A DNA stretch of 64,000 nt from Aphrocallistes beatrix (taxonomy: Eukaryota > Porifera > Hexactinellida > Sceptrulophora > Aphrocallistidae), in assembly GCA_963281255.1 (NCBI GenBank), contig OY725493.1, forward strand, positions 2,945,857 to 3,009,856, in the 5' to 3' direction. Positions 1-64,000 of the stretch are shown piece after piece. Under the pieces are notes generated by a model. That model did no database searches. It was not told where the DNA came from and saw nothing but the letters and a program-made list of their open reading frames with translations. Both the position numbers and the translations under genes were made by a program. Positions within the stretch are counted from its first letter, which is position 1. The number at the start of each line of letters is the position of its first letter.

Positions 1-2883
1 CGGCTAAGTGTTTGATCAACACCCTAATGACCCGCATCATCATGGGCCTGACAGAGCAAATCCCGTTTCATGGAATCAGGAGCGACGATGATACTTTAAA
101 AGTTTGAAAACGGTTGAATCCTGTAGTTGTGCACAAGAACTCCGTTTATAATCTGTTTATGGCGTTTAACCATGGGTGATCCCACTCAATTCCCGTAAAC
201 TGCTGAGACATTGGAATCATCTCGAGTTCATACAATACCTTTCCTAATACTGTGTCATTTAGCTGTTGACTTCTAATGGACTCCATACTAGGAAAATTTG
301 GTAACTCTGTGTTCATCGTTTGATAAACTCGTATCTCATCGGTTTCTGTAAATTGTAGGGATCGAGATAGTACATCTGCATTCTCGTTGTCTGACCCCCG
401 TCGATTTCTTATTTCAAAGTCATACTCTTGTAGTATCACTGCCCAACGCCATAACCGACCCACGTTTTCTGCTTTGCTAACCATTCTAATGGTTTGTGGC
501 GAGTAAGAATCTCAAATTCCTTCTCTAATAAGTAATGTCTGAAACGCTTTACGGATTCTACAATTGCAAAACACTCTAAATCGATAGTACTTTAATGCTT
601 TTCTACATTTCTTAAACTTCGACTGTAATAGGCCACAACATGTTCCAGTACCGCCCTCAACCCTATACCACTGGCATCTGTGCACAATATAAACTTATTT
701 GTTTTTTGGACATTTTAGAACAGGGTTGGAAGCTAACAAGCATTTGAGCTTCTTAATTGCAAGTTGCAACATCTGCTTCTTCATTCCACGAATATGTGAC
801 ATCCTTAGCTAGCAACGAGGAAAGTGGTTCAGAAATAGATGCAAACTTATCAATATATCGTCGGTAATAATTCGCCAACCCCAAGAATTGTTTCAGCTCT
901 TTTTGGGTTCCGGATTTCGGCCCATTCAAGACAGATTCCACTTTCGATGTTTGAGGTGACATTCCCATCCCCGAAAATGTATGGCCTAAATAGGTAATAT
1001 ATTGCTTTCCAATTTCACATTTTCTTCCACGTAGTGTGAAATTGACTTCACAAAGTCGCTGGAAAATATTACGTAGTGCTGTCCTATGCGATTCCAAATC
1101 ACGGGAGAAAACTAAGTTGTCATCAATAAAATTGTCTTTACAGTCCTCGAATCCACGTAACACACCCTCACTGGTATCTGCCAGTAACCTGAGTTTAGGT
1201 CCAACTTCGTAAAATATTTCATTCCACTGAGTTTGTCTTGGACCTGATCAGGAAGCGGTAGTGGCTAAGCATCTTTCTGGGTCCTCTGTTTAAATTCCTA
1301 TAGTCGATACAAAATCTAAAGCTGCCGTCTTTCTTGCTAACCAGTACCGGGGGAGCAAGCCATGGAATACTTGAAATTTTAATGATGTTTTTCCTTAACA
1401 TTTCCTCAACTTGCGATTGCATTTCCTACTGATATGCTTGCGGCACCATTCTTGGTGGTAATTTAACAGGAGCCGCATCCCCAGTTTGTATCGAAAATGG
1501 ATCGTTGCCACTCCAGGTGTAGCTGCGAATACAAGGAATTCCTCGACTATGTCTAAGAACTCAGTCTTTGAATCTGGACACTCAATTGTAGGCAAACCTA
1601 CTAAATCAGGAACAACTCCATGACTTTCCCACTCTTCCTCGTCAACCCAGGCCGTTGACTTTATTGCTGCATATATTTCGGGATATTTATGTTCATGAAC
1701 TGGACACAAATGGGCTCTACTCTCAACTTCGAAAATCTGAAAATGAGATGCTACCAAAATTCGGTCCATTCGCAACTCTATTAACTAAGTCAAGATTAAT
1801 TCGATGTGCTGCTGCTAAGAAGTCAACCCCAAGAATACAATATGTAATCAGTGTAGAAGCTACTCTAAACATTTTCATTGTTCGAAAGTTCCCTATGGTA
1901 ATCTCCAATTCGACTTGGCCAAGAGGGTGCATTCTATTCCCGAAGGCAGTTAATAACAATTGCCCTGCAGATGTAGTTCGTATACATTTGATTCTCCTCA
2001 TATCAGTATCTGCAATGAGACTAACTGAAAACCCACTGAGCATCAGTGCTTTACATTGTCCACAACTATAACAGTGAACTGGCTTTCTTGCGAAAAATCG
2101 GGACAAGCTTGAGCGTAATGGCCTTTTTCTTCACATTCGAAGCACTTAATCTCCCTACTGTAGAGAATCGACTTCTCTTTATACCGCCCATACGTTCTCA
2201 TTTTCTGAAACATTCGAAATACTCATTATCTCCGTAATTACTTTAAAGCTTCATCAATGACCATTTGCTAAATACGATTCTCACTCTTCCCTGAGTTATT
2301 TTCTTCGACATGTATTTTGTCGATCACTGTAGCTGCCCCGTCCGAGTTTTGGTGTATACTCACTGTGCATACGTATAATAATTTGGGCTCTTTTCATCGC
2401 TTGATCTGTTGTTCTCACATCCGGAAATGTACGGATATTCTCATACACAAACTTGGGAAGCCCACGTATGTACTGTTCAAATAGAAGCTGCTCTCTGGCT
2501 TCCTCTGCCATTTCTGGGAACGCTCTTTTCAACAGACGCTTAAGCTCATACAGATACTTTTGAGGTGTCTCCCTTGGATAAATCGTACGTTCGTGAAGCT
2601 CACTCAACGAGGTGAACTTAATGTCTTCCGGTTTAAAAGCATCTCGCAACTTCCTCTTTACAGTATTTTACACTTTCCTATCGTTCTCATTGAGAGAATT
2701 GTAAACTTCCAGTGCTTCACCTTTGAGGCAAGTTGCCACCATCAATGCCTTCTTTTCCATCTACCATTCATTAGCCAAGGCACATATCTCGAAATGATCT
2801 ACTATATAATCACCCACATCTCCACTTTCGAATTTATCTACTTGTACTTGATCTGCCAACTCCAACCCAGTGTTGCCAGATGA
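1..2883 (-). mobile_element. Ty3/Gypsy-type LTR retrotransposon fossil, internal region
   Basis: Minus-strand reading frames give, in element order from high to low coordinate, a gag-like segment (about 2650-2296), a zinc-knuckle and aspartic-protease-like segment (about 2106-1723), reverse transcriptase (about 1422-753) and an RNase H-like segment (about 484-146). The order gag-protease-RT-RNase H is that of Ty3/Gypsy elements. The integrase would lie beyond the left window edge. No LTR pair can be delimited inside the window. The element is clearly broken, with at least five interruptions, and looks moderately old. It is a fossil with no expected function. Confidence 0.85.
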
Positions 2884-3125
2884 GTTGTTCAGCATGTTCA
2901 TGCCAAGTTCATGCCCTACAGCATTAAATGTTCATGCAAAGTCCTTGCCAAAACTCAAATGTTCATGCCAAATTCATGTCAAATCAAAGAAGTATTTTCA
3001 ATGTTAATCCCCAAAGTCAAAAGTTCTGGCCATGTTTATGTCAAAAGTAAAAGTTCTTGCCATGTTTATGTCAAAAATAAAAAGTTCATGCCAAGTTCAT
3101 GCTAAAGTCAAAAGTTCATGAAAAT
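2884..3125. repeat. Degenerate short tandem repeat of GTTCATGCCAA type
   Basis: Variants of GTTCATGCCAAA or GTTCTTGCCATGTTTATG recur about every 20-35 bases. This is a degenerate minisatellite abutting the upstream side of the Gypsy fossil, perhaps part of its leader or an independent tandem array. The + strand reading frame through it (2911-3105) is only a translation of the repeat. Confidence 0.6.
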
Positions 3126-3399
3126 GCTCAAATCTATGAACTTTGTCCATGATATGGGAACATTGACTCCAACCACTCTCTGCTACCAATATAACAAAAG
3201 TTATAATATGAAGTTATGCATATAATAGTTCAACAGAACAGAATCTCTACTAAGTACACACACTCCGATATGAATTTACGTTTATACTAGTACTTGATTT
3301 GGTAACTTACAGTCTGTCACATAATTATTTTCACTAATATGTATTTTATATTCCTAATTCTAAATTTCGTTATACAGTCACTCAGTCACAGTTTACTTG
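3126..3399. other. AT-rich stretch without recognised gene
   Basis: No coding signal is seen. On the minus strand a TGGTAGCAGAG-like motif near 3180 resembles the sequence that often follows the left LTR in Gypsy-type elements, so this stretch may include leader and LTR remains of the fossil at 1-2883. No terminal repeat could be confirmed. Confidence 0.3.
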
Positions 3400-3700
3400 A
3401 TCAAGCTAGGGCTTTCCATGAAGATGAATGGTTTTTAGTGATGGATAATGATCCAAAGCATACCCCAAGGCGATAAAGGATTGGATCAATGAAAAAATGC
3501 CAGGAAAGAGATTGTCCAGACATCAATCCAATCGAGAATCTCTTCGCCTGGATTAAGAGAGAGTTAGTAAAACGAGGACCAAAGACCATTGTAAGCCTAA
3601 AGGAGGTAATAGAGGAAATCTGGGAAAGTATTACCAGAAATTTTTTGGATCCATTTTTGTCCTAGATGAACAAAAGATGCCGGTTATTGATTGATGGTGA
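3400..3700 (+). pseudogene. Tc1/IS630-type transposase C-terminal remnant
   Basis: Conceptual translation in shifting frames contains VMDNDPKHT (the second catalytic Asp region of Tc1-type DDE transposases), then DINPIENLFAWIKRELV, the region with the third catalytic residue, and an EVIEEIWESI tail typical of the family C-terminus. Frame changes and stops separate the parts, and the N-terminal two thirds and the inverted repeats are missing. It is a decayed 3' fragment of a Tc1-like DNA transposon. Confidence 0.75.
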
Positions 3701-3824
3701 TGGTTATAAAATTAAATATTAATTACAGATGTATTAGGATTAATGATAAACAAAATTTGTAATTTGTTCTTGTATTGTCGTACCCAAAAAATTGACACTT
3801 TTCAATGTTTGAAAATGAAAGCTG

Positions 3825-3996
3825 GGATGAAGCGAAGTGCCACTTTAACGCAACAAGGAACCCATTCGATTCTCATTAATTCAGTGAGTGAGCTAGATGA
3901 GGCATCAGCTGTAAATCTTCCGAAACTTGAGAGCTTAAAGCAAACTGTTTGTCGAGAGAGAAAAAGAACTGCCAATGTTCCGCCAGAACCGTAGTT
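3825..3996 (+). pseudogene. FLYWCH/MULE-associated protein fragment
   Basis: The reading frame encodes MKRSATLTQQGTHSILINS, then a segment with ELDEASAVNLPKLESLKQTV and CRERKRTANVPPEP before a stop. The layout (MK-R-A, a TPQ-I-like patch, L-x-A-x-x-LP, then a basic L-R-x-I-x-R segment and NxPP) resembles the region after FLYWCH zinc fingers in MULE-type transposases and related domesticated proteins. The zinc finger and the transposase core are not visible. It may be one stranded exon of a Mutator-like element. Family assignment rests on remembered pattern only. Confidence 0.4.
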
Positions 3997-4603
3997 TCTT
4001 ACCTGTCTTGAGATACGAAAGGAATACACGAATAAGTAGTAGTTATATTTTTGCTATCATTGTTTTTCATCTTTAATAAATAAACAAGTTAAATGAAACA
4101 CTAGTCTCAACGAATGAAGATTTCAACTTTCACAATTAAATAAACGTGTGATACTATGTAACCTATTTTGCACTCTTGGTACGGAAAACTTATAATAAGA
4201 GCTTGGAAAGTACTTTTTTAATTCAGTCGACAGGCCACAGGAATTTGCAGGGAATGTATTGTACATTTGTCCTGGATATCAGGCATCCATGCCAACTTGG
4301 GCCATGATAGAGCGCGGTGTTGAATTTTGCGCGACATGGCGGGACACAATAGAAAATATCATAAAGATACCCCAGTTTTCACTCACCAATATCATGCAGT
4401 CGCCATCCAGATATCCCATAAATGCGCTGCGATACAAAGTGAGTATCGTATAGCTTAGTGGGGCTTATTCGAGCAATCCCTGGCTAGACTATAATACTTT
4501 ATATCGCGTCCCATTTATGGGATGTAAGGATGGGAACTGCATAATTATGGTGGAGGCAAACTGGGGTATCTTTATGATATTTTTCGTATATTAACCGCAT
4601 ATA
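3997..4603. other. Non-coding stretch with part of a dispersed GCGGGAC repeat
   Basis: No gene is recognised. About 4290-4360 (ACTTGGGCCATGATAGAGCG, then GACATGGCGGGACACAATAG) matches 10375-10440 closely, so it belongs to the same dispersed repeat. The rest is AT-rich and unassigned. Confidence 0.5.
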
Positions 4604-5165
4604 CAGTCAGGGTCGCTTATTATGAACCACCAAGGGACCAAAAAATCTGTTCATAATAGAGATACTTCATATCAGAGGCGGCGCCAGGACGCCGCCACTG
4701 GGGGGGCACCTTGGAGGCACAAATCATTTCCAGTGGGGCACCAACATTTTTGGGTACAGATTACCCACCAATGAGAACTAATAGGTATATAGTACATATA
4801 TATATATACACATATTATGTTATTTTCTTAAACTTACTGTTATTTTATTACACTAAAATATTGGTGTACACTATTGAATTAGAGAAACCTGTTTATCGAT
4901 ATAATAGAAGCCTAGTAAAATAGTGCGAAGGCATGGACAAATGAATGACGCATGTATTCCTGTCGGAAATTGGTGCCCCCCCCATACAGGGGGGCACCAC
5001 TAATTATAGGGGGGGCACGTGCCCCCCCTGGCGCTGCCACTGCTTCATATTAAGCGAACTTGATTCAATACAAATCTTATCTAAAAAATGAAATTGGGAC
5101 CAGGAGGGTAGTTCATAATAAACGAATGTTCATATTAAACGGGTTCATAATAAGCGCCCTGACTG
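4604..5165. mobile_element. Pogo/Tc1-type MITE with TA duplication, interrupted by a hAT MITE
   Basis: The left end CAGTCAGGGTCGCTTATTA and the right end, read in reverse as CAGTCAGGGCGCTTATTATG, form inverted repeats. TA flanks both ends (4602-4603 and 5166-5167), as for Tc1/mariner/pogo elements. No coding capacity is present. Without the nested 370-bp hAT copy it is about 190 bp. GAAC and GTTCATAATA motifs recur inside, giving a partly palindromic body. Confidence 0.8.
4673..5042. mobile_element. hAT-type non-autonomous element, 370 bp
   Basis: Terminal inverted repeats are CAGAGGCGGCGCCAGG on the left and CAGTGGCAGCGCCAGG on the right, read in reverse. The 8-bp sequence CTTCATAT lies directly on both sides (4665-4672 and 5043-5050), the length expected of hAT target duplications. 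G-tracts and GGGGGGGCACGTGCCCCCCC-like palindromes lie near the right end. It interrupts the TA-flanked MITE at 4604-5165 and is therefore younger. Confidence 0.88.
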
Positions 5166-5620
5166 TAGTAACTTCATCTGCCGATAAACATTTAACACCT
5201 GTCCAAATTTCATTTTTCTCGCACTTATGGTATTCCTGAAAAACCCGTTACGCAGGAAAAGAGGGAGGAACTCATTTCAGAAGTTGGTCGAATATACATA
5301 GTATAGTCAGTTAACTAAAATATTATACATAGAAATAAAAAAATCGGGACATAATGGGAAAATTTCATGTAAAACGGGGCACTCGTAAAATTAGCTCAAT
5401 AGAAAAGTGAAAAAGCGGGATATTTTGCATGTATGATCATGCTTTGCAAAATTTAGAGACGGACACTCTTCCGACTGGGTTGCCCAGATCTGAGAGGTTT
5501 TTGTCTTTTCAAACTACTATATTTGTCTGTTTTTAAACAATTTTTTGTTAACCTCTATTAGTACAATTTCAGGTCAATTTTTTCCAATTTGTGATGATGA
5601 AAGAAAAATTGTATGATTTA
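5166..5620. other. Unassigned stretch with a second GCGGGAC-type repeat piece
   Basis: No gene is recognised. About 5310-5450 (ATCGGGACATAATGGGAAAA, ACGGGGCACTC, AAAAAGCGGGATATTTTGCA) matches 10440-10565, the other half of the repeat seen at 4290-4360. A single older copy may have been split by the MITE at 4604-5165. Confidence 0.45.
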
Positions 5621-5815
5621 ATTTTGATTGCGAAAATTTGTATTGGAAAATTGCAATGTCATTGTGGGATGAGGAGAGGTGAAATACACTAACTATCAGA
5701 ATGGAGGAAAGCCCCATACTAGATTATGCCATTTAACAAGTTTGACCGTGATTGATACAGAATTGGTTGAGAAATTAAGCCCTAAGTCGTGCTCATATCT
5801 CGCTGCTGACTTCAC
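5620..5815. repeat. Dispersed repeat, inverted copy at 60560-60720
   Basis: The segment including TAGATTATGCCATTTAACAA, the run GTTTGACCGTGATTGAT and CATATCTCGCTGCTGACTTC appears in reverse complement near 60560-60720 with only modest divergence. No coding potential was seen and the family is unknown. Confidence 0.6.
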
Positions 5816-5912
5816 TCTCGTGAGTTTGTACTTAAGTACTAAGTTTAAAATTAGTTAAGTTCGAACTTAAGTTTAAACTTAACTAAGTTCGAACTTAAGT
5901 ACTAACTTTTAT
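5816..5912. repeat. Palindrome cluster of AAGTTCGAACTTAAG units, left
   Basis: Overlapping palindromes of ACTTAAGTACTAAGT and AGTTCGAACTTAAGT types are packed in about 100 bp. The same motif cluster recurs at 7630-7812, so the two clusters may be the ends of one AT-rich element of about 2 kb or two related MITE termini. No target duplication could be proven. Confidence 0.5.
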
Positions 5913-6984
5913 TATCAATATACTTGAGCACATGATTAAAGAGTACTAACAAGTAAAAACACTGGATATCTTTGAAGTATGATTCAAAAGACATCAATTA
6001 CATTCATTTTCATACAAGTATTCAAAATTAAGAGAACAAAAATACACGGCTAAATATATACATCAAAGTACCAAAAAAATCATAAACAGTTCGGAAAAAG
6101 AAATAGTAGAAGTGCAAAACAAATTGAATGGAGGAAGAGGAATGAACATTTATTAAATGCATTGAAATTGCTGGTGATTCGATTAGGGGGTCAGGTAATA
6201 AAGCCGAAATCAACAATAAAAAAACGCACTGTGGATTGACACGGAAATTCCCTACAAATAGAGGGAATGGTGAGGCGAAAACAAGTGGAACAAGCTCAAA
6301 CTAGCCGAAATGTTGATGCTAGCCATAGCCATAGGGAGGCGAATATGACTGGAAGTGGTTCTAACTAATGTTGGTGTCGTTCAAGAAATTGAGACACTCA
6401 TTCTCTCTGCAGACAAGACTCTGACAAACCCTGAGAGAATATCACAAATGTTTGAGAGTAGCCCATCTTTCAGTTGGAATTCAGGCACAGTGAAAGTCAA
6501 ATCGAAGTCGAAAACGAAGACGTGAAGTTTCTTCCGAATTTGATCAGCCAAGGTTGACAGAATCCGATTTAGTTAGTTAAGTACTCTATCAACAAATGGC
6601 AGTTTTCTCGGAGCAGCTGAAATTAATTGAAGGGCAAGAGCATACGGTATATAAATTGAGAAGGGACAAATATTGAATCATTAACAGCTAGATGTAGAGT
6701 TTGTGTAGATCTTTCTGTTTCACGATTAACTTGGATAAATTTAGAAATGTTGTATTGTTAGGCATACCATCATGAATCAAATCTATACATCAAATGATGT
6801 TATTAAATCGAAGCAATATTATCAAATAGAATGACAAACAAATCAAATTAGATGCTAATCTCTATGTAATAGAATGTCATAAGTGTTGATACTTCAAAGA
6901 AAAATAGACTATATGTCGATAATTAGAAGCTAACGAATATTCAAGCCACCTCTGGACCTTACTTAAAGTTGTTACTTAAATAAC
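5913..6984. other. Long stretch without recognised gene
   Basis: AT-rich sequence between the palindrome cluster at 5816-5912 and the dispersed repeat starting near 6985. Short chance open frames exist, but none has a domain or codon pattern I recognise. It may be the interior of a non-autonomous element bounded by the palindrome clusters. Confidence 0.4.
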
Positions 6985-7570
6985 ATGCAAATATCCTTAT
7001 TCGACAACTTATAGAAGTACTCGACTCAAAATATGGTATTTCAAACATTTTCACCTTCAAAAGTGTGAAAAACTGGTCATTCATCCTTGGCGACGTAAAA
7101 ATATCCCCATCCGATAGCATCCGCCGGAATCCCAGATCTATAACTTCTATCAAAACATGCCAGATTATCATTCGAATTCTGAATTTGCATCCAGCATTGA
7201 ATTTCCAGCAATTTGAAATATATTATGACCATATTTTGAGAATTTTATGGTTGTCCGTGCCAAGCAACGGTCAGGAAATTTTTTCACATTCCTGGCCGTT
7301 GGTAGGACCCCGCGGCCAAAAAATTCTCCAGATGTGGGCAATATCCATCAAATTGCTGGAAATTTAGTGCTGAGCACGAATTCAGCATCAAAATGATGAT
7401 TTGGCATTAAAAGTTATAGATATGAGACATTTCGCTTCAAAAATGTGTCCTTTTTTGGGTGATACCAGGTGGTACAAGTGGCTCTAAGTGGTGAAATATT
7501 GGCATTGAAATTCTAAAATTCGAAATTAATGTTTGGAACCCCTTTATGGATCTAAAAATAATTAAAAAGT
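6985..7570. repeat. Dispersed repeat family, second copy at 29545-30240
   Basis: Shared landmarks with 29545-30240 include CACCTTCAAAAGTGTGAAAA, GATAGCATCCGCCGGAATCC, TTTCCAGCAATTTGA, GTTGTCCGTGCCAAGCAACG and AAATTGCTGGAAATTTAGTG. The inner part is an imperfect inverted repeat centred on the CATTCCTGGCCG region. It is non-coding and of unknown class. Confidence 0.7.
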
Positions 7571-7629
7571 ACTTTTGGCAAATTTTTGATGAAAAACAAA
7601 ATGCCACTAGGAAAGGTCAACCTTTAATC

Positions 7630-7812
7630 TAAACTTAAGCACAACTTAAATCCTAGTGAATACCGATCTCGGCAAAAACGAGTTAAGTTCGAACTTAGTG
7701 CTTAACTAGGTTACTTAAAGTTCGAACTTAAGCTGATCTTAGTGAACACCATTTAAGCTCGAACTTAGTACTTAAGTACTAAGTTCGAACTTAAGTACGA
7801 ACTAAAATGTTA
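7630..7812. repeat. Palindrome cluster of AAGTTCGAACTTAAG units, right
   Basis: This is a denser version of the cluster at 5816-5912, with GAGTTAAGTTCGAACTTAG, AAAGTTCGAACTTAAGC and CTTAGTACTTAAGTACTAAG within 180 bp. It ends near ACGGCCCTTGG at about 7812. It is a MITE-like terminus with subterminal repeats, and the family is not identified. Confidence 0.5.
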
Positions 7813-8112
7813 GTGAATACGGCCCTTGGTCTTGGCCCAGATACTTAGGTATGCGTAGATAGGAAGAGCAATAAAAAACTTTTATCCGAAAGCGGGTAAG
7901 ACATAATTATACACCTTTGGATATCGCATGCGATTTGCGAGAATGAAAAATTAAGTATGAATAAAAGAAACTGTCATAATGTTGGAATAAAAAGGACACA
8001 TATAATGTTAGCAAGGTACTGAGATAAATTGAATGTTGCCAGAGTAGTTATGATGAGGTGTTAGTGAGGCTCTGGCTCACCAATAATTTATAGGGCATTA
8101 AATAGGTCAACA
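7813..8112. other. Spacer without recognised feature
   Basis: About 300 bp of non-coding sequence up to the Tc1 element at 8115. It contains a short TTAGTGAGGCTCTGGCTCAC segment similar in style to one near 48960. No assignment is made. Confidence 0.4.
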
Positions 8113-8321
8113 TACACTAGCGGTCAAAAAGAATTACACAGTAAAGAATTATCAATATTTACTAGTTTTTTTAACTGCTATATGTATTTATATGTACTAT
8201 CGAATTGACAAAATATTAATTGTAGTGATCATTAGTACCTAGTTGGGCCCTCCTTAGCATTTGATTACTGCTTCACACCTACGTGGCATGCTCTGGAAGA
8301 GATTGACTAATTTCTCCGATT

Positions 8322-9182
8322 CTATTTGATCCATGCTGTTTCCACTTCAGACCACAAATCCATATGGCTTGTTGGATTTTGGAGCTTGACTTTGGTTCCT
8401 ATTTGTTCCCAAAGGTTCTCGATTGGGTTCAAATCAGGGGATTGCGCTGGCCACTCCATAACTTCGACACTTTCGGCTTCAAACCAATCCTTCACAATAC
8501 GGGCCCGGTGGCAAGGGGCATTGTCTTTCAGGAATATTGAAATGCCAGTCAAAGAGTGCAAATGTATTGAAGGTATTAATGAATTCTCTAAAATATTAAT
8601 GTAAGACACTCTCCATTCAACTTTCTATCTACTTTACAAAGTAATCCAACACCATTTGAAGTGATACAACCCCATAGGCCATACCATTATGCCTCCTCCC
8701 CCGTGTTTGATAGTTGTCTGGATGCAATTTTCAGCAAAGTCTTCCCCCTACATCCGTCTCACATATACTCTCCCGTCACAACGATATAAAAGGAATCGTG
8801 ATTCATCACTAAAAATGACCTTCGACCATTTTTGTGAAGGACTGTTAACCTAGGTTTTCTCCTAGCCTTTCGTCCATGCAGTCCTGCCTCTCTGAGTCTT
8901 CTCTGGGTAGTGGAAATTGATACATCAATACCATACTGGGTTTTTTACTTCTGCTCGAACCTGTGGAGCTGTCTTAAAGCGGTTACATTTGCTTTTTCTG
9001 ACAATAATACTGTCCTCTTTGCGTGTTGTTTTTCGGGTTTGCCCAGGAATCTGGAGGTCACTGACTGAACCGTTCAGTTTTTTCCTTTTCAGAATCAGTG
9101 TTGCACTTTTGTAATTGCATTTGAGTCTTACACCAATTTTTCCACGGTCTTCTAAGCTGATTCTAGGTCTGGAACTCATCAA
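8322..9182 (-). pseudogene. Tc1-like transposase, decayed
   Basis: The N-terminal part (9182-8925) reads MMSSRPRISLEDRGKIGVRL, followed by a KKLNGSVSDLQIPGQTRKTT linker and the second DNA-binding segment, ending in a premature stop. Later fragments give FSDESRFLL (first Asp), FLKDNAPCHRARIVKDWF (second Asp) and EWPAQSPDLNPIENLWEQIG (Glu), so the Tc1 DD34E triad positions are recognisable. The helix-turn-helix is weakened relative to the copy at 50136, and several frame changes separate the parts. It is the product of an inactive cut-and-paste DNA transposon, not a host gene. Confidence 0.85.
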
Positions 9183-9302
9183 AAATTGAAAAACAGATAT
9201 TTTTTAGTTTGCAGATATTTTAGCAGATTATTTGAAAATTCATCAAAAAGTAACTCAAATGTAATAGAATTATATGAATTGGATTTGAATATTGGTTGTA
9301 CT

Positions 9303-9785
9303 ATAGCCTACTGTATATATGGCCACAGTAACTTGCGGATTTCGGACTAGGGATGCGGTAGAAGATGGTTGAACTAATACTTGAACTGCCTTAAATCATT
9401 AACAAAGCACAATAGAGCTTAGGAATGTATTACCAGCATATATAAATATGGTGTCAAAGTACCCATGTCCGTTGTTAAAATTTAGATTAGTCACCACATG
9501 GTTGAAAATCACCAAAGTTGTCACAAATATAACCTATTGCGCAACCATACCATATGGTTACGCAATAGGTTATATTTCTTATAATTCTAGGTTATATTTC
9601 TTCGACTAATCTAAATTTTAACAACGGACATGGGTACTTTGACACCATATTTATATATGCTGGTAATACATTCCTAAGCTCTATTGTGCTTTGTTAATGA
9701 TTTAAGGCAGCTCATGTATTAGTTCAACCATCTTCTACCACATCCCTAGCAAAGTTACTGTGAGGCCTTATGTACAGTAGGCTAT
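9303..9785. mobile_element. Foldback MITE with 9-bp target duplication, Mutator-like
   Basis: The two halves are near-perfect inverted copies starting ATAGCCTACTGTATATA and meeting near 9545 at CCATACCATATGG. The 9-bp flank GGTTGTACT occurs on both sides (9294-9302 and 9786-9794). Long inverted repeats with a 9-bp duplication suit Mutator-like elements. Related copies are at 39447-40472 and, truncated by the gap, at 18461-18945. It has no coding capacity. Confidence 0.75.
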
Positions 9786-9886
9786 GGTTGTACTAAAATA
9801 ACGCTTCTAGCTTTACTGAATTATCAATTACTATTGAATTTAAGTAATGTAAAAGAGGTGTGTAATTCTTTTTGACCGCTAGTGTA

Positions 9887-10357
9887 TACTGCCCTACCAA
9901 AAGTATTCGTACACCCCAATAATTCCCATACAAATCGTATAAATCGTATCTATTTTTGGAGTCAATAGTAATAAATCAGTAACAGTTTAACTAAATTTGC
10001 CTTAAAATTCATATTCTACTCACTCGATTTACTCATTTTATAGTCTTTCAACTCAATTACTCTAAAGTTAAATATTTTTAACCAGTGACAGTGCCACTAT
10101 TGCCATCATATATAGTGGCATTAATTTATGGTATGTGGCACAAATGAAGTAAATGTTCAAATATTTATGTTTGAAGGAGAGTAATTGAGTTGAGAGCTTA
10201 TAAGGTTCGTAATTTGAATGTGAAGAAAACGAATTTAAAATAAAAAAAGTGTAATTGTTATACATAGATTAAATATTGTTGACTTCATAAATAGATTAGT
10301 TTTTCAACTATTTGATGGAAATTTTTGAGGTATACGAATACTTTTGGTAGGGGAGTG
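9887..10357. mobile_element. Tc1-type MITE, back to back with the Tc1 element
   Basis: The ends TACTGCCCTACCAAAAGTAT and, read in reverse, CACTCCCCTACCAAAAGTAT are inverted, with TA on each side. The inner sequence is partly palindromic (GTAATTGAGTTGAGA and TCAACTCAATTAC-like pairs). A relative with the same GTATTCGTACACCCC subterminus is at 34532-35008. No transposase is encoded. Its left TA is also the right TA of the Tc1 element at 8115-9884. Confidence 0.75.
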
Positions 10358-10361
10358 TATA

Positions 10362-10572
10362 ATCATACATACCAACCTGAGCCATGATAAAGCGGGACGC
10401 AGCGTTGAATTTCGCGGGAGATGGCGGGACGCAATAGAAAAGTATTATACATAGTATCAAAAAAAGCGGGACATAATGGGGAAATTTCATGTAAAAACGG
10501 GACACTCATGAAAATAGCTCATTAGAAGAGTGAAAAAAGCGGGACGTCCCACCAAAAACGAGACAGTTAGCA
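10362..10572. repeat. Dispersed GCGGGAC repeat, about 210 bp
   Basis: The segment begins near CATACATACCAACCTGAGCC and ends near GACAGTTAGCATGTATG, with inverted CATACATRCYAAC ends and repeated GCGGGAC motifs inside. Parts match 4290-4360 and 5310-5450. Flanks TATAATCA and TATAATAC are similar but not identical, so an 8-bp hAT-like duplication is possible but unproven. Confidence 0.55.
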
Positions 10573-10920
10573 TGTATGTATAATACTATAACAATTACCA
10601 AGATTAGCCGAGCAGTATTATAATTTATGAAGTATCCGAATATTATGAGTACTTGTATTCGGTTAGAGTAAATGAATATTATCAGTATTCGTATTTGGAT
10701 AGGGAATTATTCATGAATAGTGATATTCGGTTCAGTCGTTTTCAACTTTGGTTGCAACAAAACCTAGAGGGGACGGGAAAGGGTTACTCATAAGCTGGGA
10801 TATCCATTTTTTACATGAGGTGCAACCTATCAGTTCTAATAGCTCTAAAAAAGGTATCCCTTACACACTTAGAGATTAGTTTGATGCCACTTTGGGACGA
10901 ACAAACAAATTATACTTAAG
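10573..10920. other. Stretch without recognised gene
   Basis: AT-rich sequence with repeated GAATATTATGAGTACTTG or TATTCGGTT motifs around 10600-10740. No reading frame or repeat family is assigned. Confidence 0.4.
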
Positions 10921-11115
10921 TACAAGCACGCATCGCTTGCTTGCGTTGCGCTACGCAGGCGGGCAGAGAGTGTCCGCCGGAGGGGCCCTTTGGGCACCTA
11001 AGCTCACATTGATTAATTATAAGGTAGGTAACATCTCTAAATACGTTTTACTGTTATAATCAATATCACTAAAAAAAGACCAAATCTGTCAATTTTTGAT
11101 GCGTAATGATGACGT
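10921..11115 (-). repeat. CRE-bearing dispersed repeat, truncated copy
   Basis: Starts with the GC-rich terminus AAGCACGCATCGCTTGCTTG, has the hairpin arm GTGTCCGCCGG, then AACATCTCTAAATACG and GATGACGTCTAAACAG, where the CRE palindrome is altered. The rest of the unit is missing. It is in the same orientation as the copy at 49411-49901. Confidence 0.75.
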
Positions 11116-11254
11116 CTAAACAGGACATTTTACTAAAGAAATATACTTTAATATTTCCATGTGGATTATAGTATTTCTGATATCCGGACAAATTCAGAGT
11201 TACGGGCACCTTCCAGATGGTAGTGTCCGGATAAGAGTGGTTCGACTGTATATA

Positions 11255-11736
11255 CAGTGGAACCTCCGTAATCCGACACCTCTGTAATCCGACATTTCTC
11301 TAAACCGACATTATTTCTGCTCACGGATCGTTTTTCTATAGAAAACAACCTCTATAATCCGACACCTCGCTATTCCGGAATCCGACAATTTAACGATTTT
11401 CCAGTAATGCAAATTAGACCTGTATAATCCGACAATTTTTTCGTCTATCAAATAATGTCGGATTATGGAAGTTATTTTACCTCCATAATCAGACAAATTA
11501 TTCGTCTATCAAAAAATGTCGGATTATGGATGGAGGGGTTATTTTACCTCTTTGATCAGACAAATTATTCGTCTCAAATATTGTCGGATTGTAGAGGTTA
11601 TTTTACCTCTATAATCCGACATTTTGCTGATTTTCCACAAATGTCGGATTATGGAGGTTATTCGATAATCCGACAATTTGCTAATCCGACATTTTTTTCG
11701 TCTCCCATTGAATGTCGGATTATGGGGGTTCCACTG
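11255..11736. mobile_element. Pogo/Tigger-type MITE with internal GTCGGATTAT repeats
   Basis: The inverted ends CAGTGGAACCTCCGTAATCC and CAGTGGAACCCCCATAATCC (right, reversed) are flanked by TA. The body is built from repeated inverted copies of AATGTCGGATTATGGAGG and its complement. A fragment with the same right end lies at 59366-59454. The 11160-11252 sequence just upstream ends in GTTCGACTGTA, probably the right end of another pogo-like MITE sharing the flank. Confidence 0.85.
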
Positions 11737-12009
11737 TATATGTAATGTAACGAATATGTAACGAATTGATTGAAGGAACTGCCAGGCACGGAAAGCTGAT
11801 TTTTGGCATATGGGAGTCTTTTGGCTATGGCTCCACTAAGTTCTGACCTCAGACAAAATGCCGACTCATCATGGAATTATGACGTCATTGTCACTTTTTT
11901 ATAACTAGAAAGTCAATTGTTTCGACTATAACTCAGCCATTTTAGGTGATAGAAGGCGGAGATTTTAATAGAATGTGTATATTAATATATCTCAAAAATG
12001 ATCCAACTC

Positions 12010-12609
12010 TAGGGTTTTTAATCCCGGTCTAAAATTCCAATCCCGGGATTTCGGGATTGACAAATTCTGAATCCCGGGATCCCGGGATTAGTAATTTTCA
12101 AGAATTGGTATGCTAGTATTTGTATATATAACGTGCATATAACGAGACTATTTTTGAATTACGGAAATTGTTTACTACATGAATTCACTGAGCTAATTTC
12201 CCACATAGAGAACGCTTGAAATATTTCCAAATGGGTGCACCTACAAAATTTTGCAAACGATTTTCTCAGCCATCATATAGATATTGTAAATTTGAAGTGT
12301 AAGAGTCACATACAAACACTTTTATAATACATCAGAAAGGTCCTTGCAAGTTCAATTTGACCATATTATTAGTATCACAACCTTGTATAGTATATTAATC
12401 AAAGTGTGTTATATATATTGAATCACTATTTCATCCAATTATGGGAAACCCTGTATTTACAAACCAATAGACATTACAACAAATGTGTGATATACGTATA
12501 AACTGCATTAATCATCAGTCCCGGGATTGAAAAATGAATCCCGGGATTCAATCCCGGGCTAAAACAAGCCGGGATCCCGGGATCGGGAATCCCGGGATTA
12601 AAAACCCTA
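12010..12609. mobile_element. hAT-type MITE with CCCGGGATT repeats, 600 bp
   Basis: The ends TAGGGTTTTTAATCCCGG and CCGGGATTAAAAACCCTA are perfect inverted repeats. The 8-bp flank TCCAACTC is on both sides (12002-12009 and 12610-12617). Multiple copies of AATCCCGGGATT lie just inside each end and may be subterminal transposase-binding sites. It is non-coding. It sits in the CRE-bearing repeat and is therefore younger. Confidence 0.88.
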
Positions 12610-13378
12610 TCCAACTCTCATGACAAGTTTCATCACTCTGTTATAACGTCATTCATAGCATTCTATATACTAAGGCAATGGCACTCACCAAAAAATTGGT
12701 ACCATGGATTGGTTAAATACTTCAATCCTAAAACCGCTAATTAAATAACTGTTATTATCAACTATATAATTATCTCATATTGTGAGTTCATGGTTGTTTA
12801 AATATTCATTTTGAAAATATTATGTAACCACAATGTTTATATTTACTTCACATACAACACTAGTGTATTACAATAATGTATTATTTTGCTGCATATTAGT
12901 ATTTCTATTACTCATTTATAATACCTCACTTGACAACACTAATTGCACAAATCATTATTTGGACGGGATGTCTTGTCTCGCGCCTGACTCTACTTCCAAT
13001 TACAGAGGAGTAGAACACTTCATGAAGTTTTTCAATTTCCTAAAGATGGTGCTCTTCGTGAAAATGGTATTGAGCTATTCCAAGACGTGAATACTACCAG
13101 AACAACAAGATCCCGGGTGAGTGATTTCTTAAGTAATGTAGTTAATTATTCTAGAATCATGCATATAGTACATACTCAAGTTGGGTAGAAACAATTGACT
13201 GAATTTAAAAGACTAAGAAAAAGTGTTGCCTTCCCCAAATTTAGTAAATGCAATCCTCGTTACTACAAAAACGTGGGCATAAGTACCTTTTTTAAAAATT
13301 CGGATAAGTGCAATTTAACTAAACGTGCTCCAAATTAACATCGGAATGATCTAAACGTGCTCCAAATTAACATCGGGA

Positions 13379-13435
13379 CATTTCGCCTTTCCAACCTGAC
13401 AAGCCTGCTGGTTGTCAGGTTGGAAAGGCGGAATG
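13379..13435. repeat. Strong hairpin, 24-bp stem
   Basis: Arms CATTTCGCCTTTCCAACCTG (continuing ACAA) and the complementary arm ending GGAAAGGCGGAATG pair over 24 bp with one mismatch around a 9-base loop. Just upstream, AAACGTGCTCCAAATTAACA is directly repeated 34 bp apart (about 13320 and 13354). It could be a small MITE or a transcribed hairpin. No other support. Confidence 0.6.
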
Positions 13436-13949
13436 TAATTTTGGCCCTTAAGATTTTCTATTAGTCAACTTCAGCCGAACTGTTCGGTTAGCTGGGGTGG
13501 CGAGATTTGTAAACATATATCAAACTAATGTGGCATGCCACCCCAAGTCAACATAACATTTAGGTCTGGGTGGCACGCTACCCCTGCCACCCCTAGAGTT
13601 ACGCCTATGACAACGATGTATCTGCATCCTCAGCAGAAATTTAAAAGATTTATTCTGGCCCTTCCCGTACACGTACTAATATTATTCATTTGGCATGTGC
13701 TACTATGGAACTAGAACATTGTACACTTCTAATAAAGTTAAGACCTATATATAATGCACTAGTATTGAAACAAGAGAATAGTAAACTGGCTAAATTCAAG
13801 AACTAATTTAATATATTCTTTGTTTATTTAGTCAACTTCACAGACTATAGAAGTCCGGAATGTGTGACTATATTCTATTGAAAGTCCGGAGTGTGATTGT
13901 TCCTTAGTACCTTGTAGAAGTATATCGTTCCCTTATGATGCCTCAAGTC

Positions 13950-14215
13950 TCAGGTCGGTCAAGTCAAGTCAAGTCTGTCCCTCAAGCTAAGTCAAGTCTG
14001 TCCCTCAAGCTAAGTCAAGTCTATCTCTCAAGCTAAGTCAAGTCTGTCCCTCAAGTTAAGTCAAGTCTCTCTCAAGCTAAGTCAAGTCTGTCCCTCAAGC
14101 TAAGTCAAGTCTATCTCTCAAGCTAAGTTAAGTCTGTCCCTCAAGCTAAGTCAAGTCTCTCTCAAGCTAAGTCAAGTCTATCTCTCAAGCTAAGTCAAGT
14201 CTGTCCCTCAAGTCT
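13950..14215. repeat. Tandem repeat of about 23 bp (AAGTCAAGTCTGTCCCTCA)
   Basis: About eleven to twelve units of CTAAGTCAAGTCTGTCCCT and CTAAGTCAAGTCTATCTCT type, with some shorter 19-base units. It is a minisatellite within the long-TIR element at 12654-14476. Confidence 0.85.
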
Positions 14216-14610
14216 CAATATTGTGATTAACTATTCTTTTGATATTTTGTATGTATTAAGTATTAAATAATTCGATTATGTGCATTAAAAACCAAATAAT
14301 ATATCTCATTTCAATTGTTCTGATATAATAGTTAGTTTGTCAGGGTGGGTGAATGCCTAAATTGATGGAAAATTGAATTATCTACAATATCAAAATTATT
14401 GGTTTTGAAGTATTTAACCAATCCATGGTACTGATTTTTGGGTGAGTGCCATTGCCTTAGTATATAGAATGCTATGCGTCATTATTAGCACCAAAATGAA
14501 ATTTGGACAAATTTTGTGATTTTTCGTATGATATCGATTATATTCAGTAAGACAAGCGTATTTAGAGATGTTATCTACCATATAATTAATCAATGTAAGA
14601 CTAGGGCCCT

Positions 14611-14875
14611 AAAGGCGATCCAGCGGACAGGTTTAGAACCTGTGGGGGGCCGTGGTGCTGGGCAATCGAGCAGTGGAGGATGCAGGGCTCCACACAAACT
14701 TATGGGTTACAAACCCCAAAATTATGCTAATTGAGTCTAAATATATATCCCAATTACATTTTTCTTTCACTAGAGTTCGAGATTTTCTGACGTCATAATT
14801 CCATGATGAGTCGACATTTTCGTCTCTCTATATATATATATATGGTACACATATAGATTAATCGAGTTTTAAAAG
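14611..14875. other. Unassigned stretch with (TA)n
   Basis: Contains a GC-richer patch (GGGGGGCCGTGGTGCTGG) and, at 14790-14825, CTGACGTCATAATTCCATGA, a stray piece of the CRE-bearing repeat in reverse orientation, followed by a short (TA)n tract. No gene is recognised. Confidence 0.4.
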
Positions 14876-14879
14876 TAAG

Positions 14880-16015
14880 GATATATGTGTATATATATAG
14901 GGCATTAGTCAATCCTCAAAAAAAGGATCTAGATCCAGATCCCGATTCTAACTTATAAAAGGATCTTCGATCCGATCACGATCCTAATTTTATAAAAGGA
15001 TTTTTGATCCGATCACGATCCCCCAAAAGATCCTCTCAACAATAGTCAGAAGTAGGGTTGCCAGACGTCCGGGTTTGACCCGGACAGTGCGGGTTTCGAG
15101 TCATTTGTCCGGAGTCCGGGAATGGGATGAATTTGTCCGGGTTTGGAGAATTTTGAGTCCTGTCCGACTACTCACTACTCAGGACTGTCAATATATTCTA
15201 TCCGTATCTAAGTTATTTAGTTAGCTATTGCTCTGCTGCAAACGTGTCACTCTCTAATATTTGAAGAAAGAGTGCAAGTTTGTGAAATTTGGATTATTAC
15301 TGATTTGTAATGCTACCAAAGTGTACGTATACTACTGAGTACTGACCCTAACTGCCTAACATGTTTCGTAATGAGTATACTTGGAATCTTCTTTTTGTTT
15401 CTGTGTTCAATGGCTTCAACGATGAATTATGATATGTAGATATGTAGTCACGTGGGTCAAGGGTCATTTTATGTGTCTTTGCAGCTCTGGTTTACAGTGA
15501 ATTACCTACATTCAAATTGTTATTTCAAATTTTATTCTCTGAGATTTTAGTTTACCCGCAATAACTAATAGACGAAATATAATTTATAATTTCTCTTGAT
15601 TATTTATCTATTCTGTATATTTTGACGATAAGTTATTGATATAAATTTAAAATTAGATAACATTACAATAAGCATTTTTTTAGAGAATAAATTATGTCCG
15701 GGTTTGACATTTTGAAAAGCTGGCAACCCTAGTCAGAAGACTATCATTTTTAGTACAGCTCCTGGAAGGAGATGCCTTATGGCATGGACGGCGTGCAATG
15801 TCCGTCCGTCTGCGGCAGCCTGGGGCGTACTCAGTTCTTAAGTTAGTATTCAAACCATAAAACACATTAAAAATATACATTTAATCAGCATAAATTTCAA
15901 TACTTTCACCTCCAACTTGGGGATTAAAAAGAAAAAGGATCGGATCGAATTCAGTCAAAGTTTCGATCCGATCCCGATCCCGATCCTACTTTTAAAAAGG
16001 ATCGTCGATAAATTG
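14880..16015. repeat. GATCCGATC-rich element interrupted by a hAT MITE
   Basis: AAAGGATCTTCGATCCGATC and variants are repeated at 14920-15030, with the inverted form at 15935-16010. This suggests one element with inverted, repeat-rich ends. It is split by the hAT MITE at 15053-15731. Outer limits are not resolved. Confidence 0.55.
15053..15731. mobile_element. hAT-type MITE, TAGGGTTGCCAG ends, 679 bp
   Basis: The ends TAGGGTTGCCAGACGTCC and, reversed, TAGGGTTGCCAGCTTTTC are inverted. The 8-bp flank GTCAGAAG is exact on both sides (15045-15052 and 15732-15739) and fits the NTNNNNAN preference of hAT targets. CCGGGTTTGAC is repeated near both ends. It is non-coding. Confidence 0.9.
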
Positions 16016-16169
16016 ATACTATATTTCACAGGGGCTAGCATTATGATTCATATGCTAATATATAAGTAAAGTGAAGCAAAAGGATTAATTTTATCTAAAA
16101 TATGTTGAAAATAATCAATACTTAATTTTTCTACCCTTATTTTTCAGACAGGTCAATTCTCTTGTCCAT

Positions 16170-17325
16170 TGAGAGGCAAAAGGTTGGATGGATTCGGGTT
16201 CGAACGATTGCCAAATCTCTAAAATCCCAGTCCTTAACTGCTCAACTGTTTTAGGCGCACGTATCATCAGTCTACTCTTAAGGACTGCCCAGAGATTCTC
16301 AATTGGAGCAAGATCAGGGCTGTTAGGGGGCCAATCGATCCTGAGGGGGACAAATTCGGTCCTCCATGCCTTTGCTGTGTGGATAGGGCTATTATCCTCT
16401 TGCAGTGTCCATTCACTACCATAGAGCGCCTTAGCCTGTTATATTAGGTAGCCATTGAGTAGAAATATACCGTTGTTGATTAAAGTTCTCGGTAAAATGC
16501 ACAAAGGGGTAGTCCCCATTACAGAAATCCCACCCCAAACATGAACTTTGGATGGGTGTCGTTAGGAAGGCAATTGTACCCGCTGACTCTTCTTTGTCCA
16601 CACTTTAACCTTTCCTGAGTCAAGTCAAATTGAACATTAGTCCGTAAAGAATGTTTTCGACCAGTCAAATCCTTTCATTTCTCTACACCATTTGATACGC
16701 TTTTGGATCTGGAGATCGGTTAGGGCTGGAACTCGGATCACTGGGGATTTGACGAAATTTTCCCTCATTAGGTATCGATGTACCGTACTTTTCCCGACAT
16801 TCGACTCCAATCGTGTTGTTAACTGTCGCACAGATATCCTAGGAATTGACTTCAGGATATTTGATATCCTCCTCTTGTCGTTTGGTGGAATTTTCCTCGG
16901 GGCACCAGCACCCTGTCTGTGATCGAGACCTTTATTCTTTTTTATTAGCGCAAGAACCCGAAAAATCGTCCTCTCTGGGACATGAATCCTGGAGGAAATA
17001 TCCTTGGCATTGATAATTCCAGCATTGTAGAGAGTCTGAACTTCCAATCGACGTTTTTGTTGTGTTTGTAAACAAGCCATAGATCAAATAACAATGGGTT
17101 GATTGGAAAATAAATGTGTAAAATATGAATCTCAAAATAGGAAAATGACAAAAGTTATGCGGCGCTGATACCGAATATTTCTAATCACAATAGTTAAAGG
17201 GCGTATAAAATATGTTTCTTTTCCATACTCAGTTTAAGAATACGAATTAAACGGTGTGTCAAAAAGTGGTTGAGTAACAATTAAAATTTAAAAATTCGAT
17301 GTACTGCCAATAATTATGGGACATA
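16170..17325 (-). mobile_element. IS630/Tc1-type transposon, 3' truncated
   Basis: One terminus is visible at the right: ATTATGGGACATACTGTAT (about 17310-17330), reading inward as CAGTATGTCCCATAATTATT. No matching left end is found, so the element is truncated near 16140. It carries a decayed minus-strand transposase. Its terminal CAGTATGTCCCA motif also occurs inside the foldback element near 61250. Confidence 0.7.
16180..17080 (-). pseudogene. IS630/Tc1-type transposase, decayed
   Basis: The N-terminal part (17080-16637, 147 aa) begins MACLQTQQKRRLEVQTLYNA and contains two predicted DNA-binding segments (DISSRIHVPERTIFRVLALI, then ISVRQLTTRLES with GKSTVHRYL) ending at GFDWSKTFFTD, the first catalytic Asp. 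A frame change follows. The C-terminal part gives QEDNSPIHTAKAWRTEF (second Asp) and DWPPNSPDLAPIENLWAVLK (Glu). Only 31 residues separate the second Asp and the Glu, against 34 in canonical Tc1. It may have a small deletion or represent a different subfamily. Confidence 0.8.
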
Positions 17326-17343
17326 CTGTATATATATATATAT

Positions 17344-18196
17344 ACAAGCGCCTTCGCTTGCTTGCGCTGCGCGGCTGGCGGACACTTTGTGTCTGCCGGA
17401 GGCTCCCTTCGGTCGCCTGGAGTCAGTGTATCTTTTAAGGATTTAAAAAAATTTTTTTGTTCTTTTTTAGGATTAAAAAAATAATCCCCGGAATAAAAAA
17501 AATATATTATATCGGGATTTTTATTAATATAAATTCAAAATTTTGAATCGTGATTGTACTCGAAGCCATCTGAAACTCCCAATATTGGCTAGGAATGTAA
17601 AATTTATCATACTTCGAACACAATCATGTAATAATACGCTAATATAAAATATCCAACCATTTCTTAGTCATATATAAAAAAATTATATTATAATCTAAAT
17701 TCTAGAAAAAAAATAAATCAGAAATAAAAAACTTCTAGAAGTAAGAAAAAAATTGCTTAAAAGATAGCCTGCCTGGGGTCACATTGGTTAATTATAAGGG
17801 AGATAACATCTCTAAATACGTCTGTCCTACTGTTATGATCTATATCGCACGAAAAATCACCAAATTTATCAATTTTTAAAATGTTGATGAGTAATGATGA
17901 CGTCATAACAAAGTGATGAGCCATCGTTTTTTTAATGATAGCTGCATCATATGTGAGGTATGTTAGTATACAGATTCTATTAAAATTTCAGCATTCTATC
18001 TCCTATAATGGCTGAGTTATGCTCGAATAACTGTATTGCTTAACTTTTAAAAATGTGACAATGATGTCATAATTCCATGATGAGTCGACATTTTCGTCTG
18101 AGCTCAGAACTTAGTGGAGCCATAGCCAAAAGACACCCACATGCCAAAAATCAGCTTTCTGTACTTGGCAGTTTCTTCAATCAATTCGTTACAGAT
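17344..18196 (-). repeat. CRE-bearing dispersed repeat copy with nested hAT MITE
   Basis: The GC-rich terminus CAAGCGCCTTCGCTTGCTTG is at the left, and the other terminus, CAATCAATTCGTTACAGATA, is at the right. TGACGTCA occurs near 17898. The second site, near 18065, is altered to TGATGTCA. The copy is interrupted at 17424-17771. It abuts a pogo-like MITE that begins at 18202. Confidence 0.85.
17424..17771. mobile_element. hAT-like MITE, 348 bp
   Basis: The ends CAGTGTATCTTTTAAGG and, reversed, CAGGCTATCTTTTAAG are inverted. The flanks CCTGGAGT (17416-17423) and CCTGGGGT (17772-17779) match in 7 of 8 bases. The interior is extremely AT-rich with no coding signal. Confidence 0.75.
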
Positions 18197-18201
18197 ATAT
18201 A

Positions 18202-18260
18202 CAGTCGAACCTGCTATAACGACCATTCTATATAATATCGGTCACCAGTCTATAGCGGTC
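18202..18260. mobile_element. Pogo-type MITE left end, cut by assembly gap
   Basis: CAGTCGAACCTGCTATAACG followed by TATAGCGGTC matches the left end of the MITE at 34177-34473. The remainder is hidden by the gap. Confidence 0.7.
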
Positions 18261-18460
18261 NNNNNNNNNNNNNNNNNNNNNNNNNNNNNNNNNNNNNNNN
18301 NNNNNNNNNNNNNNNNNNNNNNNNNNNNNNNNNNNNNNNNNNNNNNNNNNNNNNNNNNNNNNNNNNNNNNNNNNNNNNNNNNNNNNNNNNNNNNNNNNNN
18401 NNNNNNNNNNNNNNNNNNNNNNNNNNNNNNNNNNNNNNNNNNNNNNNNNNNNNNNNNNNN
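18261..18460. other. Assembly gap, 200 N
   Basis: Exactly 200 undetermined bases, a conventional scaffold gap size, so the true distance is unknown. The translated frame running through it is meaningless. Confidence 0.99.
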
Positions 18461-18945
18461 AAATTATGTTATGGCTTTATAGGAAATAGTCTATTGGCTA
18501 TCAAATAAGATCAAATTTGAATGCATAGTTATTGCGGTTTTCAAGATATGACCTCAACTGATCAAAATGCGTTTTCATAGCAACGCTGGAATGTAGCAAC
18601 ATTCCATGAAAAATATTCACTTTCGCATCAACCCATTCACAGCTCAGTTCTATACAAAAAAACTATATTAAAACAAACTTAGAAGTGCCCTTAAACAACC
18701 TCTGAAATTCACTAAATGTGTCCCAAATATAACCTATTGTGCAATCATATGATGACTAATCGAAATTTTAACAACGGATATGGATACTCTGGCGTCATAT
18801 TTATATATGCTGGTAATACATTTCGAAGCTCTATTCTGCGTCGTTCATGATTTTTGGCAGATCATGTATTTGATCAACCATCTTCGACCGCATCCCTGGT
18901 CCATTTTTGAGATTTAGATGGGTGGCCTTATATACAGAGTGCTAT
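18461..18945. repeat. Foldback (Mutator-like) element, partial copy
   Basis: Matches the right half of the elements at 9303-9785 and 39447-40472: CACTAAATGTGTCCCAAATA, TTATATATGCTGGTAATACA and GGTGGCCTTATATACAG near the end. The left part is lost in the gap. Confidence 0.65.
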
Positions 18946-19786
18946 GTTCGGACTAAATATCGGATTGTTTAGCAAATATTAGCCCTCTAAAATTAGCTTT
19001 TCAACTCATTAGTGACATTTATTGCATTCCTATTACATAGCAACAACAGCATTACACACTGTTTATGTTTAGTCTGTCTGTGGTCAAATATACAACATAC
19101 TTATAATTCCAAGTGCACATATCAATTGCAGAATGTTGTAAGAATTAGTGATATTATAGAGGAAGACAAAAAAGCATTTCAAAATGGTAGAATTGAGAGT
19201 TGTCAGGTCAATTTTATATTTTTACAAAAGGCATAAAATTTTGAATTATATATAGAAAGCGTTTACAGGTACAAAAATGTGAATAACTCAAAGAGAACAT
19301 ATGGAAACCAAATGAATTTTTTTATACAATGAATTATGAATATAAACAGTAAAATACCCAAAAATAAAACAGTTTCAAAAATATACATTTTTGTTACGTC
19401 ATAGTTCCGGTTTACTTCGGGAGTTGGTTTCAGTTCCAGTTTTCACAAAGAAAAGGAACTCAAAACTTAATTTACTCAAGTTTTTCGTTTTCTCCATATG
19501 TAAAAACATAAGTATTGCAATTTATGAAAGAATTTGATGAATATTTTTCGAGTTATTCGAGTTTAAAATGGGATGGGATTTTACCATTGTGAAAATCCTT
19601 GGTCAAAACAGCAAAAATTCCAAAATTTGTGACGTCATAACTCAAAAACCACATGACCGATTGATCTGAAATTTTCACAAAAGTAAAGACATATACGTGC
19701 CCTGTCACACAGCAAATTTCAGACCAATCGGTTGATGGTGGTGAAATTATTGGTTTTTTGACATGGAATTCCCCATATATATATAT
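18946..19786. other. Long stretch without recognised gene
   Basis: AT-rich. Two GACGTCAT or TACGTCAT-type sites occur (about 19395 and 19630), without the rest of the CRE-bearing repeat. Short reading frames (for example 19012-19236) have no recognisable domain. Probably unclassified repeat. Confidence 0.4.
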
Positions 19787-20285
19787 ATCTGTTACGAATT
19801 GATTGAAGAAACTGCCAGGCGCAGAAAGCTGATTTTTGGCATGTGGGGGTCTTTTGGTTATGGCTCCAGTAAGTTCTGAGCTCAGACCAAAATGTCGACT
19901 CATCATGGAATTATGACGTCATTGTCACATTTTAAAAAGTTAAGCAACACAGTTATTCGGACATAACTCAGCCATTATAGGAGATAGAAGGCTGAAATTT
20001 TAATAGAATATGTATACTAACATACCTCACATATGATGCAACTTTCATCAAAAAATGATGACTCAGCACTTTGTTATGACGTCATCATTACGTATCAAAA
20101 ATTTTACAATTGACAAATTTGGTGATTTTTCGAGTGATATCGATTTTAAAACTAAGATGGACATATTTAGAGATGATATATCCCGTTTAATTAACCAATG
20201 TCACTTCCAGGCGACCGAAGGGAGCCTCCGGCGGACACGAAGTGTCCGCCAGCCGCGCAGCGCAAGCAAGCGAAGCGCGCTTGTA
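19787..20285 (+). repeat. CRE-bearing dispersed repeat, full copy
   Basis: Runs from ATCTGTTACGAATTGATTGA to GCAAGCGAAGCGCGCTTGTA. TGACGTCA occurs at 19914-19921 and again at 20077-20084, about 163 bp apart. The 3' end has a 9-bp-stem hairpin, GGCGGACAC paired with GTGTCCGCC (one mismatch here). A (TA)n tract lies directly upstream. This is the clearest full-length copy. Confidence 0.9.
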
Positions 20286-20528
20286 ATTGTTTAAAATGTA
20301 AGCAACAATTATGTAAAATTGTTAATGGTGCTGCCACGAAAATTTTTCATGGAAAATTGGTCCTATGCTGAAAGTTTTGTCCTGCAATGGACAAATTTTC
20401 CATGGAATATTGATCCGGGGGACCATTTTTTTCACAGTTAACCCAATTTCTCCAATTGAGGATGTATTGTATCAAAACATTAGATAAGCTAAACATGTAG
20501 TATATCTAATTAGAATTCTAATTACGTA
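20286..20528. other. Short unassigned spacer
   Basis: Contains an inverted pair ATTTTTCATGGAAAATT and AATTTTCCATGGAATATT around 20340-20410, perhaps a small MITE. No gene. Confidence 0.4.
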
Positions 20529-21125
20529 CAGGGTGTAACAAAAGTCTTGGCCGGTTGTGAATCTAATTAGTATTCATTCTTTACGAGTACCTTCTATCAT
20601 AGTATCTAGTGTACTACTACACCACAATTAGTTACTATATAGATATGCAATTTAAATGGTAGGCTGATTTTAACTAGATCACACCTCTTTAGTACTTTCG
20701 GGTTTATTTTTCTGAACATCACTTTTTCCTGATAAGATTAATGTCGGCGATCTTGGAATTGAAGTCCGCTGTAAAGAAATTAGAATGGTAGAAGGAGGCC
20801 TAACACGAAAAGGAACTGCTGAAAGGCTTCAGTAAGGTTTATTCGAGTTTGGAACAAAGTATTTTGGCCGAGATCTCTGGGGAATTTTGTATGAACGATT
20901 GGATGAAATGAGGATCGGAGATATAATTTCTAACCGTAAAAAGGTATGGACGGGGGTCCAACTTACCCTGCTTGAAAATATGGTTGCTAATTTTTCCCTA
21001 ATAGAGTAAAATTAGTCGGAGAAAATAGTGGATATTTTGTTATTAAGTAATTCAAGACAATACAAACAAAAAATATTATTGTCATATGCTATAATACAAC
21101 CGGCCAAGACTTTTGTTACACCCTG
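20529..21125. mobile_element. Mariner-type element, 597 bp, non-coding
   Basis: The ends CAGGGTGTAACAAAAGTCTT and AAGACTTTTGTTACACCCTG are perfect inverted repeats of about 27 bp, extending through GGCCGGTTGT, with TA on both sides (20527-20528 and 21126-21127). The interior has a faint transposase-like patch around 20740-20960 but no usable frame. It is an internally deleted mariner or a MITE derived from one. Confidence 0.85.
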
Positions 21126-21127
21126 TA

Positions 21128-21860
21128 GATAGTCGATGAGAAACTCCGAATAAACATTCTATTGATTTTCGATATTACTGGTAACATCTTCACCCAGAAG
21201 TTTTGGGTCTAAATGAATTATAACCCTAGCATTTAGACCTGAATTCTAGTTCTTTTGGCTGGAAAATCGTTAAATCGTTGGCACCTTCTTTTACCACAAC
21301 ATTTCAGTACAATTGCGCTATCCTACACCCCCAAATTTTTTTAGAATTGCCATAATACCTGTTTACGTGTTGATATAACTTCCTTCAAGAAGCGGAAAGA
21401 GCGAAAGAGAATCCAAATCGGTGTTTCAACAAAGTTACACCGATTTTAATGCTACAAGCCAAAATTATGTACATTTAGCAAAATCATCCACAATGGCACT
21501 TTTTTTCACATCACTAAAAAATCTCATCCAAATGGTTCTCAATATATACTGATCTAAACAGCCTCCTATATTTCTACAAATTTAGAGTGTTCGAGGAAAA
21601 TGTGAGAGCTAATTTGTCCTAGAATTTGAAGACTCTAGAAAGATAATTTGAATTTCTCTGCGTGCCAGGACACATATTTTCTCCACAAAACCCATATCAA
21701 ACACAGTTCTAGGTCTTAGACTCGAAAAATCTTTTAAAATCATTGAGAATATTTGAATTACAATCTCTAAAGACCATAATAACTAAGATTGTTTGAGTAT
21801 AAGAAATTTTATACCTAATCAAGGTTGGGACAGAACTTAAAGGCCATGCTGTACAAGTAA
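21128..21860. repeat. Dispersed repeat shared with 30366-30830 and 62440-62960
   Basis: TTTTTTAGAATTGCCATAAT and CCTGTTTACGTGTT match 30680-30720, and CCATAATAACTAAGATTGTT and TTTGAGTATAAGAAATTTTA match 62890-62930. Parts of one larger repeat family are scattered through the window. It is non-coding. Confidence 0.6.
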
Positions 21861-21903
21861 TATTATCTATGACGATAAATTCTAATAATATATTTATACA
21901 AGA

Positions 21904-23260
21904 TTATACAATGTATTGGTTTCTAATTTCTCTAATTAAATTTTCAAATGAGTTATCTCCATATTTCTTCCTCCAGCAAATCTCTGACAAATGGGTATCC
22001 AAAATATGGGGATTAGTTGTCATAGATTTCTTTAAGATCTTCTTTGCTCTACCCCAAATACTCTCTATTGTTTGAGTGTGTACGCCGGTTGTTGGGTCCA
22101 CAAAATAGAGGCTATGATTTACAGTAAGATGATCGAAAGTTGCTGCCGGAATACTGTGGTATGAAGCCCATTCGTCAGACAGTATTGTTGTGCCAGGTAA
22201 GATGTACTGCTGTATGAGGGGAATGAGAGTAGCAGATGTTCTGTTTGGCAGGAGCGTAGCTAGATATTTTAAATTATTAAGCACTCCTCGAAATTGGCGC
22301 CCCACTTCCACCTGAAATTAAAATTTTGATAGCTATTTTTTCTGAATGTACTAACCAATTGTTCAATTATAATTGATTAATCAAATGCGAGGAGAATCCG
22401 CCTATCACTCAGTGGATCAAAGTCGAGTAGAATACGCTCGACATCAACATCAACATTCCGGTGTAGATGCATCAGTGCTAATCCGGTCAAACGGCTTTGA
22501 CACATTGTGTTGCTTATAAACTAGTGATCATTAATTACATTTGTCTGTCGAACTCTGATATAATAAGGAAAAGGTATGTGGTTCATTAATTCTACTGAAA
22601 AAGACAGGTTCAAAAATAGAGTTTTGTTGCCATGATTCATATTCTGCGCCCCTAGCTTCGTAATTTTAGTACGCACGTACGTACTGTGCGTAATGCTAGC
22701 TACGCCACTGCTGTTTGGTACTGGTATCATGAATATATCTTTTGTTGCTCTGTCGATTCCTCAGAAAACCCACTGTCCAGAGAGCAACCTACCCCTTGAA
22801 TATTTTCGATGGCCAAATTTGCTTTCATCAATTTCCGCCACGTGACCAGGACCACCGATGGGTTTTGGATTGGTTAAGAACAACTCAACGCATAGGTCGC
22901 GCAGAAAATTCTTCCAGTCCGTAATTGTATGCTCCCCCCAATCCAAATTCTTTTTTAGAAATGAAGAAGTTTGCAAAATGATCTAATTCTAAGGAAGCGA
23001 ATTTCTTGCAATGCTTTGAAGGACATCTCCACCTTCTTCCTTCTGAAATTCCTGCAAAATCACCGAGCCGCATAACTGTTCCACATTTGCAGAGCATTCC
23101 TTTCGCGAGAATACCATTATTCTGCAGCCAATTGATACAGGTAGGTCTCATTATCCAAAGTGATCGTTTGGAATAACTCCTTTAAGGTAATATCCCCGAA
23201 AACTGGGAAAATAGTTGGGGTCAAAAGTGGTTTGAATGTTGAAATAATCGGAGCAGCCAT
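21904..23260 (-). pseudogene. Merlin (IS1016/ISXO2-type) transposase, decayed and split by a hAT MITE
   Basis: On the minus strand, MAAPIISTFKPLLTPTIFPV begins at 23260. A Zn-ribbon-like part follows (MLCKCGTVMRLG... RRWRCPSKHCKKF), then the first Asp region HVAEIDESKFGHRKY, then GIDRATKDIFMIPVPN. After a 462-bp insertion come RTSATLIPLIQQYIL, the second Asp in TTILSDEWASY, and Glu in TQTIESIWGRAKK. These are the Merlin domain order and DDE residues. Two frame changes (near 23150 and 22985), a stop (near 22735) and the insertion interrupt it. Merlin transposase acts in cut-and-paste transposition. Terminal inverted repeats were not identified. Confidence 0.85.
22249..22710. mobile_element. 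hAT-type MITE inside the Merlin transposase
   Basis: The ends CAGGAGCGTAGCTAG and, reversed, CAGTGGCGTAGCTAGC are inverted. The 8-bp flank CTGTTTGG is exact on both sides (22241-22248 and 22711-22718). Removing it with one flank copy joins VPN to RTSATL in one frame. It is non-coding. Confidence 0.92.
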
Positions 23261-23352
23261 TTATTTACTAATTTACAAACTTCAAACAAAACTAAATACA
23301 GCAATTAGCTATTATTATAATATTCAACTACAGAGGAAGTAAACGAAAGGTC

Positions 23353-24102
23353 ATGTCTAAATCATCTAAAGATAAAGCAAGAAATTCTTCTCCTCTTACT
23401 GTTCGGCTTCCGATTTCAAGAGATTACGCTGTCGATAAGCTGGCAAAATGGTTGAATTCCCTGGAGGGAGCATCTGAGGAGAGCCTGGATTTGTTTATCA
23501 ATTCGGAGCTTAAATTGATCATTCTTAGTGCTCGAGACAGAGAAAAATCACTCACGGACCTAAATCATAGAAGTATAAGTGTTTTTCAAAACAATGTATC
23601 CTCTCTCACTGAGAATATGATACAGTTAACTAAAAGAGTGGATGAAAACTCCTCTCTGCTGACAGATAGTTCTTCTAATCTCAAGTCATATGCAGAAGCA
23701 GTTGTGGGAAATGGTGTTTCTTGTGAGCAGATACGTAGCATAATTAAAGAAGAGGACAATAATAGGAGAGTAGAGGACCAGGAAGACAATGAAAAAAAAT
23801 TGAGAAACAAGAATTTTATTGTTTATGGACTTTCAGAAGATGTGCTGCCATCGGATTGTTCAAAAGAGTTCCTAAACATTGTGGGGGAGTGGAGTCTCAA
23901 GCCTAAAATAATTGAAATGTGCCGTCTGGGAAAACTTCGTGAAGATAACAAACCTAGGCCCATAAGGGTAAAACTTGAATCAAGGGACATGAGATATAAA
24001 ATTATCTCTCATGCTTATAGACTCAAGAATCATCCAAGACTTAAGAATATTTATTTGAAACCAGATCTCACAAAAAATGAAGATTTCAGAGGAGCCAAAT
24101 AA
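23353..24102 (+). CDS. LINE ORF1-like protein
   Basis: An open frame of 249 codons begins MSKSSKDKARNSSPLTVRLP. The middle (about residues 60-150) is rich in Lys, Glu, Ser and Asn with heptad-like hydrophobic spacing, suggesting a coiled coil. The end (NKNFIVYGLSEDVLPSDCSK, then PKIIEMCRLGKL and RPIRVKLES) resembles the nucleic-acid-binding domain of LINE ORF1 or Transposase_22-type proteins. It would bind the element RNA. It precedes the endonuclease ORF by about 200 bp. Intact as an ORF here although ORF2 is broken. Confidence 0.75.
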   Translation: MSKSSKDKARNSSPLTVRLPISRDYAVDKLAKWLNSLEGASEESLDLFINSELKLIILSARDREKSLTDLNHRSISVFQNNVSSLTENMIQLTKRVDENSSLLTDSSSNLKSYAEAVVGNGVSCEQIRSIIKEEDNNRRVEDQEDNEKKLRNKNFIVYGLSEDVLPSDCSKEFLNIVGEWSLKPKIIEMCRLGKLREDNKPRPIRVKLESRDMRYKIISHAYRLKNHPRLKNIYLKPDLTKNEDFRGAK

Positions 24103-24298
24103 AAAATGGGTGATAAGAGGAAATGAGGTTGTTATCTCTAGTGCTGGAAACGATGATTGAAGGAGGGAGTTGGATGTGGGAAATGGGTTGAACAAAGAAA
24201 TTTTAACTACTAACCATTGTGAGTCTAGTAGTGAATTCGTGTCAGCTGTTAATATGGATTGGAATAAGGATATTGATGATACAAGTATAGTTAATAAA

Positions 24299-27149
24299 AT
24301 GGAGGTAAAAATTGTGTATACTAATAGTCGATCATTGTGTAACAAAATTGATGAATTTGAGCGAACGCTCGCTGTTGAGGAAGCGGATATTGTGGCTATA
24401 ACCGAAACTTGGTTTAAACCTGACCATGAATTGATGATTCCTGGTTTTGAGGGGTTTTATAGCTCCAGAAAAAAAACGTAGAGGAGGTGGACTAGCATTA
24501 TATTTAGACAGGAGAATGTTGAACAAAGTAGAACTTATTACTTCAAACTCCAATCATGGTTATGATGTTGTCATTGTCAGGCTAAACTTATTCACGAAGG
24601 TTCTGTATATAGCTGTATTTTATCGTCCACCTAATCTGGCATTAGATGAAACTATAGATATGTGTGATACAATTAGAAGGACGTAATCTTAATGGGCGAT
24701 TTTAACCTAGGGGGATAGATTGGACGTCTCAAAGTTTAACAACACCTCATCGGGTCCTGGAATCTCTAAATTTCCTGGAGGTTATTGATGATTTGTTCCT
24801 GCACCTAGACATAATTTTACTGGATCTGACGGTGACATATTAGATCTCATTTTTACCAACGATATGCCATCTGTTAGTAATCTTACGGCTAAACCACCAC
24901 TTATGGGAAGTGAGCACAACATTCTAACCTTTGATTATAAACTGTCGTATTTCAAAAAGCAGTCGAAAATTATATATGTATATGATAGAACCAAGGATGA
25001 TATTGTAAATAATTTTTTCAACGAATGGACTCCGAGATTTTGTACTAACAGACCAATAGAATTGTTATGGAATGATTTTAAGATATTGTATGGCGTTATT
25101 CTCTCATGTGTCCCAAAAAAGAAAATCATTCTGAGGAAAGGTTTCCCATGTTTAAACAACTCTTTATTCAGATCTGCTCTCAAGAAGAAACATATATTAT
25201 GCTGCGAGTATGTAAATAGACCTACTCGAGAAACTCTCTCACTTTATAGAAATGGGAGAAATATTGTTTCTAAATTATCATCCAGCTTACATGGTAACTA
25301 TGAAAAGGATCTAACAAAGCAGTTAAATACTCCCAAAAACATTAAACAGTTTTTCCAATATGCTAAACATCAAATGATGGATGTTGATAGGGCTGTTTCC
25401 CTTATCGACTCTAACGGAAACCTAACATCTGAAGAACAAACAGCTAGTATTTTTGCAGATCATTTCTCAAGTGTATATAATACCCCTTTGGAGAGAGGAT
25501 CATATAAAGCTCCACTAGTGAATGTAGTTAATTATATTAGTAAGATAGTGATAACAGAAGATATGATTTTACAGCAGTTGGAGTTTCTTGATGGATCAAA
25601 ATCTCCAGGGCCTGATGGCATACATCCAAATTTGCTTAAAAGATTCTCCAAAGATTTTGCTAATATACTTTTCTACATTTTTAATAAAAGCCTCGAATCC
25701 GGTATATTACCAAGTGATTGGAAATCCGCGAATATAGTACCAATTCATAAGAAATACTCTAAACTACTAGCTAAGAATTATAGACCTATTTCACTAACTT
25801 TAATTGTAGTTAAAATATTAGAGTCTATTATCAAACCAATCATCCTCAATCATCTTATGTGTAACAATATAATTCATTCAAACCAGCATGGATTCTTGCC
25901 AATGAGGTCGTGTATTACTAATTTGCTTGAAGCGTTGGATGAGTGGAGTTTACTCCTAGACAAAGGGTCTCCTGTAGATATATTGTACATTGACTTTGCA
26001 AAAGCGTTTGATAAAGTGCAACATAGTATATTACTGGACAAATTAGAAGCAATTGGCATAAGAGGGCAGATATTAATTTGGCTGGAGTCTTATTTATTAG
26101 AAAGGAGACAGCATGTCAAGATGGGGAATACCTACTCTGATTGGCAGGTTGTAAATAGTGGTGTTCCGCAAGGATCAGTTTTAGGTCCAATATTATTCTT
26201 AATATATACATTCGATTCTCCTTCAAACTCAGTTTATAGTCTATATAAAATGAACAGTCTTACTGGTGTATCATATTTTGCTGATGACACAAAATATATG
26301 ATGAACAATGCTCACAGAGTTATAATACAGCCCTATCCGATAGTTTAGCTGATATGGTAGATTGGTCGCAATTAAATTATATGCCAATTAATCTTAATAA
26401 GTCTCAGGTTATTCACCTAGGGAAGCATAACCCAAGATTGCAATACACAATGAAGTCAGAAGTTATTGAAGAAACAGACACAATCAAGGATTTGGGAGTA
26501 TGAATGGATAGCAGGGTTTCGTTTAGTGGACACATTGCTAAAGTATGTTTTAGCGCTAACTAATAGACTAGTAGGATTGTTTAGAAGAACTTATGTACAT
26601 ATTACTGCAGATATTTTTAAGATTTTCTATAAAGTATTCATCAGACCAAAGTTAGAGTACGCTTGCCATATTTGGTCTCCCTATTTGGTTAAAGATGTGT
26701 TAAAATTGGAGAAGGTACAGAGGAGGGCTACGAAATGTGTAAAGTCTCTTGCTAAATTACCATATAGGGAAAGAATGCGGGCTTTGGGTTTGATATGTTT
26801 AGAAAATCGGAGAAAGAGGGCCGACTTAACTTTAATGTGGAAGTTTATTAATGGTGATGTCTATATTAAGTTTAAACACCCCCCTATTTTGAGACCGGTA
26901 GGAAGTAAATGCCGAGGCCACTCGTTTACTCTTATACACCCCTCCGATCGCCCTCCTAAGAGTAAGTTGAGAACCAACTTCTTCACAGAAAGAATAATAA
27001 GATTGTGGAATGGTTTACCAGAAAGTACTGTATCAGCTCCATCCTTGTCAACTTTTAAAGGGAGATTGGATAGTTTCTGGAGTAGTGAACATAATTTGCC
27101 TCCCTGTCACTGTGACAAACCGAATGATTTTTGTATTCCCTTATCTTAA
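24299..27149 (+). pseudogene. LINE ORF2: AP endonuclease and reverse transcriptase
   Basis: The endonuclease part has MEVKIVYTNSRSLCNKIDEF, then VAITETWFKPD, then MGDFNLGGIDWTS and, later, MGSEHNILTFD. The reverse transcriptase (24864-26348, 494 codons) has SPGPDGIHPNLLKRF, ILYIDFAKAFDKV (catalytic Asp), NSGVPQGSVLGPILF and YFADDTK. The C-terminal CR1-type segment (26466-27149) has RTYVHITADIFKIFYKVFIR and FFTERIIRLWNGLPEST. Frame changes occur at an A-run near 24475, after the endonuclease block near 24685 and near 26315, and a TGA interrupts DLGV-MD near 26503. It would have cut target DNA and reverse-transcribed its RNA; now inactive. Confidence 0.9.
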
Positions 27150-27355
27150 TTCTCTTGTTCTACAGCCTTATTTTTACTTATTTTAACTTCTTTTTCAGAG
27201 TCTTTTCTTTTTATTTCAAAATACTTTATTTTATTCACTTCATTTTAATTTTACTGTGTTTTGACTTGTAGATATATTTTTTGTTTTGATGTGCACCCAA
27301 GCTCTCCCCGGGCAGCATTGTAATTATGTATGTACTTTTTCTATTCTGTTGGCAC

Positions 27356-27962
27356 CAGGGGCAGCGCCAGCCTCAAAACCCTGGTGGGGCGAAGCGTGGG
27401 CGGGACGATTTCCGATGGGGGGAATCAATTTCCCTTTGTTTATCAAAATCGCTGAGACACTTGAAATTCCCGTAATTATTCAACATTTTTTATATAAATT
27501 TTAGTCATACGCTCATACCCACATAAATTTTATAAGTTATCCTTACAAGTTACTTAGAATGCAAATTACAATGGTGTGTGCATAGAAAACAGTAAGCGCC
27601 GTGTACGGATAAAGATACCTCGTGGCATATGCGACATGCGGATCTGATTGCATGTTCATCAGGCATGTTCGTCTGCATGAACATGCAAGACATGAAATAT
27701 TGCGCAGTATTTTCAAGGAGATGAACATACAGTCAGTTTCGCAATTACATCCCGACATTTCTGTCATGTGAGTAGCTGTAGCAATTAATCAGGGACATAA
27801 CAGCATCGTACCGGTGTATACATACTACATAATATCAGAATTTTTGACTAAAAATTAAAAATAAAATTAAAAATAAATAAATCTCGCCCCACCTCCGGTG
27901 GGGCGAGATGTTTGGCTAGTGGGGCGGTCGCCCTACCGCGCCATACCCTGTCGCCGCCACTG
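27356..27962. mobile_element. hAT-type MITE family A, copy 1 (607 bp)
   Basis: The ends CAGGGGCAGCGCCAGCCTC and, reversed, CAGTGGCGGCGACAGGGTA have flanks GTTGGCAC exact on both sides (27348-27355 and 27963-27970). The GC-rich ends contain GTGGGGCG motifs, and the interior holds short frames without domains. A near-identical inverted copy is at 35122-35708. The insertion lies in the LINE 3' UTR. Confidence 0.93.
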
Positions 27963-28009
27963 GTTGGCACTAATTATTATTATTATTATAATTATTATTA
28001 TTATAATGG

Positions 28010-28844
28010 GGGAGCTGCACATGTCAGAATTTGCAGTTCTGATTTTGTCAGAATAATCATTTTTGCTTTTGTCAGAAAGGGATTTAGGTTGTGTGAAAAT
28101 TTTTCGGATTTTGAATCCAGGTTCAAATCTCCACCATACAAGGAATATATGGTCTTAATTTGGCGCAATTTGGTACAATAGAATTTGCAAGAGCGAGCAG
28201 ACAGGCGGGCGCCGAACATGATATAAGGCATCTCCTACTATACTAGGAGCTGCACCAAAATAGTACTTGTAAACGAGAGAAAAGATTCAGTGTCGACAAA
28301 ACACCACTGGAATAGTGATGAGCGACATGTGGCAACTGCTGCAAATTGAAATTAGAGTATGCAATTTAAAAATACGTCGTGTTAGTCTAAAATTTGAGTT
28401 ATTGAAGAGTTTTGAATTCATTTTTATCGCCTAAATTAGCCTATCAATGATTGTTTGGCTGTAGCAGGTAATAATTCAGATTGGAGATTAGTATTGATTT
28501 AAATGTAAAAATACAGGATGTGCAAATACTTTTGTCCGCTTAGTTTATTTGAAATTGTGAAATTCATAGCTGAGAAACCTTTAAATCTCCATTTCTTAGG
28601 TACTCGGCAGCTAATTAATAGATCATCTCAATAACAAAGCAAACCAACATTGCAATATCCTTAAAATGTCTTCTGGGATGTGATAAGGAAACAAAGAATG
28701 TATTTAAGATTCCCTATAAGACAGTTCAAAAGCAACTATTATTTCTACTATGAAGCAACATAGATAAACTCTCAGTGAGCACTCCACAAACATCCCATCT
28801 CCATCTTTTCAATATCTTCAATTTCAATTATTCAATTAATTGAT
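28010..28844. other. Stretch without recognised gene
   Basis: GGAGCTGCAC occurs near 28012 and again near 28248 (both direct), which may mark a small repeat unit of about 240 bp. AATACAGGATGTGCAAATAC at 28510 resembles a Tc1-type MITE end (as at 45482). No coding evidence. Confidence 0.4.
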
Positions 28845-29130
28845 TGAAGAATTGGCAAGTCGTAGAGATATGAAAATTGGCATATAGGTGTCGAATGATA
28901 GGACTATGATTAAGTTCTATGATCTAAGTGATAATTTTACACCTTTGCAAAAAAATAGAAAACAAATTTTTACACATTTTATATTCAATATATATGACTT
29001 CACTCTCACAATATAAATCATTGTACGGCATTACATTAGATTGTCATTGTTATTAATATTTTAGATCCACAAATTATGTTTGATATCTTAATTTTATTAC
29101 AGTGTATAGCAATAAAAAAAGTCACCTAAT
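28845..29130 (+). repeat. Dispersed repeat family 2, copy 1
   Basis: Starts AATTGATTGAAGAATTGGCA and continues AGTCGTAGAGATATGAAAAT, with CTTCACTCTCACAATATAAA further on. The copy at 38299-38640 matches along its length. The first about 20 bases resemble the start of the CRE-bearing family, so the two may share one terminus. Confidence 0.65.
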
Positions 29131-29544
29131 TATAGAAGACATTCAAGGAAACTTCAATGGCTTATGCCCATTTTACTCAATTATTCTTGCACGAAATGAT
29201 TGAATAGAGAAAATGATAGGAATATAATTTTCAATTTTAACCCAATTAAATTTTTCTTTCCAATTTCGTAGCTCCAATATTTAGAAGCAGATTTTCGTAA
29301 GAAAAATATTTTAACGTTTTTCTAAAGTAGAATATCGAAAATATGTCTCTATCATTTTGTTCTAGTGACGAGATATTTCCAAAACCGTCGAGTTTTTTAC
29401 TCCACGACCTTTGTAACTAAAGATATCTCTTGTGCAAAATTGATTTTTTTAATTGCTAAAAACAGGCTACAATTTTTTTCGGAAAGGCTTGGTTTCCATT
29501 AGTTTTTACTGTATCTTGATATTAAATAACATCCAAACATCCTT
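29131..29544. other. Stretch without recognised gene
   Basis: AT-rich non-coding sequence between two dispersed repeats. Nothing further is seen. Confidence 0.4.
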
Positions 29545-30240
29545 AATAAACTACTTATAGTAGTACTTAACTTCAAAATAGATATATCAAAAATTTTCAC
29601 ATCATGACACCTTCAAAAGTGTGAAAAAGTTGTCAGTTATGACTGGGGACCCAAAAATGACCACGTCTGATAGCATCCGCCGAAATCCCATATCTATAAC
29701 TTTATTTGACCTTGCCAGATCGTTATTTTAATGCAAAATTCGTGCTCAGCACTAAATTTCCAGCAATTTGATATATATATTGGAAAAACTTTCATCATCA
29801 AAAGTGTGAAAAACTAGTCATTGATGACTGGCCACCCAAAAATAACCACATTCGATAGTGTCCGCCGGAATCCCAGATCAATAACTTCTTTGAACCATGT
29901 CAGATCATCATTTGATTTCCAGCAATTTGATATATATATTGACCATATTTGGAGAATCTTTTGGTTGTCCGTGCCTAGCAACGGGAAGGAATTTTTTCAC
30001 ATTCCTGGCCGCTGCTAGGAACCCGCAGCCAAAGATTTTCTCCAAATGTGTCCAATATATATATCAAATTGCTGGAAATTTAGTGCTGAGAACGAATTTC
30101 GCATTAAAATGATGATCTGACATGGTTCAAATAAGTTAAGGATAGGTGGTACAAGTGGCGCTAAGTGGAGAAATATTATCCTTGAAATTCTAAAAATCGA
30201 AATTAATGTTTAGAACCCCTTTAGGGATCTAAAAATGATT
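29545..30240. repeat. Dispersed repeat, second copy of the 6985-7570 family
   Basis: Shares GATAGCATCCGCCG, TTTCCAGCAATTTGATATAT, GTTGTCCGTGCCTAGCAACG and TTTAGTGCTGAGAACGAATT with 6985-7570. The first about 250 bp are partly repeated within the copy (TCAAAAGTGTGAAAAA... at about 29610 and 29800). Non-coding, unknown class. Confidence 0.7.
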
Positions 30241-30365
30241 AAGCGCCAAACTGGATAAATCCCATCAAAATCTGCAGGAGGGGGAGTCTACCTTGCGCGA
30301 CCAGAAAATAATTAATTGCTTGAAACTTTATGCTGAATATTTGGTGATCAAAGTAAACTATTTGA

Positions 30366-30830
30366 AAAGTGGGTACAATTATAGAATCTTACACCCCCAA
30401 CTTTTTTAAAGCTACCATCTTATCCATTTGTGCGTTAATAGAACTCGATGAAAGAAGCAAAATGAGCCCATAATAACCAAAATCGGACCAAATTTGACAA
30501 ATTATAGCATAATTTCACTCATAAGCAAAACACTATGGAGAAATGATGTTATACAATAGAAGCCTCTACACTCATAGTAAAACGTACTATACAATACTTT
30601 ACGTTATGCATACTCGATCTTGCATGTCTTCACATGAAATGATAAAACAGGAGTACAATTGCACTATCTTACACCCCCAACTTTTTTAGAATTACCATAA
30701 TACCTGTTTACGTGTTTAATAGAACTTCCTTCTGGATGCGGAAAGAGTAAAGAGGACCCAAATCGGTTGAGTTTCATCCAAGTTACATCGATTTTAATGT
30801 TAAAAGCCAAAGTCTGAAAATGTTGTAATA
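30366..30830. repeat. Dispersed repeat, two units of a CTTACACCCCCAACTTTTTT family
   Basis: ACACCCCCAACTTTTTT occurs at about 30390 and 30688, each followed by a similar 150-bp segment, and matches 21320-21470. This is a tandem or partially duplicated repeat just upstream of the AP-3 beta promoter area. Confidence 0.6.
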
Positions 30831-31144
30831 CTGACTGATGCCATATAATGCATTACTAATGATTGTGCAATGATATCGCGATCTGCACACTTCCTTTTGA
30901 ATCTTACTATCTACCCAGTCACTATTTTAAGATCGAAGTTTTGATAGTTATGTTGCAAAATCTGAAAACAAAATCCAATCTTATTGATTCTAGTCATTGC
31001 TTGATAAAATTTGATTACTGTAAGCACTATTAGAGTTTTAGCACATACAAGTAATAGTATCGGGAAAGCGGAATAAGGCCAAATTGTCAAAACTGGAATA
31101 AGGTCGATTTAACATTTTGGTTCTCTAGAGGAAAAATCGTTTTT

Positions 31145-31189
31145 AATTTGTGAACTAAAGAATAGACCCCATTCTTTAGTTCACAAATT
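31145..31189. repeat. Perfect 19-bp hairpin upstream of AP-3 beta
   Basis: AATTTGTGAACTAAAGAAT and its exact complement are separated by the 7-base loop AGACCCC. Outside this, GAGGAAA and TTTCCTC extend the stem imperfectly to roughly 40 bp. It lies about 220 bp before the first AP-3 beta ATG. It may be a regulatory or transcribed hairpin or a tiny MITE. Confidence 0.75.
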
Positions 31190-31324
31190 TAAAAAAATTT
31201 CCTCTCCTTTATCGACCCTCTATTCAATAGAGGGCTAATTGGGAGCATTTTTTGGATTGTTGGGAAACGGGAGGTTTTTGAGTGGAATATAAATTGAAAT
31301 ATAAATTCCGTTTTAATAAATTGC

Positions 31325-31370
31325 GCTAAGTACTTTCTAGCGCAAGCGCTCGGTACTTTTAAATATATGC
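31325..31370 (+). promoter_or_regulatory. Candidate promoter area of AP-3 beta
   Basis: CTAGCGCAAGCGCTCGG is a short GC-rich palindromic patch, followed by TTTTAAATATATG, a TATA-like run about 55 bp before the ATG at 31409. This is positional inference only. If the ATG exon has an upstream exon, the promoter would be elsewhere. Confidence 0.25.
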
Positions 31371-31408
31371 CCTATATTCATACTTTAATATTTTATTTAT
31401 TTAGTACA

Positions 31409-31822
31409 ATGACTACTTCTATTTCGGGATACAATGCAGAAGTTCAAACAAATTCATTATTCGACTCAACCCCTCCTTTTGCTGGTTTTGTTACATCAAA
31501 GGAAAGCCGTCGTTCTAGTAATTCTAGCCTACCCGGATCAGATCCAACTTCTTTTCTCTCTCAGAATTTCAGGAAATTTGATGACCTTCGCCGTTTGCTA
31601 GATAATAACAAAGACTCTCTGAAGCTTGAGGCAATGAGAAGAATAATTGAAATGGTTGCTAAGGGTCAAAATTGTAATGATCTCTTTGCTAGCGTAGTAA
31701 AAAATGTTGTTTCTAAGAATACAGAAGTTCGAAAACTAGTTTACGTTTATTTAGAAAGATACGCAGAAGAACAACAAGATCTTGCACTACTCTCAGTTAG
31801 TACATTCCAAAAGGCACTTAAG
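31409..31822 (+). CDS. AP3B: AP-3 complex subunit beta, first coding exon in window
   Basis: 138 codons from [13 protein letters not shown] to STFQKALK, ending AAG|GTATTC, a good splice donor. [20 protein letters not shown], then [34 protein letters not shown] and [20 protein letters not shown] are the hallmark N-terminal adaptin repeats of AP-3 beta, which forms the large subunit of the AP-3 coat that sorts cargo from endosomes to lysosomes and related organelles. The start is taken at 31409. An upstream in-frame ATG (31367) would add 14 hydrophobic residues not expected in the family, and TTTATTTAG before the ATG could be a splice acceptor, so a 5' non-coding exon is possible. The next exon is 15.5 kb downstream. 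Confidence 0.92.
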
Positions 31823-31829
31823 GTATTCT

Positions 31830-32950
31830 CAATTCGCATTTAATTAACTGGTTATGTGTTGTAGTAATTCCATTATAAATCGACCAATCCTATCTATGCT
31901 TCCCGCATGAAAAATATTAGCTATCAATTCCTTAGTTTTTATGTCCTATATAGCCCGAATTATCGATTTTTTTATGATCGAGCACTTGATTATTTAGAGT
32001 TCTCCTCCTTAACTTGACCATATTTTGCTGATCGCTACGCCTAGATGTCTTGGTATTTTTCTAAATGATACTAGGTAGGATACGAAGTGATCAAAACGGT
32101 TTGTCTTTGTTCATGTGATTTAGCCTCTTGGTCCAAATAGTTTTTATTAATTAATAAACTTATCGAAGTTTCCAAAGTTTTGAGATGAATTCCTTCACAG
32201 GTTTTTGTAGTCAGGCTTTATACAGGATTTTTGTCCTGGGGAGAATCATTGGGGGCTGTTTTGTTTCTTGCTAATAGTGTGAGTTTAGTGCGAGGGATTT
32301 GAGGTGCGTAAGCAGAAGAATTTATTCTTTCAAGCATGTTCTTCGACGTTCCAATGTAATAATCGATTGCAGGTATCTTGTGTTCACTTGGGCTAAGTCC
32401 AACACTTGGTCACATTCTGTTAAATTTTTGTTCTTTTGACAGTGATTTCAATTAGTAATTTGATCTGCCGATACAATATATATATGACATTCTCAGTAAA
32501 TTGTGCCCTGCTTAACGGTCAATATTCTATGTTTTAAATTTGAGATTTTTTAAGAACATACTTTCTTTAGAATTTTTTCTTTCAATAATAAATTAATAGT
32601 GTTTATTCTCTTTCGTTTGCCCATGTTTTTAAAGTAATTTATAAACTTATAACATGGTATAACGCTAATTTTAAAGTGTAGCCTTTACCAAATTTTTATA
32701 AATAGAAATGCATCCAATTTATTTTTTATAATTAATTTCAATCGTTCCCAATCTATGCAAAACTAGATTTGGTATACATTAGAAACAAGTTTGAAGTTCT
32801 ATGAAGTCTTGTAGCCATTGAAATTCTTGTAATAGCAGTTGCACAATTGATGATATCTAATAATCAAAAGGGTCAAATTTACTATCCAATAGCTCGGAAT
32901 GGAATGTAAATACGATCAGATTTCATAAATTCAAAGGAATTTACATTAGC
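31830..32950. other. Intron start without recognised repeat
   Basis: About 1.1 kb of low-GC sequence directly after the first exon. No repeat in the window matches it and no frame is convincing. It is the least repeat-laden part of the intron and may be ancestral intron sequence. Confidence 0.4.
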
Positions 32951-32954
32951 TTTT

Positions 32955-33160
32955 ATGTATGAGAACCATTTCATTCCTGAACACTTGTCCCCATTTAAGC
33001 TGTTGTCCCGATTAAGCGGAGTTGCCATGTATAGTTATCTACATATAGTACAGTACACCCTCGCTAATCCGAGCAGCTATGTGCCAATGATCGAAAAAAT
33101 CGTTTGGATTAGTGAATTTGTTCCAATTAGTGAAATTACACTAATTCTATGGGGTATTAA
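32955..33160. repeat. Two pogo/Tigger-type MITE fragments
   Basis: TATGAGAACCATTTCATTCC to CCGATTAAGCGGAGTTG (32955-33025) matches the right half of the MITE at 56616-56755. CAGTACACCCTCGCTAATCC at 33051 starts another pogo-like MITE whose right end is unclear. A similar CTCGCTAATCC segment is at 46880-46960. Confidence 0.6.
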
Positions 33161-33165
33161 CTATA

Positions 33166-33650
33166 ACAAGCGCGCTTCGCTTGCTTGCACTGCGTGGCTG
33201 GCGGACACTTTGTGTCCGCCGGAGGCTCCCTGGGGTCGCAATGATTAATTATGAAGAAGATAACATCTCTAAATATGTCTGTCTTACTGTTAAAATCGAT
33301 ATCACTCGAAAAATCACCAAATTGGTCAATTTAAATTTTTTGAAGCATAATGATGACGTCATAACAGAGTGATGAGTCATCATTTTTTGATAATAGGTGC
33401 ATCATATGTGAGGTATGTTAGTATACAGATTCAATTCATATTCCAGCCTTCTATCTCCTATAATGGCTGAGTTATGCCCGAATAACTGGATTGCTTAATT
33501 TTTAAAATGTGACAATGACGTCATAATTCCATGATGAGTCTACATTTTGCTCTGAGCTCAGAACTTAGTGGAGCCATAGCAAAAAGACTCCCACATGCCA
33601 AAAATCAGCTTTCTGTGCCTGGCAGTTTCTTCAATCAATTCGTACAGATA
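33166..33650 (-). repeat. CRE-bearing dispersed repeat, full copy
   Basis: GC-rich terminus AAGCGCGCTTCGCTTGCTTG with the perfect hairpin GGCGGACAC/GTGTCCGCC, then TGACGTCA near 33354 and near 33517, ending at CAATCAATTCGTACAGATAT. A second copy in the same orientation follows within 20 bp, separated by TA-rich sequence, making a tandem pair. Confidence 0.9.
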
Positions 33651-33667
33651 TATAGATATATATATAC

Positions 33668-34164
33668 ACAAGCGCGCTTCGCTTGCTTGCGCTGCGCGGC
33701 TGGTGAACACTGTGTCCGCCGGAGGCTCCCTTCGGTCGCCTGAGGTCACATTGGTTAATTATAAGGGAGATAACATCTCTAAACATGTCCATCTTAGTGT
33801 TAAAATCGATATCACTCGAAAAATCACCAAATTTGTCAATTTTAAAAATTTGGATGCGTAATGATGACGTCATAACAGTGTGATTAGTCGTTAATTTTTT
33901 ATAGTAGTTACATCATATGTGAGGTATTTTAATTTGCACATTCTATTAAAATTTTAGCCTTCTATCACCCAAAATGGCTGAGTTATGGTCGAAAAACTGA
34001 AATTTTTAATTATAAAGAAGGTGACAATGACGTCATAATTCCATGATGAGTCTACATTTTCGTCTGAGCTCAGAACTTAATGGAGCCATAGCCAAAAGAT
34101 TCCCACATCCCAAAAAATCAGCTTTCTGTGCCTGGCAGTTTCTTCAATCAATTCGTTACAGATA
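33668..34164 (-). repeat. CRE-bearing dispersed repeat, full copy
   Basis: As the preceding copy: CAAGCGCGCTTCGCTTGCTT at the left, TGACGTCA near 33864 and near 34028, ending CAATTCGTTACAGATAGATA. Only a (TATA) tract separates it from its neighbours on both sides, typical for the family. Confidence 0.9.
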
Positions 34165-34176
34165 GATAGATATATA

Positions 34177-34473
34177 CAGTCGAAACTGCTATAACGGCCA
34201 CTCTATATAACGTTCACCTGTCTATAGCGGTCACCAATGAACAGTCCCGTCCGAAATTCCATAATATAGAATTTTTTAAACTTTTTATGTTTTTATTACA
34301 GGGCCTGTTACAAACGATAAACCTGCTCAAGAAATTACTTCAAGTAATGGATTTCCAAAAACTTGATATTTATTGCACTATGTTGATACCTTTTGGGAAC
34401 TAAGACAATCACCTGTATATAAGGGCCAATTGTGTCCAGTCCCTTGGTTGGCCGTTATATACAGGTTCCACTG
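34177..34473. mobile_element. Pogo-type MITE, 297 bp
   Basis: The ends CAGTCGAAACTGCTATAACG and, reversed, CAGTGGAACCTGTATATAAC are inverted and TA flanked. TATAGCGGTCACC is shared with 18202-18260. Non-coding. Confidence 0.8.
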
Positions 34474-34531
34474 TATATATATATATACACACATATATAA
34501 ACATTAATCGAGTTTTAATAGTAAGGATATA

Positions 34532-35005
34532 CACTGCCTGGACAAAAGTATTCGTACACCCCATAATTCCCCATACAAATAGTTATAATACTGATTTATT
34601 TAGCGAGTCAATGTATTTAATTGGTAAGAGATACACTTAATTTGACTTCAAATTTGAGTTCTCCACATTCAAATTACCCACTTTATAAGTTTTCAACTTA
34701 ATTACTCTTCTTCAAGATTAAGTATTTTCAGCATTTGCTTTCCTATGCCACATGTCGCGAGTGATCACCATTGTATATGATGGCATTGGTGGTATGAGGT
34801 GGCACAGTTTGAAAAATTTTAACCTTGTGAGAGTGTAAACAAGTTGAAAGATTAAAAAGTGAGTAATTCGAATATGGAGAATTAGAATTTGAAGTTAAAT
34901 TAAGCCTATCTCTTACCAATTAAATACCTTGACTCGCTAAATAAATCAGTATTATAACTATTTGTATGTGGAATTATGGGATGTACGAATACTTTTGTTC
35001 AGGCA

Positions 35006-35008
<3 letters not shown>
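34532..35008. mobile_element. Tc1-type MITE, 477 bp
   Basis: The ends CACTGCCTGGACAAAAGTAT and, reversed, CACTGCCTGAACAAAAGTAT are inverted and TA flanked. Most of the element is palindromic (CTTGACTCGCTAAATAAATC pairs with GATTTATTTAGCGAGTCAAT). Related to 9887-10357. A (TA)n tract of about 30 bp follows directly. Confidence 0.85.
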
Positions 35009-35037
<29 letters not shown>

Positions 35038-35041
<4 letters not shown>

Positions 35042-36122
35042 GTAACTAATTGATTGAGGAACTTGCCTTGCGCAGAAAGCTGATTTTTGGCTTGTGGGAG
35101 TCTTTTGGCTATGGCTCCACCCAGTGGCGGCGACAGGGTATGGCGCGGTAGGGCGACCGCCCCACCAGCCAAACATCTCCGCCACCGGAGGTGGGGCGAT
35201 ATTTATTTTTAATTTTTAGTCAAAAATTCTGATATTATGTATGTATACACCGGTACGATGCTGTTATGTCCCTGATTAATTGCTACAGCTACTCACATGA
35301 CAGAAATGTCGGGATGTAATTGCGAAACTGACTGTATGTTCATCTCCTTGAAAATACTGCGCAATATTTCATGTCTTGCATGTTCATGCAGACGAACATG
35401 CCTGATGAACATGCAATCAGATCCGCATGTCGCATATGCCACGAGGTATCTTTATCCGTACACGGTGCTTACTGTTTTCTATGCACACACCATTATAATT
35501 TGCATTCTAAGTAACTTGTAAGGGTAACTTATAAAATTTATGTGGGTATGAGCGTATGACTAAAATTTATATAAAAAATGTTGAATAATTACGGGAATTT
35601 CAAGTGTCTCAGCGATTTTGATAAACAAAGGGAAATTGATTCCCCCCATCGGAAATCGGCCCGCCCACGCTTCGCCCCACCAGGGTTTTGAGGCTGGCGC
35701 CGCCCCTGGCTCCACCATTTTCTGAGCTCAGACGAAAATGTCGATTCATCATGAAATTATGACGTCATTGTCACCTTTTTTATAATTAGAAATTTCAGTT
35801 TTTCGACCATAACTCAACCATTTTAAGTGATAGAAGGCTGAAATTTTAATAGAATGTGTATATTAATATATCTCACATATACTATCTCATCCAAATATGA
35901 TCACTCATCACTCTGTTATGACGTTATCATTACGCATCAAAATTAAAAAAATTGACAAATTTGGTGATTTTTCGTGCGATTTCGATCATAACAGAAGGAC
36001 ATACATATTTAGCGATGTTTTCTCTTTTATAATTGATCATTGTGACCCTTGGCGCCTGAAGGGCGCCTCTGGCCTACACAAAGTGTCTGCCCGCCGCGTA
36101 TCGCGAGCAAGCGAAGCTCGCT
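35038..36122 (+). repeat. CRE-bearing dispersed repeat, interrupted by a hAT MITE
   Basis: Family sequence at 35038-35121 and 35709-36122, split by the hAT MITE. TGACGTCA is present near 35760. The second site reads TGACGTTA (near 35920). The GC-rich terminus ends in GCGAGCAAGCGAAGCTCGC. A (TA)n tract is directly upstream. Confidence 0.88.
35122..35708. mobile_element. hAT-type MITE family A, copy 2 (587 bp)
   Basis: Same family as 27356-27962 but inverted. The ends CAGTGGCGGCGACAGGGTA and, reversed, CAGGGGCGGCGCCAGCCTC have flanks GCTCCACC exact on both sides (35114-35121 and 35709-35716). High identity between the two copies points to recent activity. Non-coding. Confidence 0.93.
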
Positions 36123-36175
36123 CTCTCTCTATATATAGAGAGACGCGCTCTCTCTATATATTTAGAGAGAGAGCG
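36122..36175. repeat. GA/TA palindrome
   Basis: CTCTCTCTCTATATATAGAG followed by AGACGCGCTCTCTCTATATA and TTTAGAGAGAGAGCG makes a compact imperfect palindrome of simple sequence directly at the GC-rich end of the CRE-bearing repeat. Confidence 0.7.
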
Positions 36176-37724
36176 AAAAATAATCGGTAAACCGATACTG
36201 CAGTGTATCTCAAATGGACGTATTATGATCCTAATTTTTTTGTAGGTAATACTAAGGGATATGTCTCCTATATGTCATATGTAATAGTGGTATTTGGATT
36301 GCCAAATCTTTGGGGATAAATAATTCAGGTAGGAAATCCCTGTACACTCCACCCCTGTATAAACTCTGGTAGTATAAGGTAAGAGATTTAGCTTCTTGAG
36401 TATAGGATCGGTTGCGTTCCGCCGATCATCTGTCCCCCACCCACAAATTAAATTTTCAAAATCTTTCACTACACTAATGTGTATCAAATTAGATATATTT
36501 ACTAGAATTTAAATTAAAATACAATGTATCATGAGGTATGTACGATATAATAAGCTACTCAAAAATCTGGACCATGGAAATCAAAGAATTTTATTGAGTA
36601 AACCCATAATTAGCCTAAAATCGTCAACCATGCGGGATGTACATACCACATCAGATAGAGTTTTCATAGACAACATTGGGCTCCCCACCCGACTCTGTTC
36701 CCAAACGACGATGAGGTCATTTTTACTCCAACCCAAAATTGTGAATATACAACGCTGGGATCTTTTCGCCCCTGGGAATTTGTTTTCAATCATGATTTCA
36801 TCTTTTTGTAAATTTTAATGCTAGTCAATAATTCACAATTTTATTTTGATCGTGCGAATTACCACGAACGCCATAGAATCAACCTAAATGAAATGAAAGT
36901 AGTTGTTGCCCGTGTTTTTCAAGGGACCCAGTTTATCGAAAGAAGGCCATGCATTGCATATACTAATACAAGACTAGATAATTAATGGATACTATACGAC
37001 CACTACTAGTTGCATCAGGGGTCACAAACATCCTTCGTCAAGGGAATCAAAAATTTTGCATTATCTCCAAATAATGAATGGCTACGAAAAACACGTACAA
37101 GCAATTGGAAACCGATGCATACTCTGTTTACAGAGAAAGACCCGTGACAATTTGCGTAATTTTAGTGAGAAGCTAAACGAAGCAGTAAGAGATGCATATG
37201 AAATCGATTATGAATACGAGTCTAACTTTTGTTTTTACCCACAGCATATTTGAAAAGGATGTGCATCTTCAATTTTTATCAAGTATACATTAGCAATATC
37301 AAGTATACATTAGATGATCGGAACTATTCACAGCTATCTTTAAGGTTTTTGGAAAAATTGATAATTTACCACACTGGACCCAGTGCATTGGGAATTCCGA
37401 AATTTCGTTACACGACATTCCGCTGCTAAGTTCATTGGCTAATAACATTAGTGCAATTAGATATGTATAGCAGAAGTCTTTTGTCATTTTTCAATTAATC
37501 ACTCATACAGAAACAAAACAAAGTCTATAGAGGCGAAAACTGGTGGATATTTTCTATTCCAGGTGTTATACAGAGTAGGCCACGGGACTAACTTACTATT
37601 ATTCTTGCATTTGAGGTTTAATATCTCTGATTCACAACTGAAGCCAGGCTTTCCCAAATGGCATCGCGCGGGACCCTTCTGTGTAGCGCGTAGACTATTT
37701 GTTAAACATTTCAATTATCCATAA
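36176..37724. other. Long intronic stretch, one small CxxC reading frame
   Basis: No repeat match in the window. The 95-codon frame at 36531-36818 has no recognisable domain. The 37056-37253 frame is listed separately. TATCAAGTATACATTAG is directly duplicated at about 37277 and 37297. Confidence 0.4.
37056..37253 (+). pseudogene. Short frame with CxxC zinc-finger-like motif
   Basis: 65 codons: MHYLQIMNGYEKHVQAIGNR, then CILCLQRKTRDNLRNFSEKL and FCFYPQHI, then stop. A CxLC pair followed about 40 residues later by F-x-P-x-x-I resembles the first half of treble-clef or ZAD-like domains in some transposon-derived proteins, where ICxxC would come next. That second pair is missing. It may be a stranded piece of a mobile element protein. 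I do not recognise the family. Confidence 0.25.
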
Positions 37725-38063
37725 TCTGTAGCGGCTCCACAGGGGGGTAGGAGGGGCCAGGGGGTGTCATGGCCCCCAAATATTGTTATAAAGTTGCTTT
37801 CTACTTTGTCTGATTTTATGCACCAAAATGAATGAATAATAAGATAAATTAGATTATTGCTCCATAGATGGTTAGAATAGCTGTAGATCTATATTTCGGC
37901 GTCTAAGATTTGAAAGTTTTTACCTTATTTGCTCGCTTCGCTCGCTCAAGAACCCCAATCCAAAAACCTGGCTACGCTCCTTCATTAATGCTGGTCATCT
38001 AATTCTAGCACAGTCGAATTTAAGTTGCCCCCCCCTAAATTTAAATCTCTGGAGCCGCAACTG
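37725..38063. mobile_element. hAT-like MITE, 339 bp
   Basis: The ends CTGTAGCGGCTCCACAGGGG and, reversed, CAGTTGCGGCTCCAGAG are inverted with mismatches. The flanks TCCATAAT (37717-37724) and CCCATAAT (38064-38071) agree in 7 of 8 bases. G and C tracts lie inside both ends. Non-coding. Confidence 0.72.
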
Positions 38064-38279
38064 CCCATAATATGCCCAACGGTTATAGGTATCAAGTATA
38101 ATTCCTTAGAGTACCATGACAAAATATCTAATCTACTGACCGCATTAATACTTTGTTAAGAAACCAAGCTGGGGTCATTGTAATATGTAATTGTAATTTT
38201 AATACTAACGATTACATTTTATAGAGTAATGTAATTAATTGTAACTGCAATCGCGTTTCCAAACTAGGATTTTTTGTTT

Positions 38280-38640
38280 GTTTGTTTGTTTGTTTGTCCG
38301 AATTGATTGAAGAATTGGCAAGTCGTAGAGATACGAAAATTGTCATGCAGGTGTCAAATGATGAATCCAGGGTTAAGTTCGAAAATCTAAGCGAAATTTT
38401 CACACCACTGCAAAAAAAATGGAAAACTGTTTTTCACACCTTTTCTATACTATACTATGTACGGCTTCACTCTCACAATATAAATCATTATACGACACTA
38501 TTATAGGCTGCCATTGTTATTAATACTTCAAAGCAATAACTTATATAAATGTCTCAATTATATATTATAGTGTATGGCAGTAAAAAGGTTATTTGTATAT
38601 TTTCACACCTTTATATACATATTTTCACACGATTTGACGA
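38280..38640 (+). repeat. Dispersed repeat family 2, copy 2, with (TTTG)n
   Basis: A TTTG microsatellite (38276-38297) precedes GAATTGATTGAAGAATTGGC and the same body as 28845-29130 (CTTCACTCTCACAATATAAA). Confidence 0.65.
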
Positions 38641-38935
38641 ATTTTGAAAATTATGCTAGAGACTAGCTTCCAACGGTTGACATGGGGTTTTTAGGGGTGT
38701 AGATTTCGAATATCATATTTTCAGATCGATATGATAAATTCTTTGTTTACTTTTGTTTACAATAGATACATAAAGTAAACAAATTACAAAAATAGGCTAG
38801 AGACTTGCTTCCAACGGTTGACATGGGGGTTTTTAGGTGTGTAGATTTCGAATATCATATTTTCGGATCCATATAAGAAATTATTCGTTAACCTTTGTTT
38901 ACAATATTTATATAAAGGTAGAAAATTCCCAAAAT
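38641..38935. repeat. Tandem duplication, unit about 145 bp, two copies
   Basis: GCTAGAGACTAGCTTCCAAC near 38653 and GCTAGAGACTTGCTTCCAAC near 38798 start two direct copies that stay alignable through TAGATTTCGAATATCATATT and TTGTTTACAATA. Non-coding. Confidence 0.85.
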
Positions 38936-38944
38936 AGGTTAGAT

Positions 38945-39012
38945 TGAGCAACTTCAGGCGCCCGCAGTGTTCGCAAGCCGCGGATCGCAAGTAAGCGAAG
39001 CGTGCTTGTAGT
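38945..39012 (+). repeat. CRE-bearing repeat, 3' terminus only
   Basis: Only the GC-rich end is present: AACTTCAGGCGCCCGCAGTG to AAGCGAAGCGTGCTTGTAG. The rest of the unit, including the CRE sites, is absent. Confidence 0.7.
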
Positions 39013-39446
39013 AATATTAATTGAAACCATTGTAATAAATAGTTGTATATTACAATTCTTTATTACTTGGAAGTTGATTGCTATCAACCAGGAAGAACTA
39101 CAACGATGTAAACGATAAATATAATATGTAATGTTTTCCACCATTCATATTATGCCATTACGAAAGCACCTTTCTACAAAACTCCTAACAGAGAAAACTA
39201 AAATGATCGAATACAATATGAAAGATCTCCTGGCAAGGTTGAAACTGTATCTGTAACAGTTGTTCTATGGTCCAATCATCAAATGCGGGGATTTCTTGGA
39301 ATAACCTGCCATTTCATATCAGCTTGGTCCCAACGTTCATTGATTTGGGATGTAAAAGATTTCAAGGTCAACACAATGCAGAAAATATAACCCAACAATG
39401 AAGAGATCATTTCATTTATAACCTTCAAGGCAAAATAACTGATATC
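39013..39446. other. Stretch without recognised feature
   Basis: Intronic, AT-rich. No repeat or coding match found. Confidence 0.4.
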
Positions 39447-40472
39447 ATGCCCTACTGTATATAAGGCTTCACAGTAACTTGCGGATATGGGACTAGGGAT
39501 GCAGTAGAAGATGGTTGAGCTAATACATGAGCTTCCTTAAATAAGTAACAAAGCACAATAGAGCTTAGGAATGTATTACCAGTATATATAAATATGGTGT
39601 CAAAGTATCCATATCCGTTGTTAAAATTTAGATTAGTCACCATATGGTTACGCAATAGGCTATATTTGTGACAAATTTGGTGATTTTCAGACGTCGTTTA
39701 AGGGCACTTCTAAGTCAGGATAGAACTGATATGTGAATGGGTTAATACGGAAAATTTTGAATTTTTTCATGGAATGCTGCTACATTCTTGTGTTGCTATG
39801 GAAACGTGTTTTGGTCAGTTGGGGTTATATCTTGAGTGCCGCGATAGCTAGACATTCAAATGTAATTTCATTTGATAGCAAATAGACTACTTCCTATTAA
39901 GCGATAATATAATTTCGACGTCTAAATTCAATGGTTTACGAGATATTCGACAAAATACCAAATGTGACCATATGATAAATTGTCTAATAACTCCCCAGTA
40001 AACCATTGAATTTGGACAAATAAATTATATTATCACCTATTAAGAAATAATATATTGGCTATCAAATATATTTTAATGTCTAGCTCTTGCGGTTTTCTTG
40101 ATCTCAAATGACCAAAACACGTTTCCATTGCAACACTGGAATGTAGTAACATTCCATTAAAAAATTCCCCTATTCACATCTCAGTTCTATGCGGAAAATT
40201 TTATTATAAAAACACTTAGAAGTGCCCTTAAACGACCTTTTTTGTCAAAAATATATCCTTTTGCGCAACCATATGGTGACATATCTAAATTTTAACAACG
40301 GATATGGGTACTTTGACACCATATTTATATACGTATACTGGTAATACATTCCTAAGCTCTATTGTGCTTTGTTAATGATTTAAGGCAGTTCAGCATTAGT
40401 TCAACCATCTTCAACCGCATCCCTAGTCCCAAATCCACAAGTTACTGTGAGGCCTTATATACAGTAGGCTAT
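39447..40472. mobile_element. Foldback (Mutator-like) element, longest copy, 1.0 kb
   Basis: The left end, reading ATGCCCTACTGTATATAAGG, and the right end, reversed, ATAGCCTACTGTATATAAGG, are inverted over several hundred bases. Inner segments such as TTTGGACAAATAAATTATAT-type sequences are absent from the 483-bp copy at 9303-9785, so that copy is an internal deletion form. A target duplication could not be confirmed. Confidence 0.7.
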
Positions 40473-40479
40473 GCTAATG

Positions 40480-40640
40480 TCATCATAGACAATGCTTCAA
40501 ATATGCTCAAGGCCTTTGGCTGCTAGGTTTTAATCAATTACTCCAGATGATTCCAATTCGGATTCTTGTGATGAGAAGATGAGGATGATATTCAACCTAT
40601 AGATCTGAAAAATTGCCTAATCTACACACCAGAACAAGTC
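40480..40640 (+). pseudogene. hAT transposase-like scrap
   Basis: Reading frames give VIIDNASNMLKAFG and, after stops, DEDDIQPIDLKNCLIYTPEQ. DNASNM-KAF is a recurring motif of hAT transposase catalytic cores (with a preceding first Asp region), and the acidic DE-IEPIDL patch often follows it in BED-finger hAT proteins. Only about 50 codons remain with several stops. Confidence 0.55.
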
Positions 40641-40659
40641 TAAAGTCCAAAATGTATTA

Positions 40660-40828
40660 AGATAATATTCCTGCGACCCTTGAAGAGCTGGGGAGCAATA
40701 TCAGACGTCAAATAAGGAAGATTAAGAGGGATACCTTTACTGAAGTCTACGATAAGATGTTAGTCAGACTCAGAAGAGTTCTGAAAAGAGGAGCCTCAAT
40801 CAAGCACATAACCCTCAGTAAATGAAGA
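40660..40828 (+). pseudogene. Tc1/mariner transposase C-terminal scrap
   Basis: PATLEELGSNIRRQIRKIKR followed by DTFTEVYDKMLVRLRRVLKR and GASIKHITLSK then stop. The pattern (P-x-T-x-x-EL-x-x-x-I-x-x-x, then RLR-x-x-I-x-x-G-x-H-I) is the usual C-terminus of mariner/IS630-type transposases. Nothing of the catalytic core is recognised upstream; the preceding scrap is of hAT type. Confidence 0.6.
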
Positions 40829-40829
40829 T

Positions 40830-41639
40830 CGGGGTGTAAATTCGTAAGACTACTTGTTCAAACCTTTATTATTTTTAAAGAATTGAGTTTACTTATTTTG
40901 TTTTCGAATGAAACCAAATAATTAATGTAGCGATTCCTATGATCCAACCTGGATATGCAAGGTAACAACAACCCTCTTCAAGCACCTTTGGAACTGGAAC
41001 TCTAGGAACTCTACATACAATAGGAAATTATTATAATTGTTGAGTGCATTTGATCTGGCTCACTACTACAGGATTGATCTGGTGTAAAGGTAAATTTTGT
41101 TCATCACATTATCTCTCCAGAAGTCGTTTCCCTTTCAAGGTCGGCTGAAGCAGCTCTAAAGGGATCAGGCCCATTGCTTCACCATCCCTAATAGTGGTCA
41201 GGCCTCCTAGGCCTTTTAGTATTATGCCTTACATAAGTGGTCAGGCCATGGCCTGACTGGCCTGACCAATTCCTCCTGTAATGCCTTTAGGAAACAGTTA
41301 AGGGAACATAAATATGGTGGTATGAACATCATCCACCATTACACCTGATATCTCACCTTTTTCTCTCACGATCTCTTGTATCACACGAATAATCGCGAAA
41401 GGCGCCTCTATCTCACAATTGCAAATTATGTCTGGTTGAGACAGTATCTATATTAACAGGATTATGAGTATTATAAAATATGATGTCGATACAGAGTGGT
41501 CCAAAAGTTCTGCAACAATTTTGCTGCTGTATTATAGTTAGATAAGTGAATCTAAGACCCAACATTTTGTTTTCATTGAAAATTGATATCCTTACTATTA
41601 AAACTCGGTTAATATTTATCTATTTGTATATATAGTATA
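40830..41639. other. Intronic stretch without gene
   Basis: Nothing coding. 41195-41275 has repeated GGTCAGGCC and AGGCCT words with local palindromes (GTCAGGCCATGGCCTGAC). Otherwise unassigned. Confidence 0.4.
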
Positions 41640-42087
41640 TAGAAACTACGAGGCACAGAAATCTTTGGCATGTGGAAGTCTTTTGGCTATGGCTCCACTA
41701 ATTTCTGACCTCATACTAAAATGTCCACTCATGATGGAATTATGACGTCACTATTTTAATAATTATAAATTTCCGCTTTTTGAGTATAACTCGAGTATAA
41801 CGATAGAAGGTTGAAATTTTACTAGACTGTGTATAGTATTAATATTCTTCACATATGATACAACTATCATCAAAAAATGATGATTCCTCACTCGATTATG
41901 ACGTCATCATTACGCATCAAAAAGTGGAAAATTCTAAAATTTGTAATTTTCCGAGTGATATCAATTATAACAGTGAGACACACGTATTTAGTGTTGTCAC
42001 CTACCTTATACCTAATTAATCAATGTTTGCCTTGGCGCTCAAAGGGCCCCTCCGGTGGACACAAAGTATCTCCCAGCCGCGGCTGCG

Positions 42088-42090
<3 letters not shown>
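41640..42090 (+). repeat. CRE-bearing dispersed repeat, 5' truncated copy
   Basis: Begins inside the family head (GAAACTACGAGGCACAGAAA), has TGACGTCA near 41743 and near 41900, and ends at CAGCCGCGGCTGCGC followed directly by a (TA)n tract of about 50 bp (42090-42140). Confidence 0.85.

Positions 42091-42141
<51 letters not shown>
42090..42141. repeat. (TA)n microsatellite
   Basis: About 25 uninterrupted TA units abutting the 3' end of a CRE-bearing repeat. Confidence 0.97.
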
Positions 42142-42145
<4 letters not shown>

Positions 42146-42189
42146 GAGCATTAAGCCCTAAATATACATATACATATACAGTTTGTTAC

Positions 42190-42500
42190 ATAATTATTTA
42201 GAATAGCACTCCATTATTATAGCCGTGTCCCTCATAAGGCATCTTACCAGACAGTACGGCGAGTTTTAAAAGATCATTCCTACAATAAACGTTTTCCTGT
42301 TAAAACTCCTATGCTCTTCGGAAAAAGTCGAATCTACCGGATTTCATGATCAAAGAAGTATAAATATTACAATATTCCTTGATGAGATACTCAGGCACAT
42401 GTATATCATGAAGATCAGTGGGCGTGCCAAATCAGATTCCTTGGACTTCCCAAAGTCCAGACCTTAACCCTATAGAAAATTTGTTCAGATGGGCAAAACA
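42190..42500 (+). pseudogene. Tc1-like transposase remnant
   Basis: Fragments read VPHKASYQTVRRVLKDHSYN, KRFPVKTPMLF and, after decay, IPWTSQSPDLNPIENLFRWA. These correspond to the second DNA-binding segment and the Glu region of a Tc1-type transposase, with most of the core deleted. Confidence 0.65.
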
Positions 42501-43164
42501 GGACCGGTCACCCGGCCCCGGTCCCGACCAATCCCGGCCACTTTTGTCCCGAACCTGACCTGGGACTAGCTGGGTTGGAAAAATCATATAGCATATACAT
42601 TACAATGTAATCAAAACCCAGAATTGTGACTATAGTTACGATTCTATTCACGTTCACTATATTTCACGGTGTTGACTTTATTAAAGGAGCTTTGTGTATA
42701 TGTTTATAAGGTTACTAACCCAATCCACAACAACTCTAAACTTGTATTATTTACATTAACACTAACCCCAGCCCGGAATTCAGTCCCCGTTCGATCTCTA
42801 CTGGGAATCCATTACGAAAAGATGTCAAATGACAACAGATTACAAAGGATATCCGATGAAGTATTAACTAACACTAGTTTACTTTTTAAAATAATCATTT
42901 TAGCCCAACAATATTGAGATTATATTAACACACACCATAAATTCCAATTCTAAATAATGATGTAACAGACTGTACATATACATACATACATACATATTCA
43001 CTCGAATATATCAGCATGAAATCTGCACTCATGTATCACTTACCGTTTAGGATCATTGATCTTCATTAATAGAACCAATTTAATAATTCTAAATCAGTGT
43101 TAGGTGTGCCTCAGAATATTGGCCGTCCTTTAATAGTAAATTTTGTATTTTTCTAGTAGTTCGA
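42501..43164. other. Stretch without recognised gene
   Basis: Starts with a GC-rich patch built on CCCGGCCCCGGTCCCG and GGTTCGGGACAAAAG-type words (42495-42575), which looks like one end of a MITE. The 82-codon frame at 42669-42917 has no known domain. A piece near 43010-43090 resembles the Tc1-type MITE family at 45482. Confidence 0.4.
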
Positions 43165-43172
43165 ATTTTAAT

Positions 43173-43622
43173 TAGGGGCGAAACGAATATACCGAATATT
43201 CGGATTTTCGTTCGTTTAGAACAGTGGTTCCCAAAGGGGGCTCTACCGCCCCCCAGGGGGCGTTTGCTTGCCTAAGGGGGGCGCTGGAGAGGAAGGGGGC
43301 ACTGAAGGATAATTTATTATTACATATGTAAATATCATTGTAGCATTGTTGTGTTGCTCAATTATAAGCTGCCTACAATAAAATTATTCATCAATCAGAA
43401 TATAGTCAATGTATTATGTCTCAGTTTTGGATCAACAGTTACAGATGGCTTCTTACCAAGGAATTATAAAAAGGGATTATACTCTGACTTAATAAACAAT
43501 GAAGTATGGGGGCGTCCTGAAAGTTTCAAGCACTTGAGGGGGCGTTACAAAGAGAAAGGATGGGAAACACTGGTTTAGAAGATATTCGTTTGTTACGATT
43601 TCGAATATTCGTTTCAGCCCTA
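43173..43622. mobile_element. Tiny hAT-like MITE interrupted by a second hAT MITE
   Basis: The ends TAGGGGCGAAACGAATAT and, reversed, TAGGGCTGAAACGAATAT are inverted. The 8-bp flank ATTTTAAT is exact on both sides (43165-43172 and 43623-43630). Without the inner element it would be only about 90 bp, near the lower size limit for a mobile MITE. Confidence 0.88.
43222..43572. mobile_element. hAT-type MITE nested in another hAT MITE, 351 bp
   Basis: The ends CAGTGGTTCCCAAAGGGG and, reversed, CAGTGTTTCCCATCC are inverted. The flank GTTTAGAA is exact on both sides (43214-43221 and 43573-43580). The short frame at 43351-43578 is non-specific, although terminal style resembles zinc-finger hAT transposon derivatives. 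Confidence 0.9.
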
Positions 43623-43699
43623 ATTTTAATATCATACAACTAATCGGATATCTGATTCGAATTAGTTATAGTAGAATATATCTAATTAATCCTTAATTC

Positions 43700-43925
43700 C
43701 CAATATTTTCAGCTTTTCAATTCCTGCCACCTAGTGCCACGCTATTTACTACACTATACATTATGACGATGAATTACCACTCGTGCCACAAGTTGATAAT
43801 TTATTTATTGGGTTGAGCAATTTATTAGAAATCTTCAATTATTACTATCACGAGTTTGAATACAGCTCCCTTCATGAAAAGAACCCATTTAGTACTAGTA
43901 TAGTATAAGATCTGTAAGACTGTTC
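43700..43925. repeat. Tc1-type MITE family B, fragment
   Basis: CCACCTAGTGCCACGC, GTGCCACAAGTTGATAATTT and TTGGGTTGAGCAATTTATTA match the interior of 45482-45958 and 59468-59947. Termini are missing. Confidence 0.65.
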
Positions 43926-45000
43926 TCAAGGTCATACTAAACCAAAATATTTTCCGACGCTAAAAAGACCCCGAAAATCGGATTCTCCGTAAAAAGATGT
44001 CCTAGAATCGATCTTTTTTTACAAAAATTAAATTTTGAATTTTTCCATCCCTAGTCCATCTAACGCTTCCATAATCCTAAAATGTGTCGCGCACCACCTT
44101 TTGGTAGCACGCGACATATTTTTGGACTCAAAAGTGGTCTCTTTGTGCAAGACGTTATTAACCTGTATCTTGCACAGAGACTAGCTCTTTTTTTCGTTGA
44201 AACTAGATTTATAGACGCACCAATTTAGCTATATGACAACCATCTTATGCATATCTCAGAGGTTTGCAGGGAGGGGGACGCTGGAGATCGATAAATGGTT
44301 TTCTGTCTACTTCCGAGAGCTCTCATATTGCTTAGCTGATGCTTCTAGATGTGTACTTCAGTATTTAAAAAAATTAAGCACTGCAGCATATACAACTTGG
44401 GAAACGTCTTGCACAATGGGCCAGAAAGGGAAAAGTGGCCCCAATTGACAAAGTATTGGCGGTTTGAGTACCCACCCTACTTATTATTTAGAAAAAATAC
44501 TAATACATCTAAGTGCAGCGATCAGAAAAATATGGTCAAATTATAAAAGGGGAACTCTAAATGATAAGTGACCGATCATGGAAATTCGTTAATACGAGAT
44601 AAGCCATAACCTTCAAAACGAAAAAGAATTGATAGCTAATACTTGTATACGGTAGTATTCATTGGAAAGATAAGGTTAAGTTTGTGCAAAAAAATAGGTC
44701 AAATGTAAATCACGGCGTGAGGTTGAAATTGTAAAATTGCGAAAATAGCACATTTTCGAGCGGGAATGAGTTTGAAATGTCTGCATTTTTGAGATGATGC
44801 GGCGACTTTTTGAACAGGGATATTTTTTGATATAATCAATATCCTTTGAGTTATGCCAAGAATATGAGGTTGGGAATTTTGTCAAAATTTGAATTCAAAC
44901 TCATTGAGCAAAGCTGGCATTTTAGGTAAAAAGCCTCCAAGGGGTGCTTGTTGGGATTGTGGAGAAAATCACAAATGCTGCGTAACAACGATGATTTATC
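43926..45000. other. Intronic stretch with two adjacent hairpins
   Basis: No gene is recognised. At 44086-44117, TGTCGCGC and GCACGCGACA-type arms face each other. At 44137-44181, GTCTCTTTGTGCAAGA pairs with TCTTGCACAGAGAC. The remainder shows no match. Confidence 0.45.
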
Positions 45001-45132
45001 CTTACTATTAAAACTCGATTAGTTGTATCACTTACCGTTTCGGAGTTTTAATCTTCATGAATAGATCCACTTTAGTATTAAATGCCCGTAAGATAATGAA
45101 GTGTGCAAATACTTTTGTCCGGGTACTGTATA

Positions 45133-45179
<47 letters not shown>

Positions 45180-45440
45180 TAATCGGACAAAAGTATTCAA
45201 ACTCTAAGAGCTATTAAGAGTCTGATTTAAGATTCGAAATCTTCACATTCGAATTAGTAATAGTTGAAGATTTCTAATAAATTGCTCAACCCAATGAGTA
45301 AAATTATCACCATCATGTATAGTGATATAAAGGGACATATGTGGCACAAGGTGGCAGTGATTGATAATTTGCAAACATTGGAATTAATAATTGATTAGAA
45401 ATATCCTACAATAACTAATTCGAATGCGAAGATTTCGAAA
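45001..45440. repeat. Tc1-type MITE family B, two partial copies around a (TA)n
   Basis: The right-end type sequence GTGCAAATACTTTTGTCCGG ends near 45128, followed by (TA)n at 45130-45176, then CACTAATCGGACAAAAGTAT begins another partial copy with TTGCTCAACCCAATGAGTAA. Confidence 0.65.
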
Positions 45441-45481
45441 TTGAAACTCGATTAATCTATCTATATATATATATATATATA

Positions 45482-45958
45482 CAGTACCCAGACAAAAGTA
45501 TTTGCACACTTCATTATCTCACGTTGATTTAATGCTAAAATGGGTCTATTTATGAAGATTAAAACTCCGAAACGGTAAGTGATACAACTAATCGGGTTTC
45601 AGATTCGAAATCTTCGCAATCGAATTAGTTATGGTAAGATATTTCTAATCAATTGTTAATTCCCAATGTTTTCAAATTATCAATCACTGCCACCTTGTGC
45701 CACATATGTCCCTTTTATCACTATACATGATGGTGATGTACTACCCCTTGTGTCACAGGTTGATAATCTTACTCATTGGGTTGTGCAATTTGTTAGAAAT
45801 CTTCAACTATTACTAATTCGAATGTGAAGGTTTCGGATCTTAAATCAGACTTTTCATAGCTCTTAGAGTTTGAATACTTTTCCCTTCCTGAAAGATCCAA
45901 TTTAGCACTATTTGTATGGGGAATAATATAGTGTACAAATACTTTTGTCTGGTTACTG
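45482..45958. mobile_element. Tc1-type MITE family B, full copy, 477 bp
   Basis: The ends CAGTACCCAGACAAAAGTAT and, reversed, CAGTAACCAGACAAAAGTAT are inverted and TA flanked. The body is one large imperfect palindrome (GGGTTGTGCAATTTG side versus a diverged counterpart). The related full copy is 59468-59947. Confidence 0.85.
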
Positions 45959-45961
45959 TAT

Positions 45962-46439
45962 ATCTGTAACGAATTGATTGAAGAAACTGCCGGGCGCAGA
46001 AAGCTGATTTTTGGCATGTGGGAGTCTTTTGGCTATGGCTCTAGTAAGTTCTGAGCTCAGAGCAAAATGTCGACTCATCATCGAATTATGACGTCATTGT
46101 CACATTTTTATAAGTTCTGCAATACAGTTATTCAAGCATAACTCAGCTATTATACGAGATAGAAGGCTGAATTTTTAATAGAATATGTATATTAATATAT
46201 CTCACATATGTTGCAACTATCATCAAAAAATGATGACTCATCACTCTGTGATGACGTCATCATTACACAAAAAATTTTACAAATTCGGTTATTTTTCGTG
46301 CGATATCGATTATAATAGTAGGACAGATGTATTTAGAGATGTTATCTCCCTTATAATTAATCAATGTGATCCCAGGCGCCTCCGACGGACACAATGTGTC
46401 CGCCAGCCGTGCAGCGCAAGCAAGCGAAGCGCGCTTGTT
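45962..46439 (+). repeat. CRE-bearing dispersed repeat, full copy
   Basis: ATCTGTAACGAATTGATTGA to CAAGCGAAGCGCGCTTGTTA, with TGACGTCA near 46088 and near 46253. The first CRE site has an altered flank but an intact core. Directly downstream of a Tc1-type MITE. Confidence 0.9.
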
Positions 46440-47321
46440 ATTTATAAATCCGCTGGATATATGTAAATATGGCATATAGTATAGCTTATTTATTGAAACT
46501 TCATCGAAATTTGTCCGAAGGGAAAATTTATAGAGAATTAGTTGAAAAAAAATTGGACGAATAGAGAATTCGTCATGAAGAAATTTGTGATATGTTTTCT
46601 GGCAGTTTGGAGTGGAAGATCAGGGTATTTTAACAAGACTTAGATTTATGAGGAGTCTACCGTGTGGAAGACGTGTTTGTGGCCATAGATAATGTTCGTG
46701 AATTGACAAATGGGCACTTTAATTGGTCACGGGGATTTCTGAAATTCTAAATCGTGAAACCAGTATTTTTAATTATTTATTGACAAAACTGTATTAATCA
46801 TTATTTGTTTTCGACGAATTTCCTTTCTCCGCATTTTCCTTACGACGAAGTTTCTTCTCTTCTAGTACTTGCTGTACACCCTCGCTAACTAAACCTCGCT
46901 AATCCTACCCCTCGTAGTCCAAACACTTCGCTCTTACAATCCGAACACCCTAAATATAATTTTATTTGCATCTATGCTTTGAATAATCGTTTATAATCTG
47001 AGAAATCTCATTTAATGTTGATCGAAAGACCTATAGTGCAGCTCAGGTAAGTGACTCGAAGGAACGTGAAATATGAATAGCGCAATCTATCGGTAAATGT
47101 TCATTTTAGAGCATTCTAATTTTAAAATTTGAAATCTACACATTGAAATATCCTATATTAACCGTTGAGAATTAAGTTATCAGAATTAGCTATAATTTTA
47201 ACAGTTTTTCAAAGTACACGTTCTATGCAAAGTTTCAGCTGCCAGAATCGCTTTTTAAACCTCTCACCTGAGAGGACTTTTAACATTATTCAACTCTTCT
47301 TTTATTAATTTCCTATTTTAG
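46440..47321. other. Intron 3' part without recognised gene
   Basis: 46500-46780 holds stop-interrupted frames (for example EEICDMFSGSLEWKI and EDVFVAIDNVRELTNG) that look like a decayed protein I cannot name. 46870-46960 has CTCGCTAATCC-type words of a pogo-like MITE. The end provides the pyrimidine-rich acceptor of the next AP-3 exon. Confidence 0.4.
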
Positions 47322-48181
47322 GATCCTAATCAACTTATACGTTCTTGTGCCCTTCGCGTACTTTCAAGCATCAGAGTGCCGATGATTGCCCCCATAGTCA
47401 TGTTAGCTATTAAAGATTGCGCCCAGGACATGAGTCCCTATGTCCGAAGAACGGTAGCACACTCAATACCAAAATTATTTGAACTTGATCCTTCTCAAAA
47501 AGATCAACTAATAGAAGTTATTGAGAAATTAATGAAAGATCAATATACAATGGTGATGGGAAGTACTATAGTAGCCTTTGAACAAGTATGTCCTGATAGA
47601 ATTCAATTCTTACATCAGAACTTTCGTAAACTTTGTAATGTCTTACCTGATATAGACGAGTGGGGCCAAGTATTTGTTCTGAATCTACTCACAAGATATG
47701 CACGATCTCAATTTTTGAATCCTAATATTCTAGATCATCCATCTATAGAGGAAAACTTTTACTCTAGTTCTGATTCAAGTCCTGATTTAACCAAATGCAA
47801 TCAATCTGTTGCATTTAAATCTGATTCTTTAGATCATGATCATCGTCTTTTATTGCGGGCATCTCGAACTCTGTTACAAAGTCGAAATTCATCTGTTGTA
47901 ATGGCAGTAGCGCAGCTATACTATCATTTAGCACCCAAGAATGAGATATCCCATGTTATTCGTCCTTTGATTAGACTTTTAAAATCGCATCGTGAAATAA
48001 GAACTGTTGTTTTGATAAATATTGCAACGATGTCCACGAAATATGGTAGCCTTTTCGAACCTTTCCTTAAGCAATTTTTTATAACCATCGATGAACCCAC
48101 ACTAGTAAAGAAGATTAAATTAGAGATACTTATCAATTTAACCAATGAAGTCAATGCACCAACAATTCTCAGAGAGTTCAG
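47322..48181 (+). CDS. AP3B: AP-3 complex subunit beta, second coding exon in window
   Basis: 860 bp starting DPNQLIRSCALRVLSSIRVP in phase 0 after TTTTAG, ending ILREF plus two bases at CAG|GTAAAT. Hallmarks of the adaptin trunk are YVRRTVAHSIPKLFELDPSQ, then IEVIEKLMKD, ALTRYAR-like LLTRYARSQF, DHRLLLRASRTLLQSRNSS and VVMAVAQLYYHLAPKNEISH. An acidic/serine-rich insertion (NFYSSSDSSPDLTKC) is where the family is variable. Together with the first exon this gives about 425 residues of the N-terminal trunk. The hinge and ear would lie beyond the window. No frame damage is seen; the coding sequence reads as functional. Confidence 0.95.
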
Positions 48182-48322
48182 GTAAATTATTTACAATGTA
48201 TTTTATTATCGTTGTTGTTATAGCCCAATTTGGAGAATTTTTTCATAATCAATTTCTGTTCCCTAAATATTCGAAAGTTTTATTTTAGTCAATGAGCATT
48301 CCCATGACTTGCCTTTGATATA

Positions 48323-48793
48323 CAGGCAGCCTTCGCTGTTCGCGAGTTTGCCATTCGCGGTTTCTACTATTTGCGGAAATTTTTTTGAGTCTTGTTTTGC
48401 TATTCGCGACTCGTTCCCTCGACTATTCGCGGTTTTCGTTACTCTATTCAGTAGTTTCATGGGCTAACATAAGTCCATAACTTTATACATACGTATCTAC
48501 ATATTATCCTTGCAATATCATTTACTGGTACTTACAGGTACTTAGGTTTGCTACTAGGGGATCTATATCTTTCATTCATTTTTTACTACCATTTCACTTG
48601 TGCCAGTGTTGTATCAGTATTACAGCTCAACTATTGAATCAATAACGTATTTAGCAACTGTATCTAGCGTCTTTTTAATAATCTAGGAACGTAACCCCAC
48701 TATTCTCATTGAACTAACGTCTTGCCGTTCGTGATTTTGCAATTCGCGACAATTCTCAGGAACGTAACCCCAGCGAACGGCGAGGGATACCTG
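48323..48793. mobile_element. Pogo/Tigger-type MITE with TTCGCG motifs, 471 bp
   Basis: The ends CAGGCAGCCTTCGCTGTTCG and, reversed, CAGGTATCCCTCGCCGTTCG are inverted with TA flanks. TTCGCGA/TTCGCGG words repeat just inside each end. Non-coding. Confidence 0.85.
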
Positions 48794-49410
48794 TATATAT
48801 CTACATATAGTATTAAAGCATTTATTTTTACCAGATCCTTAATAGAAATTTTTGAGAAATATAATTAGAAGCGAATTTAGAACATCCTCGTGATACTTGT
48901 GAAGCATGTGCGATTGTTCGTTCCATTGACTGCTCTAGCAGTTCACCACTGGTGAAGCACAGGTGAGGCCTGTGCCTCACCAGGACTCACTCTCGCGCCA
49001 CCACTGCTTCGTACAATTCTGTTAAGAGTGTACCTTCTCTTGCGTGTCCTGCTAATATGACATTTTTGAGGGAATAGCTCAAAGATATCTTCATATATTG
49101 ACTTAACATTTCGCCATACAGTAAAAATTGACCTTCAGTAACACATTATCAAATGGCACTTTACACAAATACCACCATTTTAAGTCCGTTGCCATTTGAA
49201 TTTTTCTATTAAGGAGTACAAATAGGAAATATGTCAGTATCGATTCGCTATCATATCCATAGGAATGCCCAAACTAAATGAATCAATTTGTTATTATAGT
49301 AAATGCTTATACAAATAGAAAACTTAAATATACATATTTATATAAGCAGTAAAATAAATTGTAGCTCAAAAAATATTGGATGCTACTACTACGTGTAGCT
49401 TTTATTTTTA
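48794..49410. other. Intronic stretch without gene
   Basis: Contains a small palindromic patch, GGTGAGGCCTGTGCCTCACC (about 48961-48980). Otherwise AT-rich with no match. Confidence 0.4.
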
Positions 49411-49901
49411 CAAGCGCGATTTGCTTGCTTGTGCAGCGCGGCTAGTGGATAATTTTTGTCCACCAGAGGCGCCCTTTGGGCGCCTAGGCTCACACTAATT
49501 AATGTAGATAACATCATTAAATACGCCTGTCTCACTGCTATAATCGATTTCACTCGAAAAATAGAAAAATAGTCAAATTTGAAATTTTTGATGCATAATG
49601 ATGATATCATAACATAGTGATGAGTAATCATTTTTGGATGATAGTTAGATCATATGTGAGATATATTAATATACACATTCTATTAAAATTTAAACCTTCT
49701 ACCACCTAAAATGGTTAGTTACTATATTCGAAAAAACTGAAATTTCTAATAATAAAAAAGGTGACAATGACGTCATAATTTCATAATGAAACAACATTTT
49801 CGTCTGAGGTCAGAACCTAGTGATCCATAGCCAAATGATTCCCACATGCCAAAAATCTGCATTCTGTTCCTGGCATTTTCTTCAATCAATTCGTTGCAGA
49901 T
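49411..49901 (-). repeat. CRE-bearing dispersed repeat, full copy, diverged
   Basis: CAAGCGCGATTTGCTTGCTT at the left and CAATCAATTCGTTGCAGATA at the right. TGACGTCA is kept near 49769; the site near 49603 reads TGATATCA. The Tc1 element starts 9 bp further on. Confidence 0.85.
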
Positions 49902-50135
49902 AGGTATATACAGTGCCGGTCAAAAAGAATTGCTCAAAATCAAGGAATACAGTATAGTAAATGTTGAATAGTCTCAACTCACTAGATTGTTAGTTTCTTG
50001 CGAAACCATATACATCTTTGGTTATTTTGATAAGTAACACCCAAATACAGATATTCCATTCATTATATTTGTACAACTTCGCTATTTCACTTCTCTATCT
50101 TTATTTACAATTTATCAGTATTTCTCCAACTTTCG

Positions 50136-53100
50136 ATGCCTTCGAAACCCCGAATTTCCATTGAAAATCGAGCAAACCTAATATTGTTATCAAAAAGCGG
50201 CCATACTCAGAGGGAGGTAGCTACAATGGTTGGGTGCAGCCAAAATAGTGTAGCTGAGATCCTAAAGAAACATAGACTGACAGGCTTGGTAAGAGACATC
50301 ACTATTCCGGGTAGGCCTGTTGCGTGAGATTTCCACACCCGTGAGATTCTTACACCCTTGTATTAGTAAACCAGGGATATCCTAGTAGGAGCGTGAGAAC
50401 TCCACACCCGTGAGATTCTTACACCCTTATATTAGTAAACCAGGGAAATTATAGTAGCGTGAGATTCTTACCCTCTTCAATTGATAAGGCAGGAATATCT
50501 TCGTAGCGTGAGATTTACATCCCCCACACTCAAATAAAACTTAGGCAATGCTAATAATATTCAATACTCTCTATTTCCTGACATTGAATGATGCTCGCAA
50601 GTAACTGTTTCAATAACAATGCCTTCCTCTTTACCATAGCTTGAATTATTCACGAAAATACTATGTACCTATTCACAGTAGATTTAAGATGTTTATTTTG
50701 ATACCAATTGCGTCTCTTCTATATATATATCCTGAGATCAAGAGTCACCATTTAAATATGTTCTCATTCCTTTGATATTATGGTTTCAAGTGTTTCAACT
50801 AATTTTAATTTTTAGCTTCATGTTTGGAGATGTCCTTGTTGATGAATCTGGATTCAAATTTGTTTATAAATCTTAAATTTTAAACATGCAGCCATGAATT
50901 ACGTACAATGACTCTGCCCTTAAAATGATACTAACATTGTCTACTTTCAAAGCATGTAACGCTAATTTCTTTAAGAACTAATAGCCAAATGTCTAGAATT
51001 GATGACAAATATAAATCATAATTTAGTTCGAATAAAAGTAACATTCAAACATGGGAAAGTATAGATAAATATTACTAAAAGTCTCTGTGCATTCTTCTTC
51101 TGTACATGTCATCTCGGTTTCTCCAGACTTAGTTTTACAGAGCGGTGTGCATTCACCAATTAGTGCTTAATTTTAGATGTGATGGCCTCCTCCTCCCCAA
51201 TAGCCATCCCGTTCCTCTCCAGCGAATAGATTTACAAGGAGTGCGATGCGAGTAAATAGTAATTTGGTATAATTGTGATGGCCTCCTCCTCCCCAATAGC
51301 CATCCCGTTCCTCTCCAGCGAATAGATTTACAAGGAGTGCGATGCGAGTAAATAGTAATTTGGTATAATTGTGATGGCCTCCTCCTCCCCAATAGCCATC
51401 CCATCCCGTTCCTCTCCAGCGAATAGATTTACATGGAGTGCGATGCGAGTAAATAGTAATTTAATTGAAAATGATGGCCTCCTCCTCCAAGGCTGTAGTT
51501 AGCAAATATTTATTGGTGTGGCTAAGTGGCGTTTCCAGAATTGAAATTAGTCGGAATGAGAGCATGAATTCCCATTCGTGGTGCGGTGGACAAAAATATT
51601 TGTGCGACAGCCACCGCACCTACCACACTTGCTCCTACGGCCTTGGTTCTCCCCTACTAGCCATCCTGTTCCTCTCCAACGATAATTGTTTATAAGGGTT
51701 GCGATGCGAATATGTAGTAACTTGTATAAAAGTGATCGTCGCCTCGTCTAAACAAATTATCCCGCTCCGTTTGGGATGCCAATCCAATCCACTCCACTCA
51801 AATTTTATGGAATCACTAATTTCTAACGCTCGAAATTTTAGCATGAAAGAGAATTACTATTGTCGACAATTAAAAAAAGTCGGTATCATTTTTCGTTTGA
51901 ATTATATTCATTCATTTTTAGAATAGCCTGATTAAGTGCCTGTTTTCGAAAAACTAAATGGAGCGATCGATTATCTAAATATGATAGACTGGCTTGAATT
52001 GGCATTCCTACACACACAATAATTATGCTCTCTCCAGACAAAATCGAGTTTATTACCAATGGTTGCATAGCTACTATCCTGCCAAAAATATTAATGCACA
52101 ATAATATTTCCATATAGCTAATTATAAGCAGTGCTTTTAGGAAGTATAGCAATTGAATATTTAGAGAATGAATTTAAGACCAATTAAAAAGTTTGTCACT
52201 CACCACTAGTATAGATTTGCTAAAAATACTTAACTTATTGTTATTATTTGTATGGAAATATTAGGATGTACGAATACTTTGGGAAGATTAGTATTTCCAT
52301 ATTCGAGTGTACCGCCTGTCGAGTGTACCGTCAGTCGAGTGTACCGCAGGTCGAGTGTACCGCAGGTCGAGTGTACCGTCAGTCGAGTGTACCGCCAGTC
52401 GAGTGTACCGTCAGTCGAGTGTACCGCAGGTCGAGTGTACTGATAATAAATACAGCTGACTCCGCTTAATAGGGCAAACTTTTGGCAGGACTGGAATAGT
52501 ACATAGCTAATACAAAATGTTTATGTTTAATAGGGTTCTCTAGTTAATTGGTCCAAAATGTCCTCTGACCGATGTGGTCCTCTTAAGCGGAGTCGACTGT
52601 AGTAGCGAGAGTAGCTGGTCGATTCAACATTACAGACAAATACAAATTGTGGTATCTAATTGTCTCTTACTATGCTAGAAAAAACCCTAAAATTTAAAGA
52701 TATTTAAAAATTTAGAAATTGAAAACAAATTCAAATACATTTGATAGACAAATCTTTTTACTCAAATTATTTTTTATGTTTGGATTATCGTCTTGATAGC
52801 ATAAAATGAACATTTAGATACCACAACAGAGTCCTAAGTTGACTAATTCACGAACTAATGAATAATTCGAATAATTCATAATTCATCAAGCCTGAGAAGA
52901 ATTATTCAAAATTGAATCTTTTTACAAGAAAATATCATGAATTATTCGAATAATTCATAATTCATCGTCATTTTTTAACTTAGCAACAGAGATATTTTAG
53001 ACACTTTGCAAATACTCACCCAGACAGTTAATTTAGAAGTTGAATTTCTTAAAAACTCACTTGTCTTCTGTTCCAATATGTGTTTCGTCCCGGCTTGGAC

Positions 53101-56100
53101 TCGTCAGTTGCGTTGCCTCTCCCGCAATACACTTGAGATGGATGTCTGGTGTTTAGTGTTACTTTGTTCAGCCAGTAAATGAGGGAGGAAAGATCGATAA
53201 TGCTATCATCTGTCCGGTATATTTTGTAATGCTATCATCTGTCCGGTATATTTTGTTCGCAACATAAATATCCGTCTTCAGCAGTGCAGATGCAGCCATT
53301 AATTCCACATCACTTCCCCAGTTGCCTGTGTTATACATACACTTCTCACTAAGATATTCTGCAGGAGTAGTTGCCAAGACCTGACTGAAGTACCAACCAA
53401 TTGTATCTTTACCCTCGCTGAGTATGTATCGACAAATTTCGCCCCGGAGCTTAGCGTGATACTCCTCCCTGCCGGTAATTATCTTGGAAAGGCACCTGAA
53501 AAGACTATTACCATTATCTCCAATTGTATCGAGTGTCCATGGCTCAAATAAACTTAAACTATGCTCCGCGATGCTAGAATGTTGGTCTGTTTGTTGATGA
53601 AATTGGAAATCTAGCAGCGCACATTTCTCTTTCTGCCACTCAACTGTTGTGGGTGTTATGATGGGACTGTCAGATGTTAGATGGTCGAGCCGTGGAAATT
53701 TCTCCTTTCTAAGCAGTAACAGCTTATCTTCTATATACTCCATTGCCTGAATTTTAGGAAAATAAAGATTGGTAACATTATATGTCTAATATTGAGCAGT
53801 GAATATTAACTTAAACATGCTCACCACTCCATAAATTACTTTGTCAACATAATCGCATATTCGAGATGCACCTAACTCCGGAGAGATTCCTTTCACAAAT
53901 TCCATCAGTGAAGAGTTAATCTCTCTTCTCTATAGAGACAAAAATATCAAGATCACGCAAAAATGTAATTAAGGAAACAGAATCATAAGCCAAATTAGAA
54001 CAATAGCTTTTTACGTACCACTGTTTCTGGAGAGGAATCTTTCAAATTTGATAAATAATCAAATTTGGGACGTAGAAGCCTTTTACATTACGAGCCTTTT
54101 CCAATTCCTCGTGAAGTATCGACATGTAGGCTCCACGGCGTGCGTGATCCGTAAACGCCAACTAAGAGAATATCGAATTAGTTGTCAATTTACATAATAA
54201 ATAAGGATGATAAACAATTTTGAGGGGTGGCAACAAACCTTGAAGTTATCCAATTCGTTCAAAATTAACTCTTCTGATATGCCAAATTTCCAATCATTCT
54301 GGGGCACTGTTCTACTTTCCTATTTATAATATAATTTTAAATTTTGCAAAATATTTTGTCAGTACATGATAAAATAATTATATTACCTTGTATTTCTTTG
54401 TAACGTTGGTTGGGAGATCACTGTTTTTACGCTTTGTCAGTTTGGCTTCTGACCGTGGAAAGTAGGGCCTAGCGAGGTGAAGCGGAATTTTTCTGCATTT
54501 AAAGTCACTGCCTTCCTTGACAACTAGTGCATGACTATCCGTTACTTCAGTTGCAATAACAGGCCCAATATATTTAGGTTCTGTCTTAGTTCCTGGCATT
54601 TTCTTGGCTTTTCGTATATTCCGGAAAAGAATTGGATCTCCTTGATTGATTTTCGAACTGTTGAAAGAGATTCCATTAAAACAGTTACAATTACCTTCTA
54701 TTAATGCAAAATTACCTGTTTTTCTTCACTTTACTATCAAATACATGTTTCTGCTTTAATTACTCTTTCAAGATGTCAGCATGAGCATTTTTCCGTGATA
54801 TAGACTGAGCTTCCATTAGTGGGCATATCCATTCATCAAGATTTTCGGAGTCGTGGGAGACTGTGTCAGCTCTTTCATCAGGATTGGTTAGAATTTGGAT
54901 ATTGTTTAGATCCTCAATATCTTCAATTTCAACACGTATATTAGTATGAGAAAATAGTTCAATACAGTTAGCTTCTCTGCCATACATCAGGTAAATGGTG
55001 AGTAATCTGTTGATCTCTTCCAACATGTATTTGCAGCCAGGACAGCAGCTTGTAATTTGCTCGGCCATTCTTCTCCTGTTTCTTTTACCATTTTATGGAG
55101 CTTGGTTTTAATTATTTTATCATGTGCTTCGACGAGACCATTACTCTCTGGATGGTAAGCAGTTGTCTTGCGATTATCAACTCCCAATTTCCTGTGAAAT
55201 TATTGAACTCCAAATGATAACTTTACAATTAAAAAATACTTTTTGGAATTGGTTTTCCTTGCAAAGAGCCACATACCTTGCTAACAAACTCAGGACCTTG
55301 ATCATGCTGGATAACCTGAGGTACTCCTAGAGTAAAATAAATACTCTCCAGCTGTGTCAAAACTTCTCTACTTGTTTTTGTTTTCAAAGGGCGGACTGCA
55401 GAGAATTTACTGAGGTAACATGTTGTTACCAGGAGATGTTTATACCCTTCTTTGTTACCTTGTAAATCGCAAACAAGGTCAATACCAATATGTTTCCAGG
55501 GTTGATCTGGGGGAGAGATTGGATGCAGTTTTCTTTGAGGTTGAGGTGGTAGTGCAGTTTGACAACCATGACAAGTTTTTACCTAAAGAAGACAAACGAT
55601 ATAATTAGTAATGGAATGCAATAACAAGATGTTTACCGATTTCACAAGTTATCTTCAAGTTGCGAGATATTTGTCAGGAATTATTTGATAGTTACGATTA
55701 CAAACGATTGCGTGAATGGGAAAATATTTTTGCAATAAGGGATGACTTGAATGAAAGGCATTTATCACAATGTTGAACAAGTGGTATTGGGTAACTAATT
55801 TGGCTTCATGTAAATTCAAATAACACACTTGATTATCAAATTCAGGCGATAATACATCAATAAAACTTGTTAATTATCAAAATAAGATTCTTTTATGTAT
55901 GTCTAAATTTATAACTCCAGTACTTATGTTAAAATGTAGGTTTATATTAAAGTGCAGGTTCATAGTTTTGACTAGAATAATCTCCAGTATTGAAATCCTA
56001 TGAGTAGTCACTAATCAGGATTTTTTTCTAAGACTAAATTCAAAATGACATTGTTTACACAATCCATAAGAAAAATTGTAATGCGAAAATCGAACATACA

Positions 56101-58177
56101 TATTCTCTAATTTCCTTGCTCATTCCTGGCCAGAAATACTTCTGTTTGACAAGCTTGATTGTACTGTTGATACCAGGATGTGCAGGACCGTTGTGGTACA
56201 GTTTGATGACATCTGCAACTCGATTTGAACCAACAACTTCGTAGGTATGCGATTGGTTTCCGTTTATCTTCACCTATTAAAGTAATAAATTAACAGTTCG
56301 GATATTTGAAGTATCAGTCATGTACATTGTACCACGCACTAAACCAATGCGTCGATTATAGATACAGGGATGTATTATGATACGAAACAATGCACCATAC
56401 CATACCACTGTTTCTCAGAGAAATTGAGAAGTTAAATTGGATATACATTGGATCCTCTACAATGGTGGAGGGCTCGAGCCGCCAGAACGGACTCCATTTC
56501 CCATATATGTGAGGTAAAAATGGTGTAGCTCGCTAAAATATAATCCAATTCTTTTAGCTCAATTAGTGTCCCATACCTATGGACTCTCCCCATCACCATT
56601 TACAGTTTCATTATACAGGTGACTCCGCTTAATCGAGACACTTTGTTCCCGGATATTTTGTCCCAATTAAGCGATGAAATTTGGTACATATTAACTTCTA
56701 TGTATGGGAACCATTTCGTTCTTGGAGACTTGTCCCGATTAAACGGAGTTGACTTTATTTCTATAACTTATTACTTGTTCTAGATAGTTGAGAAATAAAA
56801 GTAATGATAAAATGTTAGAACAAAATTTATGCATTTCCTTGAAAAGTTTATCATCTTTTCCCGACTACATATTGTGAGGCTTTGACCTGAAAGTTCCTCT
56901 TTACCTGACACGTCTTCTTCTTTGATTCGAGAACAGATGTGGGATACACATCTTGAGTAAGGAAGTTCGAGATCGCTTCGTATTCTTCAGTTAACATCTT
57001 ACGAGCTTTGATCTGCTACTTTAGTCTGTTCTGTCTTTGTTTGGTTTAGTTTGGTTTGGTTTGTGTTCTGTTTGTAATGCTTCAATGTAGATTTTCCTTA
57101 TACAAACATGGACAATTCATGTATATATATCGATCATAGTATCACTAATATTATATTATTCCTAATTGAATGTAAGAATCTCACGGGGTGTGGAAATCTC
57201 ACGCTACAACTAGAATATCCTTGGTTTACTAATATAAGGGTGTAAGAATCTCACGCTCCTACTAGGATATCCCTGGTTTACTAATACAAGGGTGTAAGAA
57301 TCTCACGGGTGTGGAAATCTCACGCAACAGGCCTCGTGTCACAACCAAAAGGCAAGACAGTTTGTTGGTCAGAAAATTCAAAACGGATCGATTTAAGACT
57401 GCTACTCAGATCAGAGCCGAAGTATTATCAGAATATTCGCTAAAACTTTCCACTTCAACAGTCCAGAGAAGGTTAAGAGGGGCTGGACTGTTCGGACGGA
57501 AACCACGAAGGAAGCCCCGCCTAACTCCCAAGCATAAGAGAGACCGTCTTGCCTTCGCAAGGGCACACAAGGATTGGAGTACTAAAGAATGGGCCAGAAT
57601 TACGTTCAGTGACGAATCTCGATTCCTTCTCTATACTAATGACGGGAGAGTATACGTAAGGAGAATGAAAGGGGAGGAGTTTTCGGAGAGGTATATTCAG
57701 AAAACCTGCAAATTTGGTGGGGGTGGCATCATGGTTTGGGGATGTTTTTGCTGGAGTGGCGTGGGACTCTTGTGGAAAGTATCTGGGAACCTCAAGACAG
57801 ATTCCTACATTGATATTTTGGAAAATGCTCTAATTCCAAGCGTTGATTTGAATTCTCTACACTCTGGATGGACATTTCAGCAGGACAACGCCCCATGCCA
57901 CAGGTCAAAGGGTACTAAGCAGTGGTTTGATGAGCAAAAAATAGAGGTAATGGATGGGCCGGCACAGTCACCTGATCTAAACCCGATTGAGAACCCTTGG
58001 GATCAAATTTCCATAAGCATTCAAGAGAAAAGCCCATCCAACCACTCGGAGTTGTGGAATGCTATATTGAGTACTTGGGACAGTATCGACATTAACCAGC
58101 TCCATACTCTGATAGATAGCATGCCGCAAAGATGTAAGGCTGTAATTCAAGCAAGGGGTGGTTCTACTAAATACTAA
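50136..58177 (+). CDS. Tc1-like transposase, split by Ginger1
   Basis: The first part (50136-50317) is MPSKPRISIENRANLILLSK through a helix-turn-helix (TQREVATMVGCSQNSVAEIL) to ITIPGRP, the GRPR-like minor-groove motif. The second part resumes at 57334, RVTTKRQDSLLVRKF, continues through the second DNA-binding segment (STSTVQRRLRGAGLFGRKPR), FSDESRFLLY (first Asp), FQQDNAPCHRSKGTKQWF (second Asp) and SPDLNPIENPWDQI (Glu, spacing 34), ending GGSTKY. The insertion lies exactly in GRP|R. Odd residues are G in DGPAQSPDL (usually W) and P in ENPW (usually L). Total about 342 residues, normal for Tc1. Transposition function is currently blocked. Confidence 0.93.
50314..50317. repeat. Ginger1 target duplication, left copy (GGCC)
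   Basis: GGCC immediately precedes the TGTTGCG terminus. The matching copy is 57330-57333. Confidence 0.9.
50318..50520. repeat. Ginger1 left terminal inverted repeat with subterminal repeats
   Basis: The first about 81 bp match the right end exactly. GCGTGAGATT or GTGAGATTCTTACACCC recurs four to five times in 200 bp, with TTAGTAAACCAGGGA spacers, so the end is built of about 80-bp tandem units. These repeated words are plausible transposase-binding sites. Confidence 0.9.
50521..51170. other. Ginger1 non-coding interior
   Basis: No exon was recognised. Could contain the 3' UTR of the transposase or further short exons. Confidence 0.4.
51175..51475. repeat. Tandem repeat, about 95-bp unit, three copies
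   Basis: GTGATGGCCTCCTCCTCCCC, followed by CAATAGCCATCCCGTTCCTC and GGAGTGCGATGCGAGTAAAT, repeats three times almost identically. The third unit has CCATCCCATCCCG, a 5-base expansion. Diverged partial units follow at 51470-51490 and 51645-51740. Confidence 0.93.
51476..52300. other. Ginger1 non-coding interior, continued
   Basis: Diverged tandem-repeat remnants at the start, then AT-rich sequence without recognised coding signal. Confidence 0.4.
52305..52443. repeat. 16-bp minisatellite (CGAGTGTACCGYMRGT)
   Basis: About eight head-to-tail units of CGAGTGTACCGTCAGT, CGAGTGTACCGCAGGT and similar. The long frames through it are translations of the repeat (VECTVSRVYRQSS). Confidence 0.95.
52453..52599. 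mobile_element. Pogo-type MITE inside Ginger1, 147 bp
   Basis: The ends CAGCTGACTCCGCTTAATAG and, reversed, CAGTCGACTCCGCTTAAGAG are inverted with TA flanks. Non-coding. Confidence 0.85.
53061..56997 (-). CDS. Ginger1 transposase: integrase-like core plus OTU domain, spliced, decayed
   Basis: Nine exons with GT/AG borders: 56997-56905 (MLTEEYEAISNFLTQDVYPT), 56273-56100 (zinc-finger His pair in KLYHNGPAHPG and YFWPGMSKEIREY), 55582-55277 (CHGC, then GIDLVCDL first Asp and QHDQGPEFVSK second Asp), 55191-54716 (AYHPESNGLVEAHDKIIK with Glu), 54657-54387 (GPY/F-like KYIGPVIATEV), 54319-54239, 54161-54019, 53929-53825 and 53746-53168 or to 53061. The last exon has the OTU domain: GDNGNSLFRCL and GNWGSDVELMAAS. 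The catalytic Cys of DGNCLFR is Ser. Most introns are phase 0. One-base frame changes in exons 4 and 7, a stop in exon 4 and a 29-bp duplication near 53200 disrupt it. It would have catalysed cut-and-paste transposition. Confidence 0.85.
53199..53257. repeat. 29-bp tandem duplication in the OTU exon
   Basis: AATGCTATCATCTGTCCGGT plus ATATTTTGT occurs twice in direct succession. 29 is not a multiple of three, so it shifts the frame and truncates the OTU domain. Before the duplication the frame may have run to a GTGAGT donor near 53060. Confidence 0.9.
56616..56755. mobile_element. Pogo-type MITE in Ginger1 intron 1
   Basis: The left end CAGGTGACTCCGCTTAATCG and the right end, reversed, AGTCAACTCCGTTTAATCGG are inverted. 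CCCAATTAAGCG words lie inside. A half copy is at 32955-33025. It lies between exons 1 and 2 of the transposase gene. Confidence 0.78.
57170..57329. repeat. Ginger1 right terminal inverted repeat
   Basis: Exact inverse of the first about 81 bp of the element, then an approximate second unit (TAATATAAGGGTGTAAGAAT) and a third (CACGGGGTGTGGAAATCTCA). Ends CGCAACA at 57329. Confidence 0.93.
57330..57333. repeat. Ginger1 target duplication, right copy (GGCC)
   Basis: GGCC directly follows the CGCAACA terminus. Deleting one copy with the element restores the Tc1 frame (GRP-RVTTK). Confidence 0.9.
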
Positions 58178-58282
58178 TGACAATTTATTCGATTATGATA
58201 AAGAATTACTGTCAAAATTAATAAGGGACTTAAAAATTTTGAGTAAATTCATTTTGAGCAATTCTTTTTGACCGGCACTGTA

Positions 58283-59364
58283 TATACGGGGGTTGTCCCG
58301 AAAGTCCGCGGACTTTTTAAAGAAACCAAGCAACTTTTTAAAGAAACCATAAGAGTGGTGCAAATTAACATTTGATAATCTTTTAATCCAACTATTTCTT
58401 ATTTTCTACTGTATAGCAAGCATGACTTTCTATTTCTTATTGTGTTCAATATTGCATTGTGAAAAATTCTTGCTTTTCTCCGAAATAGAATCTTTTGAAG
58501 AAAGTAAACGGACTGTAATTTGGTTCTTATGGAAACAAGGGAAATCTGGTTCTGGGACATTAACTGAGATGTCAGAAGTGTATTGAGATGAATGCCCAAA
58601 AAAGACGATGGTATATCTACAAGTGGATTGAGCGATTTTCTGTGTTGGGTGGAAAACTGTTGGGAAAGCACCACGTAGTGGCCGTCCAAGTTCCACTATT
58701 TTTCATGGTAATATTCGAGCATGTGAAGAAGGTAATAGATGAGGATCGTCGTATCACATTTCAGAGAATTAGAAGAGAAGTTGGGAATCCCTAAAACGTC
58801 TATTCACCTTATACTTACTGCACATCTTGGAATGACCCTAGTTGTGGCTAGATGGGTCCCAAAACTTGTATCTGAACAACAAAAGCTTGCGCGATTTCAG
58901 GTTTGTCATACTCCTATCAAGCTTGGCAGCACGAGAAGGATTACCTCAAGCGTAGTGTGACTGGAGATGAATCATGATTCCATTTTTATGACCTGAGTCT
59001 AAATTTCAGAGCAGCCAGTGGAAAAGAAAAGATGAAGCCCCGCCAATAAAAACCAAGTCCCTTCCAACAGCGGGAAAGACGATGGTCACAGTATTCTGGG
59101 TTTACGAATGTATTTTACTGATTGAATGGTTGCCAGAGAAAACGACAATCAATAGTGATTATTACTATATTACAATTTTAAAGAATTTGCGTGAGTGAAT
59201 CAAGAAAGAACGAGAAAGAACGCAAGTTGACTAATTGAATTTTGTTACAGCATGATAATGCAACACCCCAATCAAGTGAGAAAACGAAGGCAATCATTAG
59301 CGAACTAGGCTTTGAATTGGTGCTACATCCTCCTTACAGCCCAGATCTAGCCACCAGCAACTTG
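58283..59364 (+). pseudogene. Mariner element and transposase remnant
   Basis: CGGGGGTTGTCCCGAAAGTC at the left resembles a mariner terminus. Fragments on the + strand are DEDRRITFQRIRREVG, GIPKTSIHLILTAHLGM, VARWVPKLVSEQQKLARFQV, VTGDESWFHFYD-like (with first Asp), LLQHDNATPQSSEKTKAIIS (second Asp) and ELVLHPPYSPDLATSN (third Asp in YSPDLA). This is the mariner DD34D layout. It has many frame changes and stops, and it is truncated at 59364 by the pogo-like MITE fragment. It starts 2 bp after the Tc1 element. Confidence 0.8.
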
Positions 59365-59365
59365 A

Positions 59366-59454
59366 TTTTCCACAAATGTCGGATTATGGAGGTTATTCGA
59401 TAATCCGACATTTTTTTCGTCTCTCATTGAATGTCGGATTATGGAGGTTCCACT
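59366..59454. repeat. Pogo-type MITE right-end fragment
   Basis: Matches the final about 110 bp of the MITE at 11255-11736 (ATGTCGGATTATGGAGGTTA, ending GGTTCCACTG). The left part is missing where the mariner remnant ends. Confidence 0.8.
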
Positions 59455-59467
59455 GTATATATATATA

Positions 59468-59947
59468 CACTACCCGGACAAAAGTATTTGCACACTTCAT
59501 TTTCTTACGTGCATTTAATACTAAAATGGGTCTATTCATGAAGATTAAAACTCCGAAACAGTAAGTGATACAACTAATCGGGTTTCAAATTTGGAATCTT
59601 CGCATTCGAATTAGTTATTGTAGGATATTTCTAATCAATTACTAATTCCCAATTATTTCAAATTATCAATTACTGCCACCTTGGCTACATATTTCACTTT
59701 TTATCACTATACATGATGGTGATGTACTACCCCTTGTGCCACAGGTTGATAATTTTACTCATTGGGTTGAGCCATTTGTTAGAAATCTTCAACTATTACT
59801 AATTCGAATGTGAAGATTTCGAATCTTAAATCAGACTCTTAATAGCTCTTAGAGTTTGAATATTTTTCAATTCATGAAAAGATCAATTTTGTACTATTTG
59901 TATGGGGAAGAATATAGTGTACAAATACAACTTTTGTCCGGTTAGTG
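59468..59947. mobile_element. Tc1-type MITE family B, full copy, 480 bp
   Basis: The ends CACTACCCGGACAAAAGTAT and, reversed, CACTAACCGGACAAAAGTTG are inverted, TA flanked. The body is palindromic as in 45482-45958. Confidence 0.83.
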
Positions 59948-59949
59948 TA

Positions 59950-60393
59950 TATCTGTAGCGAATTGATTGAAGAAACTGCCAGGCACAGAAGGCTGATTTT
60001 GAGCTTGTGGGAATATTTTTGCTATGGCTTTTACCTCAGAGGAAAATGTCGACTCATCATGGAATTATGACGTCATTGTCACCTTTTTTAGAATTAGAAT
60101 TTTCAGTTTTTTGCCTATAATTCAGTCATTTTAGGTGACAGAAGGCTGAAATTTTAATTGAATGGGTATATTAATATATCTCAAATATGAAAGACCTCTC
60201 ATCAAAAATGATGACTCATCACTCTGTCAATAACGCTATCATTACGAATCAAAAATTTTAAATTTGGCAAATTTTGTGATCTTTCGTGTGATATCGATTA
60301 TAACATTAAGACAGACGTATTTAGAGATGTTATCTACTTTCTGATTAATTAATATCAGCCTGCCGCGCAGCGTAAGCAAGCGAAGCGTGCTTG
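59950..60393 (+). repeat. CRE-bearing dispersed repeat, shortened copy
   Basis: ATCTGTAGCGAATTGATTGA to AGCGAAGCGTGCTTGT. TGACGTCA is kept near 60067. The second site has lost the palindrome (AATAACGCTATCA) and the hairpin region is partly deleted. Confidence 0.85.
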
Positions 60394-60544
60394 TTTTATT
60401 AAATATCAGCCTTCTACCACCTAAAACAGCTGTGTTGTAGTCGAAAAATTGATATTTCTAATTATAAAAGGTGACATTGACGTCATAATTCCATGATAAG
60501 TCGACATTTTCGATTGAGGTCAAACTTGGACCCATAAATATATA
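60394..60544 (-). repeat. CRE-bearing repeat, partial inverted copy
   Basis: TATCAGCCTTCTACCACCTA, then TGACGTCA near 60479, then TAAGTCGACATTTTCGATTG. It abuts the preceding copy in opposite orientation, making a broken inverted pair. Confidence 0.7.
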
Positions 60545-61085
60545 TACTATACCTAACATTAATCACGAGTGGGAAGTTAGCAGCGAGATATGAGTAATTT
60601 CTCAGTCAATTCTCATCAATCATGGTCAAACTTGTCCTATGGCATAATCTAGTATGGGGCTTTTCTCTATTCTGATAGTTAGTGTATATCACCTCTCCTC
60701 AACTCACAATGACATTGCAATTTTCCAGTACAAAATCCCCATAGACAATTTCGAGCACTACTCTTATCACGCCTCCTCAAATTTCTTTTCTGACTCCCTG
60801 ACTGCATACAACGTTAAGATTTTTATTTGGAAAATACCATGGGCAGTCAACCGAGAAATTTTGACCAAAATTAAGCCCATGCCACTTTGGCATGTTTGGG
60901 CCATTTTTTTAATGCAAGCTTAAATATTTTTGTGGCGCCTGAATAATTCGGACAATTCCCCTTTCAGGAAATTCTACTAAATGATCATGTATAGTGTTGA
61001 TTTATTTTTGTTTGAACTCATGGAATATAGAGGAGCGGAACAAGGGGTCACTCGATGGGGTTACTAGGAGGTTTGAGATTGAAAT
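60545..61085. repeat. Dispersed repeat, inverted relative of 5620-5815, and unassigned sequence
   Basis: GCAGCGAGATATGAGTAATT, CATGGTCAAACTTG and GCATAATCTAGTATGGGGCT are the reverse complement of 5650-5810. 60725-61085 is unassigned. The 89-codon frame at 60654-60923 has no known domain. Confidence 0.55.
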
Positions 61086-62290
61086 ATTGCACATTCCTGT
61101 GTCGTCCAGGAAAAATATTGAGCTCGAATATAGTCATGTGACCCTTCAAATTTCTCCAAATTAAATGCTGAGTACGAATATCAACATTGAAACCTATTGA
61201 GTATGTCATGGCTGGTCCAACCGAGATTGGGAATTATGGGTATTCACAGTATGTCCCAAATTATTGGCAATGAACTTTAACCTCGTGTAATATTTAACAT
61301 ATGTTTAGGAAGAGTATTATCATTTTAAGATAATTTCATTTACGCGTTTTCATCCTATATATACACTACAACCCATGCTGTTAAACAGCACCTTTTCTGG
61401 AATGCAAACTCATTTTCTTAGTACCAATCTAATCCCATCAAAAATCTATCACAGTTTTTATTGCAATGTATTCTTATATACTACTGAATTTAGTTATCCA
61501 ATATTCATGTTATGTATATATCATTTAGTTGTGTAATTTTGTTTTTTTTTAAAGATTCAGAATGATATAGTAGGATTTGAAAGTCAGAATTATGTGAATA
61601 TTTACTTTAGCACAAAATGACAATGTAAAAATTGTAATTTCGCTCTTAAAATTCACAATTTTATACTGACCTTGTTTAAAGGTAATAGTTTAACTAATAA
61701 TTAGGACTCTTAGTTAGGATTAAACTCAAGTACAATTAAATTATATTTTAAAATTTTTTTCCTTGAAAAATCTAACTATTTTTTCAGAGTCTAAATCTTG
61801 TTGAATCCTTTAATAAATACTCCAAAATTACACAACTAAATGATATTTACATAACATGAATATTTGCATAACTAAATTCAGTAGTATATAAGGCATTGCA
61901 TTACATACTGTGATAGATATTTGCTGGGATTTTCAAAAAAATTGGTACAAAAAAATGAGTTCGCTTTCCAGATAAGGTGCTGTTTAACCGCATGGTATGA
62001 TAGTGTGACTCAAGATAGTGTATATATGATGAAAACGCGTAATTGAAGTCATCCTGAAATTATAATACTCTTCCTAAACATGTGTTTGATATTACACGAG
62101 GTTAAAGTTCATTGCCAATAATTTGTGACATATTGTGAATACCCATACTTTCCAATCTCGGTTAGACCAGCCATGACATACTCAATAGGTTTCAATGTTG
62201 ATATTCGTACTCGGCATTTAATTTGGAGAAATTTAAAGGGTCACATGACCATATTCGAGCTCAATATTTTCCGGGACGACGCAAGAATGT
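61086..62290. mobile_element. Large foldback element, arms about 460 bp
   Basis: The left arm (about 61090-61545) is repeated in reverse at about 61830-62285 with roughly 85-90% agreement: GTCCAGGAAAAATATTGAGC versus GCTCAATATTTTCCGGGACG, TATTGAGTATGTCATGGCTG versus its complement, and CTGAATTTAGTTATCCAATA versus its counterpart. The central about 280 bp is only partly palindromic. CAGTATGTCCCAAATTATTG inside the arm resembles the terminus of the IS630-type element at 17330. Non-coding. Confidence 0.8.
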
Positions 62291-62439
62291 AGATTGTAAT
62301 TCGAATATTTTCAATGATTTTAAAAGATTTTTCGATTCTACGACTTAGAAATGTGTTTTGTATGGCGAGTTTGAAGAAAAAAAAATGTGTCCTGGCACGG
62401 AGCGAAAATCGTGAATCAGAGCCCACTGCTTTTCAAGTT

Positions 62440-62960
62440 ATCTTCAAAGAGTCTTCAAATTTTAGGAAAAATTAGCTCACACATTTTCCTCGAACACTCT
62501 AAATTTGTAGAAATGTTGGATGTTCAGATCAGTGCATTTTGAGGACCAATTGGATCTGATTTTTTTGTGATGTGAAAAAAGTGCAAATTTGGGGAATTTT
62601 GCAAAATGTATCTAATTTGAACTGCGAATGAATAACTTTTTCTCGTTTCTGATAATCAATTCAGTGGATTTAATAAATATTTATATGGCGAATGAAAGGT
62701 ATCTGGTGCTAAATCGTCATGGAACATCGATTATGAAGACATTTTTACAGAAGCAGTGGGCCCTGATTCGCGATTTTCGATGCGTACCAGGACACATTTT
62801 TTTTTCTTCAAACTCGCCATACAAAACACATTTCTGAGTCTTAGAATCTTTTAAAATCATTGAAAATATTCGAATTACAATCTCTAAGGGCCATAATAAC
62901 TAAGATCGTTTGAGTATAATAAATTTATACCTAATGAAGCTTGTAACAGAACTTAATTGT
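62440..62960. repeat. Dispersed repeat shared with 21540-21850
   Basis: TTTCCTCGAACACTCTAAAT, CCAGGACACATTTTTTTTTC and ATAACTAAGATCGTTTGAGT match 21590-21830 (partly in reverse). An inverted pair, TTTTAGGAAAAATTAGCTCA region and the later half, adds to the foldback nature of the neighbourhood. Non-coding. Confidence 0.6.
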
Positions 62961-63476
62961 CACCCTGTAAGTAGTATTTGCCTATTTCATTTCCAAGCCA
63001 TTGTTTACTTTCTGATTGCTAGTTTATATCAGTACCTACTGTCACGAAATCAACTAGACTTAGGTTTTCAAATACACTGGAACATCTAGAACAATTTTGA
63101 GAATGATTTCTCATTGGATTTAACCACAATGACGTGATCATATTTATACCCATTTATGGCAATTATTATATAACTGAAATAAGCATTACAAATGGGTGAA
63201 TACTTTTATATTTTTTCTAATTGACACAAGAAATACAAGAATTGCTAATGGACAAAGATACACAACTAACCTTTATAACGCTTGGTGGATTTAAATGCTG
63301 AATCCTGGTCCTTACGGCGTGTTTCACTGAATTGCTTCCTCAAGTTGTTAAAATAGATTTTGGAACTTGGAAAAGATCTTATTCACTATTTCTCTTGATT
63401 TAATCGAGTGTTCAGGAAAATGCACTCGACACAAAATGATGTAAAGTTGCATTGGGCAGAGTTATACAATCTTGAT
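62961..63476. other. Intronic stretch with one faint exon-like frame
   Basis: On the minus strand at about 63360-63270, NNLRKQFSETRRKDQDSAFK then STKRYK ends at AAAG|GTTAGT. The NLR-x-x-F pattern is reminiscent of MADF DNA-binding domains. The evidence is weak and may be chance. Confidence 0.25.
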
Positions 63477-63589
63477 TTAAGTTATTGAAGTAATCAGATG
63501 GAACTTCGTTATTCTGCAAGGTGCACAAACAGTCAGGAAACTTGATGAAATGGATATATTGAGACTACATAAAGGGCTACCGTCAATAT

Positions 63590-63998
63590 TTCTCTTCATT
63601 GAGCAATTCGGAGCGATTCGTTCAGAGATGACATAATTGGTCTGTATTAATGCGTTAAATGTTTGGTGTGATAAACCTAACCTTTTCGATTCTTGCAATG
63701 TATTTAGCCAATTACTAGAGGAACAAAGAAATTCTGTTTTTGCATTCAATCATTTCGAACTACAGCCTTTTCCTTCACTTAGAGGGTGAAACCGCTCTTT
63801 TGAATTGACACTTCGAATCAAGTTATAAAAAACAGCAGTAATTTTCTCTTTGGGAAGATACAATCGAATACCTGCTATAGTCGTTTCGTGGAGTACAGCA
63901 AGAATTAAAGTAACATATTGTTTTTTATTTCCTGGATGAAGTACTGAGGAGTTAATTTTATTTAAAATACTCATCGAAGTGAAATTGAGTTTGGACAT
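63590..63998 (-). pseudogene. P-element/THAP9-like transposase fragment
   Basis: Two adjacent minus-strand frames, separated by a single stop, read SKLNFTSMSILNKINSSVLH, then KEKITAVFYNLIRSVNSKER, then FLCSSSNWLNTLQESKRLGL and SHQTFNALIQTNYVI. The order (L-N-x-x-x-x-S-V, then T-A-x-F-x-x-x-x-x-x-x-x-N-S, then W-L-x-x-L, then Q-T-F-x-x-L-I-x-T) resembles the GTP-binding/insertion region of P-element-type transposases. Domain calls rest on remembered family patterns. The rest may extend beyond the window. Confidence 0.4.
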
Positions 63999-64000
63999 GC

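What the first reader, a model, noticed from the sequence alone, without database searches (positions are those of the whole stretch)
50314..57333. Ginger1 DNA transposon inserted in the reading frame of a Tc1 transposase, with clean excision geometry
Seen directly: a 7,012-bp element with TG...CA ends, about 81-bp perfect inverted repeats and GGCC on both sides. It splits an otherwise intact Tc1 gene at GRP|R, and removing the element plus one GGCC restores the frame. Established: Ginger1 elements have long TIRs, Gypsy-integrase-like transposases and OTU or Ulp1 domains. Inference: the Tc1 copy was coding-intact when hit, so both families were active at nearby times.
Basis: partly seen in the sequence, partly recalled or inferred. 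Interest (0 to 1): 0.82.

Follow-up and report, generated by a model that had tools for sequence, protein, structure and literature searches.

The report
Ginger1-like transposon inside a Tc1
A 7-kb jumping gene with a retrovirus-like integrase landed inside the gene of another jumping gene; the junction is clean, but the kind of element is known and this copy is probably broken.

Summary
A 7,012-bp element (50318-57329) starts TGTTG, ends CAACA, has 81/81 identical inverted ends and GGCC on both sides. It interrupts a Tc1 transposase gene at GRP|R; the joined flanks give an open 341-codon DD34E frame. Its minus strand carries an H2C2 finger, an integrase core and an OTU domain; I found no LTR, gag or reverse transcriptase. 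This is the Ginger1 layout of Bao et al. 2010.

Corrections: the copy is probably broken (frame change in the integrase, 29-bp duplication in the OTU exon, no splicing found that keeps D35E). The OTU catalytic Cys position reads Ser. GGCC is neither CCGG nor CCGT/ACGG, the Hydra Ginger1 targets. The duplication shows insertion, not excision. Contemporaneity is loosely supported. Nine copies of an 18-bp motif fill the ends (0.02 expected), perhaps transposase sites. No source genome is held, and seven scans for relatives found none. An ordinary nested insertion; low interest.

The parts
49911..58280 (+). Tc1-type element (1,354 bp without the insert), CAGTG...CACTG ends, TA on both sides; its 29-base tips match perfectly in inverted orientation
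50136..50317 (+). 5' part of the Tc1 transposase gene (HTH_23), ending inside codon 61 in the GRPR linker
57334..58177 (+). 3' part of the Tc1 transposase gene with its stop (HTH_Tnp_Tc3_2, DDE_3, DD34E)
50314..50317 (.). target site duplication GGCC, left
57330..57333 (.). target site duplication GGCC, right
50318..57329 (-). Ginger1-like DNA transposon, 7,012 bp, transposase gene on the minus strand
50318..50398 (+). 81-bp terminal inverted repeat, left
57249..57329 (-). 81-bp terminal inverted repeat, right
50323..50475 (+). 4 copies of an 18-bp motif (0-3 mismatches) in the left end
57168..57324 (-). 5 copies of the same 18-bp motif (0-3 mismatches) in the right end
56869..56997 (-). candidate exon 1 (YP...F...Y stretch)
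56100..56273 (-). candidate exon 2, Integrase_H2C2
55277..55582 (-). candidate exon 3, integrase core with the first two D residues; its 3' edge is uncertain (4 junctions to exon 4 found, none with 35 residues between D and E)
54716..55191 (-). candidate exon 4, third catalytic residue E; frame change inside it; its 3' part holds an in-frame stop unless splicing uses the GT at 54763
54387..54657 (-). candidate exon 5, GPY/F-like module reading GPV
54239..54319 (-). candidate exon 6
54019..54161 (-). candidate exon 7; 3' edge uncertain: changes frame if it runs to 54019, stays open if it ends at 54087
53825..53929 (-). candidate exon 8
53171..53746 (-). candidate exon 9, OTU domain, Ser at the catalytic Cys position; 29-bp tandem duplication near its end (53198-53256)
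52451..52601 (.). palindromic MITE-like insert (about 150 bp, 23-nt arms) within the Ginger element
56614..56757 (.). second MITE-like insert with related ends, in candidate intron 1

Best explanation
A Ginger1-like DNA transposon inserted into the coding sequence of a Tc1 transposase gene. Its integrase-type transposase (made by this copy before decay, or supplied in trans) bound the repeated 18-bp motifs in the ends and joined the TG/CA ends to target DNA with a 4-base stagger, and host repair produced the GGCC duplication. Shown: ends, repeats, duplication, restored Tc1 frame, domains. Inferred: the binding role of the motifs, the staggered joining, the source of the transposase, the exon model, and that this copy is inactive today.
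For: 81/81 identical ends, TGTTG start, GGCC on both sides; 81 against at most 11 in 100 shuffles. Restored 341-codon Tc1 frame with HTH_23, HTH_Tnp_Tc3_2 and DDE_3. Integrase_H2C2 E=2.9e-13, rve E=8.7e-07 (29.6 bits, just under the 32.6 cut-off) and OTU E=3.6e-08, all on one strand in the Ginger1 order. The integrase piece also matches PFV integrase in the PDB (E=0.0003). Candidate exons 1-3 join through GT-AG introns into 203 residues without a stop. None of 10 further reading frames matched a Pfam family above its cut-off, and none a gag, RT or retroviral protease family at E up to 1. No long direct repeats that could be LTRs.
Against: GGCC is not the CCGG (75%) or CCGT/ACGG (24%) reported for Ginger1 in Hydra, although the Tc1 target holds 4 CCGG and 4 CCGT/ACGG sites. 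The GPY/F position reads GPV, and 9 candidate exons (8 introns) exceed the 0-4 introns in Bao's table. No Ginger1 sequence could be aligned, and no second copy was found. The gene model has no transcript support and its exon edges are uncertain in three places.
Confidence: 0.88

Rival explanations
1. The Ginger element entered the Tc1 copy elsewhere, and the 8.4-kb compound was then carried to this place as cargo by Tc1 transposase.
For: The outer Tc1 ends are intact with TA flanks, which fits this order as well as the reverse.
Against: Tc1 elements much longer than usual generally move poorly (recalled, not tested). A second copy of the compound could not be sought.
Confidence: 0.08
2. The element was already broken when it moved (trans-mobilised copy), rather than decaying after insertion. 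This is a variant of the best explanation, not an exclusive alternative.
For: Two likely lesions in about 2.26 kb of candidate coding sequence (frame change inside the integrase, 29-bp duplication in the OTU exon) and three weaker ones, against none in the 1.0 kb of Tc1 coding sequence, while the ends are perfect.
Against: If lesions fell at random over both genes, both falling in the longer one has probability about 0.47, and all five about 0.15 (my arithmetic from the lengths), so later decay is not excluded.
Confidence: 0.35
3. The element is an intact, many-exon Ginger1-like gene with unusual splicing, so that what I call lesions lie in introns.
For: GT-AG junctions exist that avoid the stop in exon 4 and the frame change in exon 7, and 4 would bridge the frame change in exon 4.
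Against: Those across exon 4 remove integrase-like residues, or are only 29 bp long; the 4 junctions found from exon 3 to exon 4 give 17, 20, 26 or 37 residues between D and E, none 35; the 29-bp duplication is not a multiple of 3.
Confidence: 0.1
4. A Gypsy LTR retrotransposon fragment flanked by chance by inverted repeats.
For: The integrase core resembles retroviral integrases.
Against: No RT, gag or LTR found; perfect 81-bp inverted ends with a target duplication; OTU domain on the same strand.
Confidence: 0.01

Closest known systems
Ginger1 DNA transposons (Bao, Kapitonov and Jurka 2010, PMC2836005)
   Same: TGTNR ends, 40-270 bp inverted repeats (81 here), 4-bp duplication, about 2.6-7 kb length (7.0 here), H2C2 + DDE integrase-like transposase with C-terminal OTU, introns
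   Different: GGCC rather than CCGG or CCGT/ACGG; GPV rather than GPY/F; about 8 candidate introns rather than 0-4; Ser at the OTU catalytic Cys position; probable lesions; repeated 18-bp motifs in the ends (the words 'tandem' and 'subterminal' do not occur in that paper's main text; its figures were not seen)
Ginger2/Tdd
   Same: TGTNR ends, integrase-like transposase with H2C2
   Different: AT-rich RTATAY targets, no GPY/F or YPYY (PMC2836005); here a GC-only target and an OTU domain
IS3EU/GingerRoot
   Same: integrase-related transposase
   Different: usually 6-bp duplications, mostly TA..TA ends, no HHCC motif (PMC10045372 passages)
DD34E/Tc1 transposons (the host element)
   Same: 1.35 kb, TA flanks, 341-aa transposase, GRPR motif (GRPR in the DNA-binding domain of Tc1/mariner transposases: PMC7731502 passage)
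   Different: split by the insert

Membership tests
Ginger superfamily | DNA transposon with terminal inverted repeats and TGTNR ends | tested here: met
   TGTTG...CAACA, 81/81
Ginger superfamily | integrase-like transposase with H2C2 and DDE core | tested here: met
   Integrase_H2C2, rve just under its cut-off and PFV integrase match; E residue read by eye in the next exon
Ginger1 | 4-bp target duplication | tested here: met
   GGCC on both sides; outer bases differ; Tc1 frame restored with one copy
Ginger1 | CCGG or CCGT/ACGG target sequence (reported from 112 Hydra elements) | tested here: not met
   target is GGCC; one insertion cannot define a preference
Ginger1 | YPYY motif before the zinc finger | tested here: inconclusive
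   candidate exon 1 has YP, then F, then Y; the published alignment is a figure and was not seen
Ginger1 | GPY/F motif | tested here: inconclusive
   candidate exon 5 reads GPV in an integrase-like setting; no Pfam match
Ginger1 | C-terminal OTU or Ulp1 domain | tested here: met
   OTU, 34.4 bits against a cut-off of 23.3; catalytic Cys position is Ser in the alignment to OTUD1, itself weak at E=0.0084
Ginger1 | groups with Ginger1 in a tree of integrases | not testable with these tools
   no Ginger1 proteins held; scans of viral and genome contigs with the integrase and zinc-finger pieces gave none
Gypsy LTR retrotransposon | LTRs, gag, reverse transcriptase | tested here: not met
DD34E/Tc1 (host element) | TA flanks, inverted ends, HTH domains, DD34E, GRPR | tested here: met
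   the 34-residue spacing counted by eye

The most novel reading that the evidence does not exclude
A Ginger1 lineage with a changed target (GGCC instead of CCGG), a many-exon transposase and an OTU domain that has lost its protease nucleophile and serves only for binding.
Probability: 0.1. Interest if true: 0.4.

Novelty: new member of a known kind. Interest (0 to 1): 0.22.

Why it matters
The state before insertion is unusually well defined, because the target is a conserved protein motif. That gives one certain target site for a Ginger1-type element, and a natural place to look for empty or excised alleles, since the mechanism of Ginger1 excision is stated to be unknown (PMC2836005, Discussion). 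Otherwise it is an ordinary nested transposon.

Tried and rejected
No whole genome is held for this window, so copies, empty sites and the species could not be examined. Seven scans for relatives found none: integrase piece in viral contigs (11 pattern matches, none a relative) and genome contigs (32 pattern matches, none a relative), OTU piece, zinc-finger piece, Tc1 piece, terminal DNA patterns. These collections hold viruses and prokaryotes, so the misses say little. AlphaFold of the OTU reading frame alone gave mean pLDDT 39 and was not used. NCBIfam gave matches below the curated cut-offs only, the strongest IS630 for the Tc1 piece (88.8 bits, cut-off 100). Among 10 further frames of the insert, Pfam gave only matches below cut-off, most of them in one frame of the 96-bp tandem array, best DUF5541 at 24.1 bits (cut-off 25); taken as chance. 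Rfam gave no match in the window at gathering scores. Searching 58400-61000 for a distal inverted repeat of the mariner remnant gave only a trivial 16-base match. LTR retrotransposon, Ginger2 and GingerRoot readings were rejected (see membership). A first count of five certain lesions was withdrawn on checking: three of them can be avoided by other splice sites or depend on exon edges, and the confidence of the trans-mobilised rival was lowered from 0.45 to 0.35 for that reason. Searches of print; in their listings I saw no report of a GGCC-flanked Ginger1, but most listed papers were seen as search listings only. Papers: PMC2836005, text parts 1 and 2 of 5, Discussion, and passages; PMC10045372, PMC12863088, PMC10871703 and PMC7731502, passages only.

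Full report
Observation. The element runs from 50318 to 57329 (7,012 bp). Its two ends are identical in inverted orientation for 81 of 81 bases, with the first mismatch at position 82. It begins TGTTG and ends CAACA, and GGCC stands directly outside both ends. Shuffling one 301-base end 100 times gave shared runs of at most 11 bases against 81 observed. A gapped alignment shows that the similarity continues inward after 17 bases present only on the left.

Repeated motif in the ends. An 18-bp motif (CGTGAGATTCTTACACCC, up to 3 mismatches) occurs 9 times in the 64-kb window, all 9 within the two ends of the element (4 left on the plus strand, 5 right on the minus strand); 0.02 are expected from 100 shuffles. 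Tandem Repeats Finder shows the same arrays as units of 69 bp on the left and 52 bp on the right. I read these as multiple transposase-binding sites; that is inference.

The target. The insert lies in a Tc1-type element with outer ends at 49911 and 58280, TA outside them, and 29-base tips that match perfectly. Without the insert it is 1,354 bp long. Joining the flanks with one GGCC gives a 341-codon open frame. The two parts match HTH_23 on the left, and HTH_Tnp_Tc3_2 (E=1.6e-18) and DDE_3 (E=1.3e-13) on the right. The spacing between the second and third catalytic residues is 34 by eye. The insertion falls in codon 61, inside GRPR, a motif described in the DNA-binding domain of Tc1/mariner transposases (passage of PMC7731502). 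This conserved motif supports the empty-site reading independently of the duplication.

The insert's gene. On the minus strand there are an Integrase_H2C2 finger (E=2.9e-13), an integrase core (rve, E=8.7e-07, 29.6 bits, just below the curated cut-off of 32.6; PFV integrase in the PDB at E=0.0003) and an OTU domain (34.4 bits, cut-off 23.3). Candidate exons 1-3 join through GT-AG introns into 203 residues without a stop. In all I propose nine candidate exons and eight introns, more than the 0-4 introns listed for Ginger1 by Bao et al. (PMC2836005). The model rests on reading frames and splice dinucleotides located by eye, without transcripts. None of 10 further reading frames of the insert matched a Pfam family above its cut-off, and none matched a gag, RT or retroviral protease family. 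No long direct repeats suggest LTRs.

State of the copy. It is probably broken. Two signs are strong: the integrase-like reading changes frame inside candidate exon 4, and the OTU exon carries a 29-bp tandem duplication, not a multiple of three. A third concerns splicing: the four open GT-AG junctions I found from exon 3 to exon 4 leave 17, 20, 26 or 37 residues between the second D and the E, none the 35 typical of integrases (the typical value is recalled). Two weaker signs, a stop late in exon 4 and a frame change in exon 7, could be avoided by other GT-AG junctions. The frame change in exon 4 could also be bridged by four GT-AG combinations, but two of these are only 29 bp long and the other two (53 and 74 bp) remove integrase-like residues. 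The residue aligned with the catalytic Cys of OTUD1 is Ser, in a weak alignment (E=0.0084). Whether the lesions arose before or after insertion cannot be told: the 1.0 kb of Tc1 coding sequence has none, but with two lesions that has a chance of about 0.47, and with five about 0.15, under equal decay (my arithmetic; 2,261 bp of candidate exons).

Timing. If unconstrained, the Tc1 frame would stay open with 5% probability at 1.5-2.0% neutral change for assumed indel/substitution ratios of 0.15-0.10, and at 6.4% if only stops are counted. Identical 81-bp ends give 1.8% at the same level. An alternative order, in which Tc1 carried the Ginger insert here as cargo, fits the same anatomy.

Comparison. 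The layout (TGTNR ends, 4-bp duplication, H2C2-DDE-OTU, introns, length at the top of the 2.6-7 kb range) is that of Ginger1 (PMC2836005). It differs in the target, GGCC in place of CCGG (75%) or CCGT/ACGG (24%) in Hydra (Figure 1 legend: 112 elements), although the Tc1 target holds 4 CCGG and 4 CCGT/ACGG sites; in GPV for GPY/F; and in the Ser of the OTU domain. Since a reported Ginger1 feature was tested and not met, on a single insertion, I file it firmly in the Ginger superfamily and call it Ginger1-like, and leave strict Ginger1 membership to a tree and more copies.

Surroundings. The Tc1 lies about 1.7 kb beyond a large coding piece of the AP-3 complex beta subunit (47322-48182; best PDB matches are AP-3 beta chains, E about 1e-103), with an upstream piece at 31298-31840 (Adaptin_N). 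I recognised no further AP-3 exon by eye among the plus-strand frames downstream, so a place in an AP-3 beta intron is likely but inferred. The Ginger element itself contains two MITE-like palindromic inserts. The species is unknown.

Noticed in passing
31298-31840 and 47322-48182 (+): Two coding pieces of the AP-3 complex beta subunit, about 15.5 kb apart; the Tc1/Ginger compound is probably in the next intron.
   Followed up: partly
58992-59400 (+): Pieces of a decayed mariner-type transposase (Transposase_1 E=1.7e-15, DDE_3 below cut-off) shortly after the Tc1 right end; the element's own ends were not determined.
   Followed up: partly
61112-62270: Large foldback structure with 253-nt arms, 92% complementary, and several shorter inverted pairs nearby.
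   Followed up: no
52451-52601 and 56614-56757: Two palindromic MITE-like inserts with related ends and TA at their edges inside the Ginger element; from recall they look pogo-like.
   Followed up: partly
51178-51488 and 52303-52440: A 96-bp x 3.2 and a 16-bp x 8.6 tandem array inside the non-coding part of the Ginger element.
   Followed up: no
24792-26348 (+): Reverse transcriptase (RVT_1, E=9.4e-25), by its context a non-LTR element (recall); another weak RVT_1 match at 756-1247 (-).
   Followed up: no
16640-17083 (-): N-terminal part of another Tc1-type transposase (HTH_Tnp_Tc3_2 E=5.3e-10).
   Followed up: no
8115-8143 (+): A weak match (7 mismatches of 29) to the tip of the Tc1 element; may be chance.
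   Followed up: no
18261-18460: Run of 200 N, a scaffold gap.
   Followed up: no
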